From the NCBI RefSeq assembly GCF_024346455.1, contig NZ_JAGQCY010000001.1:186001-250000 (forward strand): a stretch of 64,000 nucleotides of DNA. Reading direction: 5' to 3'. How positions within the stretch are numbered: the first letter of the stretch is position 1; every line of letters begins with the position of its first letter. The notes beneath the pieces are model-generated. The model did not search any database. It was not told the DNA's origin and was given only the letters and a program-made list of their open reading frames with translations. This stretch comes from Cyanobium sp. Aljojuca 7A6 (GTDB lineage Bacteria > Cyanobacteriota > Cyanobacteriia > PCC-6307 > Cyanobiaceae). Positions 1-64,000 of this stretch are shown here, one piece after another. The position numbers were made by a program, and so were the translations under genes.

Positions 1-636
1 GACGTGGCCGTCGACCAGCTCCTGGAAGCTCTGACGATGACGCTCCACACAGAAGGCGTCGGAGAGGGAGAGGGCCACCTCGCCGCCACTGGCTCGCATC
101 ACCTCGGCGGCGGCGATGAAGGCGCGCTTGGCCTCCTCGCTGTCCCAGAGGTAGCCCTCCAGATACAGCACCTTGGCCTGGCGCACCATGTCCAGATCGA
201 GGTCGGCGGGATCCAGGCCCACCGACGCCCCCAGGTAGGTGCACATGGTGCGCTGGGCATCAGGGGTGACCAGGATCAGGCAGCGGGCGGTGGAGGGTCC
301 ACTGCTGGCCGGTGGCGTTTCGAAACGAGCCCCGACGGCCCGGATGTCGTGGGCGAAGATCGCCCCGAGCTGGTCGTCCCTGACCCGGCCGATGAACCCG
401 GCCTGGCCGCCCAGCTGGGCGATGCCGGCCAGGGTGTTGGCCGCCGAACCGCCGGAGGTCTCGAGCCCGGCACCGACGCTGGCGTAGAGCTTCTCGGCCT
501 GGGATTCATCCACCAGGGCCATGGTGCCCTTGGTGAGGCCGTGGGCCTCGAGGAAGGCGTCATCGGCCTGGACGAGGACATCGACGATGGCATTGCCGAT
601 GCCGACGACATCAAAGCGCTTGGCGGGGCTGGTCAA
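1..636 (-). CDS. PfkB-family carbohydrate/nucleoside kinase (3' end outside window)
   Basis: Reading leftward from a TTG at 636, the product begins TSPAKRFDVVGIGNAIVD, the typical first strand of ribokinase/adenosine-kinase-like sugar kinases. It continues through a glycine-rich SGGSAANTLAGIAQLGG segment, which is the PfkB substrate-binding signature near residue 55. The C-terminal half with the GAGD catalytic motif lies outside the window, so catalytic competence and substrate cannot be judged. The start is a TTG because no ATG or GTG lies in frame between it and purA. The gene sits 32 bases downstream of purA on the same strand and is probably cotranscribed. A purine-related substrate such as adenosine is a guess from that neighbourhood only. 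Confidence 0.85.
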   Translation of the reverse strand, partial: MTSPAKRFDVVGIGNAIVDVLVQADDAFLEAHGLTKGTMALVDESQAEKLYASVGAGLETSGGSAANTLAGIAQLGGQAGFIGRVRDDQLGAIFAHDIRAVGARFETPPASSGPSTARCLILVTPDAQRTMCTYLGASVGLDPADLDLDMVRQAKVLYLEGYLWDSEEAKRAFIAAAEVMRASGGEVALSLSDAFCVERHRQSFQELVDGHV

Positions 637-668
637 GGGGAGGGGGAGGGGGAAGAGGTGGCTGGGGC

Positions 669-1988
669 TCAGACGCTGAGCAGGGCCCGCTTGGGGCCAT
701 GGATCGGATCCTCGACCACGATCGTCTGATCCCGCTTGGCACCGAGGGAGACGATGGCGATCGGGACTTCCATCAACTCGGCCAGGAAGCGCAGGTAGGC
801 CATGGCCGTGGGGGGCAGATCCTCCAGGGCACGGCACTCGGCCGTGGAGCACTGCCAGCCCGGCAGGCTCTTGAACACGGGACGGCAGCGGGCGAATTCG
901 TCCGAGCTGCTGGGGAAGTAATCGATACGCCGGCCGTCGAGTTCGTAGGCCACACACACCTGGATTTCGTCCAGCTCATCGAGCACGTCGAGTTTGGTGA
1001 TCGCCAGGCAGTCGAGGCCGTTGACCTGAACCGCATAACGTCCGATGACCCCGTCGAACCAACCACAACGGCGACGGCGGCCGGTGGTGGTGCCGAATTC
1101 ACCGCCGCGGTCGCAGAGGTGGTCGTTGAGGCTGCCCTCCAGTTCGGTGGGGAAGGGGCCTTCGCCGACCCGGGTGGTGTAGGCCTTGGCGACGCCGATC
1201 ACCCTGTCGATCAGGGTGGGGCCCACGCCGGCGCCGATGCAGGCTCCGCCCGACACGGGATTGGAGGAGGTGACGTAGGGATAGGTGCCGTGGTCGAGAT
1301 CCAGCAGGGTGCCCTGGGCGCCCTCGAACAGGATGTTCTTGCGGGCCCGGGCCGCCTCGTGGATGGTGCGGGTGCAATCCACCACGTGGGGGGCCAGCCG
1401 GCGGCCGTAGGCGGCGTACTCCTCGATCACCGCGTCCGCATCCAGGGCAGGGAGGCCATAGACCTTTTCGAGCAGGTCGTTCTTCTCGGCCAGGGGGCCG
1501 AGCAGCCGATCGCGCAGACAGTCCGGATCGAGCAGGTCGATCACCCGGATGCCGTTGCGCTGGGATTTATCGGCATAGGTGGGACCGATGCCCCGGCCCG
1601 TCGTGCCGATGCGGCGATCACCGCGGCGCTGCTCCATCGCCAGATCGAGCAGCCGGTGGTACGGCATCGTGACGTGGGCCGTGGAGGCCAGCTTCAGCCC
1701 GGAGACGTCGATCTCCAGTTCCAGCAGGGTGTCGATCTCGCCCAGCATCACCTTGGGATCGACCACCGTCCCGGAACCGATCAGGCAGATGGTGTCCGGG
1801 TAGAGGATCCCGGAAGGGATCAGGTGCAGCTTGAGGATTCGATCCTCGACGACGATGGTGTGCCCGGCGTTGACACCGCCCTGATAGCGGACCACGACAT
1901 CGGCGGAACGACTCAGCAGATCGGTGATCTTGCCTTTCCCTTCGTCACCCCATTGCGCACCGATGACGACAACATTGGCCAAGGACAC
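669..1988 (-). CDS. purA: Adenylosuccinate synthetase
   Basis: This enzyme makes adenylosuccinate from IMP, aspartate and GTP, the first committed step to AMP, in the cytoplasm. The 439-residue length matches the family. The N-terminal signature [14 protein letters not shown], with the catalytic Asp and P-loop-like segment, lies at residues 10-23, followed by NAGHTIV near 40. [14 protein letters not shown] near 130 and the GEGPFPTEL segment near 275 are further family motifs. It lies between psb27 and the PfkB kinase on the same strand, an arrangement I recall from picocyanobacteria. Nothing looks broken. Confidence 0.98.
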
Positions 1989-2056
1989 AGCGGCCCGTAG
2001 CCGCTTCTAAGCACAAGGAGAGAGCTTCTCAGATCGGGGTCCCCTTCGTCAAAGGT

Positions 2057-2509
2057 TCAGGCCCCACGCACCGCGGACGCCTCGGCTTTCTTGAGCTCCT
2101 TCTCCAGCCGGCTGCGCAGCGCCTCGGGCAGGGGGCGGTTGGCGTAGCCGGCGTAGTGGGCCGCCAGGGAATTCACCGCGGTCTGCATGGTGGTGAAGGA
2201 AGCCAGGCTGTGGATGTCCTGGCGGGGGCGGTAGAGAGCGGTGTAGCCATTGATCAGCTGACGGGCCTGCAGCTCCGCCTCCTGGTGGGCGGGATCCTCC
2301 TGGGGCAGGGCAATGGTTGTCAGCAGGGTCTGGGCCACGCTGACGGTGTCATCGACGTAGTTGCCGCTGAGGCCTGTGGTGGCCTGGCTGCAACCGCTCA
2401 GTCCGAGACAGAGACACAGGCCGAGGGCCAGAAGGGGACGGAGCAGGCTGCGGCGCAGAAAGGCGACCAAGGGAGGAACGGCGGCTGCCGAAATCCTACG
2501 GGGATGCAC
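2057..2509 (-). CDS. psb27: Photosystem II assembly lipoprotein Psb27
   Basis: Psb27 is a lumenal lipoprotein that binds CP43 during assembly and repair of photosystem II and keeps the manganese cluster from loading early. The 150-residue product has a basic N-terminus, a hydrophobic segment and a lipobox LSGC near residue 40. The mature helical part contains NYVDDTVSVAQTL and a C-terminal helix ending LRSRLEKELKKAEAS, both characteristic. Its ATG lies inside the last codons of proS, a 14-base overlap, which suggests translational coupling. The N-terminal leader is longer than usual, so a start further in is possible. Confidence 0.93.
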   Translation of the reverse strand: MHPRRISAAAVPPLVAFLRRSLLRPLLALGLCLCLGLSGCSQATTGLSGNYVDDTVSVAQTLLTTIALPQEDPAHQEAELQARQLINGYTALYRPRQDIHSLASFTTMQTAVNSLAAHYAGYANRPLPEALRSRLEKELKKAEASAVRGA

Positions 2510-4286
2510 CCGGGAGCTCGAGCAGCTGCTCGAGGGCGGCGTCGGCGGTCAACTCCCGCTTGCCCGTGTCACCGCTGCGATCCACCAGCTCCACCTTGCG
2601 CTCCCCGGCGGCCCGGCCCACCACCAACCGCCAGGGGATGCCGATCAGGTCGGCGTCCTTGAACTTCACCCCGGCCCGCTCGGGGCGGTCATCGAGCAGC
2701 ACGTCGCACCCCCCCACACGCAGCCGTTCGTAGAGCTCCTCGGCCAGGGCCACCTGGACCGGATCCTGGCTGCTGGCGATGACGATGATCACCGTGAAGG
2801 GCGCGATCGCCACGGGCCAGCGGATCCCATCGGCGTCATGGTTCTGCTCCACGGCCGCCTGGGCCAGGCGGGACACGCCGATGCCGTAGCAGCCCATCCA
2901 GAGGGGCTCTTCGCTGCCGGCCTCATTCGTGAAGCGGGCCTCCAGAGCCTCGGAATACTTCCGCCCCAGCTGAAAGATGTGACCCACCTCAATGCCCCGG
3001 GCCGCCGCCAGCCGTTGGGACGGATCGTGCAGGCAACGGTCTCCCGGCTGGGCCGCCCGCAGGTCCACCACCTCAGGGACAGGGCAGAGCTCACCCCAGC
3101 GCGCCCCCACCAGGTGCTGATCGCTGCGGTTGGCCCCGCAGACGAACGCCTCCAGATCGGCGGCGGAGGGATCGGCCAGGCGCAGCAGCGGCGGGGCAGC
3201 CACGCGGTCCTCGCCCTGGCGCAGGGCCGGATCCTCCAGATGGGGGCCCAGGAAGCCGAAGGGGACGGGGTCGCAGAGGTGCTCGGCCAGCAGCGGCACG
3301 ATCTCCAGCAGGGCTCCGGCCTCGGGGCAGCGGGCCGTCACCGCGTTGGCCAGCTTGACGTCGTTGAGCTGCTGGTCGCCCCGCAGGCACACCAGTACCC
3401 CGCGGGGGGGCGCCGCCGCGAAACGGGCCTGCAGCAGCAGCACCTTCAGCGTCTGGGTGGGGTCGAAGCCATGGGCAGCACAGAGCTCCTCGATGCTCTT
3501 CTGGGCGGGCGTGGCCAGGGGCGTGCAGCCAGCGGCCTCCAGGGGAACCGGCGGGGCCGGCAGGGAGACGGCCCGCTCCTGGTTGGCGGCGTAGCGGCCA
3601 TCGGGACTGGCCAGGATCAGGTCCTCGCCCGCCTCGGCGGTGACCATGAACTCCTGGCTGGCGGAGCCACCGATGGCGCCACTGTCCGCCTCCACGGCGA
3701 CGGTTCGCAGGCCACAGCGCTCAAAGATGCGTCGGTAGGCCCCGTCCATGGCGGCGTAGGTGCGGCGCAGGCAGGCTTCGTCGGCGTGGAAGGAATAGGC
3801 GTCCTTCATGATGAATTCCCGCCCCCGCATCAGGCCGAAACGGGGCCGGATCTCATCACGGAATTTGGTCTGGATCTGATAAAGGCAGACCGGCAGCTGG
3901 CGGTAGGAGCGCAGCAGGTCGGCCGCCAGCTCGGTGACCACCTCCTCGTGGGTGGGACCGAGCCCCAGGGAGCGCTCCTGGCGATCCACCAGGTGGAACA
4001 TGATCCCCTCCCCGGCGGTGTAGCCATCCCAGCGGCCGCTGCGACGCCAGAGATCAGCGGGCTGGAGCTGGGGCAGCAGCGTCTCGAGGGCGTCGACGGC
4101 GGCCATCTCCTCCCTCACGATGGCGGAGATCTTCTGGAGCACCCGCCACAGCAGCGGCAGATAGGCGAAAATCCCCGGCGCCAGCCGCCGCATGTAGCCC
4201 GCCCGCAGCAGCAACTTGTGGGAGGTGATTTCTGCTTCGGCCGGGTCGTCCCGAAGCGTCACCAGCATCAGGCGGGAGACGCGCAT
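2496..4286 (-). CDS. proS: Prolyl-tRNA synthetase, bacterial type
   Basis: This class II aminoacyl-tRNA synthetase charges tRNA-Pro. The 596-residue product begins MRVSRLMLVTLRDDPAEAE and shows the bacterial-type order. Motif 2 is around residues 140-165 (FRDEIRPRFGLMRGREFIMKD). Next comes an editing-type insertion with the SQEFMV and TPAQKSIEELC segments, then motif 3 with GCYGIGVSRL near 465, and an anticodon-binding domain (VIIVIASSQDPVQ). The length agrees with the roughly 570-600 residues of insertion-containing bacterial enzymes. It is followed directly by psb27 on the same strand. Confidence 0.98.
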   Translation of the reverse strand: MRVSRLMLVTLRDDPAEAEITSHKLLLRAGYMRRLAPGIFAYLPLLWRVLQKISAIVREEMAAVDALETLLPQLQPADLWRRSGRWDGYTAGEGIMFHLVDRQERSLGLGPTHEEVVTELAADLLRSYRQLPVCLYQIQTKFRDEIRPRFGLMRGREFIMKDAYSFHADEACLRRTYAAMDGAYRRIFERCGLRTVAVEADSGAIGGSASQEFMVTAEAGEDLILASPDGRYAANQERAVSLPAPPVPLEAAGCTPLATPAQKSIEELCAAHGFDPTQTLKVLLLQARFAAAPPRGVLVCLRGDQQLNDVKLANAVTARCPEAGALLEIVPLLAEHLCDPVPFGFLGPHLEDPALRQGEDRVAAPPLLRLADPSAADLEAFVCGANRSDQHLVGARWGELCPVPEVVDLRAAQPGDRCLHDPSQRLAAARGIEVGHIFQLGRKYSEALEARFTNEAGSEEPLWMGCYGIGVSRLAQAAVEQNHDADGIRWPVAIAPFTVIIVIASSQDPVQVALAEELYERLRVGGCDVLLDDRPERAGVKFKDADLIGIPWRLVVGRAAGERKVELVDRSGDTGKRELTADAALEQLLELPGASP

Positions 4287-4461
4287 GGAGAAAGTCCGGC
4301 TCGGCGCTGGACGCTATCACCGCAGGCCCGCTGACCCCTGCAGTGGAAGGGGCGAGGAGTGAGTCACCGCAACGGCCTTACCTCCATATGGCAGGGCCTT
4401 CCGCCAACGAAAAACTCTGCTATGGTCAGCAGCTAGTCCAGCGTGTCCAACACCAGTCTCA

Positions 4462-4959
4462 ATGCTTGCTCACCCAGCCCAGGCCGGCCCACCCATGGGC
4501 GGCCCCCCTGCGTCGGCGGCTCTGACGGCTTCGGTGACGCCGTCGCAGACGTTGCAGGCTGAGTCCGGGGCTGAAGCCGAGACCCTGATCGGCATCGATG
4601 AGGTGCAGCGTTCCCTGAACCGATCCCGCGCCTCGGTGTACCGCTACACCAACACCGACCCGCGCAATCTCAACCCCCCCTTCAATCCCCGCAAACTCAA
4701 CCCCGAGTACCGCAGCGACCAGAAGGAGCCCCTCGTTTTCCACCCCCACGAAGTGGCCCGCTTCGCCCGTGATGTTCTTCGCATCAAAGAGGTGACGGTG
4801 GAGGTGCTCAACTCCCCCTCCACCGCCACCCAGCAGCTGCTGGCCTCGATCCTGGAAGAGTTGCGGGCGATCCGTGCCCAGCTCGATGGGGCCGAAGCCC
4901 CCCCCGCCGACCTCCACCTGCACCGCCAGCAGCACTCCCAGTCACGGCCCGCGGCCTGA
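4462..4959 (+). CDS. Conserved cyanobacterial protein with HTH-like segment
   Basis: The function is unknown. The 165-residue product has a low-complexity Ala/Pro-rich N-terminus. A central segment, IDEVQRSLNRSRASVYRYTN, reads like the DNA-recognition part of a MerR/resolvase-type helix-turn-helix. It is followed by NLNPPFNPRKLNPEYR and a helical C-terminus (TATQQLLASILEELRAIRAQ) that could dimerise. From memory, similar proteins in marine Synechococcus were labelled putative resolvases, but I see no serine or tyrosine recombinase catalytic motif. The alternative ATG at 4495 would drop the first 11 residues. The gene is transcribed away from proS. Confidence 0.75.
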   Translation: MLAHPAQAGPPMGGPPASAALTASVTPSQTLQAESGAEAETLIGIDEVQRSLNRSRASVYRYTNTDPRNLNPPFNPRKLNPEYRSDQKEPLVFHPHEVARFARDVLRIKEVTVEVLNSPSTATQQLLASILEELRAIRAQLDGAEAPPADLHLHRQQHSQSRPAA

Positions 4960-5001
4960 GTTCGCCAACCCTGTCCGAATGCGCTGGCAGGGGGCCGATC
5001 G

Positions 5002-5025
5002 GGCCGATAAGTGTCAGAATCGGCC
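5002..5025. terminator. Inverted repeat, possible terminator
   Basis: A perfect 7-base stem GGCCGAT/ATCGGCC encloses a 10-base loop 43 bases after the stop of the upstream gene. No clear U-run follows (AAACAACC), so it may instead be an RNA stability element or a protein-binding site. It lies 52 bases before the next start. Confidence 0.35.
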
Positions 5026-5077
5026 AAACAACCTTTGTTCTCTGTCCAGTGCACCGGTCCGTCCGCTGCACGACTGC

Positions 5078-5464
5078 ATGGATCACGCCCAACCCGCCCA
5101 CCAACCCGTTCGTCCCGCTTCCCTCTCCGACTCCGGATTCGATCGAGGAACCAGCTCTGCCCTCGCCCTCGCCGCCACGGGCGAGGCCGAACCCAGCGGA
5201 GAGCCAGACAGTCCGGGCCCCCGATCTCTTCATTCAGGCAACGGCGTTGATGCCACCGCCGACCTGTTCTTCGACCAACCTTTCGGCGCCGTGGCCGGCT
5301 TCCTGCTCGGCCTCCTAACGCTCCTGGTTCCGCTGGCCGGGGTCGTCATGGACAGGCCCCTGCTTCCCGGCCATCAGGAGTCCAGCGAGCGCCGCTTCAG
5401 GCCCGTCGCTGTAGCAGAAAGCCCTGGAAGTCCAGGGCCTGGAAAAACGGCGCCGGATCGCTGA
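5078..5464 (+). CDS. Small single-span membrane protein, unknown function
   Basis: A 128-residue product whose first 60 residues are hydrophilic and low-complexity. A conserved-looking segment, ADLFFDQPFGAVAGFLLGLL, leads into one membrane span (about residues 68-90). The tail is short and hydrophilic. The ATG at 5078 was chosen because the frame has no other good start and the span then lies centrally. The last 68 bases overlap the end of the convergent methyltransferase gene. I recall short proteins of this pattern in picocyanobacteria, but no function is known to me. Confidence 0.55.
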   Translation: MDHAQPAHQPVRPASLSDSGFDRGTSSALALAATGEAEPSGEPDSPGPRSLHSGNGVDATADLFFDQPFGAVAGFLLGLLTLLVPLAGVVMDRPLLPGHQESSERRFRPVAVAESPGSPGPGKTAPDR

Positions 5465-6143
5465 AACCGGCGGCCTCCACCAGGGCCGTCAGCCGAGCGA
5501 TGCCAATGGGATGGAACCCCTGGATCTGGGCGGTGGGATCCACCGCCTCGCCATCCACGCCGCTGGCCCGCTGGAAGCAGCGCCAGGCTTCGGCCACCTG
5601 GGGCGAGAAGGGTGAGCGTTCCGGTCGCATCAGATCGACGAGCACCAGCTGACCCTGGGGCTTGAGGCTGCGGGCCAGAGCCGTGAGGAACGCCAGCTTG
5701 GTGCCGTCGTCGGGAAGCGATTGCAGCACCAACACCGACAGGGCGCCATCGAAACGGGACTCGGCGCCCAGCTCCTCCACCGTGGCGTGATGCCAGTCGA
5801 TCCGGCCCCGGTTCTGCAGCCGTTGCCGTGCCACCGCCAGCATCTCCGCCGACGGATCGATGGCGGTGAGTTGCCAGTCGGGTCGCTGGGCCTCAGCCTC
5901 GAGCAGTTCGGCCCCCGTGCCACAGCCCGCCACCAGCACCGCCGACTCCTGTGACGACGCCAGGGGGGAGGAGGCCAGCAGGGCCACCGACAGGCGGGCG
6001 AGGCTGGCATAGCCGGGGATCAGCTGCTGCACCACCAGGTCGTAGGTGCCTTGCCGGGCCGGGAAGGGGTCGGAAGAGAGCAAGGTCTGCAGGCAACCCG
6101 CCCATCGTAGGGAGCCCCCCCGGCTGCCCCGATCCTTTCCCAA
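5397..6143 (-). CDS. Class I SAM-dependent methyltransferase
   Basis: The product is 248 residues. Motif I of the Rossmann-like methyltransferase fold is VLVAGCGTGAELLEAE (about residues 70-85). The acidic residue of motif II is in LTAIDPSAEML, motif III lies around FDGALSVLVLQSLPD, and motif IV is around LKPQGQLVLVDLMRPERS. The arrangement is that of UbiE/Methyltransf_11 proteins acting on small molecules, and the substrate cannot be told. The gene is divergent from the ferredoxin gene, with about 70 bases between them for both promoters. The start could be further in than the ATG at 6143. Confidence 0.85.
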   Translation of the reverse strand: MGKDRGSRGGSLRWAGCLQTLLSSDPFPARQGTYDLVVQQLIPGYASLARLSVALLASSPLASSQESAVLVAGCGTGAELLEAEAQRPDWQLTAIDPSAEMLAVARQRLQNRGRIDWHHATVEELGAESRFDGALSVLVLQSLPDDGTKLAFLTALARSLKPQGQLVLVDLMRPERSPFSPQVAEAWRCFQRASGVDGEAVDPTAQIQGFHPIGIARLTALVEAAGFSDPAPFFQALDFQGFLLQRRA

Positions 6144-6214
6144 GGCAACGAATGTGGGACCGCCGGGACGCGGTGTGACCTAAGTTGGTCGGCGCCCCTC
6201 ACCCACGATCGACC

Positions 6215-6577
6215 GTGCCCACCATCCGTTTCGAAAAGGAAGGCCAGCAGGTTGGTTGCATTGAAGGGGCCAATCTCCGCAAGGCGGCTCTGGATGCCGG
6301 GGTGAACCCCTATACGGGACTCAACAATCTCAACAACTGCGGCGGCCTCGGCCAGTGCGGCACCTGCGTGGTGGAAGTGGTTGAGGGAGCCCGTAACCTC
6401 TCCCCCCGCAGCGACGTTGAGGAGGTCTACCTGGCGGATCGGCCCTCCAGCTACCGGCTGAGCTGCCGTACCACCGTCAACGGTGACGTCACGATCCGCA
6501 CCAAGCCGGACTCCGGGGTGGGCAAGGGCTCCAACAGCCTGGTCGGCGCCCTCAAGGCTCTCGTCGGCCGCAAGTGA
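6215..6577 (+). CDS. 2Fe-2S ferredoxin
   Basis: A small electron carrier of 120 residues starting at GTG 6215 (VPTIRFEKEGQQ). The cluster ligands are visible as C-x5-C-x2-C (NNCGGLGQCGTC) and a fourth Cys 33 residues later in YRLSCRTT. The x5 spacing differs from the C-x4-C-x2-C of photosynthetic PetF and is closer to the adrenodoxin-like pattern. It is therefore unlikely to be the main photosystem I acceptor. It is followed after 6 bases by the ArsC-like gene. The partner enzyme is unknown. Confidence 0.88.
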   Translation: MPTIRFEKEGQQVGCIEGANLRKAALDAGVNPYTGLNNLNNCGGLGQCGTCVVEVVEGARNLSPRSDVEEVYLADRPSSYRLSCRTTVNGDVTIRTKPDSGVGKGSNSLVGALKALVGRK

Positions 6578-6583
6578 GCAGCG

Positions 6584-6949
6584 ATGGCTGATCCGGCCGT
6601 CCATCGCCTCTTCCAGTACGCCAGCTGCAGCACCTGCCGCAAGGCCCTGGCCTGGATGCGGGATCGGCAGATCCCGTTCGAAGCCATCGACATCACCACC
6701 TCCCCACCGTCCCTGGAGCTGCTCAGCGAGGCCCACGGCCAGTTGGGTGGATTCGGCCGGCTCTTCAACACCAGTGGCCAGAGTTACCGGGCCCTGGGCG
6801 CCGCCACGGTGAAGGCGATGGACACGGCCACCGCCTTGGCGGCCCTGGGGGCCGACGGGCGCCTGATCAAGCGTCCCTTCCTGGTCACGGCCTCGGGGCG
6901 CATCCTCACCGGCTTCCGTCCCGAGGAATGGCAGGAGCTGCTCGGCTAG
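6584..6949 (+). CDS. ArsC/Spx-family thioredoxin-fold protein
   Basis: The 121-residue product begins with a thioredoxin-fold strand followed by YASCSTCRKALAWMRDRQIP. This is the CxxC-K signature of Spx/ArsC-related proteins at residues 15-18. A conserved basic segment, RLIKRPFLV, near residue 95 is typical of the family. Length and motifs fit the YffB/Spx subgroup rather than a proven arsenate reductase, and there is no ars operon context. It follows the ferredoxin gene closely and may share its transcript. Its stop overlaps the end of the convergent gene by 4 bases. Confidence 0.85.
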   Translation: MADPAVHRLFQYASCSTCRKALAWMRDRQIPFEAIDITTSPPSLELLSEAHGQLGGFGRLFNTSGQSYRALGAATVKAMDTATALAALGADGRLIKRPFLVTASGRILTGFRPEEWQELLG

Positions 6950-8463
6950 GTCGCGTCGTTGCGTTCGCCCTGCTCCTGGGCTCCCTTCACCATCAGTTGG
7001 TCGAGCTCCTCGATCAGCCCTTCGATGCCGGCCCGGCTGATCTGGCTCAGGTAAGTCCCTTTGAACTCCTCGAGGAAGGTGCAGAGCAGCTGCTGGGAGC
7101 GTTCCAAGGCCGGGCCGCTCTCAAGGGCTTCGGCCAGCTCCTCCCAGAAGCGGTCGATGAAGCGCTGCAGCAACTCCAGCTGCTGATCATCACGCCGACT
7201 CAGGCGCTCGCCGGTGCTGCGGGTGAGGTCGAGCAGGCTGTCCACCATTCCTCCGGCCAGCTGGCGGCTGAGCCCCTTCTCCACCTGTAGCAGGGGCTGG
7301 AGCTGCCGCAGGCCCGGCGGCACGATGGCGTTCTGGAGGCTCTGCTGCAGGGCATGGCCCAGCACCCCCTGGAGCTCGGGGGCCAGCCGCGGGGCCACCC
7401 GCACCAGCAGCAGGGGGCCCCAGATGCGCACCAGTTCCACCAGTTCCCGCTCGTCGTTGCTCACCACCGTCTGATGGCTGCGCAGGGCCCGGATCCGCAT
7501 CGGCCAGCGGCGCGAGCGGATCAGCTGCTGCAGGCCATCGATCAGCTGCAGCGCCAGCACCTCAAACAGCTCCACCGCCAGCAGGGCCACCACCCCGCGG
7601 CTGATGACGGCCCGGACCGGTTCGATGGTGATCAGCCCGCTGGTGTGCAGCCGCTCCAGCACCGGCACCACCCGCAGCAGGCGCCAGAAGGGCAGCAGCA
7701 GGGGCAGATCGATCCAGCGCCGCAGCAGGGCCCGGTTCCAGCTCAGGCCCGGTAGGCGGCGGCGCAGGCGAATGGTCCGCAGCAGGATGTCCAGGGCGAA
7801 GACGCTCTGGAACAGGATCAGGTCGTAGCGCCAGAAATGGTCGGTGGGCCGGCCGTTCTCATCGATCGAACGCCAGTAGGTGGTGGCCACCAGCGGCAGC
7901 ACCTGCTGGCGCCAGAACAGCCGTTCCTGCTCCCAGGGATGGGAGGCGAGCCAGGCCGGGCTCAGAAGCACCGCCGCTGCCTGCTTGGCCGAGTCCTTGT
8001 CGGCCCGCTGCCGCAGGCGGTTCTTGATCTTCTCCAGGGTGCCGGAGGTGCCCGAGGCCAGCATCGGGTTGGAGTCGATCATCTCGGCGGTGAGCCGCAC
8101 CTGGTCCGCCAGGAGTTTTTGCTGGGCGGGGCTGAGCTGCCCCGGGGGGCCCTGGCGCAGGGCCCCATCCAGGCGATCGAACTGGGCCTGGTAGGCCTCG
8201 GTCTCGCGGTGCGGTTCGATCCCCTTGATCGGATCCACCCAGGGGGTGATGTCGGGGATGAACGTGAGCGGCACCACCAGCGGCACCGAGGGCAGCGGGT
8301 AGAGGTTGCGCTGCAGCCAGAAGGTGCGCAGGGGGATGTAAGTGACGTCGAAGGCCACCCACAGCAGATTCAGGGCGGCCCAGAGCGCCACGAAGCGATC
8401 CCAGCGGCGACCCAGGCCACTGGAGGGCAGGGCCAGGGGCTGGTGCCAGCGTGGGCGTGCCAT
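6946..8463 (-). CDS. Large conserved cyanobacterial membrane-associated protein, unknown
   Basis: About 505 residues when started at the ATG at 8463 (MARPRWHQPLALPSS). A hydrophobic segment near the N-terminus (FVALWAALNLLWVAFDVTYI) and further apolar stretches in the middle (WIDLPLLLPFWRLLRVVPVL; GVVALLAVELFEVLALQLID) suggest membrane attachment with several spans. The C-terminal 150 residues are amphipathic and helical. The layout loosely recalls an ion-channel-like voltage-sensor region (YDLILFQSVFALDILLRTIRLRR), but no pore motif is visible. It is divergent from lepB with about 67 bases between starts. I do not recognise a function. Confidence 0.7.
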   Translation of the reverse strand: MARPRWHQPLALPSSGLGRRWDRFVALWAALNLLWVAFDVTYIPLRTFWLQRNLYPLPSVPLVVPLTFIPDITPWVDPIKGIEPHRETEAYQAQFDRLDGALRQGPPGQLSPAQQKLLADQVRLTAEMIDSNPMLASGTSGTLEKIKNRLRQRADKDSAKQAAAVLLSPAWLASHPWEQERLFWRQQVLPLVATTYWRSIDENGRPTDHFWRYDLILFQSVFALDILLRTIRLRRRLPGLSWNRALLRRWIDLPLLLPFWRLLRVVPVLERLHTSGLITIEPVRAVISRGVVALLAVELFEVLALQLIDGLQQLIRSRRWPMRIRALRSHQTVVSNDERELVELVRIWGPLLLVRVAPRLAPELQGVLGHALQQSLQNAIVPPGLRQLQPLLQVEKGLSRQLAGGMVDSLLDLTRSTGERLSRRDDQQLELLQRFIDRFWEELAEALESGPALERSQQLLCTFLEEFKGTYLSQISRAGIEGLIEELDQLMVKGAQEQGERNDAT

Positions 8464-8530
8464 CGGGGACCCGGCGGGCGGATGCGTGCCTAATCTGCCT
8501 CCCGACCACGGAACCTGCCGCACGAACCCC

Positions 8531-9259
8531 TTGAGCCCATCGGATTCCCAGCCCGGCGGCGGCGCCCGCGACGAGACGTCGCCTCACCCCGAAGCGCGGC
8601 AGGAGAGCCCCTGGGCCTTCTGGCGCAGCGTTCTGATCACCCTGGCGGTGGCCCTTGGGATTCGCCAGTTCCTGATGGAGGCCCGCTACATCCCCTCCGG
8701 CTCCATGCTTCCCGGTCTGCAGCTTCAGGACCGGCTGCTGGTCGAGAAGCTGACCTTCCGCCAACGCCCCCCCAAACGCGGCGAGGTGGTGGTGTTCCGC
8801 TCCCCCTACCACTTCGATCCGATCCTCACTGGACCCACAAAACCCGGCGGGCTGCGCTGCCTGCTGGTCAACCTTCCCCTGATCGGTTCCTTGCCAGGCC
8901 TCCAGCAGCCGGCCTGCGACGCCTACATCAAACGGGTGATCGCCCTGCCCGGGGAGCGGGTGGTGGCCGATCCCCGCGGCCGGGTCACGATCAACGGCCG
9001 CCCCCTGGCCGAGCCCTACGTCCGCAACTACTGTCCCGTCGATCGCCACGGCGTCGGCCCCTGCCGCACCATCGACGTGGTGGTGCCCCCCGGCCATCTG
9101 GTGGTGATGGGCGACAACCGGGCCAACAGCTGGGATGCCCGCTTCTGGCCCGGCGGGCCGCTGCTGCCCGAAACCGAGCTGATCGGCCGAGCCTTCTGGC
9201 GTTTCTTCCCCTTCAATACGGCGGGCTCGCTGCCAGAACCCAGCCAGCCGGATCCGTAA
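8531..9259 (+). CDS. lepB: Signal peptidase I
   Basis: This membrane-anchored serine protease removes signal peptides from exported proteins. A single N-terminal span (WRSVLITLAVALGIRQFLM) is followed by the catalytic Ser motif YIPSGSMLPGL. The general-base Lys lies in AYIKRVIALPGERVV, and box E is MGDNRANSWDAR. With the TTG at 8531 the product is 242 residues, a usual cyanobacterial length. No ATG precedes the span in frame at a sensible distance. The 3' end overlaps the convergent dihydroorotase-like gene by 47 bases. Confidence 0.93.
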   Translation: MSPSDSQPGGGARDETSPHPEARQESPWAFWRSVLITLAVALGIRQFLMEARYIPSGSMLPGLQLQDRLLVEKLTFRQRPPKRGEVVVFRSPYHFDPILTGPTKPGGLRCLLVNLPLIGSLPGLQQPACDAYIKRVIALPGERVVADPRGRVTINGRPLAEPYVRNYCPVDRHGVGPCRTIDVVVPPGHLVVMGDNRANSWDARFWPGGPLLPETELIGRAFWRFFPFNTAGSLPEPSQPDP

Positions 9260-10493
9260 GCCCGGTGGCGATCACCCGGCCCTGCAGCTGACGCTCCCGG
9301 CAGGGCCGGTTGGCCGCCAGGGAGCCAGCCGGCGCGTCGTCCCAACGCCAGGCATGCCCAGGGTCGAACAGCAGCCACTGGCGCGTGTCGGGGGCCAGGG
9401 CCGGCTGCGGCACCCCCAGGAACCGGGCTGGCCCCCAGCAGAGCGCCTGCCAGAGCTGCTCGGCCTGCCACCCCTGGCGCCCCACCAGCTCCTCCCAGAG
9501 CAGGGGCAGCACCAGGCCATGGCCCGCCACCCCGGGGCGTCGCTGATCCAGGGGCAGCAGCTCCTCTTCGGCATCGAGGGCCACGTGGTGGACCGCAACG
9601 GCGCCGATGACGCCATCGGCCAGGGCCTCGATCAAGGCCCGCCGGTCTGTCGGTCCTCCCAGAGCGGGCTCCAGCAGCCAGCCGTCATCGGCCGGATCCA
9701 GGCCACCACTGTCCGCAACCAGATGCCACCAACCCACCGACGCCATCGGCGGGCGGGCCTGGCGCCGCAGCCGCGCCACCGCTTCGGCGGTGGACACCTG
9801 CATCAGCCGCAGGCTCAGGTCGGGAAGGTCGCCGGCCAGGGTGAGCAGGGTTTCGAGGGGGAGGGTTTCGCTGCTGGGGGGATCGAGGGGCCACCCCGCC
9901 CGCAGGGCCTCCACCCGCTCCCGCACGAAGCCCCGCTGGGCCAGGGATCCGTCCCGCGGCGGCAGCAGCACCGGCCGATCCCCCATCTCAGCCAGCCTCA
10001 GGCCCCGCTCCAGCAGGTCGATCGGCGGCAGGCTCGCCCCGGCCGCCAGACCGCAGGCGCCGGCGGCCAGCTGATCGGCATGGGGCGCCAGCTCCCGGTC
10101 GAGGCCATCGACGCTGAAGCTGCCCCAGACCAGCAGCTGCAGGGGTGCGGGCCAGCTCCAGCGCAGCCGCTCGGGCCGGTCCCGCCAGGTGGGGGCCCAG
10201 GGCAGCAGGGCCACGGTGCCGTAGCCACCGCTGGCAGCGGCCTCGCCAAGGCTGGCCAGGGTTTCGGCCTGCCCCTGCAGCGGCTCCTCCAGCACGCTGT
10301 GGGGATCCACCAGCGCGGGGCCGAGCCAGCACCCCCCGCCGTCGGCCGTCGCGCAGGCCCCCCCCGACACCGCGGCCGGATCCGGGTCAATCGCCACCAG
10401 CGCGCCCTCCTCCAGCAGCACGTCGGCCCGCCGCGGCGGCTGGCCTGGGGCTTCCAGCAGAGTCACCCCGCGGATCAGCAGCTGACGGACCAT
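9213..10493 (-). CDS. Dihydroorotase-like protein lacking metal ligands
   Basis: The 426-residue product aligns in outline with type I dihydroorotases (PyrC of the cyclic amidohydrolase superfamily). It has the N-terminal beta segment, the DPH motif around residue 62, and a C-terminal PARFLGVPQPALAPDTRQWL segment like the closing beta domain. The key metal-binding motif, normally D-x-H-x-H-x-R-E-P, is here DPHSVLEEP, so the second His and the Arg are missing, and I see no carbamylated Lys region. It is probably catalytically inactive. Such pseudo-dihydroorotases elsewhere scaffold aspartate transcarbamoylase, but that role is only an inference here. It is cotranscribed toward lepB, which it overlaps. 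Confidence 0.75.
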   Translation of the reverse strand: MVRQLLIRGVTLLEAPGQPPRRADVLLEEGALVAIDPDPAAVSGGACATADGGGCWLGPALVDPHSVLEEPLQGQAETLASLGEAAASGGYGTVALLPWAPTWRDRPERLRWSWPAPLQLLVWGSFSVDGLDRELAPHADQLAAGACGLAAGASLPPIDLLERGLRLAEMGDRPVLLPPRDGSLAQRGFVRERVEALRAGWPLDPPSSETLPLETLLTLAGDLPDLSLRLMQVSTAEAVARLRRQARPPMASVGWWHLVADSGGLDPADDGWLLEPALGGPTDRRALIEALADGVIGAVAVHHVALDAEEELLPLDQRRPGVAGHGLVLPLLWEELVGRQGWQAEQLWQALCWGPARFLGVPQPALAPDTRQWLLFDPGHAWRWDDAPAGSLAANRPCRERQLQGRVIATGLTDPAGWVLAASPPY

Positions 10494-10521
10494 GGCAGGG
10501 GCCTCGGGGGGGATGGGCCGG

Positions 10522-11847
10522 CTACAGGGCGCCGGCGGCCGTGCGGTCGATCACGCTCCCCAGATGGGCCGTGAGGTTGAGGGCGGTCACCACCGGCGCT
10601 GCCGTTGCTCCACGGGGATAGTCGATCACCGTGACACCGCCGTTCCCCTGCTTCACGGTCCAGATGTCAGCGGGGCAGAGACCGAGCAAGGCGCAGAGGA
10701 TCGTCTTGTTAACCGCATCATGGGCGACCACCAGGGCCGTCTCCTCGGGCCCCAGCCCGGCGGCGATGCGGTTCCAGGCTGTCAGCGACCGGTCCCAGAC
10801 CTCGCCGATGGTCTCGCCCTCGGGCATCTGGACCGTTTCGGGGCTGCGCTTCCAGGCGGCCAGAAGATCGGGCCAGCCGGCGGCGATCTCGCTCTCCAGA
10901 CGGCCCTCCCAGAGGCCGTGGCCGATCTCCCGCAGCCCCCGGCTCGTGGTGAGGGGCACGCCGGGATGGGAGCTCAGGATCACCTCAGCGGTGCGCAGCG
11001 GGCGGGCCATGTCACTGCTGTAGGCCCGCTGCAGCGCGATTGGGGCCAGAAAGGACCGCGCCGCCTCGGCCTGGGCCAGGCCATGGGGATTGAGCGGGAT
11101 GTCGATCTGGCCCTGGAAACGCCCCTCCCTGTTCCAGTCGGTCTCGCCGTGGCGCACCAGCAGCAGCCGGCAGCCCGCAGCCGCTGGCGGCAGGGGGGCA
11201 CCCAGGTGGGACGTGCCGTTGAGGGACTCGATCTGAACCGACGGGCACCTCCCCTCGCCGTGGACCAGGTTGAGCACGGAAATGGAGGCGTTGTCCAGCC
11301 TCAGTCGCTGGAAACGACTGGCCGGCAGGCCGAGGAGATGCAGCACCAGGCAGCGCAGGATGGCGTTGTGGGCCACCACGAGCACGGTGGCGTCGTCGCC
11401 GTGGCGCGCCAGCAGCCGATCGGCGAAATGTCCCGCCTGCTCCAGCAGCTCCGGCACCGGCAGAAAACGGCTGCCGTCGCTGCGTTGCAGCTCCATGGTC
11501 TCGGGGGCTTCGCGCCAGCGGCGCTCCTGTTCCGGGTCGAGGGCCCGCACCTCGCTGCGCAGCAGGCCGCTCCAGGGGGCCAGGTCGATCTCCAGCAGGT
11601 CGTCGTCGTAGAGCGGGCTCAGCGGGGTGCCATGGCTGGCCAGCAAAGCCGCTGCCGTGGCGCTGGCCCGCTGCAGGGGGGAGCAGTAGACGGCGTTGAA
11701 GGCGAGCTCCGCCAGGGCTTCTCCGGTGCGACGGGCCTGGAGCTGCCCCTCCTCGGTGAGGTTGGAGAGGTCGTCTCGGCCCTGGATGCGGTGCTCCAGG
11801 TTGAAGCTGCTCAGCCCATGGCGGACCAGCACGATGCGAAGGGGCAA
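10522..11847 (-). CDS. Two-domain histidine phosphatase / phosphoglycerate mutase family protein
   Basis: The product is a tandem fusion of two histidine-phosphatase domains. The first carries LVRHGLSSFN near the start and VVAHNAILRCLV. The second has LLVRHGETDWNREGRFQG and VVAHDAVNKTILC. Both keep the phosphorylated His (RHG) and the distal His, so both could be active. Cyanobacterial genomes often label this gene gpmB, but the substrate may be a phosphosugar or another phosphoester. The TTG at 11847 (LPLRIVLVRHG) was chosen because family proteins start just before the first strand. An ATG at 11952 would add 35 low-complexity residues. Confidence 0.88.
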   Translation of the reverse strand: MPLRIVLVRHGLSSFNLEHRIQGRDDLSNLTEEGQLQARRTGEALAELAFNAVYCSPLQRASATAAALLASHGTPLSPLYDDDLLEIDLAPWSGLLRSEVRALDPEQERRWREAPETMELQRSDGSRFLPVPELLEQAGHFADRLLARHGDDATVLVVAHNAILRCLVLHLLGLPASRFQRLRLDNASISVLNLVHGEGRCPSVQIESLNGTSHLGAPLPPAAAGCRLLLVRHGETDWNREGRFQGQIDIPLNPHGLAQAEAARSFLAPIALQRAYSSDMARPLRTAEVILSSHPGVPLTTSRGLREIGHGLWEGRLESEIAAGWPDLLAAWKRSPETVQMPEGETIGEVWDRSLTAWNRIAAGLGPEETALVVAHDAVNKTILCALLGLCPADIWTVKQGNGGVTVIDYPRGATAAPVVTALNLTAHLGSVIDRTAAGAL

Positions 11848-11963
11848 GGTGCTTGTGGCGCAGGCCCGGCCATCGTATGGGAGCGGGGCGTCGTCAGGGC
11901 AGGGTGTCAGGACGGGGGCCAGGGACAGGGACAGGGGAGAATCAGCTGCCATTGCCGCCCGAG

Positions 11964-13382
11964 GTGGTCCGGTTGAACGGAACCCCTTCCCGATCCGGAC
12001 CCCCCACCGCACCGCCAGGCTGGAAATCCCTGCTGGCTCTGCTCAGCCTGGCCCTCTGCGCCCTGCTGTGGCTGGGGGGGCTGATCGACAGCCTGGAGCG
12101 GCCGTCGGTGGTGGATTCCCTCAGCCTGCGCCAGCTGGAACTGGGGGCCCTGGCGGCCGAGGCCGTCCCGCCGGGCCTGCGACCGGTTCTGTCCGGGGAG
12201 GCCCCACGCCAGGACCTGAAGCAGGAACTGAGGCGGCAGCTGGAGGCCTCCGAGGAGCCCCCCCTGGCCTTGCGACGCCTTGAACTCGCCCTGCTGGAAC
12301 GCTCCGAAGCGGCCCCGGCGGCGTTGATCGATGACACGGATCTGCGGCAACTGGCGACCCAGGTCGACGCCGTGCGGCGTCCGCTGATCGAAGCGCTGCT
12401 GAACGGGCGGCCGGTGGACGCCCAGCGGCGGCAGCAGTTGCTGGCCCCCTGGTCGGCGCCCCTGATGGTGCAGCAGCTGGTCTGCGAACAGCTCCCCGGG
12501 GGCCAGGGGGACTGCCCGGCGGAGGAGCGTTCCGTGCGGCTGCTGCTGATGCTGGTGGCGGTGACCATCCTGCCGGCGCTGTTTCTGCTGGCGGGGGTTG
12601 CCCTGCTGTTACGGCAGGGCTGGATGGCCTGGCGGCAACGGCTGCCCGCCGCTCCACCGCTGCTGGGTCCGCCCCTGAGCCTGGTCGATGTGACCCTGCT
12701 GATCGCCGGTGGTTTCGTCGTGCTCGGCGAAGTTGTTGTGCCGCTCCTGGTGCAGCCACCGCTCCAGATTGCCCTGCAGAGCCTTTCCGTCTCCAGAGCC
12801 CTCAGCCAGGGCCTCGAGGTGCTGGTGCTCTACGCAGCCCTGATGGCCGTGCCGCTGCTGCTGCTCGCGCTGATGCTGCCGCGCCGGACCCCAAGGCCAG
12901 CGGGGGGCTGGCTGCAGTGGAAGTGGCGGCCGGCCGGGTCCGCCTTCAGCGCTGCCATCGTCAGCCTGTTGATGGTGCTGCCGGTGGTGACCGCCTCCAG
13001 CTGGGTCATCGACCGGTTCTGGAGCGACCCCGGGGGCAGCAATCCGCTGCTGGAGCTCGTGCTGACCAGCGCCGATCCCCTCGCCTTGGCCTGTTTCGCC
13101 TTCACCGCCCTCGTGGTGGCCCCCCTGTTTGAGGAGGTTCTCTTCCGGGGTGTCTTGCTACCGGTAGCGGCTCAGAGGCTCGGTGGCGCCGGAGCTGTGA
13201 TCCTCAGTGCGGCCGTGTTCGCGATCGCCCACCTGAGCCTGGCGGAGCTGGCGCCGCTGTTCGTGCTGGGCCTCGGCCTCGGCTGGCTGCGCTGGCGCAG
13301 CGGCCGACTGGGCTCCGCCGTCCTGATGCATGCCCTCTGGAACGGGCTGACCTTCATGAATCTCCTCTTTCTCGCCGACTGA
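11964..13382 (+). CDS. CPBP-family intramembrane metalloprotease
   Basis: A polytopic membrane protein of about 472 residues. The C-terminal CPBP (Abi) domain has its three motifs: EEVLFRGVLL (glutamates and Arg), AVFAIAHLSL (His) and VLMHALWNG (His/Asn), the metal ligands of Rce1-like proteases. The N-terminal 180 residues have one span (LLALLSLALCALLWLGGL) and a soluble region before further spans. In plants and cyanobacteria such proteins (e.g. SCO4, BCM) act in thylakoid maintenance, but the target here is unknown. The GTG at 11964 is the likely start. Readings further upstream would run into the divergent gene's promoter. Confidence 0.85.
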   Translation: MVRLNGTPSRSGPPTAPPGWKSLLALLSLALCALLWLGGLIDSLERPSVVDSLSLRQLELGALAAEAVPPGLRPVLSGEAPRQDLKQELRRQLEASEEPPLALRRLELALLERSEAAPAALIDDTDLRQLATQVDAVRRPLIEALLNGRPVDAQRRQQLLAPWSAPLMVQQLVCEQLPGGQGDCPAEERSVRLLLMLVAVTILPALFLLAGVALLLRQGWMAWRQRLPAAPPLLGPPLSLVDVTLLIAGGFVVLGEVVVPLLVQPPLQIALQSLSVSRALSQGLEVLVLYAALMAVPLLLLALMLPRRTPRPAGGWLQWKWRPAGSAFSAAIVSLLMVLPVVTASSWVIDRFWSDPGGSNPLLELVLTSADPLALACFAFTALVVAPLFEEVLFRGVLLPVAAQRLGGAGAVILSAAVFAIAHLSLAELAPLFVLGLGLGWLRWRSGRLGSAVLMHALWNGLTFMNLLFLAD

Positions 13383-13388
13383 CACCGC

Positions 13389-13880
13389 TTGCTGCCACCC
13401 CCCAGGGGTGGTTCACTTGCGCAGTGCCTCCCAGGTCCATTGGCCGCCTCTCCCGCCCCACGCAGCCAGAACCCCCTGCCAAGACTGAGGCCCCTCCATC
13501 TGATCGAGGGGTCGCTTTCGGCGCGGAAGATCGAACGTCAGGCGCCCTGGCTGGCCGGCCTGCATCGGATCAGCAGCGGCGCCCTGGTGGGACTGGGACT
13601 CTCCATGCTTGGCCTGAGTGCCCTCACCCTCCACTGGCAGAACCAGTGGGCCTACAGCTTCGCCCAGTTGCAGGCCTCCAAGACCCTTGAGCACCGCATG
13701 CAGGAGTCCTCCGCCCTGCTTGAGCAGCACCATCTCAGCCTGGTCCGGCGGCCCGGACTGCTGGAGCCCACCAGCAGTGAAAAGCTCATCCACCTGCCGG
13801 AGCCCCACAGCAGCCGCCCCCGCGCCTCCCTGCCCCTGCTCGCCGGCTTCCAGTTGCGCGCCATTCCGGCCGGCTATTGA
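13389..13880 (+). CDS. FtsL-like small bitopic protein upstream of ftsI
   Basis: The 163-residue product has a cytoplasmic N-terminal part and one span (about GALVGLGLSMLGLSALTLHW). It is followed by a predicted coiled coil (AYSFAQLQASKTLEHRMQES) and a Pro-rich tail. Size, topology and position right before ftsI (stop and next ATG overlap as TGATG) match the divisome subunit FtsL, which links FtsQ/FtsB to FtsW/FtsI. FtsL sequences diverge strongly, so this rests on synteny and architecture. The start is either TTG 13389 or TTG 13439. The gene follows the CPBP protease by 6 bases. Confidence 0.6.
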   Translation: MLPPPRGGSLAQCLPGPLAASPAPRSQNPLPRLRPLHLIEGSLSARKIERQAPWLAGLHRISSGALVGLGLSMLGLSALTLHWQNQWAYSFAQLQASKTLEHRMQESSALLEQHHLSLVRRPGLLEPTSSEKLIHLPEPHSSRPRASLPLLAGFQLRAIPAGY

Positions 13881-15730
13881 TGCCTTCCCCGTTCCGTTCC
13901 AAGTCCGGTGACTCCGGCAGCCAGGCCGCCTCCGGCACGGGCAGCGGACGCCGGGTCAAGGGAACGGCAACGCGACGGGTGGTGGAGATCCAGCCGATCC
14001 CCGCCGGACGGATGCTGGCGGTCTATCTGCTGCTCTGCGCCGCCCTGGTCGGGCTGGCGGGTCGCCTGGCCTGGCTGCAGGTGGTGCAGGCGCCGGCCCT
14101 GCAGGCCAGGGCCAGGGCCATCCAGACCCAGGCGATCACCCCCATCGGCAAACGGCGCACCATCGTCGACCGGATGGGCCGGCTGGTGGCCCTTGATGAG
14201 GAGCGGTTCACCCTCTGGGCCCATCCGCGCTACTTCAACATCCCCGGCGACGAACCCCAGGAGATTCGCCCCCCCGCCGACATCGTCAGGAAGCTGTCGA
14301 CGGTGCTGGCACGGCCGCCCGGCGAGATGCTGCAGCGCATCGGCAGCCGCCGCAGCGGCGTCAAGCTCGCCACCGGCCTTGATCCGGAAACGGCCCATCG
14401 GGTGCGCGAGCTCGGCATCAGCGGCATCGATCTGGAGGCGTACCCGCAACGGGTTTACCCCCAGGGTCAGCTGTTCGCCAATGTGGTCGGCTTCCTCAAC
14501 CTGGAGCGGGTCGCCCAGGCCGGTCTGGAGCAGAGCCGCGACAGGGACCTGCGTCGCCAGGAGGTGACGATGAGCATGCGCCGCGGCGCCGACGGCACCC
14601 CCCTGCCTGATGGTCTTCAGGCCGGGTCGCTCTACGGCGACGACCTGCGCCTGCAGCTCACCCTTGATGCCCGCCTGCAGCAGGTGGCCCAGCAGGCGCT
14701 GGGCAAGCAGGTGAAGCAATGGAAGGCCAAGCAGGGTGCCGCCCTGGTGATGAATGCCAGCAACGGTGAAATCCTGGCCCTCGCCTCCACCCCCAGCTAC
14801 GACCCCAACAAGTTCTGGAGCTTCAACCCCGGCCTGTTCCGCGAATGGTCGGTGCAGGATCTCTACGAGCCAGGCTCCACCTTCAAGCCCATCAATCTGG
14901 CCCTGGCCCTGCAGGAGAAGGCGATTCGCCCCGGCGACAAAGTGAACGACGTGGGGCAGCTGAGCATCGGCGGCTGGCCGATCTTCAACCACGACCGCCG
15001 CGCCAACGGCCTGATCGATTTCCCCACGGTGCTGCAGGTCTCCAGCAACGTGGCCATGGTGAAGGCCATGTCACAGGTGAAGCGGGAGCGCTTCTGGCAT
15101 TGGCTGCGGGCTTTCGGCATCGACGAGATGCCCGACACCGATCTGCCCGGGGCCGTGGCCGGCCAGCTCAAGAGCCGCAGCGAATTCACTTCGGCGCCGA
15201 TTGAGCCGGCGGTCGCCGCCTTCGGCCAGGGCTTCTCCCTCACCCCCCTCAAGCTGCTGCAGCTGCACGGCATGCTCGCCAACGGCGGCAAGCTCGTGAG
15301 CCCCCACATCACCCGCGGCCTGCGCTCCGGCGATGCCCTCGCCAGCGCCACCAGCCCTACGGGGGTGCAGATGCTGGATCCGGCTGTCACCCGCACCGTC
15401 GTCAACTGGATGGAAACGGTGGTGGAGAATGGCAAGGGGATGAAGATCCCCGGCTATCGCATCGCCGGAAAGACGGGCACCGCCCAGAAGGCCCGCAACG
15501 GCGTGTACATCCCCGGGGCCAGGATCTGCAGCTTCGTGGCGATCCTGCCCGGGGTCGCTACGAGCTATGTGGTCCTGGTGGTGGTGGACGAGCCCCAAGG
15601 CAGCAACGCCTACGGCTCCACCGTGGCCCTGCCGGCGGCTCGCCAGATCGCCGAAGCCCTGCTCGTCATCGAGAAGGTGCCTCCCAGCCGGCCGATCGCC
15701 AGGGTAACCAGGACAGCCACACCGTCCTGA
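13880..15730 (+). CDS. ftsI: Peptidoglycan D,D-transpeptidase FtsI (PBP3)
   Basis: A septal class B penicillin-binding protein of 616 residues that cross-links peptidoglycan at the division site. An N-terminal span ([17 protein letters not shown]) anchors it. The pedestal domain has the RIG/RRIVDRMGR-like segment ([16 protein letters not shown]). The transpeptidase domain shows SxxK in EPGSTFKPI near residue 335, SxN in VSSNVAM, and KTG in [11 protein letters not shown] near 535. The ATG at 13880 overlaps the stop of the FtsL-like gene, so the pair is probably translationally coupled. Confidence 0.97.
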
Positions 15731-15830
15731 GACCGAGCCTTGTCCTCATTCCCACAACCCTGGTGCCTGTCCCCGGGGGAGCACGGCTAGCGTCGGTTCC
15801 AGAAGACATCGCGCCCGACACCGTTCCACG

Positions 15831-17000
15831 ATGGCCAACCTTCTCGAACAACTGGCCGCCATGACCGTGGTCGTGGCCGACACCGGCGACATTGAGGCGA
15901 TCCGCCAGTTCACGCCGCGGGATGCCACCACCAACCCGTCCCTGATCCTGGCCGCCGCCCAGATTCCGGCCTATCAGGAGCTGATCGACCGCTCTCTGCG
16001 CGAATCCCGTGAGGTGATCGGCAGGGAGGCCCCGGCCGAGGACGTGGTGCGGGAGGCCATCGATGAGATCAGCGTCACCTTCGGCAAGGAGATCCTCAAG
16101 ATCGTTCCTGGCCGGGTCTCCACGGAGGTGGATGCCCGCCTCAGCTACGACACCGAGGCCACGATCACCAAGGCCCGCAAGCTGATCGGCCTTTACGCCC
16201 AGGCCGGCATCGGACCCGACCGCGTCCTGATCAAGATCGCCTCCACCTGGGAGGGCATCAAGGCGGCGGAGGTTCTTGAGCGCGAAGGGATCCACTGCAA
16301 CCTCACGCTGCTATTCGGCTTCTCCCAGGCCGTGGCTTGCGCCGAGGCGGGCATCACCCTGATCTCCCCCTTTGTGGGGCGGATCCTCGACTGGTACAAG
16401 AAATCCACCGGTCGCGACAGCTATCCCGGGGCGGAGGATCCCGGCGTGCTCTCGGTCACGCGGATCTTCAACTACTTCAAGACCCACGGCTACGGCACCG
16501 AGGTGATGGGCGCCAGCTTCCGCAACCTCGACGAGATCATTGAACTGGCGGGCTGCGACCTGCTGACCATCTCCCCTGGCCTGATGGACCAGCTGCGTCA
16601 GAGCGAGGACCACCTGGAACGGCGTCTCGACGCCGCCCATCCGGGCGCCAGCGAGGCCAAGATCCACGTCGACGAGGCCGCCTTCCGCCGCATGATGGAC
16701 GCTGACCCCATGGCCAGCGAGAAGCTCGACGAAGGCATCCGCGGTTTCTCCAAAGCCATCGAGACTCTGGAAGGCCAGCTGGCCCATCGTCTGGCGGTGA
16801 TCGAGGGCGGAGCCGCCTTCACCCACGCGGTGCACGAAATTTTCCTGCTCAACGATCTCGACGGTGATGGCTGCATCACCCGCGAGGAGTGGCTCGGCAG
16901 CGATGCCGTCTTCGATGCCCTCGACACTGACAACGACGGCCGCCTGGCGCCGGAAGATGTGCGCGGCGGCCTGGGAGCGCCGCTGGCCATCAGCCGCTGA
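15831..17000 (+). CDS. tal: Transaldolase with C-terminal EF-hand pair
   Basis: Transaldolase moves dihydroxyacetone units between sugar phosphates in the pentose-phosphate pathway. Residues 1-325 are a classic class I enzyme: [10 protein letters not shown] near 32, the Schiff-base Lys in [12 protein letters not shown] near 130, and [13 protein letters not shown]-terminal extension (about 328-389) carries two canonical calcium-binding loops, [12 protein letters not shown] and [12 protein letters not shown], with Asp at positions 1, 3 and 5 and an acidic residue at 12. Such an extension is known in picocyanobacterial transaldolases, and its effect is not established to my knowledge. A 100-base gap upstream of the gene should hold its promoter. 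Confidence 0.97.
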
Positions 17001-17001
17001 A

Positions 17002-17034
17002 CGTCCGATCTCCGCCCCATTCCTTGATCGGATG
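17002..17034. terminator. Inverted repeat after transaldolase gene
   Basis: CGTCCGATC (17002-17010) pairs with GATCGGATG (17026-17034), nine pairs including one G-T, around a 15-base loop directly after the tal stop codon. The run TTCACCTTGATG follows. It is a plausible weak terminator, or a processing site between tal and the next gene. Confidence 0.35.
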
Positions 17035-17076
17035 TTCACCTTGATGGGCAAGGATGGATCTCCTTTCCACTGACGA

Positions 17077-17466
17077 ATGGCCCACACCGTCCATGCCCTC
17101 GACACCATGCGCGCCCTCGCCGCCAAAGGTGAAGTGAGGGACGTCGAGGCCGGATCGATCATCTTCCAGTCCGGGGAAGCCGGTGACTCCATGTTCGGTC
17201 TGCTGGAGGGAACGGTGCGCCTGAGCTGGAACGCCGATGCCGGTCACGAGGACATCCAGGCCGGTGACGTTTTCGGAGCTGGCGCCCTGGTCACAGCGGA
17301 ACACCGCCGCTACGGCAAAGCCACGGCGCTCACCGCCTGCAAGCTGCTGGTCATGAACCGTGAGAAGTTCCTGTTCGCCGTCCAGGAGGCGCCCATGTTC
17401 GCCCTTGAGTTGCTGGGCTCCATCGACCAGCGCCTGCGGGACCTCAAGGGCGTGACCCGCAACTGA
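17077..17466 (+). CDS. Stand-alone cyclic-nucleotide-binding-domain-like protein
   Basis: The 129-residue product consists of one CRP-like beta-roll: IIFQSGEAGDSMFGLLEGTV then EDIQAGDVFGAGALVTAEHR. It has no DNA-binding helix-turn-helix. The phosphate-binding cassette normally reads FGE-x-AL...R-x-A; here it is FGAGALVTAEHRRYGKATAL, so the Glu that contacts ribose is missing and cNMP binding is doubtful. It lies 76 bases after tal on the same strand. It could act as a protein-interaction or ligand-sensing module, but its role is unknown. Confidence 0.8.
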   Translation: MAHTVHALDTMRALAAKGEVRDVEAGSIIFQSGEAGDSMFGLLEGTVRLSWNADAGHEDIQAGDVFGAGALVTAEHRRYGKATALTACKLLVMNREKFLFAVQEAPMFALELLGSIDQRLRDLKGVTRN

Positions 17467-17502
17467 GGCTGGACACACCAGACGCAGGGCTGGGGAGTGG
17501 CC

Positions 17503-18642
17503 TCAGCCCCGCTGGAACAGCAGGCGCCGGATCACCCGCTGGGCGATCTCCCCGTAGCCCATCTCGCCGGAGAGGATCTGGGCGATGCGCTGGGGGGCGG
17601 TGGGCCGCTTGATGCCGAGCTGGTAGCCCACCCGCGGCACCCGGTAGAACACCTGGGCGATGCGTTTGCCCCAGGCCATCGAATCGCCCCAGGCCTCGCG
17701 CATGCGCAGGCTGTAGTGCTCCAGGGCCAGGCCATCCCCGTCCAGCCACAGGTCGAGGGCCGCCGCCGCTTCGCAGCCACTCAGCAGGGACGGGCGCAGG
17801 CCCTCGGCCAGGAAGGGATCACAGAGCGAGGCCGCGTCGCCAACGGCCACCAGGCCAGGCCCGTGCAGGGCATGGTGGCCATTCCAGAGCCGCAGCTGGC
17901 CATGGCGTCGCTCGCCGGCGGCCGCTGGCAACCCCAGGCTGGGCAGCAGGGCGGAGAGCACCGCCTCGCTATCGGCTTCCTGCTGGCCGACGAAGGTGCC
18001 CACCCCGATGCTGTAGCCCCCCTGGCGTGGGAACACCCAGCAGAAGCCGTGGTGCACCAGGCCGAACTCAAAGCGGGCCATGTCGGCGGGGTCGGGATCC
18101 GCCGCCACCTCCACCGAAACCGTGGCCGCGAAGCGGGGACGGGGGGGGCCCAGGCCGAGGGGCGCCGCAAAACGGGAGGCGGAGCCATCGGCGATCACCA
18201 CGGCCCTGGCCCGCAGCGGCCCCTGCCCAGGACCCGACACCTCCCAGAGACCATCGGCACCGCGCTCAATCCGCTCGACCCTGCAGCCATGGCGCAGGTC
18301 GCCGCCCGCCTGGACGGCCTGGTCCGCCAGGAAGGCATCGAGCACGCTGCGGCGCACGATCCAGAAGGGGGCCGCACCGGGCAGCTCCGCCGTCACCGGA
18401 TCCTCCAGGCACCAGGTGAAGCGAACCCGGCGGATCACCTGATCCACCGTGGGCGCCAGATCGAAGGGGAACCAGCCCTGCACCGAGGCCGCCATGCCAC
18501 CGCCACAGGGTTTGGAGCGTCCCGGGGCCTGGGCCTCCAACAGAATCACCCGGCGGCCACGGGCCGCCAGATGGAACGCCGCTGCGCCGCCGGCGGCGCC
18601 GGCGCCCACGACGATCACATCGGCATGGGCGGTCTGGCTCAC
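17503..18642 (-). CDS. Geranylgeranyl-reductase-family flavoprotein (ChlP-like)
   Basis: The 379-residue FAD enzyme has the dinucleotide-binding start [20 protein letters not shown]. It also has the family signature SKPCGGGM near residue 45, the second FAD segment [20 protein letters not shown] near 275, and [20 protein letters not shown]. Proteins of this family reduce geranylgeranyl groups of chlorophyll or lipids. The organism's main ChlP is usually a longer, separate gene, so this may be a paralogue with another isoprenoid substrate. Its start codon overlaps the end of frr by 4 bases (ATGA), so it is coupled to pyrH-frr. Confidence 0.85.
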
Positions 18643-19178
18643 ACCTTGAGGATGTCGGCTTCCTTCTCCGCCAGCTTCTTCTCCAGCTCGGCGATGTAGC
18701 GATCGGTCAGCTTCTGGACCTTCTCCTGCTCGTCATGGCTCTGGTCCTCGGAGAGCTCACCCTCCTTCTCCAGCTTCTTGATGCGATCGACGCCCTCGCG
18801 GCGGAGGTTGCGCAGACCCACCTTGCCCTCCTCGGCGTACTTGGCCGCGAGCTTGCAGAACTCCTTGCGGCGGTCCTCGGTGAGGGGCGGGATGTTGATG
18901 CGGATCAGGCGGCCATCGTTGTTGGGGGTCAGGCCGAGATCACTCATGGCGATCGCCTTCTCGATCAGCGCCATGGAACCCCGGTCAAAGGGCTGGATCT
19001 GGATCGTCTGGGCGTCGGGGGTGGAGATCGTCGCCAGCGACTTGAGGGGCGTGTCGGCCCCGTAGTACTCGACGCTCAGCTTGTCGAGCAGGGAGGGGTT
19101 GGCCCGACCGGTGCGGATGGTGTTGAAGGTGCGCTGGGTGGCTTCCACCGACTTGCGCATGCTGGCTTCGAGATCCAT
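18639..19178 (-). CDS. frr: Ribosome recycling factor
   Basis: Frr splits post-termination ribosomes together with EF-G. From the ATG at 19178 ([16 protein letters not shown]) the product has 179 residues, close to the usual 182-185. The family motif [16 protein letters not shown] is at residues 18-33, [16 protein letters not shown] lies near 110, and a helical end [16 protein letters not shown] follows. It lies 28 bases downstream of pyrH, the conserved bacterial order pyrH-frr, and is followed by an overlapping flavoprotein gene. Confidence 0.98.
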
Positions 19179-19206
19179 GGCAGGGGAAAGGCGGGGAGGG
19201 TGAGGG

Positions 19207-19926
19207 TCAGCGGGGGGGCGCCGGCACGATGCTGGTGCCGATGGGCTCACCGGCGACCGCTCTGGCGATGTTGCCCGAGCCGAACAGGTCGAAGACCACG
19301 ATCGGGATCGCGTTGTCCTTGCACAGGGCGATGGCGGTGCTGTCCATCACTTCGAGCTCGCCGCTGAGCACATCGAGGAAGGTGAGGGTTTCGTAGCGGA
19401 CCGCATCGGCATGCTTGGCGGGGTCCTTGTCGTAGACGCCATCCACCTTTGTGGCCTTGAAGATCACGTCGGCATTGATCTCAGCGGCCCGCAGGGCGGC
19501 GGTGGTATCGGTGGTGAAGAAGGGGTTGCCGCAGCCAGCCCCGAAGATCACCACCCGCCCTTTTTCCAGGTGCCGGATGGCCCGGCGGCGGATGTAGGGC
19601 TCGGCCACCTCCTGCATGGAGATGGCGCTCTGGACGCGGGTGGGCACACCGGCGCGCTCGAGGCCATCCTGCAGCGTGATGGCATTCATCACCGTGGCCA
19701 GCATGCCCACGTAATCGGCCGTGGCCCGGTCCATCCCCGCCGCCGAGCCCTTCAGCCCCCGAAAAATGTTGCCGCCACCGACGACGATCGCCAGTTCGGT
19801 ACCCCCGGCCACCACCTCAACCACATCGGTGGCGATCGACTGGACGATGGCGGGATCGATCCCATAACCCTGGCCCCCCATCAGCGCTTCACCGCTGATT
19901 TTGAGGAGAACGCGCCTGTAGGCCAT
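19207..19926 (-). CDS. pyrH: Uridylate kinase (UMP kinase)
   Basis: PyrH phosphorylates UMP to UDP and is feedback-controlled by UTP and GTP in bacteria. The 239-residue product from the ATG at 19926 ([17 protein letters not shown]) has the amino-acid-kinase-family glycine loop [10 protein letters not shown] near 55. Also present are the uridine-binding [16 protein letters not shown] near 75, [14 protein letters not shown] near 140, and the [12 protein letters not shown] segment near 165. It heads the pyrH-frr-flavoprotein set. About 100 bases upstream separate it from a small divergent gene. Confidence 0.98.
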
Positions 19927-20026
19927 CGACTCATGCGATCGGCCGAACAGTAGCAACCCTCCCCGCAGCACCACCAGGTTGCCCGCCTCACCGTCACCCG
20001 CTTCACTGCCCCAAAGGAGCATCGCC

Positions 20027-20212
20027 ATGCCCGTCGACCAGCCCGGACCTCGCAGCAGCGATGTGATGGCCCGCCTGACGCTCTCGGCCATGGATCGGGC
20101 CAGCGACAGCCCCGGCTTCTGGGGCCAACCCGAAGTGCACCGCGCCCTGCTGGTCAGCGGGCTGTCGGTGCTGGTCTGCAGCCTGGCCCGGCTGCGGGCC
20201 GACCTGGGCTGA
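20027..20212 (+). CDS. Small protein of about 61 residues, unknown
   Basis: An ATG at 20027 is preceded by a good ribosome-binding site (AAGGAG at 20014-20019, 7 bases before). The product contains [20 protein letters not shown] then an apolar stretch [18 protein letters not shown] that could be an amphipathic or membrane helix. It sits alone between pyrH and cobO, transcribed against both. No family is recognised. The start signal and non-random composition make it likely to be real. Confidence 0.5.
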
Positions 20213-20233
20213 TCGCACTCGCCCCAGCCAGCG

Positions 20234-20935
20234 TCAGAACTCGATGCCCGCCTGGGCCTTCACCCCCTGCTCCCGGAACGGATGGCGCACCGCCTTCATC
20301 TCGGTGACCAGGTCGGCGCGCTCCAGCAGGGCCGCCGGGGCGCCACGACCGGTGAGGGCCACATGGGTCAGCGGCGGGCGCAGGGCGAGTCCTGCCAGCA
20401 CCTGGTCAGGGTCGAGATAGCCGAGCTTGAGGGCGACGTTGATCTCATCGAGCACCACCAGCTTGCGATCGGCGGCGGCGAGGTAGGCGCGGGAGCGCTC
20501 CCAGGCGCTCTGCACCAGCTGGCGGTCCCGCTCCCGGTCCTGGGTCTCCCAGGTGAACCCCTCGCCCAGGGCATGCCAGTGGAGCGCGTCGCCGAAACGC
20601 TCCAGGGCCCGGGCCTCGCCCGGCTGCCAGCCCCCCTTGATGAACTGCACCACCGCCACGTTCTCGCCATGACCCAGGGTGCGCAGCACCAGGCCCAGGG
20701 CGGCGGTGGTCTTGCCTTTGCCGTCGCCGGTGAAAACGAGCACCAGGCCCTTCTCCAGGTTGCGTTCCCCCACCCGCTGCTGCTGCACCTCCCGGCGGCG
20801 CTGCATACGGCGCCGATAGGCCTCCTGGTCGACCTCGGGGGCCAGGTCGCCCCCCGGGCCCAGCTCTTCGGCCTGGCGATCCAGGGCCAGCGCCCCGTCT
20901 GCCGCGGCTGGGGTCGTGGAGGCGATCGCCGTCAT
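20234..20935 (-). CDS. cobO: Cob(I)alamin / corrinoid adenosyltransferase
   Basis: CobO adds the adenosyl group to corrinoids in adenosylcobalamin/pseudocobalamin synthesis. The product (233 residues from the ATG at 20935) has a P-loop [16 protein letters not shown] near residue 75. The CobO/BtuR signatures [28 protein letters not shown] and VALTGRGAP follow. The first 50 residues are Ala-rich and probably disordered. Its neighbours are not cobalamin genes. It is separated by 62 bases from the recombinase gene on the same strand. Confidence 0.95.
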
Positions 20936-20997
20936 GGGAGCCGGTTCCGTTTGGCGCACTCTGGCGGAACCCCGAACGCCCCGGGCGGCCCCTGGCC

Positions 20998-22194
20998 TCA
21001 GGAGGCCCGCAGGCGTGCCAGGGCGGTGTCGACCGCCTGCTGCTGGTCGCGCCGCGTGATCCAGTGGTGGTACGTGCGGGTGTGGATCGCCACCGAGTGG
21101 CCCATCATCCGGGCGGCCACCGTGTCGGGCAGACCGATGTGGATGGTGCGCACGGCCCAGGCATGGCGCAGGTCGTAGGGGGTGATCGGCAGCCCGTAGC
21201 GGCGGAACTGCTCCGCCACCCGCCGGCCCACCTGCTGCAGGGTGGTGCGGCGCAGATCGGTGCAGACCTGGGGCAGCCTTCCGTCGCCCTCGGCCAGGCT
21301 CTCAAGGCCAAAGCGCTCCACCCAGTCGGGCTGGAACGGCCACACCTGATGCTCGCCAGTCTTGCTGGTGGGCAGCACCCGCAGCACCCTGTCGCCCCCG
21401 GGCGCCAGGGCAGAAAGATCACAGAAAAAAACCTCGTGATTGCGCAGGCCGTAGGTGGCCATCAGGCCGTAGGCCAGGCGCCAGCGGGGATTGGGGATGG
21501 CCGCCACCAGCTCCTGGATGCGGGCATCGCTGGGCAGGCCCCGGAAGCGGGCCACGTGCAGGCCGTAGCCGCCACTGCGCTCGCTCCAGTCGGACGGCAG
21601 CGGCAGTTGCAGGTGGCGGGCCAAAGCCCCCAGGGCGATGCCGCACTGCTGGCGGCTGCGGCTGGCCAGGGGGTAGGTCTCCAGCACCCGCTCCAGCAGG
21701 GTGGCCTCCACAGCCGTAGCCCCATGGGCCCCGGCGGCCACCGCCTCAAGACGCCGCAGGTAGGGCCGGTAGGCACCGCTCCAGGTGCTGCGGCTGCCCG
21801 CGGGCCGGCGGCGGCGGCGGGGATCGGCGAAGAAGGCGGCCTCGAAACCGGCCAGCAGCGGCCGCAGTTCCCCGGCCTCAGAGGAGGTTTCCGGCGGGGA
21901 TGGGGGCGCCACCTTCGGGACTGACGTCTGGGCTGTCTTGGTGGACGGGCGCCGGCGCCAGGGCTCCCAGCTGAAGCTGCCCTGCTCCAGCGCCTGCCGC
22001 ACCCGCTTGAGCTGCTCGAGGGCGGCGGCCACACCGGCGCTGGTGGCCGGCAGCCCCAGGCTGATCCGCTGCACCGGCTGCGCCGCCGTGCCCTGCGGGC
22101 AAGGCAGGGGGCCGCGCAAGCCCAGCCGCTGCTGACGGATCTCCAGGCGCAGGCTGGTGCCCGAGGACGCCAGACGCTGATTCTCCTGCCGCAC
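20998..22194 (-). CDS. Tyrosine recombinase (site-specific integrase family)
   Basis: The 398-residue protein has the catalytic set of tyrosine recombinases in its C-terminal half. Arg I is in [13 protein letters not shown]-x-x-R in [12 protein letters not shown], the next His in [11 protein letters not shown], and the nucleophile Tyr in [11 protein letters not shown] near residue 375. The Lys between beta strands may be the one in [10 protein letters not shown]. The N-terminal core-binding part is unusual and preceded by a Pro/Arg-rich linker. There is no att duplication, tRNA or phage gene near, and flanks are housekeeping genes. It therefore looks like a resident recombinase, possibly serving chromosome dimer resolution. 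That role is inference. Confidence 0.85.
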
Positions 22195-22400
22195 CAGTGC
22201 TGCCGGGTCGGCGTCCGAGGTGGCGCCCGAATCGGAAGCGGCTGGCGATGGCAGGGCAGCCAGGGCGATGGCGCGGCAAGCATGGAGCTCAGCCGGAACC
22301 TACCCGTGCCATCCCATGGCCGCCAGGGTGCGGTTCGGTGACCTGGCTGGCGCCCGCCGGTGGGGAGGCGGCGTTACGCTCAGCCTTTCGGATCGAAGGC

Positions 22401-23576
22401 ATGGCCAGGGTCGGCGTGCTGCTGCTGAACCTCGGCGGTCCGGAACGGATCGAGGATGTCGGGCCTTTCCTCTACAACCTGTTCTCCGATCCGGAGATCA
22501 TTCGTCTGCCCACGCCGGCGCTGCAGAAGCCGCTGGCCTGGTTGATCAGCACCCTGCGCAGCGGCAAATCCAAGGAGGCCTACCGCTCGATCGGCGGCGG
22601 TTCTCCCCTGCGCCGCATCACCGAACAGCAGGCCAGGGAGCTGCAGAGCCGCCTGCGCCAGGAAGGTGTCGACGCCACCAGCTATGTGGCGATGCGCTAC
22701 TGGCATCCCTTCACCGAATCGGCCGTGGGCGACATCAAGGCCGACGGTGTGGAAGAGGTGGTGGTGCTCCCCCTCTACCCCCATTTCTCGATCAGCACCA
22801 GCGGCTCCAGCTTTCGCGAACTGCAGCGGCTGCGCCAGGCCGACCCGGCCTTCCGGCGGCTACCGATCCGCTGCATCCGCAGCTGGTACGACCATCCGGG
22901 GTACATCAACGCCATGGCCGGGCTGATCGCCCGGGAAGTGCGCGCCTCCGGCACGCCGGAGTCAGCCCACATCTTCTTCAGCGCCCACGGAGTGCCCAAG
23001 AGCTACGTGGAGGAAGCGGGCGATCCGTATCAGCAGGAGATCGAGGGCTGCGCCGCTCTGGTCATCCAGCGACTGCAAGAGATGCTGGGCCATGCCAACC
23101 CCTCCACCCTCGCCTACCAGAGCCGGGTGGGGCCGGTGGAATGGCTCAAGCCCTACACCGAGGATGCCCTGCGGGAGCTGGGCGAGCAGGGCGTCAAGGA
23201 GCTGGTGGTGGTGCCGATCAGCTTCGTCAGCGAGCACATCGAGACCCTTGAGGAGATCGACATCGAGTACCGGGAGATCGCCACCGAAGCCGGCATCACC
23301 CACTTCCGTCGGGTGCCCGCCCTCGACACCGATCCCACCTTCATCCAGGGCCTCGCCGACCTGGTGCACGAGGCCATGGCCGGCCCGGAGGTGAACCTCG
23401 ACATGGCGGCCCAACTGCCCAAGAAGGTGAAGCTCTACCCCCAGGACAAATGGGCCTGGGGCTGGAACAACAGCTCCGAGGTGTGGAACGGCCGACTGGC
23501 CATGGTCGGTTTTTCCGCTTTTCTGCTGGAATTGCTCACCGGTCAAGGCCCACTTCATGCCCTCGGACTGCTCTGA
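22401..23576 (+). CDS. hemH: Ferrochelatase with C-terminal chlorophyll-binding-like tail
   Basis: Ferrochelatase inserts iron into protoporphyrin IX to make haem. The catalytic domain (residues 1-320) begins [15 protein letters not shown], has the conserved His in [11 protein letters not shown] near 195, and the Glu-rich [17 protein letters not shown] near 277. After a linker the last 40 residues hold a single membrane helix of the CAB/HLIP type: [20 protein letters not shown]. This form is typical of cyanobacteria and plastids and can dimerise and bind pigment. The ATG at 22401 starts right at the family N-terminus. The 206 bases upstream hold no gene and should carry its promoter. Confidence 0.98.
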
Positions 23577-24171
23577 TCGCCCCAGGCGTCACCGCCTGCG
23601 GGGCCGGTCGCTGCTGATGGCGGCGACCCTGGGCCTGAGCAGCCAGGGTCTGCCCGCCGAAGCCCGCAACGCCAGCCTCTGGAGCCGGGGGGCCTTTCCG
23701 GTGGCCAGCTTCGCCGGCTACACGAGCGGTTTCGGCATGCGCTCCCACCCCCTCAGCGGCGACGTACGGCCCCACTACGGCATCGACATCGCCGCCCCCC
23801 TGGGATCACCGATCCGCAGCTGGTGGACAGGGACGGTGAGTGAAGTGATCGTCGATGGCGGCTGCGGCAACGGACTGGTGATCCGCTCCGGCAGCTACGA
23901 GCACATCTATTGCCACCTCAGTGGCCAGGCCGGCAACGGCGTCTACCGCAGCGGCAACGTCCTGCTGCGGGTCGGCCAGCGGGTGGCCACCGGCCAGGTG
24001 ATCGCCCACGTCGGCCTGACGGGCAGCACCACCGGCCCCCACCTGCACTGGGGCCTGCGCTACCGGGGCGCCTGGATGGACCCGGCCCGCGTGTTGCGGG
24101 CCATGGCGGAGAGCCGCCGCCAGCGCAACCCAATTCCCCTGCAGCGACCTAACCTGGGTGTCTTCCGCTGA
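23557..24171 (+). CDS. M23-family (LytM) peptidase, exported
   Basis: The 204-residue product has a basic N-terminus with a short apolar segment ([18 protein letters not shown]) that can serve as a signal peptide. The M23 domain has the zinc ligands in [13 protein letters not shown] (H-x3-D) and in [10 protein letters not shown] (H-x-H), with [10 protein letters not shown] at the domain start. It should cut peptidoglycan cross-bridges or activate amidases in the periplasm. Its ATG lies 20 bases inside the end of hemH, so it is probably expressed with it. Confidence 0.9.
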
Positions 24172-24267
24172 TGGTGTCCAGACCGTTGCCCGGCTCGATG
24201 CCGTCCGGGGCTTCCGGTCTTCCAACCTGACGACCCCCTCCCCCCTCGCCAGTCCCCAGCCGCCGCC

Positions 24268-26178
24268 GTGACGCTCACGCCCCTTTCCACCGCCACAGCC
24301 GCCGCAGGGCACACAGCCGCCGCAGGGCCCATAGCCGCCCCTTCAGCCCCTGAAATGGCTCCTGAGGCGTCGGTTCCGAGGCGGGTGAGTGGGGGTTATG
24401 CCCTGATGGATGCCCTGCACCGCCATGGTGTAAGGCACATCTTCGGCTATCCGGGCGGGGCGATCCTGCCCATCTACGACGAGCTCCACAAGGCCGAATC
24501 CCGGGGCTGGCTGAAGCACATCCTGGTGCGTCACGAGCAGGGCGGCACCCATGCCGCCGATGCCTACGCCCGTGCCACCGGGAAGGTGGGTGTCTGCTTC
24601 GGCACCTCCGGCCCCGGCGCCACCAACCTGGTCACCGGCATCGCCACCGCCCAGATGGATTCGGTGCCGATGGTGGTGATCACCGGGCAGGTGCCCCGGG
24701 CTGCGATCGGCACCGATGCCTTCCAGGAAACCGACATCTTCGGCATCACCCTGCCGATCGTCAAACACTCCTGGGTGGTGCGCGATCCCGCCGACATCGG
24801 CCGCATCGTGGCGGAAGCCTTCCTGATCGCCGCCAGCGGCCGCCCCGGCCCGGTGCTGATCGACGTGCCCAAGGATGTGGGTGCCGAGGAATTTGACTAC
24901 ACACCGGTGGCTCCGGGGTCGGCTGTCCCCTCCGGCTTCAAGCGTCCGCCGGCCCCCAGGCCGGAGGCGATACGGGCGGCCCTGGACCTGATCCGCCAGG
25001 CCCGCCGCCCGCTCCTGTATGTGGGGGGCGGCGCCATCGCCTCCGACGCTCACGCGGAGGTGCACCAGCTGGCGGAGCGGTTCCGTCTGCCCGTCACCAC
25101 CACCTTGATGGGCAAGGGGGCCTTCGACGAGAACCACCCTCTGGCGGTGGGCATGCTGGGCATGCATGGCACCGCCTATGCCAATTTCGCCGTCACCGAG
25201 TGCGATCTGCTGATCGCCGTCGGGGCTCGCTTCGATGACCGGGTCACCGGCCGACTGGACAGCTTCGCCCCCCGGGCCCAGGTGATCCACATCGACATCG
25301 ATGCGGCCGAAGTGGGCAAGAACAGGGTGCCCGAGGTGCCGGTCGTGTCCGATGTCCGCCTGGCCCTTGAGGCCCTGCTGCAGGCCTCGGTCGGCGAAAG
25401 CTCCAACCGGCGCACCGACGCCTGGCTGGAGCGCATCGACACCTGGAAACACCACTACCCCCTGGTGATTCCCCAGCCCACCGGGGACATTGCCCCCCAG
25501 GAAGTGGTCATCGCCCTGAGGGAGCTGGCCCCTGAGGCCTTCTACACCACCGATGTGGGCCAGCATCAGATGTGGGCGGCCCAGTTCCTGCGCAACGGAC
25601 CCCGTCGCTGGATCAGCAGTGCCGGCCTGGGCACCATGGGCTTCGGCATGCCTGCCGCCATGGGCGTCCAGACGGCTTTCCCCGACGAACGGGTGATCTG
25701 CGTGGCCGGCGACGCCAGCATCCTGATGAACATCCAGGAACTGGGCACCCTCAGCCAGTACCAGCTGCCGGTGAAGGTGGTGGTCATCAACAACGGCTGG
25801 CAGGGCATGGTGCGCCAGTGGCAGGAGAGCTTCTACGAAGAGCGCTATTCCAGTTCCGAGATGACTGGAGGCATGCCCGACTTTCCCGCCCTGGCCGAGG
25901 CCTTCGGGGTCAAGGGCATCGGCATCACCGACCGGGCCCAGCTGCGCTCCGGCCTCGCTGAAGCCCTGGCCCACCCCGGTCCGGTGTTCGTCGATGTGCG
26001 CGTCCGACGCAACGAGAACTGCTACCCGATGGTTCCCCCAGGAGCCAGCAACGCCCAGATGGTGGGTCTGCCCAGCCATCCCGAACTCGCCATCGATACG
26101 ATCCGTCAATGCAACGCCTGCGGCAGCACCACGGCCAGCGCCCACCTCTTCTGTCCCAGTTGCGGCGCCAAACTCTGA
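24268..26178 (+). CDS. ilvB: Acetolactate synthase large subunit with C-terminal zinc-ribbon-like tail
   Basis: This ThDP enzyme makes acetolactate or acetohydroxybutyrate for valine, leucine and isoleucine. The GTG at 24268 gives 636 residues with an Ala-rich leader. The N-terminal ThDP domain has [14 protein letters not shown] and the catalytic Glu in [17 protein letters not shown]. The FAD-binding middle has [12 protein letters not shown]. The C-terminal domain has the ThDP/Mg motif [15 protein letters not shown] and [12 protein letters not shown]. The last 25 residues add two Cys pairs, CNACG and CPSCG, spaced like a zinc ribbon and absent from enterobacterial enzymes. The regulatory small subunit is not nearby. 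Confidence 0.97.
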
Positions 26179-26516
26179 CCCTGGTCGGGGTCCTGCTGGC
26201 CCTCCTGCTGCTCTGGCCCGGAGCGGCGGCGGCGGCGGAGGTGTTTCAGGTGCGTAGTGGAACGCTGCTCCAGGTGGGTGATGGAAACCGCAGCTACGCC
26301 GTGGAGCTGGCCTGCATGGAGCTGGTGGCGAACCACGAGACGGAGGCGACCGCCTGGCTGCGCCAGGCCCTGCCCCGTCGCACCAAGGTGAATCTGCACC
26401 CCATGGGCCAGCGGGACGGCACGCTCCTGGCCCAGGTGAGCCTGCTCTCCAGTGGCGCCGACATTGCCACCGGCCTGATTGAGGCCGGCCTGGCGCAGGC
26501 GGTGGCCTGCCCATGA
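26109..26516 (+). CDS. Exported SNase-like (thermonuclease-fold) protein
   Basis: The 135-residue product starts inside the 3' end of ilvB (70-base overlap) and has a signal peptide: a basic start, a span [20 protein letters not shown], then EVFQ. The remainder follows the staphylococcal-nuclease fold pattern: [46 protein letters not shown] and [13 protein letters not shown]. The catalytic Arg/Glu/Arg triad is not clearly retained, so it may bind rather than cut nucleic acid. Its stop overlaps the next ATG. Confidence 0.65.
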
Positions 26517-26707
26517 GCCTCAACCGCACCGCCAAGGGCATCGTGCTGGTGCCCACCCTGCTGCTCGGTGGAGCCTTTCTGGCCGCCGGCACCTGGATGG
26601 AGGGCCCCGCTGCCGCGAACCGTGGCCTGGCCCTCACCCTGGGAGGGCTCCTGATGGGAGCCGGTCTGCTGGCCCAGCTGCTGCCCGAACCCGGCCCGGA
26701 CCCATAG
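26513..26707 (+). CDS. Small two-helix membrane protein, unknown
   Basis: The 64-residue product starts at an ATG that overlaps the stop of the SNase-like gene (ATGA). It has two apolar segments: GIVLVPTLLLGGAFLAAGTW and GLALTLGGLLMGAGLLAQLL. No motif is recognised. It lies 23 bases before ppsA and probably belongs to the ilvB-ppsA transcript. Confidence 0.6.
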   Translation: MSLNRTAKGIVLVPTLLLGGAFLAAGTWMEGPAAANRGLALTLGGLLMGAGLLAQLLPEPGPDP

Positions 26708-26730
26708 TTGGTGTAGTCAGGGCGAAGGGG

Positions 26731-29193
26731 ATGCGGAACTCCGATCAGCTCGTGGTGCCCCTGGCACAGGTCGGCCTGGAATCCATCGCCGAGGTGGGGG
26801 GCAAGAACGCCTCCCTCGGGGAGATGATCCAGCAGCTGGGGCCTGTGGGCGTCCAGGTGCCGGGAGGCTTCGCCACCACGGCCGCCGCCTACCGCCTGTT
26901 CATCACGGCCAACGGGCTCAGGCCCGCCCTCGCCACCCTGCTCCACGGGCTCGACACCAACGACCTGGCGGCCCTGCAGGCGGCCGGCCAGGGGGCCAGG
27001 GAACTCCTGGGCGGGGCCGAACTGCCGCCGCCCCTGAAGGAGGCGATCGTGACGGCTTACCGGGAGCTGGCCGGCGAGATGGCGGCCTGCGGCGTCCCTG
27101 CCGCCGTGGCGGTGCGCTCCAGCGCCACGGCCGAGGACCTGCCGGAGGCGAGCTTCGCCGGGCAGCAGGAGACCTACCTGCACGTTGAGGGGGAAGCGGC
27201 CCTGCTGGCAGCCTGCCGGCGTTGCTATGCCTCCCTGTTCACCGATCGGGCCATCGCCTACCGGCAGCAGCACGGCTTCGATCACCTGGAGGTGGCCCTT
27301 TCGATCGGGGTGCAGCGCATGGTGCGCTCCGACCTGGCCAGCTCCGGGGTGATGTTCAGCATCGACACCGAAACCGGTTTCCGCGACGCCGTGCTGCTGA
27401 CCGCCGCCTACGGGCTGGGGGAAAACGTGGTGCAGGGCGCCGTGAACCCGGATGAATGGCTGATCTTCAAGCCCACCCTGGAGCAGGGTTTCGCCCCGAT
27501 CCTCAGCCGACAGCTGGGCAGCAAAGCACTGCGCATGGTCTACGCCGACCCCAGCGGCGGCGATGGCCGGGCGGTGCGCAACGAAGCGGTGTCCCCGGAC
27601 GACAGCCGGCGCTTCGCCCTCAGCGATGGCGAGGCCCTCACCCTGGCGCGCTGGGCCTGCGTGATCGAGCGCCACTACAGCGAGCGCCGGGGAGTGCCCA
27701 CCCCGATGGACATCGAATGGGCCAAGGACGGCCTCAGCGGGGCGCTGTTCATCCTCCAGGCCCGGCCGGAGACGGTGGAATCCCGCCGGGGCGGAGCGGT
27801 GCTGCGCAGCTGGCACCTGGAGCCGCACCAAGCTGAGGAGATCACCAGCGGCCGGGCCATCGGTGCCTCGGTGAGCAGCGGCCGGGCCCGGGTGATCAAC
27901 GATCCCAGCGAGATCGCCCGGTTCAGCAGCGGCGACCTGCTGGTCACCCGTCGCACCGACCCCGACTGGGAGCCGATCCTGAGGAAGGCCAGCGGTGTGG
28001 TCACCGACCAGGGGGGCCGCACCTGCCACGCGGCGATCATCGCCCGTGAGATGGGCCTGACGGCGATCGTCGGCACGGGCGACGGCACCAGCCGCATCGG
28101 CGACGGCGACACCGTCACCCTCAGCTGCTGCGAGGGGGATGTGGGCCATGTGTACCGCGGGGCCCTGCCCTTCCGGGTGGAGGAGCAGGCCATCGACGAC
28201 CTGCCCGACACCCGCACCAGGATCCTGATGAACGTGGGCAATCCCGAGGAGGCCTTCAACCTGGCCTCGATCCCCTGCGACGGAGTGGGGCTGGCCCGTT
28301 TGGAGTTCATCATCGCCAACCACATCCGGGTCCACCCGATGGCGTTGCTGCAGCCCGAACGGGTGACGGCGGCGGCCGATCGGGCCGCCATCGCCGAGCT
28401 GGTCGTGGGCTACGACGACCCGGCCGATTACTACGTGGACCTGCTGAGCCAGGGCATGGCCCGGATCGCCGCCGCCTTCCATCCCCGGCCGGTGATCCTG
28501 CGCTTCTCCGACTTCAAGAGCAACGAATACGCCCGACTGCTGGGGGGGTCGGCCTTCGAGCCCGCCGAGGAGAACCCGATGATCGGCTGGCGGGGGGCGT
28601 CGCGCTACTACGCGCCGGCCTTCCGCGCCGCCTTCGCCTTGGAGTGCCGGGCCCTGCGCCGGGTGCGCGAGTCGATGGGCCTGGGCAACGTGATCCCAAT
28701 GGTGCCCTTCTGCCGTACCCCCGAGGAGGGGGACCGGGTGCTGGCCGTGATGGCCGCCGAAGGACTGGTGCGTGGAAAGGACGGGCTGGAGGTGTACGTG
28801 ATGTGCGAGCTGCCCAGCAACGTGATCGGTGCTGAAGCCTTCGCCGAGCGCTTCGATGGCTTCTCGATCGGCTCCAACGACCTCACCCAGCTGACCCTGG
28901 GACTGGATCGGGACTCCGCCCTGGTGGCGGACCTGTTCGACGAGCGGCATCCCACGGTCAAGGAGATGATCCGCCTGGCGATCCGCACGGCCCGGCGCTG
29001 TGGCCGCAAGATCGGCATCTGCGGCCAGGCCCCCAGCGACTACCCCGACTTCGCCCGTTTCCTGGTGGAGGAAGGGATCGACTCGATCAGCCTCAACCCC
29101 GATGCGGTCGTAACGACCCGCATTGCCATCGCCGCCATGGAGGCCGAGCTGGACGCTGCGGCCTCAGCAGGAAGCCTGACGCAGCCCGACTGA
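26731..29193 (+). CDS. ppsA: Phosphoenolpyruvate synthase (pyruvate, water dikinase)
   Basis: PpsA converts pyruvate, ATP and water to PEP, AMP and phosphate. The 820-residue product from the ATG at 26731 starts with the nucleotide-binding domain (EVGGKNASLGEMIQQL; VAVRSSATAEDLPEASFAGQ). The phosphohistidine domain follows, with the catalytic His in GGRTCHAAIIAREMG near residue 430. The C-terminal PEP-binding barrel has FSIGSNDLTQLTLGLDRD and the Cys of GICGQAPSDYPDF. Length and order are normal. The start is close behind a small membrane-protein gene. Confidence 0.97.
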   Translation: MRNSDQLVVPLAQVGLESIAEVGGKNASLGEMIQQLGPVGVQVPGGFATTAAAYRLFITANGLRPALATLLHGLDTNDLAALQAAGQGARELLGGAELPPPLKEAIVTAYRELAGEMAACGVPAAVAVRSSATAEDLPEASFAGQQETYLHVEGEAALLAACRRCYASLFTDRAIAYRQQHGFDHLEVALSIGVQRMVRSDLASSGVMFSIDTETGFRDAVLLTAAYGLGENVVQGAVNPDEWLIFKPTLEQGFAPILSRQLGSKALRMVYADPSGGDGRAVRNEAVSPDDSRRFALSDGEALTLARWACVIERHYSERRGVPTPMDIEWAKDGLSGALFILQARPETVESRRGGAVLRSWHLEPHQAEEITSGRAIGASVSSGRARVINDPSEIARFSSGDLLVTRRTDPDWEPILRKASGVVTDQGGRTCHAAIIAREMGLTAIVGTGDGTSRIGDGDTVTLSCCEGDVGHVYRGALPFRVEEQAIDDLPDTRTRILMNVGNPEEAFNLASIPCDGVGLARLEFIIANHIRVHPMALLQPERVTAAADRAAIAELVVGYDDPADYYVDLLSQGMARIAAAFHPRPVILRFSDFKSNEYARLLGGSAFEPAEENPMIGWRGASRYYAPAFRAAFALECRALRRVRESMGLGNVIPMVPFCRTPEEGDRVLAVMAAEGLVRGKDGLEVYVMCELPSNVIGAEAFAERFDGFSIGSNDLTQLTLGLDRDSALVADLFDERHPTVKEMIRLAIRTARRCGRKIGICGQAPSDYPDFARFLVEEGIDSISLNPDAVVTTRIAIAAMEAELDAAASAGSLTQPD

Positions 29194-29349
29194 GGGGGCA
29201 CCCATGGGTGGGGCCCAGAGGCGCCAGAGCAGCAGGCCGTGGGCGCTGCAGCGCACCACGCAGAGCGCCGCCAGACCCATGCAGAGGGGACAGTGAGCCA
29301 GACCCATCAGAACTCCGGCTCCAACCTCGATCAACTTCCACCATGGCAC
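29164..29349 (-). CDS. Small Cys-rich hydrophobic protein (putative)
   Basis: A 61-residue frame starting at GTG 29349 reads PWWKLIEVGAGVLMGLAHCPL and then CMGLAALCVVRCSAHGLLLWR. It is one or two apolar segments with a C-x2-C and C-x4-C-like pattern. Its composition resembles a membrane protein rather than antisense noise, and it fills the space between ppsA (30-base overlap) and the flavoprotein gene. No ribosome-binding site is evident, so the call is tentative. Confidence 0.4.
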   Translation of the reverse strand: MPWWKLIEVGAGVLMGLAHCPLCMGLAALCVVRCSAHGLLLWRLWAPPMGAPSVGLRQASC

Positions 29350-29386
29350 CTTCCGCGGCGTCGTGCCCTAGAACGCCAACAGACCC

Positions 29387-31102
29387 ATGCCTCCGCCGGC
29401 CGTGCTGCGCCTCAGCGAGCTGAAGTTGCCGCTCGATCACAGCGCCGCCGATCTGGAGGCGGCCATCATCAAGCGGCTGGGGCTGGCGCCCGGTGAACTG
29501 CGCAGCCACCAGCTGGTGAAACGCAGCGTCGATGCCCGCCGGCGCGGGGCCATTTCCCTGGTGTACTGCCTCGACCTCGCACTGGAGGGCGGCGCCCGGC
29601 GCCGCCTGCTGCGCCGCTTCGCCGGCGATCCCCATCTGCGACCAACCCCGGACAGCCGCTACCGCCCCGTGGCCCGGGCCATGGGGACGAGCCCGGCGCT
29701 GCGACCGGTGGTGGTGGGCGCCGGCCCCTGCGGTTATTTCGCCGCCCTGCTGCTGGCCCAGATGGGTTGGCGGCCCCTGCTGCTGGAGCGGGGCAAGGTG
29801 GTAAAAGAGCGCACCGCAGACACCTTCGGCTTCTGGCAAGGCCGCCGCCGCTTCGATCCCGGCTCCAATGCCCAGTTCGGTGAGGGGGGCGCGGGGACCT
29901 TCTCCGACGGCAAGCTCTACAGCCAGGTGAGTGAAGAGCCCGCCTACATCCGCAAAGTGCTCGAAGAGCTGGTGGCGGCCGGGGCCGACCCCGACATCCT
30001 CACCCTGCACCACCCCCACATCGGAACCTTCAAGCTGGCCACGGTGGTGCGGGGGCTGCGGGCCCGGATCGAGGCCCTGGGCGGTGAAGTCCGCTTCGGC
30101 CAGCACGTGGTGGAGCTGCTCCTGGAGCCGGGGACCGACCGACAGCTGGCCGGTGTCCGCCTGGCCGACGGCACGGCCGTCGCCACCCGGCATCTGGTGC
30201 TGGCGCCGGGCCACAGCGCCCGCGACACCTTCCTGATGCTGCACGCGTTGGAGGTGGCCATGGAGCCGAAGCCCTTTGCCGTCGGGGTGCGAATTGAGCA
30301 TCCCCAGGCCCTGGTCGACCAGGCGCGTTGGGGGGAGGCCGCCGGCCACCCGCGGCTCGGCCCCGCGGAGTACAAGCTGGTACACCACTGCCAAGGGGAA
30401 GCCTCAGCCGGCCGCAGCGTCTACAGCTTCTGCATGTGTCCGGGCGGCCTGGTGGTGGGAGCCACCTCGGAGGAAGGCTGTGTCGTCACCAATGGCATGA
30501 GCCAGCATTCCCGCCAGGAACGCAATGCCAACAGCGGTCTGGTCGTGCCCGTGGGCCAGGCGGATCTGGCGCCCTATGGCCAGCCTGGGGGAGAGGCCCT
30601 GGCCGGGATGGCCTTCCAGCGCCACTGGGAACAGCAGGCCTTCCGCGCCGGCGGCGGCGACTATCGGGCACCGGCCCAGTGGCTGGGCGATTTCCTGGCC
30701 CGTCGCCCCAGCCAGGAGGCGCCCCCGGGGGCGGTGGAGGGGTCGTACCAACCCGGCCTCCGCTTCGGCAGCCTCGATGGCTGCCTGCCGGACTACGTGC
30801 TCGAGGCGATCCGGGAAGCGCTGCCGGTGTTCGCCCGCCGCATCCCGGGTTATGCGATGGACGGCGCCCTGCTCACCGGCGTCGAGACCCGCACCTCCTC
30901 ACCCCTGCGATTGCAGCGTCATCCAACGCGGCTCGAAAGCCTGAACACCCCGGGGCTGTTCCCGGCGGGGGAAGGGGGAGGCCATGCGGGCGGCATCCTC
31001 TCGGCGGCAATCGACGGCATCAAGGTGGCGGAAGCCGTGGCCCTCAGCCTCTGTGCGACGCCGCCCCCTGGGACACCACCCCACTCCACTGCACAGCCTT
31101 GA
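29387..31102 (+). CDS. FAD-dependent dehydrogenase, COG2509-like
   Basis: The 571-residue product has an N-terminal alpha/beta domain of about 95 residues (LRLSELKLPLDHSAADLEAA). A Rossmann FAD-binding start follows, RPVVVGAGPCGYFAALLLAQ. Family segments are SNAQFGEGGAGTFSDGKLYS near 160, HSARDTFLMLHA near 275 and SFCMCPGGLVVGA near 345. The C-terminus has FPAGEGGGHAGGILSAAIDG, which closes the FAD site. This family of large uncharacterised dehydrogenases is widespread, and the substrate is unknown. The last 59 bases overlap the convergent pgeF. Confidence 0.88.
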   Translation: MPPPAVLRLSELKLPLDHSAADLEAAIIKRLGLAPGELRSHQLVKRSVDARRRGAISLVYCLDLALEGGARRRLLRRFAGDPHLRPTPDSRYRPVARAMGTSPALRPVVVGAGPCGYFAALLLAQMGWRPLLLERGKVVKERTADTFGFWQGRRRFDPGSNAQFGEGGAGTFSDGKLYSQVSEEPAYIRKVLEELVAAGADPDILTLHHPHIGTFKLATVVRGLRARIEALGGEVRFGQHVVELLLEPGTDRQLAGVRLADGTAVATRHLVLAPGHSARDTFLMLHALEVAMEPKPFAVGVRIEHPQALVDQARWGEAAGHPRLGPAEYKLVHHCQGEASAGRSVYSFCMCPGGLVVGATSEEGCVVTNGMSQHSRQERNANSGLVVPVGQADLAPYGQPGGEALAGMAFQRHWEQQAFRAGGGDYRAPAQWLGDFLARRPSQEAPPGAVEGSYQPGLRFGSLDGCLPDYVLEAIREALPVFARRIPGYAMDGALLTGVETRTSSPLRLQRHPTRLESLNTPGLFPAGEGGGHAGGILSAAIDGIKVAEAVALSLCATPPPGTPPHSTAQP

Positions 31103-31877
31103 CCCCGTCGCGGCGCCAGGAATGGAACAGCAGCGGTTCGGCCACCGTGCAAAGCGGGCAGAGGGCGATCTGCTCCGGCGCCAGACCGTCCCGCTCCAGC
31201 TGCAGCGCCGTGGCCCGGCGGATGTCCAGCCGATCCCGGCCGGGTGCCGGATCCAGCAGCAGGGCACCGCAGCGTTCGAGATCCGCCAGGGCGCCGTCGG
31301 GCACCGGGTCGCCGCTGCCCGCCACCATGGCCGCGGCCACCTGCAGGGTGACGGAGCGCTCCACCTGGTAGCGGATGCCGTCCACGGCTGGTCCGAGGGC
31401 CACCCGCAGCTGATCCCGGTGGGCCCCGTCCGCCACCAACGCCTCGATCGCTGCCGGCACGATCCGGCCCGCGACCCCACGCCAGCCGGCGTGGCAGGCC
31501 GCCACCCGGCCGCCGGCGCGATCAACGATCAACACCGGGGTGCAGTCGGCGCCGCACACCCAGAGGCTCTGGCCGCCGCCATCGCTGCGCAGTCCATCGG
31601 CCTCCGGCCAGGGGGCCCGCTCGGCGTCCCCGGCGGCGAGAACGGTGCCGCCATGCACCTGGCGGGTGCGATGCACACCCACGCCGGCACTGATTTCCCC
31701 AGCCAGCTCCTCTGGCTGGCGGCCCTGCCACTGGCGGGTGAAGAAGCCGTGCTCGAAGCCGGCCAGCAGGTCACACTGGAGGTAATGGCCGCCGTAGGTG
31801 CCCACCCAGGTCCAACCGGGCAGGTCATTGAAGCCCGCATCGGGCCGCTCGAAGGGGGGGTCGAGCGCCTCAGCCAT
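31044..31877 (-). CDS. pgeF: PgeF/YfiH laccase-domain protein (purine nucleoside phosphorylase-like)
   Basis: The 277-residue product from the ATG at 31877 has the family's metal/active-site segments. These are RTRQVHGGTVL near residue 70, WVCGADCTPVLIVD, and RVAACHAGWRGVAGRIV near 135, with a late PLCTVAEPLLFHSWRRDG. In E. coli the protein guards peptidoglycan composition (PgeF), and purified homologues act on purine nucleosides. Which role applies here is not visible. Its start overlaps the end of the Tab2-like gene by 8 bases, so it is the last gene of the S1-Tab2-pgeF operon. Confidence 0.9.
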   Translation of the reverse strand: MAEALDPPFERPDAGFNDLPGWTWVGTYGGHYLQCDLLAGFEHGFFTRQWQGRQPEELAGEISAGVGVHRTRQVHGGTVLAAGDAERAPWPEADGLRSDGGGQSLWVCGADCTPVLIVDRAGGRVAACHAGWRGVAGRIVPAAIEALVADGAHRDQLRVALGPAVDGIRYQVERSVTLQVAAAMVAGSGDPVPDGALADLERCGALLLDPAPGRDRLDIRRATALQLERDGLAPEQIALCPLCTVAEPLLFHSWRRDGVKAVQWSGVVSQGAASHRG

Positions 31878-32754
31878 CCGGCTGATCCCGCAACAACCAG
31901 AACCCTTCCAGGGCCGGAGCCTCCTCGCTCGCCTGGATGGCGATGAACTGCAGACCGCCGGCCCGCTCCCGGGCCTCCGCCAGGGCCACGCTGGCCAGCT
32001 GCGCTTCTTCCTCCGGCAGGCGGGCGAGGATCCAGCGGTCCTCCAGGCCGGCCTCCAGCACCAATTGACCGGCGCAGACTTCCAACCGCGTCGGCTCCAG
32101 GCCGGACAGCCAGCCGGCGATGGCCAGGGCCCGCCGGCTGCTGAACAGCCGGATCCCGGGGACCGGGGTGGCGGGATCCACGCCGTCGGGCAGGGCCACC
32201 AGGCCGGGGAAGGCGATCTCCCAGCTCCCGGCTTCTGCCAGGGTCGCGGCATTGAGGGTGGCCCAGCTCCAGCTGTCGCCCCGGGCCGCCTCCGGCAGGG
32301 GCAGGGCCACCGGCGGAATCGGTTGCGGGGGTGGGGCCAGGGGACCGGCCATGTAGCCCGGCTCCTGGGGGTAGACGGTGGTCTGGCGCTCCCGCAGCCA
32401 CTCCACCAGGCCGTAGCAGCGCCGGCTCGGCACCAGCTCCAGGCCAAGACCCTCGGCGGCCCGCTGCACCATGGCGCGCATCGAGCCGCGCCAGCAACGC
32501 AACCGCCGCGGCGGGCCGAAGCCCTGCTCCGCAGCGTCCTTGATGGCCGCTTCGATCGCCTCGCGCAACCACTGGGAATTGACGCTGGCGGCCGGGCACG
32601 CCATGCACCAGCGGAAGGGCTCAGGCGCCGGCTGCAGTCCCGCCGTGGTGCAGATCAGCAGTTCCCAGCGCTTCTTGCCATCGGCCTCCAGGATTGGCCT
32701 GGAGTAGTAGTCGAGTTCCCAGTCAGGGCCGGGCGCCAGTAACGCTCCGCTCAT
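31870..32754 (-). CDS. Tab2/Atab2-family RNA-binding protein
   Basis: The 294-residue product matches the Tab2/Atab2 family (DUF1092): it opens WELDYYSRPILEADGKKRWE with WCMACPAASVNSQWLREAIE near 50. CWRGSMRAMVQRAAEGLGLE follows near 90, and GDSWSWATLNAAT lies near 165. In Chlamydomonas and Arabidopsis the homologues bind the psaB leader and are needed for photosystem I subunit translation. The cyanobacterial role is assumed to be similar. It overlaps the S1-domain gene by 4 bases (ATGA) and pgeF by 8. Confidence 0.9.
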   Translation of the reverse strand: MSGALLAPGPDWELDYYSRPILEADGKKRWELLICTTAGLQPAPEPFRWCMACPAASVNSQWLREAIEAAIKDAAEQGFGPPRRLRCWRGSMRAMVQRAAEGLGLELVPSRRCYGLVEWLRERQTTVYPQEPGYMAGPLAPPPQPIPPVALPLPEAARGDSWSWATLNAATLAEAGSWEIAFPGLVALPDGVDPATPVPGIRLFSSRRALAIAGWLSGLEPTRLEVCAGQLVLEAGLEDRWILARLPEEEAQLASVALAEARERAGGLQFIAIQASEEAPALEGFWLLRDQPDG

Positions 32755-34049
32755 CCTGCGTCCTGTTCCTGCTGGCGCAGCAGCGAGCGGGCTCGGTGGG
32801 CCCGGTCCTCGGCCTCGGCCATCACGGTCTCCTTGGCGATCAACAGTTCTCCGGCGGGGCCTTCGAGCAAGGCGGTGTTGAGGGCGATGCGACCCCGGGC
32901 GGGGTCGATGGCGGTGACCAGGGCCTTGATGGCCTCCCCCTGCTGGAAGGCCTCCCGCAGGTCGCGCAGGACGCCGCCGGTGATGCAGGAGTGGTGCAAC
33001 AGGCCGCTGACGCCGCCCAGATCGACGAAGTAGCCGTAGGGCTTGATCGAGGCCACATGGCCTTCGACCAGCTGCCCCACCTCCAGGGTGGCGAAGCGGG
33101 CGGCGCTGGCGGCCCGCTTTTCGGAGAGCACCAGCTTGCGGGTCTCGGCGTTGACCTCCAGGAAGGCCACCCCCAGGGTCTGGCCGACGAGGGCTTCGTG
33201 GTTCTCACCCTCGTTGAGCTGGGAGCGGGGAATGAAGCCGCGCAGCCCCTCCAGATCGCAGGTGACGCCACCACGGTTGAAGCCGCTCACCTTGACCTGC
33301 ACCACCTTGCCCTCTTTCTCCAGCTGGCGCACCTTCTCCCAGCTGTGGCGCAGGGCGAGGGCACGGGCGCTGATGGTCACCATCCCATCGGCGTTCTGCT
33401 CACGGGTGACGAGCACCTCGATCGGCAACCCCTTGGGGAAGCGCTCCTTGAGGTTCGTGATCACCCCGAGGCCGCACTCGCTCTTGGGCATGAAACCGGG
33501 GGCCTTGCCGCCGATGTCGACATAGACACCGTCGCTCTCCATGCCGATCACCACCCCCTTGACCACCTCACCGGTGGTGCCGACCGGAGCGTTCTCATCG
33601 AGGGCGGCGAGGAAGGCTTCCTCATCGAAATCGAAGTCGTCCACGGTGCGGGCCTGGCGGGAGGCCGGCGCAGGGGCGGCCTCTGCGCCGGCGTTGGTGG
33701 CAGTGGCGGTGGCAGTGGCGGTGGCAGATCCACGGGAGGCCGAACTGCCGCGGCGATCGGTCGCCGGGCCCAGCAGGTCGGCCATGGTGAGGCCCTCGAG
33801 GGCGTCCATGCTGAAGCGGTCCTCGTCCGCCGGGGGCGACGACGGCGGGCGCAACGGCGCTGCGGCCGGGCTCGACGGGGATGGAGCCAGGGGGGCTTCA
33901 GCCACCACCTCCTCCTCCTTCTTGATCATCAGCACCTGGGGGGGCTTGCGCAGCGGCGCCGGGGCCGACCCGGAAGGCCTCGCCGGCGGCATCGGGCGCT
34001 GGGCGGGGTTCCGGGGCTGACGCGGCGCGGGGTTGCCGGTTCCTGCCAT
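32751..34049 (-). CDS. S1-domain RNA-binding protein, ribosomal protein S1 homologue (second type)
   Basis: About 432 residues from the ATG at 34049. The first 150 residues are Pro/Ala/Ser-rich and low in complexity. Three S1 domains follow: EVVKGVVIGMESDGVYVDIG near 190, VVQVKVSGFNRGGVTCDLEG near 270, and LVEGHVASIKPYGYFVDLGG near 350. Cyanobacteria usually carry a main S1 (three domains, short N-terminus) and a second paralogue; the long disordered leader suggests this is the paralogue. Coupling to the Tab2-like gene points to a shared role in mRNA binding or translation. Confidence 0.88.
   Translation of the reverse strand: MAGTGNPAPRQPRNPAQRPMPPARPSGSAPAPLRKPPQVLMIKKEEEVVAEAPLAPSPSSPAAAPLRPPSSPPADEDRFSMDALEGLTMADLLGPATDRRGSSASRGSATATATATATNAGAEAAPAPASRQARTVDDFDFDEEAFLAALDENAPVGTTGEVVKGVVIGMESDGVYVDIGGKAPGFMPKSECGLGVITNLKERFPKGLPIEVLVTREQNADGMVTISARALALRHSWEKVRQLEKEGKVVQVKVSGFNRGGVTCDLEGLRGFIPRSQLNEGENHEALVGQTLGVAFLEVNAETRKLVLSEKRAASAARFATLEVGQLVEGHVASIKPYGYFVDLGGVSGLLHHSCITGGVLRDLREAFQQGEAIKALVTAIDPARGRIALNTALLEGPAGELLIAKETVMAEAEDRAHRARSLLRQQEQDAG
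33697..33726. repeat. Short in-frame tandem repeat inside the S1-like gene
   Basis: The 12-base unit GTGGCAGTGGCG is repeated about two and a half times. On the coding strand it specifies an alternating Ala-Thr run (ATATATAT) in the disordered N-terminal part. Such arrays can change copy number without breaking the frame. Confidence 0.8.
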
Positions 34050-34120
34050 GGAGGTCTCCAGCGAAGCACGGGGCTCCATACTGTACGAATCACCCGTTGA
34101 GGCCCGTCCTCACCCCGCCG

Positions 34121-34927
34121 ATGCCCCCCTGCAGCGAGCGTCGCCTCGCCAGCCTCAGTTGGACAGCGGTGCCTGAACAGGCCACCCGCCCGGGAAGCAC
34201 GGTGGTCTGGCCCTTCGGCGCCATCGAGCAACACGGACCCCTGCTGCCCCTGGGCACCGATGCCCTGTTTGCCGAGCGGGTGGCCGAGGCCGTGCTGGAG
34301 CGGCTTGACCCCGACCTGCCGATCTGGCGGCTGCCGCTGCAGAGCATCGGCTTCTCCCCGGAGCACCTGGGCTTCCCAGGAACCCTCAGCCTTCCCGCCG
34401 ATCTGATGATCGCGCTGGTGCGCTCCGTGGGCAGGGGGATCGCGGCAGCGGGCTTCCAGCGGCTGGTGCTGTTCAACGCCCATGGCGGCCAGATCGGTCT
34501 GCTGGAGGCGGCGGCGCGGGAGTTGCGGGTGCTGGAACCCGGCCTGGCGGTCCTGCCCTGCTTCCTCTGGCGCGGCGCCGATGGCCTGGCGGAACTGATT
34601 CCCGACCCCGAACGCAGCACCGGGCTCCATGCCGGCCTGGCGGAGACCAGCCTGATGCTGTTTCTCGAGCCGGCCACCGCCGGAGCCCTTCCCGCCGCCG
34701 ACGGGCTTGCCCCCAACCCGCCTCCCCCCAGCGGCTGGAGCCTGGAAGGGGCCTGCCCCTGTTCCTGGCGCACGGAGGAACTGAGCGTCAGTGGGGTCAT
34801 CGGTGATCCCGCTGGCGCCAGCGAGGACCTCGGCCGCAAACTCTTCCTGCGTCTGGTGGACAGCTGGGAGCGGCGCCTGGACGCTCTGGTGCGTAGCGAT
34901 TGGCCACCGACTTCCGGCAGGCCATGA
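34121..34927 (+). CDS. Creatininase-family amidohydrolase
   Basis: The product (about 268 residues from the ATG at 34121) shows the creatininase-family metal motifs. These are [21 protein letters not shown] (Glu and His ligands, about residues 28-48), [13 protein letters not shown] near 85, and [21 protein letters not shown] near 118, with [11 protein letters not shown] near 185. The family includes creatinine amidohydrolase, MftE and FAPy deformylase, and the substrate here is not evident. It is divergent from the S1 operon, and its stop is 35 bases before ado. Confidence 0.85.
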
Positions 34928-34962
34928 CTAAAGTTGTCGGATTGACTGAGCCTGCGGTCCCC

Positions 34963-35694
34963 ATGCCCACCCTGGAAACCACCACGTCCGTCGATTCCGC
35001 CCTGGGCCCGCTTGAGGGGAGCGAACTTCCCGACTTCACCACCGCCGCCTACAAGGACGCCTACAGCCGCATCAACGCGATCGTGATCGAAGGCGAGCAG
35101 GAAGCCCACGACAACTACATGTCCCTGGGGACGCTGCTTCCTGACCAGGCCGAGGAGCTGGGCCGCCTGGCGCGCATGGAGCTGAAGCACATGAAGGGTT
35201 TCACCGCCTGCGCCAACAACCTCGGCGTCACCGCCGACATGCCCTTCGCCCAGGAATTCTTCTCCCCCCTGCGCAACAACTTCCAGGCGGCCCTCAAGGA
35301 CGGGAAGGTGGTCACCTGCCTGCTGATCCAGGCCCTGCTGATTGAAGCCTTCGCCATTTCGGCTTATCACATCTACATCCCTGTGGCCGATCCTTTCGCC
35401 CGCAAGATCACCGAAGGAGTCGTCAAGGACGAGTACACCCACCTCAACTACGGTCAGGAATGGCTCAAGGCCCACCTTGAAGAGTCCCGCGCCGAGCTCG
35501 AGCAGGCCAACCGCGACAACCTCCCCCACGTGCGCCGCATGCTGGATCGGGTCGCCGCCGATGCTGCGGTGCTTCACATGGAAAAGGAAGACCTGATCGA
35601 GGATTTCCTTATCGCCTATCAGGACGCCCTCACCGACATCGGCTTCACCCCTCGGGAGATTGCCCGCATGGCCGCTGCAGCGCTGCTGGGCTGA
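34963..35694 (+). CDS. ado: Aldehyde deformylating oxygenase (alkane synthesis)
   Basis: Ado converts fatty aldehydes into alkanes plus formate using a di-iron centre and reduced ferredoxin. The 243-residue product from the ATG at 34963 ([13 protein letters not shown]) has all ligand segments: [34 protein letters not shown] and [12 protein letters not shown], giving the two E-x2-H pairs and the two further Glu ligands. An ATG at 34924 would add 13 residues that picocyanobacterial homologues usually lack. It is directly upstream of aar, the standard alkane pair. Confidence 0.97.
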
Positions 35695-35775
35695 GCTGAC
35701 CGCTCGGGCTCACCGGGGGAGGATGTAGCGTCGGCGACATCGGGCCCTGCCCTGCCGCCGCTTTCTCCTCCCTGC

Positions 35776-36825
35776 ATGTTCGGCCTGATCGGTCATTCCA
35801 CCAGCTTCGAGTCGGCGCGCAACCTGGCGCGAAGCCTCGGTTTCGAGGAGTACGCCGACGGGGATCTGGACATGTGGTGCAGCGCCCCGCCCCAGTTGGT
35901 GGAGAGGATCAGCGTCACCAGCCCCACGGGCCAGTGCATCGAAGGGGCCTACATCGACTCGGTGTTCGTTCCGGAGATGTTGAGCCGCTTCAAGACGGCC
36001 AAGCGCAAGGTTCTCAATGCCATGGAGCTGGCCCAGAAGAACGGCATCGACATCACCGCCCTGGGTGGCTTCACCTCGATCATTTTTGAGGATTTCAAGC
36101 TGCTGAGGGAACAGCAGGTCCGTGCCACCACCCTGGACTGGCAGCGCTTCACCACCGGCAACACCCACACCGCCTGGGTGATCTGCCGCCAGGTGGAAGC
36201 CAACGCCCCACAGCTGGGCATTGACCTGCGTCGGGCCAAGGTGGCCGTGGTGGGCGCCACCGGCGACATCGGCAGTGCCGTCTGCCGTTGGCTCTCCCAG
36301 CGCACCGGCGTCCAGGAACTGCTGCTGGTGGCCCGCCGTCCCCAGCCGCTGGCCGATCTGCAGCAGGAGCTGGGCGGGGGCCGCATCCTTTCGCTGGAGG
36401 ACGCCATGGCCGAGGCGGACGTGGTGGTCTGGGTCGCCAGCCTGGCCCAGGCCAGCAGCATCGATCCGGGCCGGCTGCGCCGTCCCTGCCTGATGATCGA
36501 CGGCGGTTACCCCAAGAATCTGGACACCAAGGCCGCCGGCGAAGGCATCCACGTGCTCAAGGGCGGCATCGTTGAATTCGGCTCCGACATCGGCTGGCAG
36601 ATGATGGAGGCGGCGGAGATGGCCAATCCCCAGCGCCAGATGTTCGCCTGCTTCGCCGAAGCGATGCTGCTGGAGTTCGAAGGCCTGCGCACCAACTTCA
36701 GCTGGGGCCGCAACAACATCACCCTCGAGAAGATGGATCTGATCGGCGCCGCCTCGCTTCGCCACGGTTTCCAGGCCCTTGGCCTGGAACATCCGGCACC
36801 GGTCCCCAGCTTCTCCTCCACCTGA
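35776..36825 (+). CDS. aar: Long-chain acyl-ACP reductase
   Basis: Aar reduces acyl-ACP to fatty aldehyde, the substrate of Ado, using NADPH. The 349-residue product begins [20 protein letters not shown]. The Rossmann loop is [18 protein letters not shown] near residue 158, and the catalytic Cys lies in [16 protein letters not shown] near 240. Length and motifs match the family. It stands between ado and accA on one strand, with 81 bases before and 17 after, so alkane synthesis and fatty-acid initiation may share transcripts. Confidence 0.97.
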
Positions 36826-36842
36826 TCCCTGCTTTCCCGACC

Positions 36843-37832
36843 ATGGCCCGCCGCGTCCTGCTGGACTTCGAAAAACCACTGGTGGAGCTGGAGGAGCAGA
36901 TCGAGCAGATCCGCCAGCTGGCCCGGGATTCCGAGGTTGATGTGAGCCAGCAGCTGCTGCAGCTGGAAACCCTCGCCACCCGGCGCCGCGAGGAGATTTT
37001 CAGCTCCCTCAGCCCAGCCCAGAAAATCCAGGTGGCCCGCCACCCCCAGCGGCCCAGCACCCTCGACTACATCCAGGTGATCACCGACGAGTGGATCGAG
37101 CTGCACGGCGACCGCCGTGGCAACGACGACCGCGCCCTGGTGGGCGGCGTCGGTCGCATCGGCGACCGGGCCGTGATGCTGCTCGGCCACCAGAAGGGCC
37201 GGGACATGAAGGAGAACGTGGCGCGCAACTTCGGCATGGCCTCGCCCGGCGGCTACCGAAAGGCGATGCGCCTGATGGACCATGCCGACCGCTTCCGTCT
37301 GCCGATCCTCAGCTTCATCGACACCCCCGGGGCCTACGCGGGGGTCAAGGCCGAAGAGGAGGGGCAGGGCGAGGCGATCGCGGTCAACCTGCGCGAGATG
37401 TTCCGGCTGCGGGTGCCCATCATCGCCGTGGTGATCGGTGAGGGGGGCTCCGGCGGCGCCCTCGGTATCGGCGTGGCCGACCGGCTGATGATGTTCGAGC
37501 ACAGCGTTTACACCGTGGCCAGCCCCGAGGCCTGTGCCTCGATTCTCTGGCGTGATGCGGCCAAGGCCCCCGCCGCCGCCGAGGCCCTGCGCATCACCGC
37601 TGCCGATCTTCTGCAGCTGGGGCTGGTGGATGTCCTGCTGAAGGAACCCTCCGGGGGCAACCATTGGGCGCCGATGCAGGCCGCCGAGACACTTCGCACG
37701 GCCCTGCTGGACCAGCTCGATGCGCTGCAGACCTGCAGCGAATCCGCCCTGGTGGAGGCCCGCTACGCCAAGTTCCGGCGCATGGGCCAGGTTCTGGAGG
37801 GGGCGGCGACGGATCCCGCCCACGCGCCGTAG
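36843..37832 (+). CDS. accA: Acetyl-CoA carboxylase carboxyltransferase subunit alpha
   Basis: AccA is half of the carboxyltransferase that makes malonyl-CoA. The 329-residue product begins [20 protein letters not shown]. The segments [40 protein letters not shown] (CoA and biotin sites) and [20 protein letters not shown] (oxyanion holes) are all present. It follows aar by 17 bases, and the SDR gene follows 25 bases after its stop. Joint placement of accA with aar and ado is common in cyanobacteria. Confidence 0.98.
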
Positions 37833-37857
37833 GGTTGATTCCCTGCCACTGCGCCCG

Positions 37858-38568
37858 TTGCCCACCGCCCTGATCACCGGTGCCTCCCGCGGCATCGGCG
37901 CCGCCGCCGCCCGCCGCTTCGCCGCCGAGGGCTACGACCTCCTGCTGGTGGCCCGCACCCCTGCCGACCTTGATGGCCTGGCCGAGGAGCTGCGGGGGCT
38001 GGGTCGCCGTGTCGAAACCCAGTCCCTCGACCTGGCCCAGGCGGAGGCCATCCCTGGCGCGATGGCCGAGCTGCTCGGGCGGGGGCTGGTCCCTTCGGTG
38101 GTGATCAACAACGCCGGTGCCGCCTGGACCGGCTCCCTGGCGGCCATGCCCCTCGAGCGCTGGCAATGGCTGCTGCAGCTCAACCTCACCAGCGTCTTCC
38201 AGGTCTGCCTGGCGGTGCTGCCCGGCCTGCGCCAGGCCGGTGGCGGCAGGATCATCAACGTCAGCAGCCATGCCGCCAGGAATGCCTTCCCGGACTGGGG
38301 GGCCTACTGCGTCAGCAAGGCCGCCCTGGCGTCGTTCAGCCGCTGCCTGGAGGCAGAGGAACGCGCCGCCGGCATCGCGGTGAGCACCCTCACCCTGGGG
38401 GCGGTGAATACACCTCTCTGGGACAGTGAAACCGTCCACAGTTCCTTCGACCGACGTGCCATGCTTTCAGCGGAGCAGGTGGCTGAATCCCTGCTTTACC
38501 TTGCGCGGCAACCCAACAGCCAGACGGTTGAGGACCTCACCCTGATGCCAGCCGCCGGAGCCTTCTAA
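37858..38568 (+). CDS. Short-chain dehydrogenase/reductase
   Basis: A 236-residue classical SDR from the TTG at 37858 ([20 protein letters not shown]). The NADP(H) loop is TGASRGIG, followed by NNAGAAW near 80. The catalytic Ser is in IINVSSHAAR and the Y-x3-K motif in AYCVSKAALASFS near 145. The substrate is unknown. Its position after accA might suggest a fatty-acid-related keto reductase, but FabG is normally elsewhere. A start codon other than TTG is not available in frame nearby. Confidence 0.88.
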   Translation: MPTALITGASRGIGAAAARRFAAEGYDLLLVARTPADLDGLAEELRGLGRRVETQSLDLAQAEAIPGAMAELLGRGLVPSVVINNAGAAWTGSLAAMPLERWQWLLQLNLTSVFQVCLAVLPGLRQAGGGRIINVSSHAARNAFPDWGAYCVSKAALASFSRCLEAEERAAGIAVSTLTLGAVNTPLWDSETVHSSFDRRAMLSAEQVAESLLYLARQPNSQTVEDLTLMPAAGAF

Positions 38569-38576
38569 TCCCCCCT

Positions 38577-39320
38577 ATGACATCCACCCTTCCCAACGGC
38601 CTCAGCGCCCGTCAGGCCGCTCCCGTCACGACCCCCATTCCTGTCAGCCTGCGGATCCGCGAGCGACTGCAGAAGGAAGGTGTGCCGTTTCTGGCCAACG
38701 ACAACATTTCCGAGCACCTGCGCGAAGGAGAACTCGACCAGCTGGAGATTGAAGTCGCCGGCAAGGTGAGGGAACTGCTGCGTAGCCTGGTGATCGATAT
38801 CGAGAACGACCACAACACTGCGGAAACTGCAGAGCGGGTGGCCAAGATGTATCTGCACGAGGTGTTCAAGGGGCGCTACCACGAGCAACCCAAGATCGCC
38901 AGCTTCCCCAACGTGAAGCAGCTCGATGAGATCTATACCGTTGGTCCCATCTCCATCCGCTCCGCCTGTTCCCACCATCTGGTGCCGATCCTGGGCAACT
39001 GCTGGATCGGGATCAAACCCGGCGAACGGGTGATCGGTCTGTCGAAATTCTCCCGGGTCGCCGACTGGGTCTTCTCACGGCCCCATATCCAGGAAGAGGC
39101 CGTGATCATCCTCGCTGACGAGATCGAACGGCTGTGTGAGCCCCTCGGCCTGGCGATCCTTGTCAAAGCCCAGCACTACTGCATGAAGTGGCGCGGCGTG
39201 AAGGAACCCCAGACCAGCATGGTGAACTCCGTCGTGCGGGGTGATTTCCGCCACGACCCCAGCCTCAAGCAGGAGTTCTTTGAACTCGTGCGTCAGCAGG
39301 AGTCACTGCTCGGCAACTGA
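38577..39320 (+). CDS. folE: GTP cyclohydrolase I
   Basis: FolE opens GTP to dihydroneopterin triphosphate, the first step to folate and pterins. The 247-residue product has a variable first 50 residues and then the enzyme core. The zinc ligands are in IRSACSHHLVPILG (Cys and His) and AQHYCMKWRGVKE (Cys), and the signature HNTAETAERVAKMYLHE is near 80. QTSMVNSVVRGDF lies near the end. It starts 8 bases after the SDR stop. The cyanobacterial enzyme also feeds glycosylated pterins. Confidence 0.97.
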   Translation: MTSTLPNGLSARQAAPVTTPIPVSLRIRERLQKEGVPFLANDNISEHLREGELDQLEIEVAGKVRELLRSLVIDIENDHNTAETAERVAKMYLHEVFKGRYHEQPKIASFPNVKQLDEIYTVGPISIRSACSHHLVPILGNCWIGIKPGERVIGLSKFSRVADWVFSRPHIQEEAVIILADEIERLCEPLGLAILVKAQHYCMKWRGVKEPQTSMVNSVVRGDFRHDPSLKQEFFELVRQQESLLGN

Positions 39321-39335
39321 GCCGCTGCTGGAGGC

Positions 39336-39866
39336 TCAGGATCCGGGTCGGGCCATGACCGGCCCCACCACCTGGGACACACTGCGCTGGCTGCCGCTTG
39401 AGGTGGGCACGGCCACGACCACCATCACCTGATAGGCCACATCGGCCGGCGTCAGGGCATAGGTGGGACCGCTGGCCCCCTCGATCAGCTGCCAATGGCG
39501 CCGGCCAGGGGCCAGCCGATACCAGTGAAAGGCGCTGGGAGGCAAGGCGGCCAACACCTCAGACGTGGCCGTGGCTTGCAGCAGGGCTCCCTGCCTGGCT
39601 TCCCCCTGCAGCAGCAGCTGGTTGAGCCCGGCGATCCGCTGCTCCACCGCCCCCTCGATCTGCTGATCCCCGGCGATCTCCTGGCGCAGCAACTGGATCT
39701 GCTGCTGGGGATCGGCCGTGATCCCCGGCACACATTGCAGCGTCCCCTGCACCAGCTGACAACCCACCAGATCCTGGGCTTTGAGGCCGGTCCCTGGCCC
39801 CATCAGCAGCAGCAGGCCCAGGGGCAGGGCAGCACGAAGGCTGAGGGTGCGACGGAGGAAGGACAA
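39336..39866 (-). CDS. Exported protein of unknown function
   Basis: From the TTG at 39866 the product is about 176 residues. A signal peptide (SFLRRTLSLRAALPLGLLLL, cleavage near GLKA-Q) is followed by QDLVGCQLVQGTLQCVPGIT with two Cys. A helical coiled-coil-like part (QIQLLRQEIAGDQQIEGAVE) and a C-terminal beta-rich part (FHWYRLAPGRRHWQLIEGAS) come next. The frame is open to a TTG at 39926, which would overlap trpF by TTGA. No family is recognised; it is probably lumenal or periplasmic. Confidence 0.65.
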   Translation of the reverse strand: MSFLRRTLSLRAALPLGLLLLMGPGTGLKAQDLVGCQLVQGTLQCVPGITADPQQQIQLLRQEIAGDQQIEGAVEQRIAGLNQLLLQGEARQGALLQATATSEVLAALPPSAFHWYRLAPGRRHWQLIEGASGPTYALTPADVAYQVMVVVAVPTSSGSQRSVSQVVGPVMARPGS

Positions 39867-39922
39867 AGGGAGCTCAGAAATCGGACTGCACCGATCCTGG
39901 ACCCGGCAGCGCCAAACGCCAA

Positions 39923-40564
39923 TCAACCGGTGGCGGATTCACGCACTGCCGCCACCAGGGCCGCGACCCGCGCCAGGTTCTTGACGCCGGGGCGATCCTC
40001 CACGGAGCTGGAGGCATCAAGACCATCGGGGCGGAGCCTGGCCAGCAACTCGGCCACCATCTCGGGGCCGACGCCACCAGCCAGCCACCAGGGTGTGGCC
40101 GGGCGGAATTCCTCCAGCCAGGCGGTGGGGATCCGGTGCCCGGTCCCCCCCAGCTGGCCGGGCTGCCAGGCATCGAGCAACAGGGCCTCCACAACGCCGG
40201 CATAGGCGGCCGCCGCCGCCAGATCCTCGGGGGAGCGAACCCGCAGGGCCTTCCAGAGCCGGACATCCAGCCGCTGGGCCAGCTCACGGCAGCGCTCCAC
40301 GCTTTCGTTTCCATGCAGCTGGAGCACCGCATGGCCCCGGCCCACGCCGAGCTCCTCCAGCCGGTCGTCGGTGGGATCGGCCACCACCAGCACGCCGAAG
40401 CAGTCGCCGCCACCGCCGGCCATGGCCGCGAACAGATCGGGCCGTTGCGCCGCAGGCACAAAGCGGGGCGAGCTGGGAACCGCAATGACGCCGATCGCAT
40501 CGACCCCCAGGGCCGCGATGGCGGTGGCCTGGGCCGGCTCCCTGAGCCCACAGATCTTCAGCAG
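39923..40564 (-). CDS. trpF: Phosphoribosylanthranilate isomerase; start codon non-standard
   Basis: TrpF isomerises phosphoribosylanthranilate in tryptophan synthesis. The reading frame contains the catalytic Cys in LKICGLREPAQATAI at the N-terminus, VLQLHGNESVERC near 80, and the general-acid Asp in LRPDGLDASSSVE near 180. It ends at 39923. Between the in-frame stop at 40604-40606 and the conserved KICGL there is no ATG, GTG or TTG. Initiation must be at a CTG (40562-40564 or 40559-40561) or another weak codon. The first standard start, GTG 40459, would delete the catalytic Cys. The end overlaps the exported-protein frame. Confidence 0.85.
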   Translation of the reverse strand: MLKICGLREPAQATAIAALGVDAIGVIAVPSSPRFVPAAQRPDLFAAMAGGGGDCFGVLVVADPTDDRLEELGVGRGHAVLQLHGNESVERCRELAQRLDVRLWKALRVRSPEDLAAAAAYAGVVEALLLDAWQPGQLGGTGHRIPTAWLEEFRPATPWWLAGGVGPEMVAELLARLRPDGLDASSSVEDRPGVKNLARVAALVAAVRESATG

Positions 40565-40649
40565 CGGCGAGGAAACCAGAAACAGCTCGTCGGGGCTGCC
40601 TTTCTAGGATGACGTCGAAAACCCCGGCTCTGGCCGGATCTCTGCCCGG

Positions 40650-41963
40650 ATGGTGCCCGTGGGTGAAGGCTGGCAATTGCTGACGATCCGCGGCATTCCC
40701 CTGCGCATCCACCCGAGCTGGTTTGTGATCCTGCTGCTGGCCACCCTGGGCTTCCAGCAGCAGTACGCCATCAGCCTCCGCGGCCAGCTCGCCCCGCCGG
40801 CGCTATGGGCCGTGGCCCTGGTCACCTCCCTGGCCCTGTTCGTCTCCGTACTCCTGCACGAGCTGGGCCATTCCCTGGTGGCCCTGCGCCAGGGCGTGAA
40901 GGTGAAATCCATCACCCTCTTCCTGCTGGGGGGGGTGGCCAGTGTGGAGCGGGAGTGCTCCACTGCCCGCGGTGCCCTGATGGTGGCGGCGGCGGGTCCG
41001 GCGGTGAGCCTGGCGCTGGGCATCGGCCTGCTGGCCTCCAGCCATGCCGCCACCCACCTCACCCCGGTCCTGGGCCAGATGGTGGAACGGCTCGGCGCCC
41101 TCAACCTGATCCTGGGTCTGTTCAACCTGCTGCCCGGGCTGCCCCTGGATGGGGGGCTGATCGTCAAGGCCCTCGTCTGGGAATTCTCCGGCAGCCAAAG
41201 GCGGGGCGTGGAGGTCGCCAATACCTGCGGCCGCTTCCTGTCCCTGTTCGCCGTGGGGATGGGCACGGTGCTGCTGCTGCGGGGTGGCGGCATCGGCGGG
41301 GCCTGGCTGATTCTGCTGGGTTGGTTCGGCCTGGGGGCGGCCCGCAACCAGAAGCAGATGCTGGTCGTCCAGCAGGCCCTCAAGGATCTCAAGGTCAAGG
41401 ATGTGGCCCAGCGCCGCTTCCGGGTGATGGAGGCCGACACCAGCCTGCGGGAGCTGAGCCGGATGCGCCTCGGCACCGCCCCGCCGATCGCAGAGGCCGG
41501 GGAAGGCGCTGCCCCCTCCGACAAGGACGTCAATGGCCCAGCGGAGTGGCTGCTCGTCTGCGACAGGGGCCGCTGGCAGGGTGTCATCGACGACGCCCCC
41601 CTCCAGGCCCTGCCCGTTCAGTGCTGGGACAGGGAACGGGTGGGCGATCATCTGCAGCCCCTCTCCAGCCTGCCCTCCATCCCCGAATCGGCCCCGCTTT
41701 GGCAGGCCGCCCTCCAGCTCGAAGACGGCGACCACCAGCGGCTGCTGGTACTGAGTCCGGCCGGACTCCCCTGCGGCACCGTGGAGCGGCCCGAACTGGG
41801 AGATGCGGTGCTGAAGAAGCTGGGCCTGCGGCTCCCCGCCAATCTGCTCACCGCCGCCCGGCGTGAGAACGGCTATCCCCTCGGCATGGCCCTGGGTCAG
41901 GTGGCCCGCGGCATGGTCAGTTCCGGGGAGGTGTCCCTGCTGACGGACAGTGTCGGCCGATAA
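40650..41963 (+). CDS. M50-family membrane metalloprotease (site-2 protease-like)
   Basis: A polytopic protein of 437 residues. The zinc motif HELGH is in SVLLHELGHSLVALRQGVKV near residue 72, and the distal ligand is in LLPGLPLDGGLIVKALVWE near 165. Spans include SWFVILLLATLGFQQQYAI, LWAVALVTSLALFVSVLL and ALMVAAAGPAVSLALGIGLL. The C-terminal 200 residues are soluble, in the place where this subfamily often carries CBS domains. It should cleave within the membrane, but the substrate is unknown. The gene is divergent from trpF with 85 bases between, and its 3' end overlaps the lipoate-ligase gene by 67. Confidence 0.9.
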   Translation: MVPVGEGWQLLTIRGIPLRIHPSWFVILLLATLGFQQQYAISLRGQLAPPALWAVALVTSLALFVSVLLHELGHSLVALRQGVKVKSITLFLLGGVASVERECSTARGALMVAAAGPAVSLALGIGLLASSHAATHLTPVLGQMVERLGALNLILGLFNLLPGLPLDGGLIVKALVWEFSGSQRRGVEVANTCGRFLSLFAVGMGTVLLLRGGGIGGAWLILLGWFGLGAARNQKQMLVVQQALKDLKVKDVAQRRFRVMEADTSLRELSRMRLGTAPPIAEAGEGAAPSDKDVNGPAEWLLVCDRGRWQGVIDDAPLQALPVQCWDRERVGDHLQPLSSLPSIPESAPLWQAALQLEDGDHQRLLVLSPAGLPCGTVERPELGDAVLKKLGLRLPANLLTAARRENGYPLGMALGQVARGMVSSGEVSLLTDSVGR

Positions 41964-42766
41964 CGTCCCAGGACCGGTGCGATCGCGGCCAGGGCCGCGG
42001 ACCCGAGGGGCAGGACCCGTGGCGGTGGAGTGTCGTGATCGCCGCCGCCATGGCCCCGCTCAGCCAGCAGGGGCAACCAGCGCGCCGCCGAGCGGTACAG
42101 GTGCTGCTCCAGGTCCTCCCCGGCCAGCGGCAGGGGATCGAGCTCCGGGGGATCGCCGCTGAACACCTCCCGCCAGAGGCTGGGGCAGGGATCCAGCTGG
42201 ATCGATCCGTGCTGCAGCAGATGGCCGCCACGCCAGAGCTGGGCACTGCCCACCCGCTTGGCGCCATTGGCCTGCACCAGGTCGGCGACGGTGCTGGTGG
42301 CGAAGCAGCTGCTGCGTTGCAGGCTGGCCGCCTGGCTGCCGCACAGCAGCGGCTGGCCCATGGCCGCGAACGCTTCAACGAGCCAGACGAGGGCTCGGCC
42401 GTAGACCGCAGAGCGTGTTCCCTGCGGCCGGGGCCACACCAGGGCATAGGTGAGATCGCCACCATGGAGGACGGCCCGGCCGCCACTGGGCCGTCGCACC
42501 AGATCAAGGCGCCCCTGCCGGGCCAGATCACACCAGTGGGGCTCCAGCCGGCGCTGGTGCCAACCCAGGGAGAGGGTCGGCCGCGACCAGCGATACAGAC
42601 GGAAGGCCGGCGCCGGAACCACCTGGGATGCAGGGTTCGCCGCCGCCACCTGGCCTTCCAGCAGCCAGGCATCGATGGCCATCTGCCAGGTTCCGCCGAG
42701 GCGACAGGACTGGATCCAGCGAACCGGCGCCGCCGGCTGGACGGATGGAGCGGCCTGCGCTGTCAT
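41897..42766 (-). CDS. Lipoate-protein ligase / octanoyltransferase family
   Basis: The 289-residue product from the ATG at 42766 has the BPL/LPL fold motifs: RRPSGGRAVLHGGDLTYALV near 90, the central NGAKRVGSAQLWRGGHLLQH with the acyl-binding Lys near 170, and FRLYRWSRPTLSLGWHQ near 50. It attaches lipoyl or octanoyl groups to E2/GcvH proteins. Ligase (LplA) and amidotransferase (LipM/LipL) forms cannot be separated here. It is divergent from the TauE-family gene with a 20-base gap between starts. Confidence 0.88.
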   Translation of the reverse strand: MTAQAAPSVQPAAPVRWIQSCRLGGTWQMAIDAWLLEGQVAAANPASQVVPAPAFRLYRWSRPTLSLGWHQRRLEPHWCDLARQGRLDLVRRPSGGRAVLHGGDLTYALVWPRPQGTRSAVYGRALVWLVEAFAAMGQPLLCGSQAASLQRSSCFATSTVADLVQANGAKRVGSAQLWRGGHLLQHGSIQLDPCPSLWREVFSGDPPELDPLPLAGEDLEQHLYRSAARWLPLLAERGHGGGDHDTPPPRVLPLGSAALAAIAPVLGRYRPTLSVSRDTSPELTMPRAT

Positions 42767-42786
42767 GACTTCTGCTCGCCCGGCCC

Positions 42787-43596
42787 ATGGCAACGACCCT
42801 GATCTGGAGTCTGCTGCCACTGCTGCCCCTGGGACTGGTGGCCGGCCTGCTCTCCGGGTTGCTGGGCATCGGCGGTGGGCTGATCTTCTCCCCGCTGCTG
42901 TTGCTGCTGGGCCTGACACCCCACCAGGCCCTGGCCACCAGCACGCTGGCGATCGTGCCCACCACGCTCGGGGGCACGATCGCCCATGTCCGCAGCGGCA
43001 GGCTCACCTGGCCGGGAGGCGTGGCGATCGCCGGCGGGGCCGCCCTCAGCGCCGGGCTGTTCAGCCGCCTGGGCCAGGGCCTGGCCGGCTGGCAGCTGCT
43101 GAGCCTGCAGGCGCTGCTCTATGCCCTGCTCACGGGGCTGGTCCGGCCGCGCAGCCAGCCGTCCCCGGCGCACGAACGGGAACCCCATCCCCTCGCCCTC
43201 TGCCTGGTGGGGGCGCTGGCGGGGGTGGCGGCCGGCCTGTTGGGGGTGGGTGGCGGCCTGGTGATGGTGCCGGTGCTGGTGGGGGGGCTGGGGATGCCCG
43301 TCCATGGGGCGATTCGTTACAGCACGCTGGCCGTGCTGGCCTCCTCCTGCAGCGCCTCGGTGGCCTTCCTGGCCGATGGACGGGCGAATCCGCTGGTGGC
43401 TCTGGTGCTGGGAGGTACCGCGGCCGTGGCGGCCCAGTGGTCCGCCAGCCGGCTCGAGCGGGTCCCGGAGGAACGGCTGGTCTGGATGCTGCGGGCCATC
43501 ACCCTGGTGCTGGCGCTGGACAGCGGCCGCCGCGCCGTGGGCCTGTGGATCGAAGCTCAGGGGATCACGCTCCAGAAACCGGGGTCGAGCTCGTAA
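42787..43596 (+). CDS. TauE/SafE-family membrane transporter
   Basis: The 269-residue product has about eight spans in two inverted halves. Each opens with the family glycine-rich motif: GLVAGLLSGLLGIGGGLIFS at residues 15-35 and GALAGVAAGLLGVGGGLVMV near 145. TSTLAIVPTTLGG and YSTLAVLASSCSAS are the paired second motifs. The family moves sulfite, taurine-derived or other organic anions, and the substrate is open. The 3' end overlaps the convergent crr6 gene by 40 bases. Confidence 0.9.
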   Translation: MATTLIWSLLPLLPLGLVAGLLSGLLGIGGGLIFSPLLLLLGLTPHQALATSTLAIVPTTLGGTIAHVRSGRLTWPGGVAIAGGAALSAGLFSRLGQGLAGWQLLSLQALLYALLTGLVRPRSQPSPAHEREPHPLALCLVGALAGVAAGLLGVGGGLVMVPVLVGGLGMPVHGAIRYSTLAVLASSCSASVAFLADGRANPLVALVLGGTAAVAAQWSASRLERVPEERLVWMLRAITLVLALDSGRRAVGLWIEAQGITLQKPGSSS

Positions 43597-44042
43597 CCGA
43601 GGACAGCGGCCATCTGTCCCAGGTTGGCGCGGCACTCGATCCCCCCGGCAGCGGCCCAGTCGTCGAGGAGGAACAGGCGCTGGGTGATCCAGAGCTCCAG
43701 GCTCTCAGGCGCGAAGCGGATCCCCTCGGTGGGGCTGAAGCCATGGGGGAGCAGCATCGCCACATGGCGGGTGAGCTGGCCCCCGCTGCGCTCCAGCGCC
43801 AGGGGCAGCCAGGGATGGAGCGCGTCGGCCCGCAGACTCCACAGCCGCAGCTCGGCAATCTCCGAGAGTTCGCGGGGGTCTGCGGCTTCCCGGGGCCAGT
43901 CGAAGTCGATCTGAAGTCCGCTGGCGGCGGTGAGCAGCTCGGCTGGTGCCAGCGACGCCAGGCCCGCCAGGGGGGAGAGATCCAGCCCACGCACCTGATC
44001 GGCGCTGACCTTCAGGGGCTCGGAGCAAGGGTGAAGCGCCAT
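43557..44042 (-). CDS. CRR6-family NDH-1 assembly factor (DUF1817)
   Basis: The 161-residue product matches the CRR6 family strongly. Recognised segments are QIDFDWPREAADPRELSEI, RLWSLRADALHPWLPLALER, RHVAMLLPHGFSPTEGIRF, LWITQRLFLLDDW and MAAVLGYELDPGFW. In chloroplasts and Synechocystis CRR6 helps mature NdhI and assemble the photosynthetic NDH-1 hydrophilic arm. It is thus a soluble assembly factor in the electron-transport and CO2-uptake context. The start is the ATG at 44042. It is divergent from a small protein gene 46 bases away. Confidence 0.9.
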   Translation of the reverse strand: MALHPCSEPLKVSADQVRGLDLSPLAGLASLAPAELLTAASGLQIDFDWPREAADPRELSEIAELRLWSLRADALHPWLPLALERSGGQLTRHVAMLLPHGFSPTEGIRFAPESLELWITQRLFLLDDWAAAGGIECRANLGQMAAVLGYELDPGFWSVIP

Positions 44043-44088
44043 CAAGAGCTGTGACAGGGCAGGGCCGCAGGCTGGACCGTAGCTCGCG

Positions 44089-44238
44089 ATGACCGAAGAA
44101 TGGGTCGGTCAAACTCCATTCACCGTCACGGATATGGTCACCCCGATCAACCAGGCCGAAGTGCTGATTGCCCTCGTCGTGGCGGCCCATGCCGGCGTGC
44201 TGGCCGTGCGTCTCTGCTTCAGCCTGTACAAAGCCTGA
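44089..44238 (+). CDS. 49-residue single-span membrane protein
   Basis: A short gene from ATG 44089 to TGA 44238. The product opens MTEEWVGQTPFTVTDMVTPI and then has one membrane helix, EVLIALVVAAHAGVLAVRLC, ending SLYKA. Size and topology resemble small photosystem, cytochrome b6f or NDH-1 subunits, though I cannot match it to a known one. It lies divergent from crr6 and 73 bases before another unknown gene. The codon pattern and clean helix support it being real. Confidence 0.65.
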   Translation: MTEEWVGQTPFTVTDMVTPINQAEVLIALVVAAHAGVLAVRLCFSLYKA

Positions 44239-44311
44239 AGCTGCAGGGGCTGCGCCCTTGGCAAGGGGCGGAGAGGCTGCTACAAGCGAAGGGCTCGCAG
44301 CCTTTCCTCAG

Positions 44312-45879
<1,568 letters not shown>

Positions 45880-45883
45880 GGCG

Positions 45884-46381
45884 ATGAACCGCACGCTGCG
45901 CTGGGGAGTTGGGCTGCTGCTGCTCGTCAGCCTGGCCGTCGGTGCGTTCCTGCTTCTGCCCTTCCGCACCTGGTTGCCCGGCGGCACCGTGGCGGATGTT
46001 CCCACCAGCCAGGTGGTGAACGGCACGGCCTTCAACCGTCTGTTCCCCGAGCCGGAAGCTGGCGACCTACTGGTGTTCACCCAGGAAAAACGTGGCTTCA
46101 GTGAGGCCAGGCTCAAGCACGGCGATCAGGTGAAAGCCCTGCTCGCCATCTCCGATGTCACCACCGCTCCGGAAGCACGCCGCAAGTTTGAGGCCAGCCA
46201 GAGCCGGCTGCAGGGCTGGCCGCTGGTGGAGCAGGGTCCGCAGGCCACGGCCCTGCTGGTCGCCGACCGATTCCAGATCAAGGTGATCGGCCAGGGCGAT
46301 GGGCTGGAGGCCGACGAACGTCAGGAGCTGATCGGCCAGTTCAATCTCAAGGGACTGGCGGCCCTGGAGCCCGCCGCGTGA
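45884..46381 (+). CDS. Membrane-anchored or exported protein, unknown
   Basis: The 165-residue product has an N-terminal signal/anchor (WGVGLLLLVSLAVGAFLLLP) followed by a compact domain. Recognisable segments are FNRLFPEPEAGDLLVFTQEK, GFSEARLKHGDQVKALLAIS and VADRFQIKVIGQGDGLEADE. It starts 4 bases after the por stop and its end overlaps the next gene (GTGA). That suggests a role linked to Por or its membranes, though no family is recognised. Confidence 0.7.
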   Translation: MNRTLRWGVGLLLLVSLAVGAFLLLPFRTWLPGGTVADVPTSQVVNGTAFNRLFPEPEAGDLLVFTQEKRGFSEARLKHGDQVKALLAISDVTTAPEARRKFEASQSRLQGWPLVEQGPQATALLVADRFQIKVIGQGDGLEADERQELIGQFNLKGLAALEPAA

Positions 46382-47262
46382 GTTCCGTTCTCGAGCGCCT
46401 CGACCGCCTGCCCCGACGCAACCTGACGGTGCTCGCCATCAAGGGCCTCAGCACCCTGGTGCCCGGCGGATGGAAGAACATCACCCGTGCCGACGAGCTC
46501 ATCGGCGACGTGCTGGGCAGCACCGATCCAGAGCTGATCCGCCAGGTGCGCGCGCGCGCTGACGCCTTGAGCCGGGCGCGCCACGAAGGCTATGGCCGAG
46601 CCCTGAGCTTGTACGACGCCGTCAACCGGTCCCAGAAAGCCGCCGGTGGGCTGCGGCTGCTGGCCAACATCGGTGGCGCCTTGCCGTTGGTGAAGCGCGT
46701 CGCCGACCTCACCCCCAGCAGTGAAACGCTGCAGGCGGCGGATCTGAGTTTGAAGGTGGCCGCCGAGATGCTGGCCTTCACCCAGGTGAACGGCCTCCCG
46801 GGGGACAGCTTCGGCGACTTTGCCGCCGCCTTGGCCGAGTACGCCGGTGAGGCCCGGGTACGAATGGCCGCGTTGATCTGTTTCGATGCCCTGCTGCCCC
46901 TGGGCGATCAGGCCCTGCAACGGCTGGATGGCCTGCTGGGAGGGGTTGGCAAGCGGGACCTGCACCAGCTGCCTGCCTATGCCGGCCTGGCCTCCAGGCT
47001 GCCGGGGCGTGGCGATGAGGCCCACCTGACCTTCCTGCGCCGGGGCATGGACCAGTGGCTGGGCTGGGCTGGAGGCTTCAGCAGCCAGCTGGGTCTCAGC
47101 GGCCAGAAGGCCGTGCAGGCCCTGGAGAGCACCCTCGGCCCCTGGCAGGGGAGCTTCCAGCAGATGGCCACCTTCCTCGATTCCTTCACCGACACCTACC
47201 AGCACACGGGCGTGCAGGCCGTGGCCCGTCGGCTGGTGGAGCGGGCCACGGCAGAAATCTGA
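46378..47262 (+). CDS. Soluble helical protein, unknown
   Basis: The 294-residue product from GTG 46378 is Ala/Leu-rich and helical throughout. Segments include LTVLAIKGLSTLVPGGWKNI near 15, the conserved-looking ADELIGDVLGSTDPELIRQV near 40, and QQMATFLDSFTDTYQHTGVQ near the end. I do not recognise a family. Its coupling to the por operon (overlap of 4 bases with the previous gene) is the only functional hint. It ends 13 bases before the convergent chlL stop. Confidence 0.7.
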   Translation: MSSVLERLDRLPRRNLTVLAIKGLSTLVPGGWKNITRADELIGDVLGSTDPELIRQVRARADALSRARHEGYGRALSLYDAVNRSQKAAGGLRLLANIGGALPLVKRVADLTPSSETLQAADLSLKVAAEMLAFTQVNGLPGDSFGDFAAALAEYAGEARVRMAALICFDALLPLGDQALQRLDGLLGGVGKRDLHQLPAYAGLASRLPGRGDEAHLTFLRRGMDQWLGWAGGFSSQLGLSGQKAVQALESTLGPWQGSFQQMATFLDSFTDTYQHTGVQAVARRLVERATAEI

Positions 47263-47275
47263 CCCCCCGAGGGGA

Positions 47276-48244
<969 letters not shown>

Positions 48245-48304
48245 TCAGATCGGATCTCGGCTGTCGGGGGATCACGCAAACCGAAACCTGGCCAGCTTGG
48301 GCCA

Positions 48305-48340
48305 CAACGGCTGAAGTGGGTCCTCAACGGCTGAAGTGGG
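48305..48340. repeat. Direct repeat at the chlB 3' end
   Basis: The 16-base sequence CAACGGCTGAAGTGGG occurs at 48305-48320 and again at 48325-48340. The second copy contains the last codons of chlB and most of its stop codon. It appears to be a local duplication of the gene's end; the copy between chlB and chlL is non-coding. Confidence 0.85.
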
Positions 48341-49970
48341 CCTTGGCGTCATAGAGGGCCTCGGCATCAATGCGTGCCAGGCCCCGTTCGCGGGCGAAGG
48401 CTTCGGTGTTCTTACGCACCTTGCCCCGCACGAAGAAGGGAATCTTGGCGAGTTCCGCCTCCCCATCCGCTGTCCAGAGGCTCTCGAGCGCCTCCCGCAC
48501 GGCGTCAGCGGCCGTGATGGTGCCGGGAGCGGATGCCGAAGCGGCCGGAGCAGCCTCGGGCTCCCCCGTCCCCGCCGCCGCCGGGGCGCCGTCACCCAGG
48601 TGGCTGCGGTGGCCGTCGACGAACTCGAAGTCGTGGCGGAACATGCCGATCAGGTGCTCCTCCAGGCCCATCATCAGCGGGTGCACCCAGGAATCGAAGA
48701 TCACGTTGGCCCCCTCCCAGCCCATCTGGGGGGAGTACCGGGCCGGCACATCCTGCACATGCAGGGGGGCACTGATCACGGCACAGGGCAGCCCCAGCCG
48801 CTTGGCGCTGTGGCGTTCCATCTGGGTGCCGAGCACCAGTTCGGCGGCCGCCTCGCCCATGGCCTTCTCCACCACCAGGTAGTCGTCGGTGATCAGGGCC
48901 TCCAGGCCCAGTTCGGCGGCGGCGGCCCGCACCTCCCTGGCCTGCTCCCGGCTGTAGCTGCCCAGACCCACCACCTGGAAGCCCAGTTCCTTGGAGGCGA
49001 TCCGGGCAGCGGCGATGGCGTGGGTGGCATCGGCGAAGATGAACACCCGCTTGCCGGTGAGGTAGGTGGAATCCACCGACTTGGAGTACCAGGGCAGGCG
49101 GGAGCGGCGCTCGGCCTCGCTCGGTTGCCCCTCCACGGTCTGCAGATCGGCTGGGAGCGCCAGGTCGAGCACGCCATGGAGCTCCCGCAGGAAGGCGGCG
49201 GTGGCCCCGATGCCGATCGGCACCGTGCGCACCACCGGGGTGCCGAAGCTGCGCTCCAGCCAGCTGCACATCGGGCCTGCCACCTCCGGATACAGGCAGA
49301 CGTTGGCGTCGGCCGTGGGGAGGCGCGTCAGATCGGCGGGCCGGGCTCCCAGCGGTGCCACCACCGCCACATCGATGCCGTGCTCGGCCAGCAGCCGGGT
49401 GATCTCCAGCACGTCGTCGCGGCAGCGGAAGCCCAGCAGGCTGGGACCCAGCAGGTTGACCCGGGGCCGGCGGCCTTCCTCGCGCCAGCGGGACGGGGAA
49501 GGCTTGGGGGTGCCCGGCGGCGGCAGCTGGTCCTTGAGCAAGGTGCGGACCAGTTGGTAGAAGGTTTCGGCCGCTCCCCAGTTCTCCTTCTTGGAGTAGG
49601 CCGGCAGTTCCAGGTTCACCAGCGGCACCCCCAGATTCATGCCCCCGGCCAGGGCGCCGGGCTGGTCCTGGATCAACTCGGCAGTGCAGCTTTCCCCCAC
49701 CAGCAGCGCCTCAGGCTGGAAGCGCTCGACGGCCTGGCGGATCGAGCGCTGCACCAGCTCGGCGGTGTCGCCGCCCAGATCCCTGGCCTGGAACGTCGTG
49801 TAGGTGACGGGGGGACGCAGGCCCCGCCGCTCGATCATCGTGAACAACAGGTCGGCATAGGTGTCGCCCTGGGGGGCATGGAGCACGTAGTGCACCCCCT
49901 CCATGGAGGTGGCGATGCGCATGGCCCCCACGTGGGGGGGGCCTTCGTAGGTCCAGAGGGTCAGTTCCAT
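48324..49970 (-). CDS. chlB: Dark-operative protochlorophyllide reductase subunit ChlB
   Basis: ChlB pairs with ChlN to form the catalytic heterotetramer that binds protochlorophyllide. The 548-residue product from the ATG at 49970 begins [20 protein letters not shown]. It carries the family segments [17 protein letters not shown] near 100, [20 protein letters not shown] near 235, and [20 protein letters not shown] near 305. A C-terminal small domain ends [20 protein letters not shown]. An Ala/Pro-rich linker before it is longer than in many homologues. The start is 7 bases after chlN. Confidence 0.98.
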
Positions 49971-49977
49971 GGGGGTC

Positions 49978-51279
<1,302 letters not shown>

Positions 51280-51349
51280 TTAGCGGGGCAGACGGGGTCA
51301 GCGGCCGACTGCGTTACATCTTTTCGGGATCGTGTCCGGATTTCAGCGT

Positions 51350-51853
51350 TCAGAGGCGGCGGCGGAACCCCTCACCGAAACTGGCGCCGCGCTCGTCGCG
51401 ATCGCCATCGGCGCTGCGGCTGAGCTTCCAGACGTTGCGTCCCAGGCGCCGGGCCCTCAGCCCACCGCGCTCGACCACCGGCGCCCCCGGCCGGGCCCCC
51501 ATCAGCTGGGCCACCTCGGCGGTGCTCAGGGGGGCGCCGGTGCGGATGGCCAGGTCGGTGATCTCGAGCCGCTGGCGCAGGCCCCCCAGATCGACAGGGT
51601 GGTCTGCTTCGCCGGTCTCCTTCCAGTCGCCGAAGCCGTCGGCGCCGACGCTGCCCAGGCGCCGCATCAGACCCAGGCCGATGAAGGCAAGGGCCTGCTC
51701 CGGCCGCACCCCCTCATCCAGCGCCCGGGTGAGCCATTCGGACACGGTGTCCTGGTCGAGGGAGGGGCGCAGCGGATGGGTCTCGCCCGCGACCGCGGCG
51801 GCCGGGGATTCGCTGGTGGTGGAAGGGGCGGAAGCGGTGCGCCGGGTGGTCAT
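51350..51853 (-). CDS. Conserved-looking unknown protein upstream of chlN
   Basis: The 167-residue product from the ATG at 51853 has an Ala/Ser/Thr-rich start. A helical region EWLTRALDEGVRPEQALAFI follows, then a segment resembling a winged-helix recognition part: LRQRLEITDLAIRTGAPLST then AEVAQLMGARPGAPVVERGG. The C-terminus is basic (ARRLGRNVWKLSR). A DNA- or RNA-binding role is plausible from this pattern but unproven. It is in line with chlN-chlB-chlL and divergent from the oxygen-sensor-like cyclase, 162 bases away. Confidence 0.65.
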   Translation of the reverse strand: MTTRRTASAPSTTSESPAAAVAGETHPLRPSLDQDTVSEWLTRALDEGVRPEQALAFIGLGLMRRLGSVGADGFGDWKETGEADHPVDLGGLRQRLEITDLAIRTGAPLSTAEVAQLMGARPGAPVVERGGLRARRLGRNVWKLSRSADGDRDERGASFGEGFRRRL

Positions 51854-52015
51854 GGTCGCGCCTGTGAAGGTTGCCTGGAAGGTATCGGTTGGCTTCGGTC
51901 CCGCAAGGGTCCCTGGGCTCTGAAGCCCCTCTGCAGCACAATGAATCCAGGCCTGATCCACCCCCTGTCGCGTGCACTGCCGAGTGCCTCCACTCAGTGC
52001 CTCCCCGTTCACATC

Positions 52016-53728
52016 ATGGACCGTTCTCTCCACCGGCCCTGCGAACATTCCGCCTCCCAGGTCCGACGCGACGCGACCTCAACGCCGGAGAAGCCGATAG
52101 AGATCGCACCCGGTGTTTGGTGGGTGGGTGTGCGGCTGGATAAGGATCATTTCCAGTGCCACACCTATTTCCTCGCCAACGGTTCGGAGGGGGTGCTGAT
52201 CGATCCTGGCTCGCCACTCACGATCGAAGGCACCCTGGCCAAGCTGCGAACCATCACCGATTTCGGAGCGATCCGCTGGCTCGTCTGTCACCACTCCGAT
52301 CCCGACATCTGCGCCGCCCTGCCCAGGCTGGGCGAAGTCCTGACACACCCTGAGATTCAGGTGGTGACGGAGTGGCGCGCCAATGCCCTGATCCGTCATT
52401 ACGGCCATCGTTTCTCCACCTACCTGGTGGAGCAGCACGACTGGTGCCTGCCCCTGCTGGGGGGTCGGCGGCTGGAATTCCAGCTGACCCCATACCTCCA
52501 TTTTCCGGGGGCCATGGTTTCGTACGACTCCCTCAGCCACACCCTGTTCTCTTCGGATCTGTTCGGAGGCTTCGTCCCCGACAGCAACGTGCTGGAGTCA
52601 GATGATGCGGCCTACATCATCGAGAACGCCCGGCCCTTCCATCAGCACTACATGCCGAGCAGGGAGCTGCTCAGCGCCGGCCTGGCCCGCATCCGCTCCC
52701 GCTGGCCGTGCATCGGGCGAATCGCCCCCCAGCACGGCCACATCGTTGCCGCCACCATTGTCGATGAGGTGTTCAGCGCCCTGGGCGCCATGGAGTGCGG
52801 CGTCTATTGCCTCGCCGACGCAGACATGGACCTGAAACGACTGCTCCGCATCGCCGAAGCGCGGCGGCGTCTGAACGACGTACTGGTGCATCAGAGCAGC
52901 CCCGTGGGGATGGTCCGGGCCATCGGCAACATCCTCGAATCCTCAGGCCAGGCCAGCGCCTGTGAACTGGCCGTGGAGATGCCCACCGATGGCTGGACCA
53001 CCTGGTCTGCCGATGACAGCCATCCCCAGCGGCGGAAGCCCCATGCGGGCTGGCATCAGATCTGCCTGCTCGGCCAGCCCGCCATGGTGCTGGCCATCCA
53101 GGGCCATGGTGCATCGCAGTTGTTCGATCCCGACATGGAAAAGATGTTGCGGGACTTCGCCGATTCAATGCGCCCCTGGCTCGACCATCTGCTGGAGGAA
53201 CAGCTCCAGGCCCGCGAGATGGCGGCACTCAACATCGCGGTCCTCTGCGATCCGCTCACGGGCCTGGCCAACCGGCGTGCCCTTGAAGAGGTGAAGCTGC
53301 CGTCCGCTTACTCCCTGATCGAGCTGGATCTCGACCATTTCAAGCAGGTCAACGACAGCTTCGGCCACGACGCCGGCGACCGGGTTCTTAAGCAATTGGC
53401 CCAGATTCTGAGGGAATCGGTGCGGGAGCAGGACCAGACCTTCCGCCTCGGCGGCGAGGAGTTCCTGGTGCTTCTGCCGGAGGCCGACCAGGCCACAGCC
53501 CTGCTGGTGGCCGAAAGGATCCGGCTCTCGGTGCGGCAACTCGATCTTGCCCGGGACGCCCCCGATGGCGGAATCACGGTCAGCCTGGGGGTGAGCACCA
53601 AGCCGGCCCAGCTCAGCTCCGATTTCTCCCAGCTGATGGGGCTGGCTGACCAGGCGCTCTATGCCGCCAAAGGGGAGGGCCGCGACCGGGTTTGCGCCGC
53701 CGATTCCCTGTCCCTGAGCAGCCGCTAA
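52016..53728 (+). CDS. Diguanylate cyclase fused to flavodiiron-like metallo-beta-lactamase (oxygen-binding di-iron) domain
   Basis: The 570-residue protein starts at ATG 52016. Residues about 30-290 form a metallo-beta-lactamase fold of the flavodiiron/ODP type. Candidate iron ligands are H93, D95 and D97 (HHSDPD), H162 (YLHFPGAMV), D181 (SSDLFGG) and H240 (PQHGHI). Their spacing is almost that of flavodiiron proteins, with no flavodoxin domain. A middle helical/GAF-sized region follows. The GGDEF domain has DPLTGLANRRALEE, the active GGEEF at 479-483, and an RxxD inhibitory site at 470-473 (REQD). It should make c-di-GMP under control of O2, NO or redox. It is divergent from the chlNBL side. 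Confidence 0.9.
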   Translation: MDRSLHRPCEHSASQVRRDATSTPEKPIEIAPGVWWVGVRLDKDHFQCHTYFLANGSEGVLIDPGSPLTIEGTLAKLRTITDFGAIRWLVCHHSDPDICAALPRLGEVLTHPEIQVVTEWRANALIRHYGHRFSTYLVEQHDWCLPLLGGRRLEFQLTPYLHFPGAMVSYDSLSHTLFSSDLFGGFVPDSNVLESDDAAYIIENARPFHQHYMPSRELLSAGLARIRSRWPCIGRIAPQHGHIVAATIVDEVFSALGAMECGVYCLADADMDLKRLLRIAEARRRLNDVLVHQSSPVGMVRAIGNILESSGQASACELAVEMPTDGWTTWSADDSHPQRRKPHAGWHQICLLGQPAMVLAIQGHGASQLFDPDMEKMLRDFADSMRPWLDHLLEEQLQAREMAALNIAVLCDPLTGLANRRALEEVKLPSAYSLIELDLDHFKQVNDSFGHDAGDRVLKQLAQILRESVREQDQTFRLGGEEFLVLLPEADQATALLVAERIRLSVRQLDLARDAPDGGITVSLGVSTKPAQLSSDFSQLMGLADQALYAAKGEGRDRVCAADSLSLSSR

Positions 53729-53871
53729 GCCGGGATCGCCCCTGGCAGCGCCCCACCCGGGAGTACCCTCCAATCCTGGACTGCCCCTGAAGGCGACCAG
53801 GGATCCCGGCGCTTCAACGACCCGGTGATCGACACGACCGTCCTCTCCGGGAGTTGGCGCCTGGCGCCGTG

Positions 53872-54672
53872 ATGGATTCGCAGGCTGCCCGTTCCTTCCT
53901 TCGCGACGATCGGTCGGACGCCAGAAGGCGGGCGGCGAACCTGCGCATCACCGGCACCGATGTGGGCGGCGAGGCCTCCGGGGCCAGTTGCGTGATCACC
54001 ACCGACAGCGAGGGCAGGCGCCTGGCGCGCCAGTCGAGCCATGTGCAGTCGATCGAGCTGCGCACCTACGTCTTCCTGGATTCCCTCCAGCCCCAGTTGG
54101 CCTCCTACATGGGCACGGTGTCCCATGGCTTCCTGCCGATTCCCGGCGATGCCTGCCTCTGGCTGGAGGTGTCCCCTGGCATGGCGGTGCACCGGGTCAC
54201 CGACATCGCCCTCAAGGCCAGCACGGTGCGGCTCGGCCAGATGGTGGTGGAGCGGGCCTTCGGCTCCCTGGCCCTTTACCACCGGGATCAGAGCAATGTG
54301 CTCCACTCCGGTGACGTGGTCCTGGAGGCCATCGGCAGCCGGGTGGAGCTGCGCAGCCGCTGTGAGGTGACCTGGACCGAGATCATCCGGGCGATCACCC
54401 CCGACCATGCCGTGCTGATCAACCGCCAGAACCGCCGCGGCTCGATGATCCAGGCCGGTATGAGCATGTTCATCCTCGAGACCGAGCCGGCCGGTTACGT
54501 GCTGATCGCCGCCAACGAGGCGGAGAAGGGCTCCAACATCACCGTGGTCGACGTCAAGGCCGTCGGTGCCTTCGGCCGCCTCACCCTGGCGGGCAAGGAG
54601 GGCGATGTGGAAGAGGCCGCCGCCGCCGCCATGCGCGCCGTGGCCCAGATCAATGCCGGCGCTGGCGCCTGA
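53872..54672 (+). CDS. csoS1D: Carboxysome shell protein CsoS1D (tandem BMC)
   Basis: CsoS1D forms pseudohexameric trimers that stack and gate a large pore in the alpha-carboxysome shell. The 266-residue product has a disordered start of about 45 residues and two BMC-like halves: [20 protein letters not shown], and [20 protein letters not shown] with [10 protein letters not shown] at the end. The gating pair Glu-Arg is seen at residues 127-128 (MVVERAFGS). The ATG at 53872 gives the normal length. The 143 bases upstream hold no gene. It is convergent with rdgB. Confidence 0.95.
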
Positions 54673-54676
54673 ACGC

Positions 54677-55249
54677 TCAGCCCAGGCCCAGCAGACGTTT
54701 CAGACCCGGGGCCATCGCCCGGGCCGCCTTGCCACGGCTGCCCAGCCGGCTCTTGAGGTGCTCGCCCATCTCGGCATAGCTGCAACCGGCTTCGCGCACG
54801 TGGAACAGCGGGTCATAGCCGCCGCCATGGCCCGAAGGCTGGCGCAGGATCAGCCCGCGGCAGAGCCCCTCCGACTCCAGCACCACCGCACCGGACGGGT
54901 CGGCCAGGGCCATGGCGCTCACGAAGGTGCCGCCGCGGTAGAGGGAGTCGCCAAGCTCCTGCAGCAGCCGGTGGATCTTCTCGTGGTCGGTGGGTGCATA
55001 GCGGGCCGAGTACAGGCCGGGGCGGCCATCGAGGGCATCCACCTCCAGACCCGAATCGTCGCCCAGCGACCAGCAGCCGGTGAGGGCGGCCACGGTGGAG
55101 GCCTTCAGACGGGCATTTTCCGCATAGGTATGGCCGGTCTCCTCGATCTCCAGATCCTTCGGTTGCTGCCTGACCTCCAGACCCACCTCGTCGAGCATGG
55201 CCGTGATTTCGGCCACCTTGTGGGGGTTGCCGCTGGCGATGACCAGCAC
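54677..55249 (-). CDS. rdgB: Non-canonical purine NTP pyrophosphatase (Ham1/RdgB)
   Basis: The enzyme removes ITP, dITP and XTP from nucleotide pools. The product (about 190 residues) has the opening VLVIASGNPHKVAEITAMLD, the metal/substrate segments GHTYAENARLKAS and LGDDSGLEVDALDGRPGLYS near 65, and SGHGGGYDPLFHV near 145. GTG 55249 was chosen at the first strand; TTG 55273 would add eight residues. The gene lies inside the carboxysome/bicarbonate-uptake block but on the opposite strand, an association I recall from picocyanobacteria. Confidence 0.95.
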   Translation of the reverse strand: MLVIASGNPHKVAEITAMLDEVGLEVRQQPKDLEIEETGHTYAENARLKASTVAALTGCWSLGDDSGLEVDALDGRPGLYSARYAPTDHEKIHRLLQELGDSLYRGGTFVSAMALADPSGAVVLESEGLCRGLILRQPSGHGGGYDPLFHVREAGCSYAEMGEHLKSRLGSRGKAARAMAPGLKRLLGLG

Positions 55250-55508
55250 CGGGTGGGAAGGGGAGAGGAACAAACCAGGCCCACGGGGGGCCCCATTGTG
55301 GTGCAGAGCGGTAGGCCGGGCGCTGAAGGGGTGGGACAGGACGGGTTGAACAGTCCACCCCCGGAAAACTCCAGGGTTCCTGCCCCGGGCGGACGCTAGG
55401 GACTTCGCCGGCGATCGGACGACACGGGGGGCAACGTTGCGCGACCGGTGACGGCCTGCAGCCGCTTCCGCCCCTAGGTTTCCTCCACCCTTTGGGCCCC
55501 GGAGGGCA

Positions 55509-56525
55509 ATGCAGTCGAGCCTGGTCCTACAGAACCTGCTCTCCGCGCCGGTGCTGTTCTTCTTCCTGGGCATCCTCGGTGTGTTGGTGGGCTCCGACCT
55601 GGAGATCCCCTCCCCACTGCCCAAGCTGTTCTCCCTCTACCTGCTGCTGGCGATCGGCTTCAAGGGGGGCATGGAGCTGGCCCACAGCGGCCTCGGCCCC
55701 CAGGTGCTGCTGACGATCGGGGCGGCGGTGCTGATGTCGCTGCTGGTGCCCCTGACCAGCTTCCTGTTCCTGCGACTACGCCTTGATGGTTACAACGCCG
55801 CCGCCATCGCCGCTTCCTACGGCTCGATCAGTGCCGTCACCTTCATCACCGCCGAGAGCTTCCTCAATGTTCTGGAGGTGAACTTCGACGGCTTCATGGT
55901 GGCGGCCCTGGCCCTGATGGAGTCGCCGGCGATCGTGGTGGGAGTGATCCTGGCCAGACTTTCGGCCCCCGCGGAGGAGGCGGAGACGGCTGGGGAGGCG
56001 GAGGATGGCGGGGGCAGTCTGCGCTGGCGGGAAATTCTCCAGGAGGCCTTTCTCAACGGCTCCGTCTATCTGCTGATCGGCAGCCTGGTGATCGGCTATG
56101 TGGTGGCCGCCTACAGCCCTGCGGGGTTGGAGAAGATGGATCCCTTCACCGAAAAACTCTTTTATGGCGCCCTCTGTTTCTTCCTGCTCGACATGGGCAT
56201 CGTGGCGGCACAGCGGCTGCGGGACCTGCGCCAGACGGGGGCGTTTCTGATCGGGTTCTCCCTGCTGGCCCCCCCTGTGCATGCCCTGGTGGGGCTGCTG
56301 GTGAGTGTCCTGCTGGGCCTGAGCCAGGGCAACACCCTGCTGTTCATGGTGCTCTGCGCCAGCGCCTCCTACATCGCCGTGCCGGCGGCGATGCGCATGA
56401 CCGTCCCCCAGGCCAATCCAAGCCTGTACATCTCCACGGCCCTGGGTCTCACCTTCCCCTTCAATGTGGTGGTCGGGATTCCCCTCTACATGGCGCTGAC
56501 CCGACACTTCATCCCCGTCGGCTGA
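55509..56525 (+). CDS. sbtA: Sodium-dependent bicarbonate transporter SbtA
   Basis: SbtA is a high-affinity Na+/HCO3- symporter of the plasma membrane. The 338-residue product has ten apparent spans in two inverted halves. Family segments are LLLAIGFKGGMELAHSG, AIAASYGSISAVTFITAESF and ASASYIAVPAAMRMTVPQAN, the last two at the substrate/sodium site. The central cytoplasmic loop (about 155-175) is acidic. A good ribosome-binding site (GGAGG at 55501-55505) precedes ATG 55509. The 259-base gap before it should hold the promoter, and sbtB follows. Confidence 0.96.
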   Translation: MQSSLVLQNLLSAPVLFFFLGILGVLVGSDLEIPSPLPKLFSLYLLLAIGFKGGMELAHSGLGPQVLLTIGAAVLMSLLVPLTSFLFLRLRLDGYNAAAIAASYGSISAVTFITAESFLNVLEVNFDGFMVAALALMESPAIVVGVILARLSAPAEEAETAGEAEDGGGSLRWREILQEAFLNGSVYLLIGSLVIGYVVAAYSPAGLEKMDPFTEKLFYGALCFFLLDMGIVAAQRLRDLRQTGAFLIGFSLLAPPVHALVGLLVSVLLGLSQGNTLLFMVLCASASYIAVPAAMRMTVPQANPSLYISTALGLTFPFNVVVGIPLYMALTRHFIPVG

Positions 56526-56571
56526 GCCCAGGCTCCATGCCATTGCCTCGCCGAACCTTCGCCCCATCACC

Positions 56572-56853
56572 ATGAAGCGAATCGATCTGTTTCTCAGCGA
56601 ACGGGAGTTGAACCGGGTCTGCAAGGCCATCACCGCGGCCGGCGCCAAGGGCTACTCGGTGATGCGGCATGTGACCGGCATGGGGCCGTCCGGGGAGATC
56701 TCTGAAGGGATGGATTTCAGCGGGCTGGGGGCCAATGCCCACGTGATCGTGTTCGTGGAGGACGCCCTGCTGGCGGCCATGGGCAAGGCCCTGCGGCCCC
56801 TGCTGAAGCGCTACGGCGGGGTGGGCTTCGTCTCGAGCGCCGAGCCCCTCTGA
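56572..56853 (+). CDS. sbtB: SbtB, PII-like regulator of SbtA (short form)
   Basis: SbtB binds SbtA and adenine nucleotides to close bicarbonate uptake. The 93-residue product has the PII fold: MKRIDLFLSERELNRVCKAI, then a T-loop region around MRHVTGMGPSGEISEG, then HVIVFVEDALLAAMGKALRP. It ends VGFVSSAEPL, without the C-terminal Cys-Gly-Pro-x-Gly-Cys redox loop seen in the well-studied Synechocystis protein. That redox control step is therefore probably absent. It is 46 bases after sbtA and 200 bases before csoS1. Confidence 0.93.
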   Translation: MKRIDLFLSERELNRVCKAITAAGAKGYSVMRHVTGMGPSGEISEGMDFSGLGANAHVIVFVEDALLAAMGKALRPLLKRYGGVGFVSSAEPL

Positions 56854-56896
56854 GCCCCAGGGAAACCCCAGCGCGGCCATGGTGGGAGCAGCGATC

Positions 56897-56911
56897 AAGC
56901 AAAGTTTGCTT
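56897..56911. promoter_or_regulatory. Perfect palindrome in the sbtB-csoS1 gap
   Basis: The 15-base sequence AAGCAAAGTTTGCTT is a perfect inverted repeat (7+1+7) in a locally AT-richer stretch, 44 bases after sbtB and about 142 before the csoS1 start. A one-base centre cannot form a hairpin, so a dimeric protein site is more likely than a terminator. A LysR-type regulator (CcmR/CbbR group) is a candidate, but no protein evidence is in the window. Confidence 0.5.
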
Positions 56912-57053
56912 TTTGTGTTGCACTGATCAGCTGCCCTTATCAGCCGATCGCGAAACCATGATGGCCGCCGGGCTCCCAATCGCTTGACGGAGGGTTTGAC
57001 GGAGGAGCAAGGTTGCACACGAACATTCCACCCCCCTCCTCCAGGAGCAGGTA

Positions 57054-57365
57054 ATGGCAAACGAAACCATGGGCATCGCCCTCGGCATGATCGAGACACG
57101 CGGTCTGGTCCCCGCCATCGAAGCGGCTGACGCCATGACCAAAGCCGCCGAAGTGCGCCTCATCGGTCGCGAATTCGTCGGAGGCGGCTATGTGACCGTC
57201 CTGGTGCGGGGTGAAACCGGTGCCGTCAACGCCGCCGTCCGCGCCGGCGCTGACGCCTGCGAGCGGGTTGGTGACGGCCTGGTGGCCGCCCACATCATCG
57301 CCCGTCCCCACCGTGAAGTGGAGCCGGCGCTGAACAGCAGCTTCGGCCTGGGATCGAAGGACTGA
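57054..57365 (+). CDS. csoS1: Major carboxysome shell hexamer protein CsoS1
   Basis: This single-BMC-domain protein makes the facets of the alpha-carboxysome. The 103-residue product reads GIALGMIETRGLVPAIEAAD and GREFVGGGYVTVLVRGETGA, with the pore Gly stretch GREFVGGG, and AAHIIARPHREVEPAL at the end. It has a good ribosome-binding site, AGGAG at 57043-57047. It is the first gene of the operon csoS1-cbbL-cbbS-csoS2-csoSCA-csoS4A-csoS4B, with 51 bases before cbbL. Confidence 0.98.
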   Translation: MANETMGIALGMIETRGLVPAIEAADAMTKAAEVRLIGREFVGGGYVTVLVRGETGAVNAAVRAGADACERVGDGLVAAHIIARPHREVEPALNSSFGLGSKD

Positions 57366-57416
57366 GCGGTCAAGGCGACCCTCTGATTTTTCATCCGAAC
57401 CCATCCGAACAATCCC

Positions 57417-58829
57417 ATGAGCAAGAAGTACGACGCCGGGGTCAAGGAGTACCGCGACACTTACTGGACTCCCGATTACATCCCCCTCGACACCGACCTG
57501 CTGGCCTGCTTCAAGTGCACCGGCCAGGAAGGTGTGCCCAAGGAAGAAGTGGCTGCCGCCGTGGCCGCCGAATCCTCCACAGGCACCTGGTCCACTGTGT
57601 GGTCCGAGCTCCTCACCGATCTCGACTTCTACAAGGGCCGCTGCTATCGCATCGAAGACGTCCCTGGTGACAAGGAGTCGTTCTATGCCTTCATCGCCTA
57701 CCCCCTCGACCTGTTCGAAGAAGGCTCGGTGACCAACGTGCTCACCTCCCTGGTGGGCAACGTGTTCGGCTTCAAAGCCCTGCGTCACCTGCGTCTGGAA
57801 GACATCCGCTTCCCGATGGCCTTCATCAAGACCTGCCCTGGCCCGCCGAACGGCATCTGCGTCGAGCGCGACCGGATGAACAAGTACGGCCGTCCCCTGC
57901 TGGGTTGCACCATCAAGCCGAAGCTCGGCCTTTCCGGCAAGAACTACGGCCGGGTGGTCTACGAATGCCTCCGCGGTGGCCTCGACTTCACCAAGGACGA
58001 CGAGAACATCAACTCCCAGCCCTTCCAGCGCTGGCAGAACCGTTTCGAGTTCGTGGCCGAAGCCGTCCAGCTCGCCCAGGAAGAAACCGGCGAGAAGAAG
58101 GGGCACTACCTCAACTGCACCGCCGCCACTCCTGAGGAGATGTACGAGCGGGCTGAGTTCGCCAAGGAACTCGGGCAGCCGATCATCATGCACGACTACA
58201 TCACCGGTGGCTTCACGGCCAACACCGGTCTGTCGAAGTGGTGCCGCAAGAACGGCATGCTGCTGCACATCCACCGGGCCATGCACGCGGTGATCGACCG
58301 CCATCCCAAGCACGGCATCCACTTCCGGGTGCTGGCCAAGTGCCTGCGCCTCTCCGGTGGCGACCAACTGCACACCGGCACCGTGGTGGGCAAGCTCGAG
58401 GGTGACCGCCAGACCACCCTGGGCTTCATCGACCAGCTGCGCGAATCCTTCATCCCCGAAGACCGCACCCGCGGCAACTTCTTCGATCAGGACTGGGGTT
58501 CGATGCCCGGCGTCTTCGCCGTGGCCTCCGGCGGCATCCACGTGTGGCACATGCCTGCCCTGGTCGCCATCTTCGGTGACGACTCCGTACTCCAGTTCGG
58601 TGGTGGCACCCACGGTCACCCCTGGGGCTCGGCCGCCGGCGCCGCCGCCAACCGGGTGGCCCTGGAAGCCTGCGTCAAGGCCCGCAACGCCGGCCGCGAG
58701 ATCGAGAAGGAAGGCCGCGACATCCTCATGGAAGCCGCCAAGCACAGCCCCGAGCTGGCCATCGCCCTCGAGACCTGGAAGGAGATCAAGTTCGAGTTCG
58801 ACACCGTCGACAAGCTCGACGTCGGCTGA
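57417..58829 (+). CDS. cbbL: RuBisCO large subunit, form IA
   Basis: This is the catalytic subunit of CO2 fixation, packed in carboxysomes. The 470-residue product has the active-site segments [13 protein letters not shown] (catalytic Lys) and [16 protein letters not shown] with the carbamylated Lys and metal-binding Asp/Glu. [35 protein letters not shown] and loop 6 follow. The opening [20 protein letters not shown] is typical of form IA, in line with its place beside CsoS2. The 51-base leader has two direct CATCCGAAC repeats. Confidence 0.99.
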
Positions 58830-58856
58830 GCCGACACACGGCCCCCTGCCTTGCCA

Positions 58857-58892
58857 CCGCTGACCGAAGGTGCACCCACCGGAGGTCAGCGG
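58857..58892. promoter_or_regulatory. Stem-loop between cbbL and cbbS
   Basis: A perfect 9-base inverted repeat, CCGCTGACC (58857-58865) and GGTCAGCGG (58884-58892), encloses 18 bases that themselves contain the palindrome GGTGCACC. It lies 28 bases after the cbbL stop and ends 37 bases before the cbbS start. No U-run follows, so an RNA stability or processing element is more likely than full termination. Confidence 0.6.
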
Positions 58893-58929
58893 AGCTGGGC
58901 TTCCCATCCCATTCCCCACAAGGATCCCC

Positions 58930-59271
58930 ATGCCCTTCAAGAGCACCGTGGGTGACTATCAAACAGTCGCCACCCTGGAGACCTTCGGCTTCCTCCCGCC
59001 GATGACCCAGGACGAGATCTATGACCAGATCGCCTACATCATTGCCCAGGGCTGGAGCCCCCTGGTTGAGCACGTTCACCCCAGCCGCTCCATGGCCACC
59101 TACTGGTCGTTCTGGAAGCTGCCCTTCTTCGGTGAGAAGGATCTCGGCGTGATCGTCAACGAACTGGAGTCCTGCCACCGGGCCTATCCAGACCACCACG
59201 TGCGCCTCGTGGGCTACGACGCCTACACCCAGAGTCAGGGTGCCTGCTTCGTCGTGTTCGAAGGCCGCTGA
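58930..59271 (+). CDS. cbbS: RuBisCO small subunit, form IA
   Basis: The 113-residue product caps the L8 core of RuBisCO. It reads TLETFGFLPPMTQDEIYDQI, then ARM-like WSPLVEHVHPSRSMATYWSF and WKLPFFGEKDLGVIVNELES, ending GACFVVFEGR. All are usual form I small-subunit features. It has the short A/B loop of the form IA type. The ATG at 58930 follows AAGGA. It is flanked by inverted repeats on both sides. Confidence 0.98.
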   Translation: MPFKSTVGDYQTVATLETFGFLPPMTQDEIYDQIAYIIAQGWSPLVEHVHPSRSMATYWSFWKLPFFGEKDLGVIVNELESCHRAYPDHHVRLVGYDAYTQSQGACFVVFEGR

Positions 59272-59286
59272 TCCAGCGGTCCCAGC

Positions 59287-59311
59287 GGATCCCGGCCGGC
59301 GGCCGGGGTCC
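59287..59311. promoter_or_regulatory. Strong GC hairpin between cbbS and csoS2
   Basis: GGATCCCGGCC and GGCCGGGGTCC pair over 11 positions (one G-T) around a three-base loop, 15 bases after the cbbS stop. It is followed by CATCACTTCTGATC, not a U-run, so it probably attenuates or protects the 3' end of the cbbLS message rather than stopping all transcription into csoS2. Confidence 0.65.
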
Positions 59312-59343
59312 ATCACTTCTGATCATCCATTCACGGGGCGGAC

Positions 59344-61755
59344 ATGGCCAAGACCACCAGTCGGGAAGCAGCTCTGGAGCGCCGCAAGGCCCTCACCAAC
59401 GGCGGCAAGAAAGCCTCCGCCCAGTTCATGTCCTCCCCAGGTCGGGTGCGTACGGCCGCTGATGTCCAGCGCCCCAGCCCCGAAGCGGTGAGTCCCGCAC
59501 CGGCCCCGGCCCCGACCTCCCCACGCAGCAGCGCCACGCCGCGACGGGCGTCCGCCTCGCTCACCTCCGCGTCCGGCTCCGGCCATCGCAGCAACGCCAA
59601 GCCGTTGGCGAACCCCAGCCGGAACCTGGTCCTGGAACGCCGTGAAGCCCTGTCCCGCCGCGGCAAGCGCGCCGACACCTCCAGCGACCGCACCCGCCAG
59701 GAGGTGATGCGCGCCACCAAAGCCAGCCAGTCCGCCGCCACCCCCGCCGTGGCCGTCGCCAGCGATCGCCCCTGCGGCTGCAAGGACGCCAAGGCGGCCG
59801 CAGCCGCCAGCAGCAACAACTCCGCCGGCCTCGGGGCGTCCCTGGCCAACCGCAATGCCCGCAATGGCAACGGAGAGCGCCGCAGCGTCGCCAAGCGCAC
59901 CGCCCAGCACAACCCCAGCCGGGCCATCGTCATGGCCCGCCGCGAGGCCCTCTCCAAGCGGGGCAAATCCGCCAGTGCTCCCACCAGCGCCGTCGCCGCC
60001 TCGGTGGCGCGCCAGTCGAATCCCGACATGAGCAGCCGCGAGCTGGCCCAGAAGGTGCGCGAGCTGAAGTGCAAGGTGGGCTCCGCCGGCAGCTCCCGCA
60101 GCGGTGGCTCCCGTCCCACCGGCCCCCGCCGCGGCCAGGCCAAGATCGATGCCGCCGCCGATGCCCATTGGAAGGTCGGCGTGAGCGAAACGGTCCGTGG
60201 CCAGGTGGTCACCGGGACCCAGGCGAACCGCTCCCTCAAGACAACCGGCAACGAGGCCAGCACCTGCCGTCCGGTCACCGGCACCGAGTACATGGGCGCC
60301 GAGATCTTCCGCACCTTCTGCCAGAGCGAACCCACCCCGCTCCAGCCCGCCAAGGTGAGGGTGAGCGCCACCAGCCATGGCAACCGGGTCACGGGCAACG
60401 AAGTGGGCCGCTCCGAGAAAGTCACCGGCGACGAGCCCGGAACCTGCAAGACCATCACCGGCACCGAATACATCTCCGCCAACCAGAGCGCCACCTGGTG
60501 TGGCACCTCCGCCCCCGCCCCCTCCCCCCGCAAAGTCGGGTTCACCCGCACCGTCGAGGGCCGGCCGGTCTCCGGGGTGAGCGTGGAGCGATCCGAGAAA
60601 GTCACCGGCAACGAACCTGGCTCCAACCGCCAGCTCACCGGCACCCAATACATGGACGACCAGGCCCAGGTACCTGGGCGCGCCCCGGCCAAGGTCAGCA
60701 GCCTGCACACCCTGCGCGGCACCGGCATCACCGGCACCCACGTGGGCCGCAGTGAGCACGTCACCGGCGACGAGCCGGGCTCCTGCCGTTTGGTCACCGG
60801 CGATGAATACATCGGCACGCAGCAGTTCGAGCAGTTCTGCGGCACCAAGCCGGCACCGGAAGCCGCCAAGGTGGGCTTCAGCGTCACCAACAAGGCGTTG
60901 GTGGTGAGTGGCACCCGCACCGGCCGTTCCGAGAAGGTCACCGGGGATGAGCCAGGCACCTGCAAGGCCGTCACCGGCACCCCCTACGCCGGCATGGAAC
61001 AGGCAGGCACCTGGTGCTCCTCCGACCGGGTGGCCGAGATCCGCCAGCGCACCCCCGCCCGCATGGGCACTGTGATGACCGGCCTTCAGCCCGGCATCGG
61101 CGGCGTCATGACCGGCGCCGAGCGCGGCGCCTGCGAGGACATCACCGGCACCCCCTACATCGGTGGCGACCAGCTGACGGAGGCCTGCGGAGCCGCCAGC
61201 AGCCACGACGCCGATTTCCCCCAGCCCCTCACCGGTCAGCCCTGGCAGCAGTTCAGCGTCCAGTCCCCGGCCCGGGCCGCGCACACGGCCCAGACCGCCC
61301 GCCAGCGGCCCGGTGGCGTCACCGGCAACAGCTACGAGCAGGGCAACCGCATCACCGGCCCCTTCGACATGGCCGCCGACAAGGTGACCGGCACCGAACA
61401 GTTCCGCTTCGACCGTCCCGGCCCCGAACGGGTCAGGCTGCGGCAGCCGCCCGCGGCAGCGTCGGTGACCGTGGATGAGGACGCCCGTCCCACCTCCCGG
61501 GTCACCGGCGAAGGCCTCTCCGCCGGCCTCAACATCACCGGCGATGACTGGGGTCGGGGCAAGCACGTGACCGGCACCGAAGGGGCCTCGGCCCGTCGCC
61601 GCAACCCCAGCAGGGTCGGCCCGATCTCGGCGATGCCCGGCTTCCAGAACAAGCGCAACGAAGCCCTGCCCGAGCCCACCAGCAAGATCAGCGGATCCTG
61701 CGGCAGCACCAACTCCGGTTCCCTGATCACGGTCTCCGGCGGAGCCCGCGGCTGA
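59344..61755 (+). CDS. csoS2: Carboxysome scaffold protein CsoS2
   Basis: CsoS2 is a disordered repeat protein that ties RuBisCO to the shell. The 803-residue product has N-repeats with the RuBisCO-binding pattern: ALERRKALTNGGK, VLERREALSRRGK and VMARREALSKRGK. About six middle repeats (residues roughly 276-616) follow the RSxxVTGDEPGTCxxVTGTxY pattern. The C-terminal part ends in the conserved peptide GSCGSTNSGSLITVSGGARG. Middle repeat 3 has lost its Cys residues (GNEPGSNRQLTGTQY) and repeat 6 is shortened. I saw no frameshift slip site of the kind that makes the short form in Halothiobacillus. Confidence 0.97.
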   Translation: MAKTTSREAALERRKALTNGGKKASAQFMSSPGRVRTAADVQRPSPEAVSPAPAPAPTSPRSSATPRRASASLTSASGSGHRSNAKPLANPSRNLVLERREALSRRGKRADTSSDRTRQEVMRATKASQSAATPAVAVASDRPCGCKDAKAAAAASSNNSAGLGASLANRNARNGNGERRSVAKRTAQHNPSRAIVMARREALSKRGKSASAPTSAVAASVARQSNPDMSSRELAQKVRELKCKVGSAGSSRSGGSRPTGPRRGQAKIDAAADAHWKVGVSETVRGQVVTGTQANRSLKTTGNEASTCRPVTGTEYMGAEIFRTFCQSEPTPLQPAKVRVSATSHGNRVTGNEVGRSEKVTGDEPGTCKTITGTEYISANQSATWCGTSAPAPSPRKVGFTRTVEGRPVSGVSVERSEKVTGNEPGSNRQLTGTQYMDDQAQVPGRAPAKVSSLHTLRGTGITGTHVGRSEHVTGDEPGSCRLVTGDEYIGTQQFEQFCGTKPAPEAAKVGFSVTNKALVVSGTRTGRSEKVTGDEPGTCKAVTGTPYAGMEQAGTWCSSDRVAEIRQRTPARMGTVMTGLQPGIGGVMTGAERGACEDITGTPYIGGDQLTEACGAASSHDADFPQPLTGQPWQQFSVQSPARAAHTAQTARQRPGGVTGNSYEQGNRITGPFDMAADKVTGTEQFRFDRPGPERVRLRQPPAAASVTVDEDARPTSRVTGEGLSAGLNITGDDWGRGKHVTGTEGASARRRNPSRVGPISAMPGFQNKRNEALPEPTSKISGSCGSTNSGSLITVSGGARG

Positions 61756-61761
61756 TCCCTG

Positions 61762-63297
61762 ATGCCCCGCCGCCCGGCTCCAACCATCCGTCCCCTGGCC
61801 CCCAGTGCCCCCCGGCGCCGGAGTGAGTCTTCCGGTGGCGCCGATCTCTCCCGGCGCCTGGCGGCTGTGCGGCTCGGCCAGGGGGCCGCAAGCCTGCATC
61901 CGCTGACGGACAGCGCCGCGAATGCGGCCCTCGAGAGCTATGACCGCGGCGTCAAGGAGGCCTTCGATCGAATCGTGCCCGTGCTCAAGCGCCTGTCGGC
62001 CCTGCAGCACGAGGATGACTTTGTCGAGCGCGCCCAGGCCCTGGCCCAGGCCGAACTCGGCTTCAGCCTGCCCCTGCCGATCCTGGAGAAGGCCTGGGTC
62101 AGCCAGCTCGACATGCGCAGCCTGTTCGCCTGGTGCGTCTTCGAAACCTACGAACAGACCAGCGACGGCTTCTTTCGCGACGATCCCCTGCATGGCCAGC
62201 CCGGCAGCCCGGCAGCGGAGGAATTCAACGCCTTTCTGCTCTCCTGCGGCTTCCACCTGCTGGATGCCACCCCCTGCGCCGACGGTCGCCTGGCCCATGC
62301 CATCGCCTTCGCCCTGCGGCTGCCGTTCAGCTCGGTGCGCCGCAGGCCCCATGCCGGTGCCCTGTTCGATGTGGAGAACACGGTCAACCGCTGGGTCAAG
62401 ACGGAACATCGCCGCTACCGGGAGGGCGTTCCCAACCCCGCCCACGACGACACCCGATACCTGAAGGTGGTGCTGTATCACTTCAGTTCCCGCGACCCCT
62501 CCCACGAGGGCTGCGCCGCCCATGGCAGTGACGACGCCCTAGCCGCCAGCTGCGGCAGGCAGCGACTGATGGAGTTCCAGCAGGCGGTGGAGAACAGCTT
62601 CTGCTGCGGCGCCTCCGTCGACCTGCTGCTGCTGGGCATCGACACCGACACCGATGCCATCCGGGTGCACGTGCCGGGCATGGACGGCAGCACCCGCCTG
62701 GATCACTGGCTGGATGCCACCACGGTGTATGAGGCGACACGCCAGCTGCACCCCGAGGAGGCCCGGCGCCGGATCGCTGAACTGGTGACGGCGGCGGCGG
62801 CCAGCAGCCCCGATCCGGGCATGGTGCGCCTGATCGCCCGGCTGCTGGAGAACAACATCTCCCAGATCGACTACGTGCGCCAGTACCACCACGGCTGCTA
62901 TTCCGATGCCGGCCATGCCGAGCGCTTCATCGGCGTGGGGATCGGCTTCAAGGAGATCCACCTGCGCAATCTCACCTACTTCGCCTACATGGACACCGTC
63001 GAAGAGGGAGCCCCGGACATGGACGTGGGGGTGAAGATCTTCAAGGGGCTCAATGTGTCGCGTGGCCTGCCGGTGCCGGTGGTGGTGCGCTTCGATTACA
63101 ACGGCAAGGTGCCCGGGGCCCGGGAGCGGGCGGTGCGCCATGCCCAGCGGGTGCAGGAAGCGATCGAGAACCGTTACCCCGAGCTTTTCTCCCAGGGCCT
63201 GCTGCATGCCCTGCTGACCGTGCGCGACCAGGAACGGCACACGCCCGCCGAGGCGGTAGGTTCCAGCATCAGCCTCACCACCGCAGGAGGACACTGA
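61762..63297 (+). CDS. csoSCA: Carboxysomal carbonic anhydrase CsoSCA
   Basis: This epsilon-type (beta-related) zinc carbonic anhydrase makes CO2 inside the carboxysome. The 511-residue product has a basic, Pro/Arg-rich start, a helical domain (LSALQHEDDFVERAQALAQA), and the catalytic domain. The catalytic domain carries Cys, Asp and Arg in TPCADGRLAHAIAFAL near residue 170 and the His/Cys segment DPSHEGCAAHGSDD near 245. A third, non-catalytic duplicate domain ends the protein. It starts 6 bases after csoS2, and its 3' end holds the ribosome-binding site of csoS4A. Confidence 0.97.
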   Translation: MPRRPAPTIRPLAPSAPRRRSESSGGADLSRRLAAVRLGQGAASLHPLTDSAANAALESYDRGVKEAFDRIVPVLKRLSALQHEDDFVERAQALAQAELGFSLPLPILEKAWVSQLDMRSLFAWCVFETYEQTSDGFFRDDPLHGQPGSPAAEEFNAFLLSCGFHLLDATPCADGRLAHAIAFALRLPFSSVRRRPHAGALFDVENTVNRWVKTEHRRYREGVPNPAHDDTRYLKVVLYHFSSRDPSHEGCAAHGSDDALAASCGRQRLMEFQQAVENSFCCGASVDLLLLGIDTDTDAIRVHVPGMDGSTRLDHWLDATTVYEATRQLHPEEARRRIAELVTAAAASSPDPGMVRLIARLLENNISQIDYVRQYHHGCYSDAGHAERFIGVGIGFKEIHLRNLTYFAYMDTVEEGAPDMDVGVKIFKGLNVSRGLPVPVVVRFDYNGKVPGARERAVRHAQRVQEAIENRYPELFSQGLLHALLTVRDQERHTPAEAVGSSISLTTAGGH

Positions 63298-63299
63298 CC

Positions 63300-63602
63300 A
63301 TGTTGATCTGCAAAGTGGTCAAACCCCTCGTCTCGACCAATCGCATCCCCGATTTCGAGCACAAGCACCTCCAGGTGGTCCAGGACGGCAGCACCCAGAA
63401 AGTGGCCGTGGATGCGGTGGGCTGCATCCCGGGCGACTGGGTGATCTGCGTGGGCAGCTCGGCGGCCCGGGAAGCGGCAGGGAGCAAGTCTTATCCCAGC
63501 GATCTCACGATCGTGGGGATCATCGATCACTGGGATCCCGAGGCCGGCAAGGCCAGCCCACCCCCGGCCGAGACCCCGACCAGCCAAGGAGGAGCCGCCT
63601 GA
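63300..63602 (+). CDS. csoS4A: Carboxysome vertex pentamer protein CsoS4A
   Basis: The EutN/CcmL-type pentamer closes shell vertices. The 100-residue product reads MLICKVVKPLVSTNRIPDFE, KVAVDAVGCIPGDWVICVGS and SDLTIVGIIDHWDPE, then a short Pro-rich tail. A strong ribosome-binding site, AGGAGG at 63285-63290, lies in the end of csoSCA. The stop overlaps the csoS4B start by one base (TGATG), which couples the two vertex proteins. Confidence 0.97.
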   Translation: MLICKVVKPLVSTNRIPDFEHKHLQVVQDGSTQKVAVDAVGCIPGDWVICVGSSAAREAAGSKSYPSDLTIVGIIDHWDPEAGKASPPPAETPTSQGGAA

Positions 63603-63853
63603 TGGAAATCATGCAGGTCACCGGCTCCCTGGTCTGCTCCCAGCGGGTCCCCGGCCTGGAACACTGGAACCTGCGGGTGCTGCGCAGCACCAAGGGCAAG
63701 TTCAGCGTGGCGGTGGACCCCGTTGGCGCCGCACCCGGCAACTGGGTGTTCACCGCCAGCGGTTCGGCCGCCCGCTTCGCCTGCGGCAACCCGGAGACGC
63801 ACACCGATCTCACCATCGGCGGCATCATCGATTTCTGGGAGCCGGACGGGTAG
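63602..63853 (+). CDS. csoS4B: Carboxysome vertex pentamer protein CsoS4B
   Basis: The second vertex pentamer, 83 residues: MEIMQVTGSLVCSQRVPGLE, then KFSVAVDPVGAAPGNWVFTA and TDLTIGGIIDFWEPDG. It is the paralogue of CsoS4A and has a good AAGGAGG at 63586-63592. Both have the same core without the csoS4A tail. An 80-base gap follows before the next gene, with a GC-rich palindromic stretch (CGGGCGGCCCG) but no clear terminator. Confidence 0.97.
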   Translation: MEIMQVTGSLVCSQRVPGLEHWNLRVLRSTKGKFSVAVDPVGAAPGNWVFTASGSAARFACGNPETHTDLTIGGIIDFWEPDG

Positions 63854-63933
63854 GCGCCGGGGGGTACCGCCACCGGGCGGCCCGCCTCCTTTCGATTGTC
63901 TCCACTCCAGTTCCTCCTCCCCGCGCCCGTCCC

Positions 63934-64000
63934 ATGGCCAGCCGCACCCCCCGCACCGGTCCCGACGCCACTCCCACCCCGGTGACGCCGCAGGTTGATC
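63934..64000 (+). CDS. 5' end of a gene following csoS4B (possibly csoS1E)
   Basis: An ATG at 63934 opens a frame reading ASRTPRTGPDATPTPVTPQV to the window edge. It is a Pro/Thr-rich, likely disordered beginning. In related alpha-cyanobacteria the next gene after csoS4B is often csoS1E, a BMC protein with such an N-terminal extension, or a bacterioferritin/pterin-dehydratase gene. The visible part does not decide between them. Confidence 0.5.
   Translation, partial: MASRTPRTGPDATPTPVTPQVD

Follow-up and report, generated by a model that had tools for sequence, protein, structure and literature searches.

The window analysed here is a stretch of 64,000 nucleotides, corresponding to bases 186001-250000 of contig C1 in a genome of 3.13 Mb and 34 contigs. 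The gene of interest lies on the forward strand (52016..53728, ATG start, TAA stop) and encodes a fusion protein of 570 residues, in which an ODP-type di-iron domain is followed by a GAF-like relay and a GGDEF diguanylate cyclase domain. The ATG at 52016 is supported by the conservation of the start across close copies: MDRS is found at this position in all seven close intact copies, that of the window included, and the copy in genome G268 begins with MERS at the same place. This conserved start opens an N-terminal segment of 25 residues (52016..52090, forward strand), and residues 1-23 have a pLDDT below 50 in the structure model. The protein has no strong hydrophobic stretch (maximum 19-residue mean 1.44) and therefore looks soluble.

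Three genes assigned by Pfam and NCBIfam, chlL (47276-48214), chlB (48324-50039) and chlN (49978-51276), lie nearby on the reverse strand. Between chlN and the fusion gene there is a reading frame for a conserved unknown protein of 167 residues (51350..51853, reverse strand), which we label hypA and which has no Pfam or NCBIfam match at E 0.1. An earlier note on this DNA had described the fusion gene as lying beside chlNBL; it is indeed near them, but its immediate neighbour is hypA, 162 bp from the gene start. In many of the relatives examined, the hypA protein is also encoded between chlN and csoS1D. The divergent gap shared by hypA and the fusion gene (51854..52015) contains a block at about 51881-51909 (GGTATCGGTT...CGCAAGGG) that is conserved in eight copies. 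Degenerate forms of this block occur near hypA in some genomes without the fusion gene, and the block may therefore be part of the hypA/chl side. A known RNA element was considered and rejected, as Rfam gave no match in 44000-64000, gap block included. Downstream of the fusion gene, a reading frame for a CsoS1D/CcmP-like shell protein (53854..54672, forward strand; the true start is probably further in) adjoins the alpha-carboxysome region, a rubisco/alpha-carboxysome cluster according to our reading of the ORFs. SbtA- and SbtB-like genes, likewise labelled from their ORFs, are found in this region at 55509-56853 (forward strand), between ham1 and csoS1.

The di-iron domain of the MBL type occupies approximately residues 26-262 (52091..52801, forward strand). 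The ODP model PF19583 matches residues 46-241 with an E-value of 1.1e-46 and 159.6 bits, against a curated cut-off of 27.2. The six ligands H93, D95, D97, H162, D181 and H240, with spacings of 65 (D97-H162), 19 and 59, are present as the earlier note had claimed, as are the reading frame and its coordinates, and this HxDxD...H...D...H set aligns with that of the solved ODPs 6qrq and 6qnm. An alignment of 27 full-length rows (cyanobacteria, Mariprofundus, Ca. Magnetocorallium and others) retains each ligand in 26-27 rows. Because this conservation extends to proteins of other phyla with about 33% identity, the ligand set is not a chance arrangement. The alignment leaves out L156 (GGDEF by motif, omitted by choice), L150 and L152 (cut at contig ends), L147, L153 and L158 (other outputs), the broken cyanobacterial copies, and L135 and L136, which are the same copies as L002 and L001.

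The domain had been called flavodiiron-like. It shares the di-iron MBL core, but the type is that of ODP rather than flavodiiron, because glutamine (Q239) precedes the last ligand and no histidine follows D97. The motif APQHG, with Q239 before H240, is found in 26 of the 27 rows and Q239 has its counterpart in both solved ODPs, whereas FprA has APSHG; position 98 is isoleucine, and both solved ODPs are alike in this respect. In the ODP of T. maritima, a glutamine in motif 5 is described as replacing the third histidine of motif 2 (PMC7785958, in the part dealing with this protein), which is the combination seen here in Q239 and I98. The flavodoxin-like FMN domain that follows the di-iron core in flavodiiron proteins is missing from the chain, where a GAF-like region and then GGDEF are found instead. 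No flavodoxin family of Pfam or NCBIfam was matched at E 0.1, in agreement with the earlier reading, and NCBIfam flavorubredoxin models match weakly, at residues 53-243 only (32-33 bits). Among PDB sequences, ODP 6qrq/6qwo scores 68 bits, FprA 1ycf 57 and the second ODP 6qnm/6r9n 55. The structure model of the full protein has a pLDDT of 84.5, with a pTM of only 0.48 that makes the arrangement of the domains uncertain. Compared with known structures, modelled residues 24-275 have ODP 6qwo as the top match (Z 29.7, rmsd 2.5, 244 aligned residues); peroxy-ODP 6r9n gives Z 28.6, and flavodiiron structures come close behind the top match with Z 25.9-28.9. By the model, the fold alone would thus be close to a tie between ODP and flavodiiron, and it is the ligand set that separates them. 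An origin from the genome's own Flv-like genes was rejected: the three other matches to the ODP model, two of which are in Flv-sized frames, score 35-45 bits against 163 for the fusion gene. A plasmid source was also rejected, since the six plasmid records at E 1e-10 include none that covers 80% of the query, and the best identity is 31%.

The middle region, residues 264-406 (52805..53233, forward strand), is a putative GAF-like relay with long helices at both ends. No Pfam model, of GAF or any other family, matched it at E 0.1, whether in the protein of the window or in the five relatives scanned. Modelled alone with AF2, it reaches a pLDDT of 85.7 and a pTM of 0.77, and the top four structural matches are all GAF domains (3cit, Z 10.9, rmsd 2.8, 122 aligned residues), with a best Foldseek E-value of only 2e-3 and only four strands. 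The relay is the least conserved part of the protein, the window protein sharing 8-18% identity in this region with the 16 non-cyanobacterial rows. The GGDEF domain at residues 411-558 (53246..53689, forward strand) is matched by Pfam with an E-value of 3e-38 and 131.6 bits, against a cut-off of 23.8, and the corresponding region of the model matches 5euh with Z 24.4. The GGEEF motif (479-483) and the RxxD I-site (R470/D473), five residues before it, are both present as claimed previously. D438, N446, D455 and K552, which we take to be substrate- and metal-binding residues, are found in 27/27 rows together with GGEE; F483 is found in 26/27, and R470 and D473 in 27/27. The domain thus looks active, with apparently intact active and inhibitory sites, and Pfam, structure and the 27-row conservation all agree with the earlier view that a di-iron sensor domain is joined to an active-looking GGDEF. 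With 19 GGDEF, 8 EAL and 6 PilZ matches in the genome, the cell probably has the means to read a c-di-GMP signal.

Relatives of the fusion protein are found in bacteria well outside the phylum of the window. In the phylum of Mariprofundus, 47 of 299 genomes were matched at E <= 1e-60, with 55 matches, of which 20 were fetched as loci. In sixteen of these the module is followed by GGDEF, recognised by motif in 14 and by Pfam in two; in three others the same ODP and relay module is fused to a class III nucleotide cyclase (L147) or to HisKA-HATPase-REC, the output of a hybrid histidine kinase (L153, L158), and one locus is cut at the contig end. An input domain that is paired with different outputs in this way is typically sensory, and we therefore infer that the ODP module is the sensor. 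The phylum of Ca. Magnetocorallium has matches in 7 of 295 genomes, in frames of 584-599 residues in two (G628, G1100) and only in frames of 226-408 residues in the remaining five; Ca. Magnetocorallium itself has two full fusions. By sequence, the fusion is common to a cyanobacterium and to iron-oxidising and magnetic bacteria. Within the phylum of the window (386 sampled genomes, E <= 1e-30), matches extend beyond the ODP domain in the window's genus only, and families f30 and f32 have six matches, all confined to the ODP part. One of these is a different ODP fusion, with DUF4388, encoded in another family of this phylum (L127:1105-3159, genome G331). A contig scan with nearly the whole protein as query gave mostly GGDEF-only matches; among its best 80 loci, three (L001, L002, L003) include the ODP part, going by the ranges listed. 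In a tree of the ODP domain (37 rows), the 11 cyanobacterial rows form one clade (100/100) on a long stem, with a sister group that lacks resolution. Around the copies in G069, G292, G023, Mariprofundus and Ca. Magnetocorallium, where the neighbours are unannotated ORFs, no shared gene was recognised.

In the family of the window, 23 of 300 genomes were matched at E <= 1e-10, and 18 carriers remain after removal of five as Flv-like (G020, G025, G026, G032, G074; 28-33% identity, frames of 592-610 residues), a removal based on size and identity and not on a domain scan. Eleven of the 18 copies are intact (G000, G132, G175, G189, G198, G208, G217, G235, G268, G069, G292) and seven are broken by differing lesions. 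In G023 an inserted segment carrying a transposase-like ORF (L118:7856-8806, ORF reading) interrupts the gene between relay and GGDEF; the G286 copy contains a stop and two frame changes; G005, G090, G113, G148 and G280 retain deleted remnants. A second GGDEF-like stretch (36% identity) is found in G280 between ham1 and csoS1D (L123:5066-5560), in addition to the remnant of its own ODP-GGDEF gene. The fusion gene is therefore sparse and dispensable in the family. Where intact syntenic copies are compared (seven pairs without G268 and G189), omega is 0.055-0.148 in the ODP domain, 0.19-0.41 in the middle region and 0.18-0.34 in GGDEF. Values against the more distant G189 are higher in all domains (0.33, 0.52 and 0.58, respectively), and the two pairs with G268 give 0.30-0.36 for ODP, with 0.24-0.28 and 0.30-0.34 for the other two domains, values that do not leave the range of the seven pairs. 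None of 97 otherwise invariant ODP sites is changed in the window copy.

The copy in G268 (L115:8151-9899) has four of the six ligands replaced, with N, E, G and Q at positions 93, 97, 181 and 240. Of the sites at which the ten remaining cyanobacterial proteins are all identical, it differs at 17/114 in the ODP domain, 0/24 in the middle region and 0/51 in GGDEF (ODP against the rest, Fisher p 1.3e-4, in a test chosen after the pattern was seen). G292, on the other hand, is changed in all three domains (12/109, 7/31 and 11/62), and G069 and G189 are likewise changed in all three. In G268, then, the iron sensor has decayed alone while the cyclase was kept. This pattern fits a separable sensor and output and also shows that the sensor is dispensable; the G268 copy may serve as a natural control for how the sensor gates the cyclase.

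Taken together, the protein is probably a soluble diguanylate cyclase whose activity is controlled by a non-heme di-iron centre of the ODP type, which responds to O2 or redox state. At low O2 the centre would take up ferrous iron, and O2 would convert it to a peroxo/diferric form; the change would pass via the relay and signalling helices to the GGDEF dimer and alter how much c-di-GMP is made, with the product acting as an inhibitor at the I-site. Iron binding, O2 binding and control of the cyclase are predicted properties of the protein. ODP is described as an O2 sensor in the sections of PMC7666581 devoted to it, and di-iron gating of a diguanylate cyclase has a precedent in the hemerythrin-DGC of Vibrio cholerae, for which PMC9388753, in its account of the enzyme, reports that the diferrous form is ten times faster than the diferric. 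By analogy with this enzyme, activity at low O2 is favoured, and we consider it somewhat likelier that more c-di-GMP would be made when O2 falls than the reverse. Low-oxygen c-di-GMP would then favour attachment in the dark or in dense, low-oxygen settings. The host is a phototroph, whose oxygen is made by day and may run short at night.

The fusion protein can be compared with several known systems. The ODP sensors of Treponema denticola and Thermotoga maritima (PF19583; 6qnm, 6r9n, 6qrq, 6qwo) have the same fold over approximately residues 24-275 (Z 26.9-29.7), with the same six ligand positions and the same Q-H pair of motif 5. The relevant part of PMC7666581 presents the ODP of T. denticola as a protein of its own, coupled to an MCP homologue, whereas here a GAF-like relay links the domain to a cyclase. 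According to the summary in the TREND paper (PMC7319448), Muok et al. 2019 reported a group of ODPs fused to signal-transduction domains; the present protein belongs to this group as it is described there, and that summary names no GGDEF fusion and no cyanobacterium. Flavodiiron proteins (Flv1/Flv3, FprA, ROO) share the MBL-type di-iron core, but the fusion protein lacks their flavodoxin domain and, in the alignment, has HxDxD and Gln where FprA has HxExDH and Ser before the last His. Like the fusion protein, VcBhr-DGC of V. cholerae has a non-heme di-iron domain N-terminal to GGDEF, and it is a functional analogue, not a relative. The hemerythrin sensor is unrelated to ODP in fold and ligand set. 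Redox-gated c-di-GMP synthesis is what PMC9388753, in the part concerned, attributes to VcBhr-DGC. A census of 2022 on O2 and redox sensors in c-di-GMP networks lists heme globin, heme/flavin PAS, hemerythrin and disulfide sensors in its table 3, and no ODP appears in that table (PMC8846402). GGDEF, though no lactamase, is mentioned in a Zetaproteobacteria pan-genome study (PMC8250860). No description of an ODP-GGDEF protein was recognised in searches of an open-access full-text library, subscription papers being outside this scope. The ODP-signalling fusion is an already described kind, and this protein is uncharacterised as far as seen. If confirmed, ODP-cyclases would be the second way of linking oxygen to c-di-GMP through non-heme iron.

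The same architecture could have NO, ferrous iron supply or cellular redox as its natural signal, not O2 itself, which we regard as rather unlikely. The superfamily includes NO reductases, going by PDB molecule names, and the title of Muok et al. 2019 reportedly calls ODP an Fe(II) and oxygen sensor. A relative is present in Mariprofundus, characterised as a genus of iron oxidisers in part of PMC8250860, and hemerythrin cyclases answer to redox state and not to ligand binding in the account of PMC9388753; the solved ODPs, however, are described as O2 sensors in the portion of PMC7666581 on their function. Sequence does not tell O2, NO and Fe(II) apart as the signal. The N-terminal domain might otherwise be an enzyme, a flavodiiron-like O2/NO reductase or zinc hydrolase incidentally fused to GGDEF. 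Its flavodiiron fold (Z 25.9-28.9) and the weak flavorubredoxin matches of 32-33 bits point in this direction, but the absence of any flavodoxin or rubredoxin part, the ODP-type Q239 and I98, and the joining of the module to three kinds of signalling output make this extremely unlikely. It is also very unlikely that the gene is in decay and has no maintained sensing role in this lineage: the seven broken copies with their differing lesions and the loss of four ligand residues in G268 would be expected of such a gene, but the copy of the window and six close copies are intact, the ODP domain has the low omega values given above, and its otherwise invariant sites are unchanged in the window.

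A di-iron sensor of the preferred kind might act as an O2-responsive switch for chlNBL or the carboxysome genes through the shared divergent region; this we hold to be decidedly improbable. According to passages of PMC4500134, the O2-sensitive DPOR remains functional in Leptolyngbya boryana at up to ~3% O2, and in 14 of the 18 carriers the fusion gene lies between hypA, next to chlN, and csoS1D. In G189 it likewise has hypA on one side and csoS1D on the other, with chlN located on a different contig, so that 15/18 have it beside hypA-csoS1D; in the remaining three (G023, G069, G292) it is elsewhere. The adjacency to chlNBL proposed earlier therefore persists in most carriers and is not lost in all relatives, but fails in these three and in G189. 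A link to pigment synthesis, which the earlier note had also suggested, is not supported. Among 40 hand-chosen, non-random genomes (25 of the window's genus, three other carriers and 12 further members of the family), every genome has both chlN and csoS1D, with or without the fusion gene, and the two lie within 4 kb of each other in 37/40. These include 20 of the 22 genomes without the fusion gene, down to genomes of 1.7 Mb, and the seven carriers with a broken copy still have chlN. At 17 csoS1D sites without the fusion gene (14 non-carriers and the three carriers that have it elsewhere) no trace of it was found at E <= 1e-3. Since the chlN-csoS1D block exists without the fusion gene, entry into an existing block is the simplest history, and a single insertion event would by itself account for the linkage. 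Moreover, a review credits PedR with the activation of chlL/N/B in Synechocystis, and its main text never mentions c-di-GMP (PMC4500134). Linkage to chlNBL was accordingly rejected as functional evidence: the block is present without the gene, 3/18 copies are elsewhere and 7/18 are broken. The position beside chlNBL and the carboxysome genes most likely marks an insertion site and not a pathway; the fusion gene shows no closer tie to chl than to cso, and chance may account for both. More ambitiously, ODP-GAF-GGDEF could be a gas-sensing cyclase family of oxygen-gradient bacteria (cyanobacteria, Mariprofundus, magnetic bacteria), captured here between the dark-chlorophyll and carboxysome operons, with low-oxygen c-di-GMP tuning both and the G268 copy as a natural locked version, a conjecture that we would call a long shot. 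A second, nearly identical copy of csoS1D is found on another contig of G113 (C10:121405-122016).
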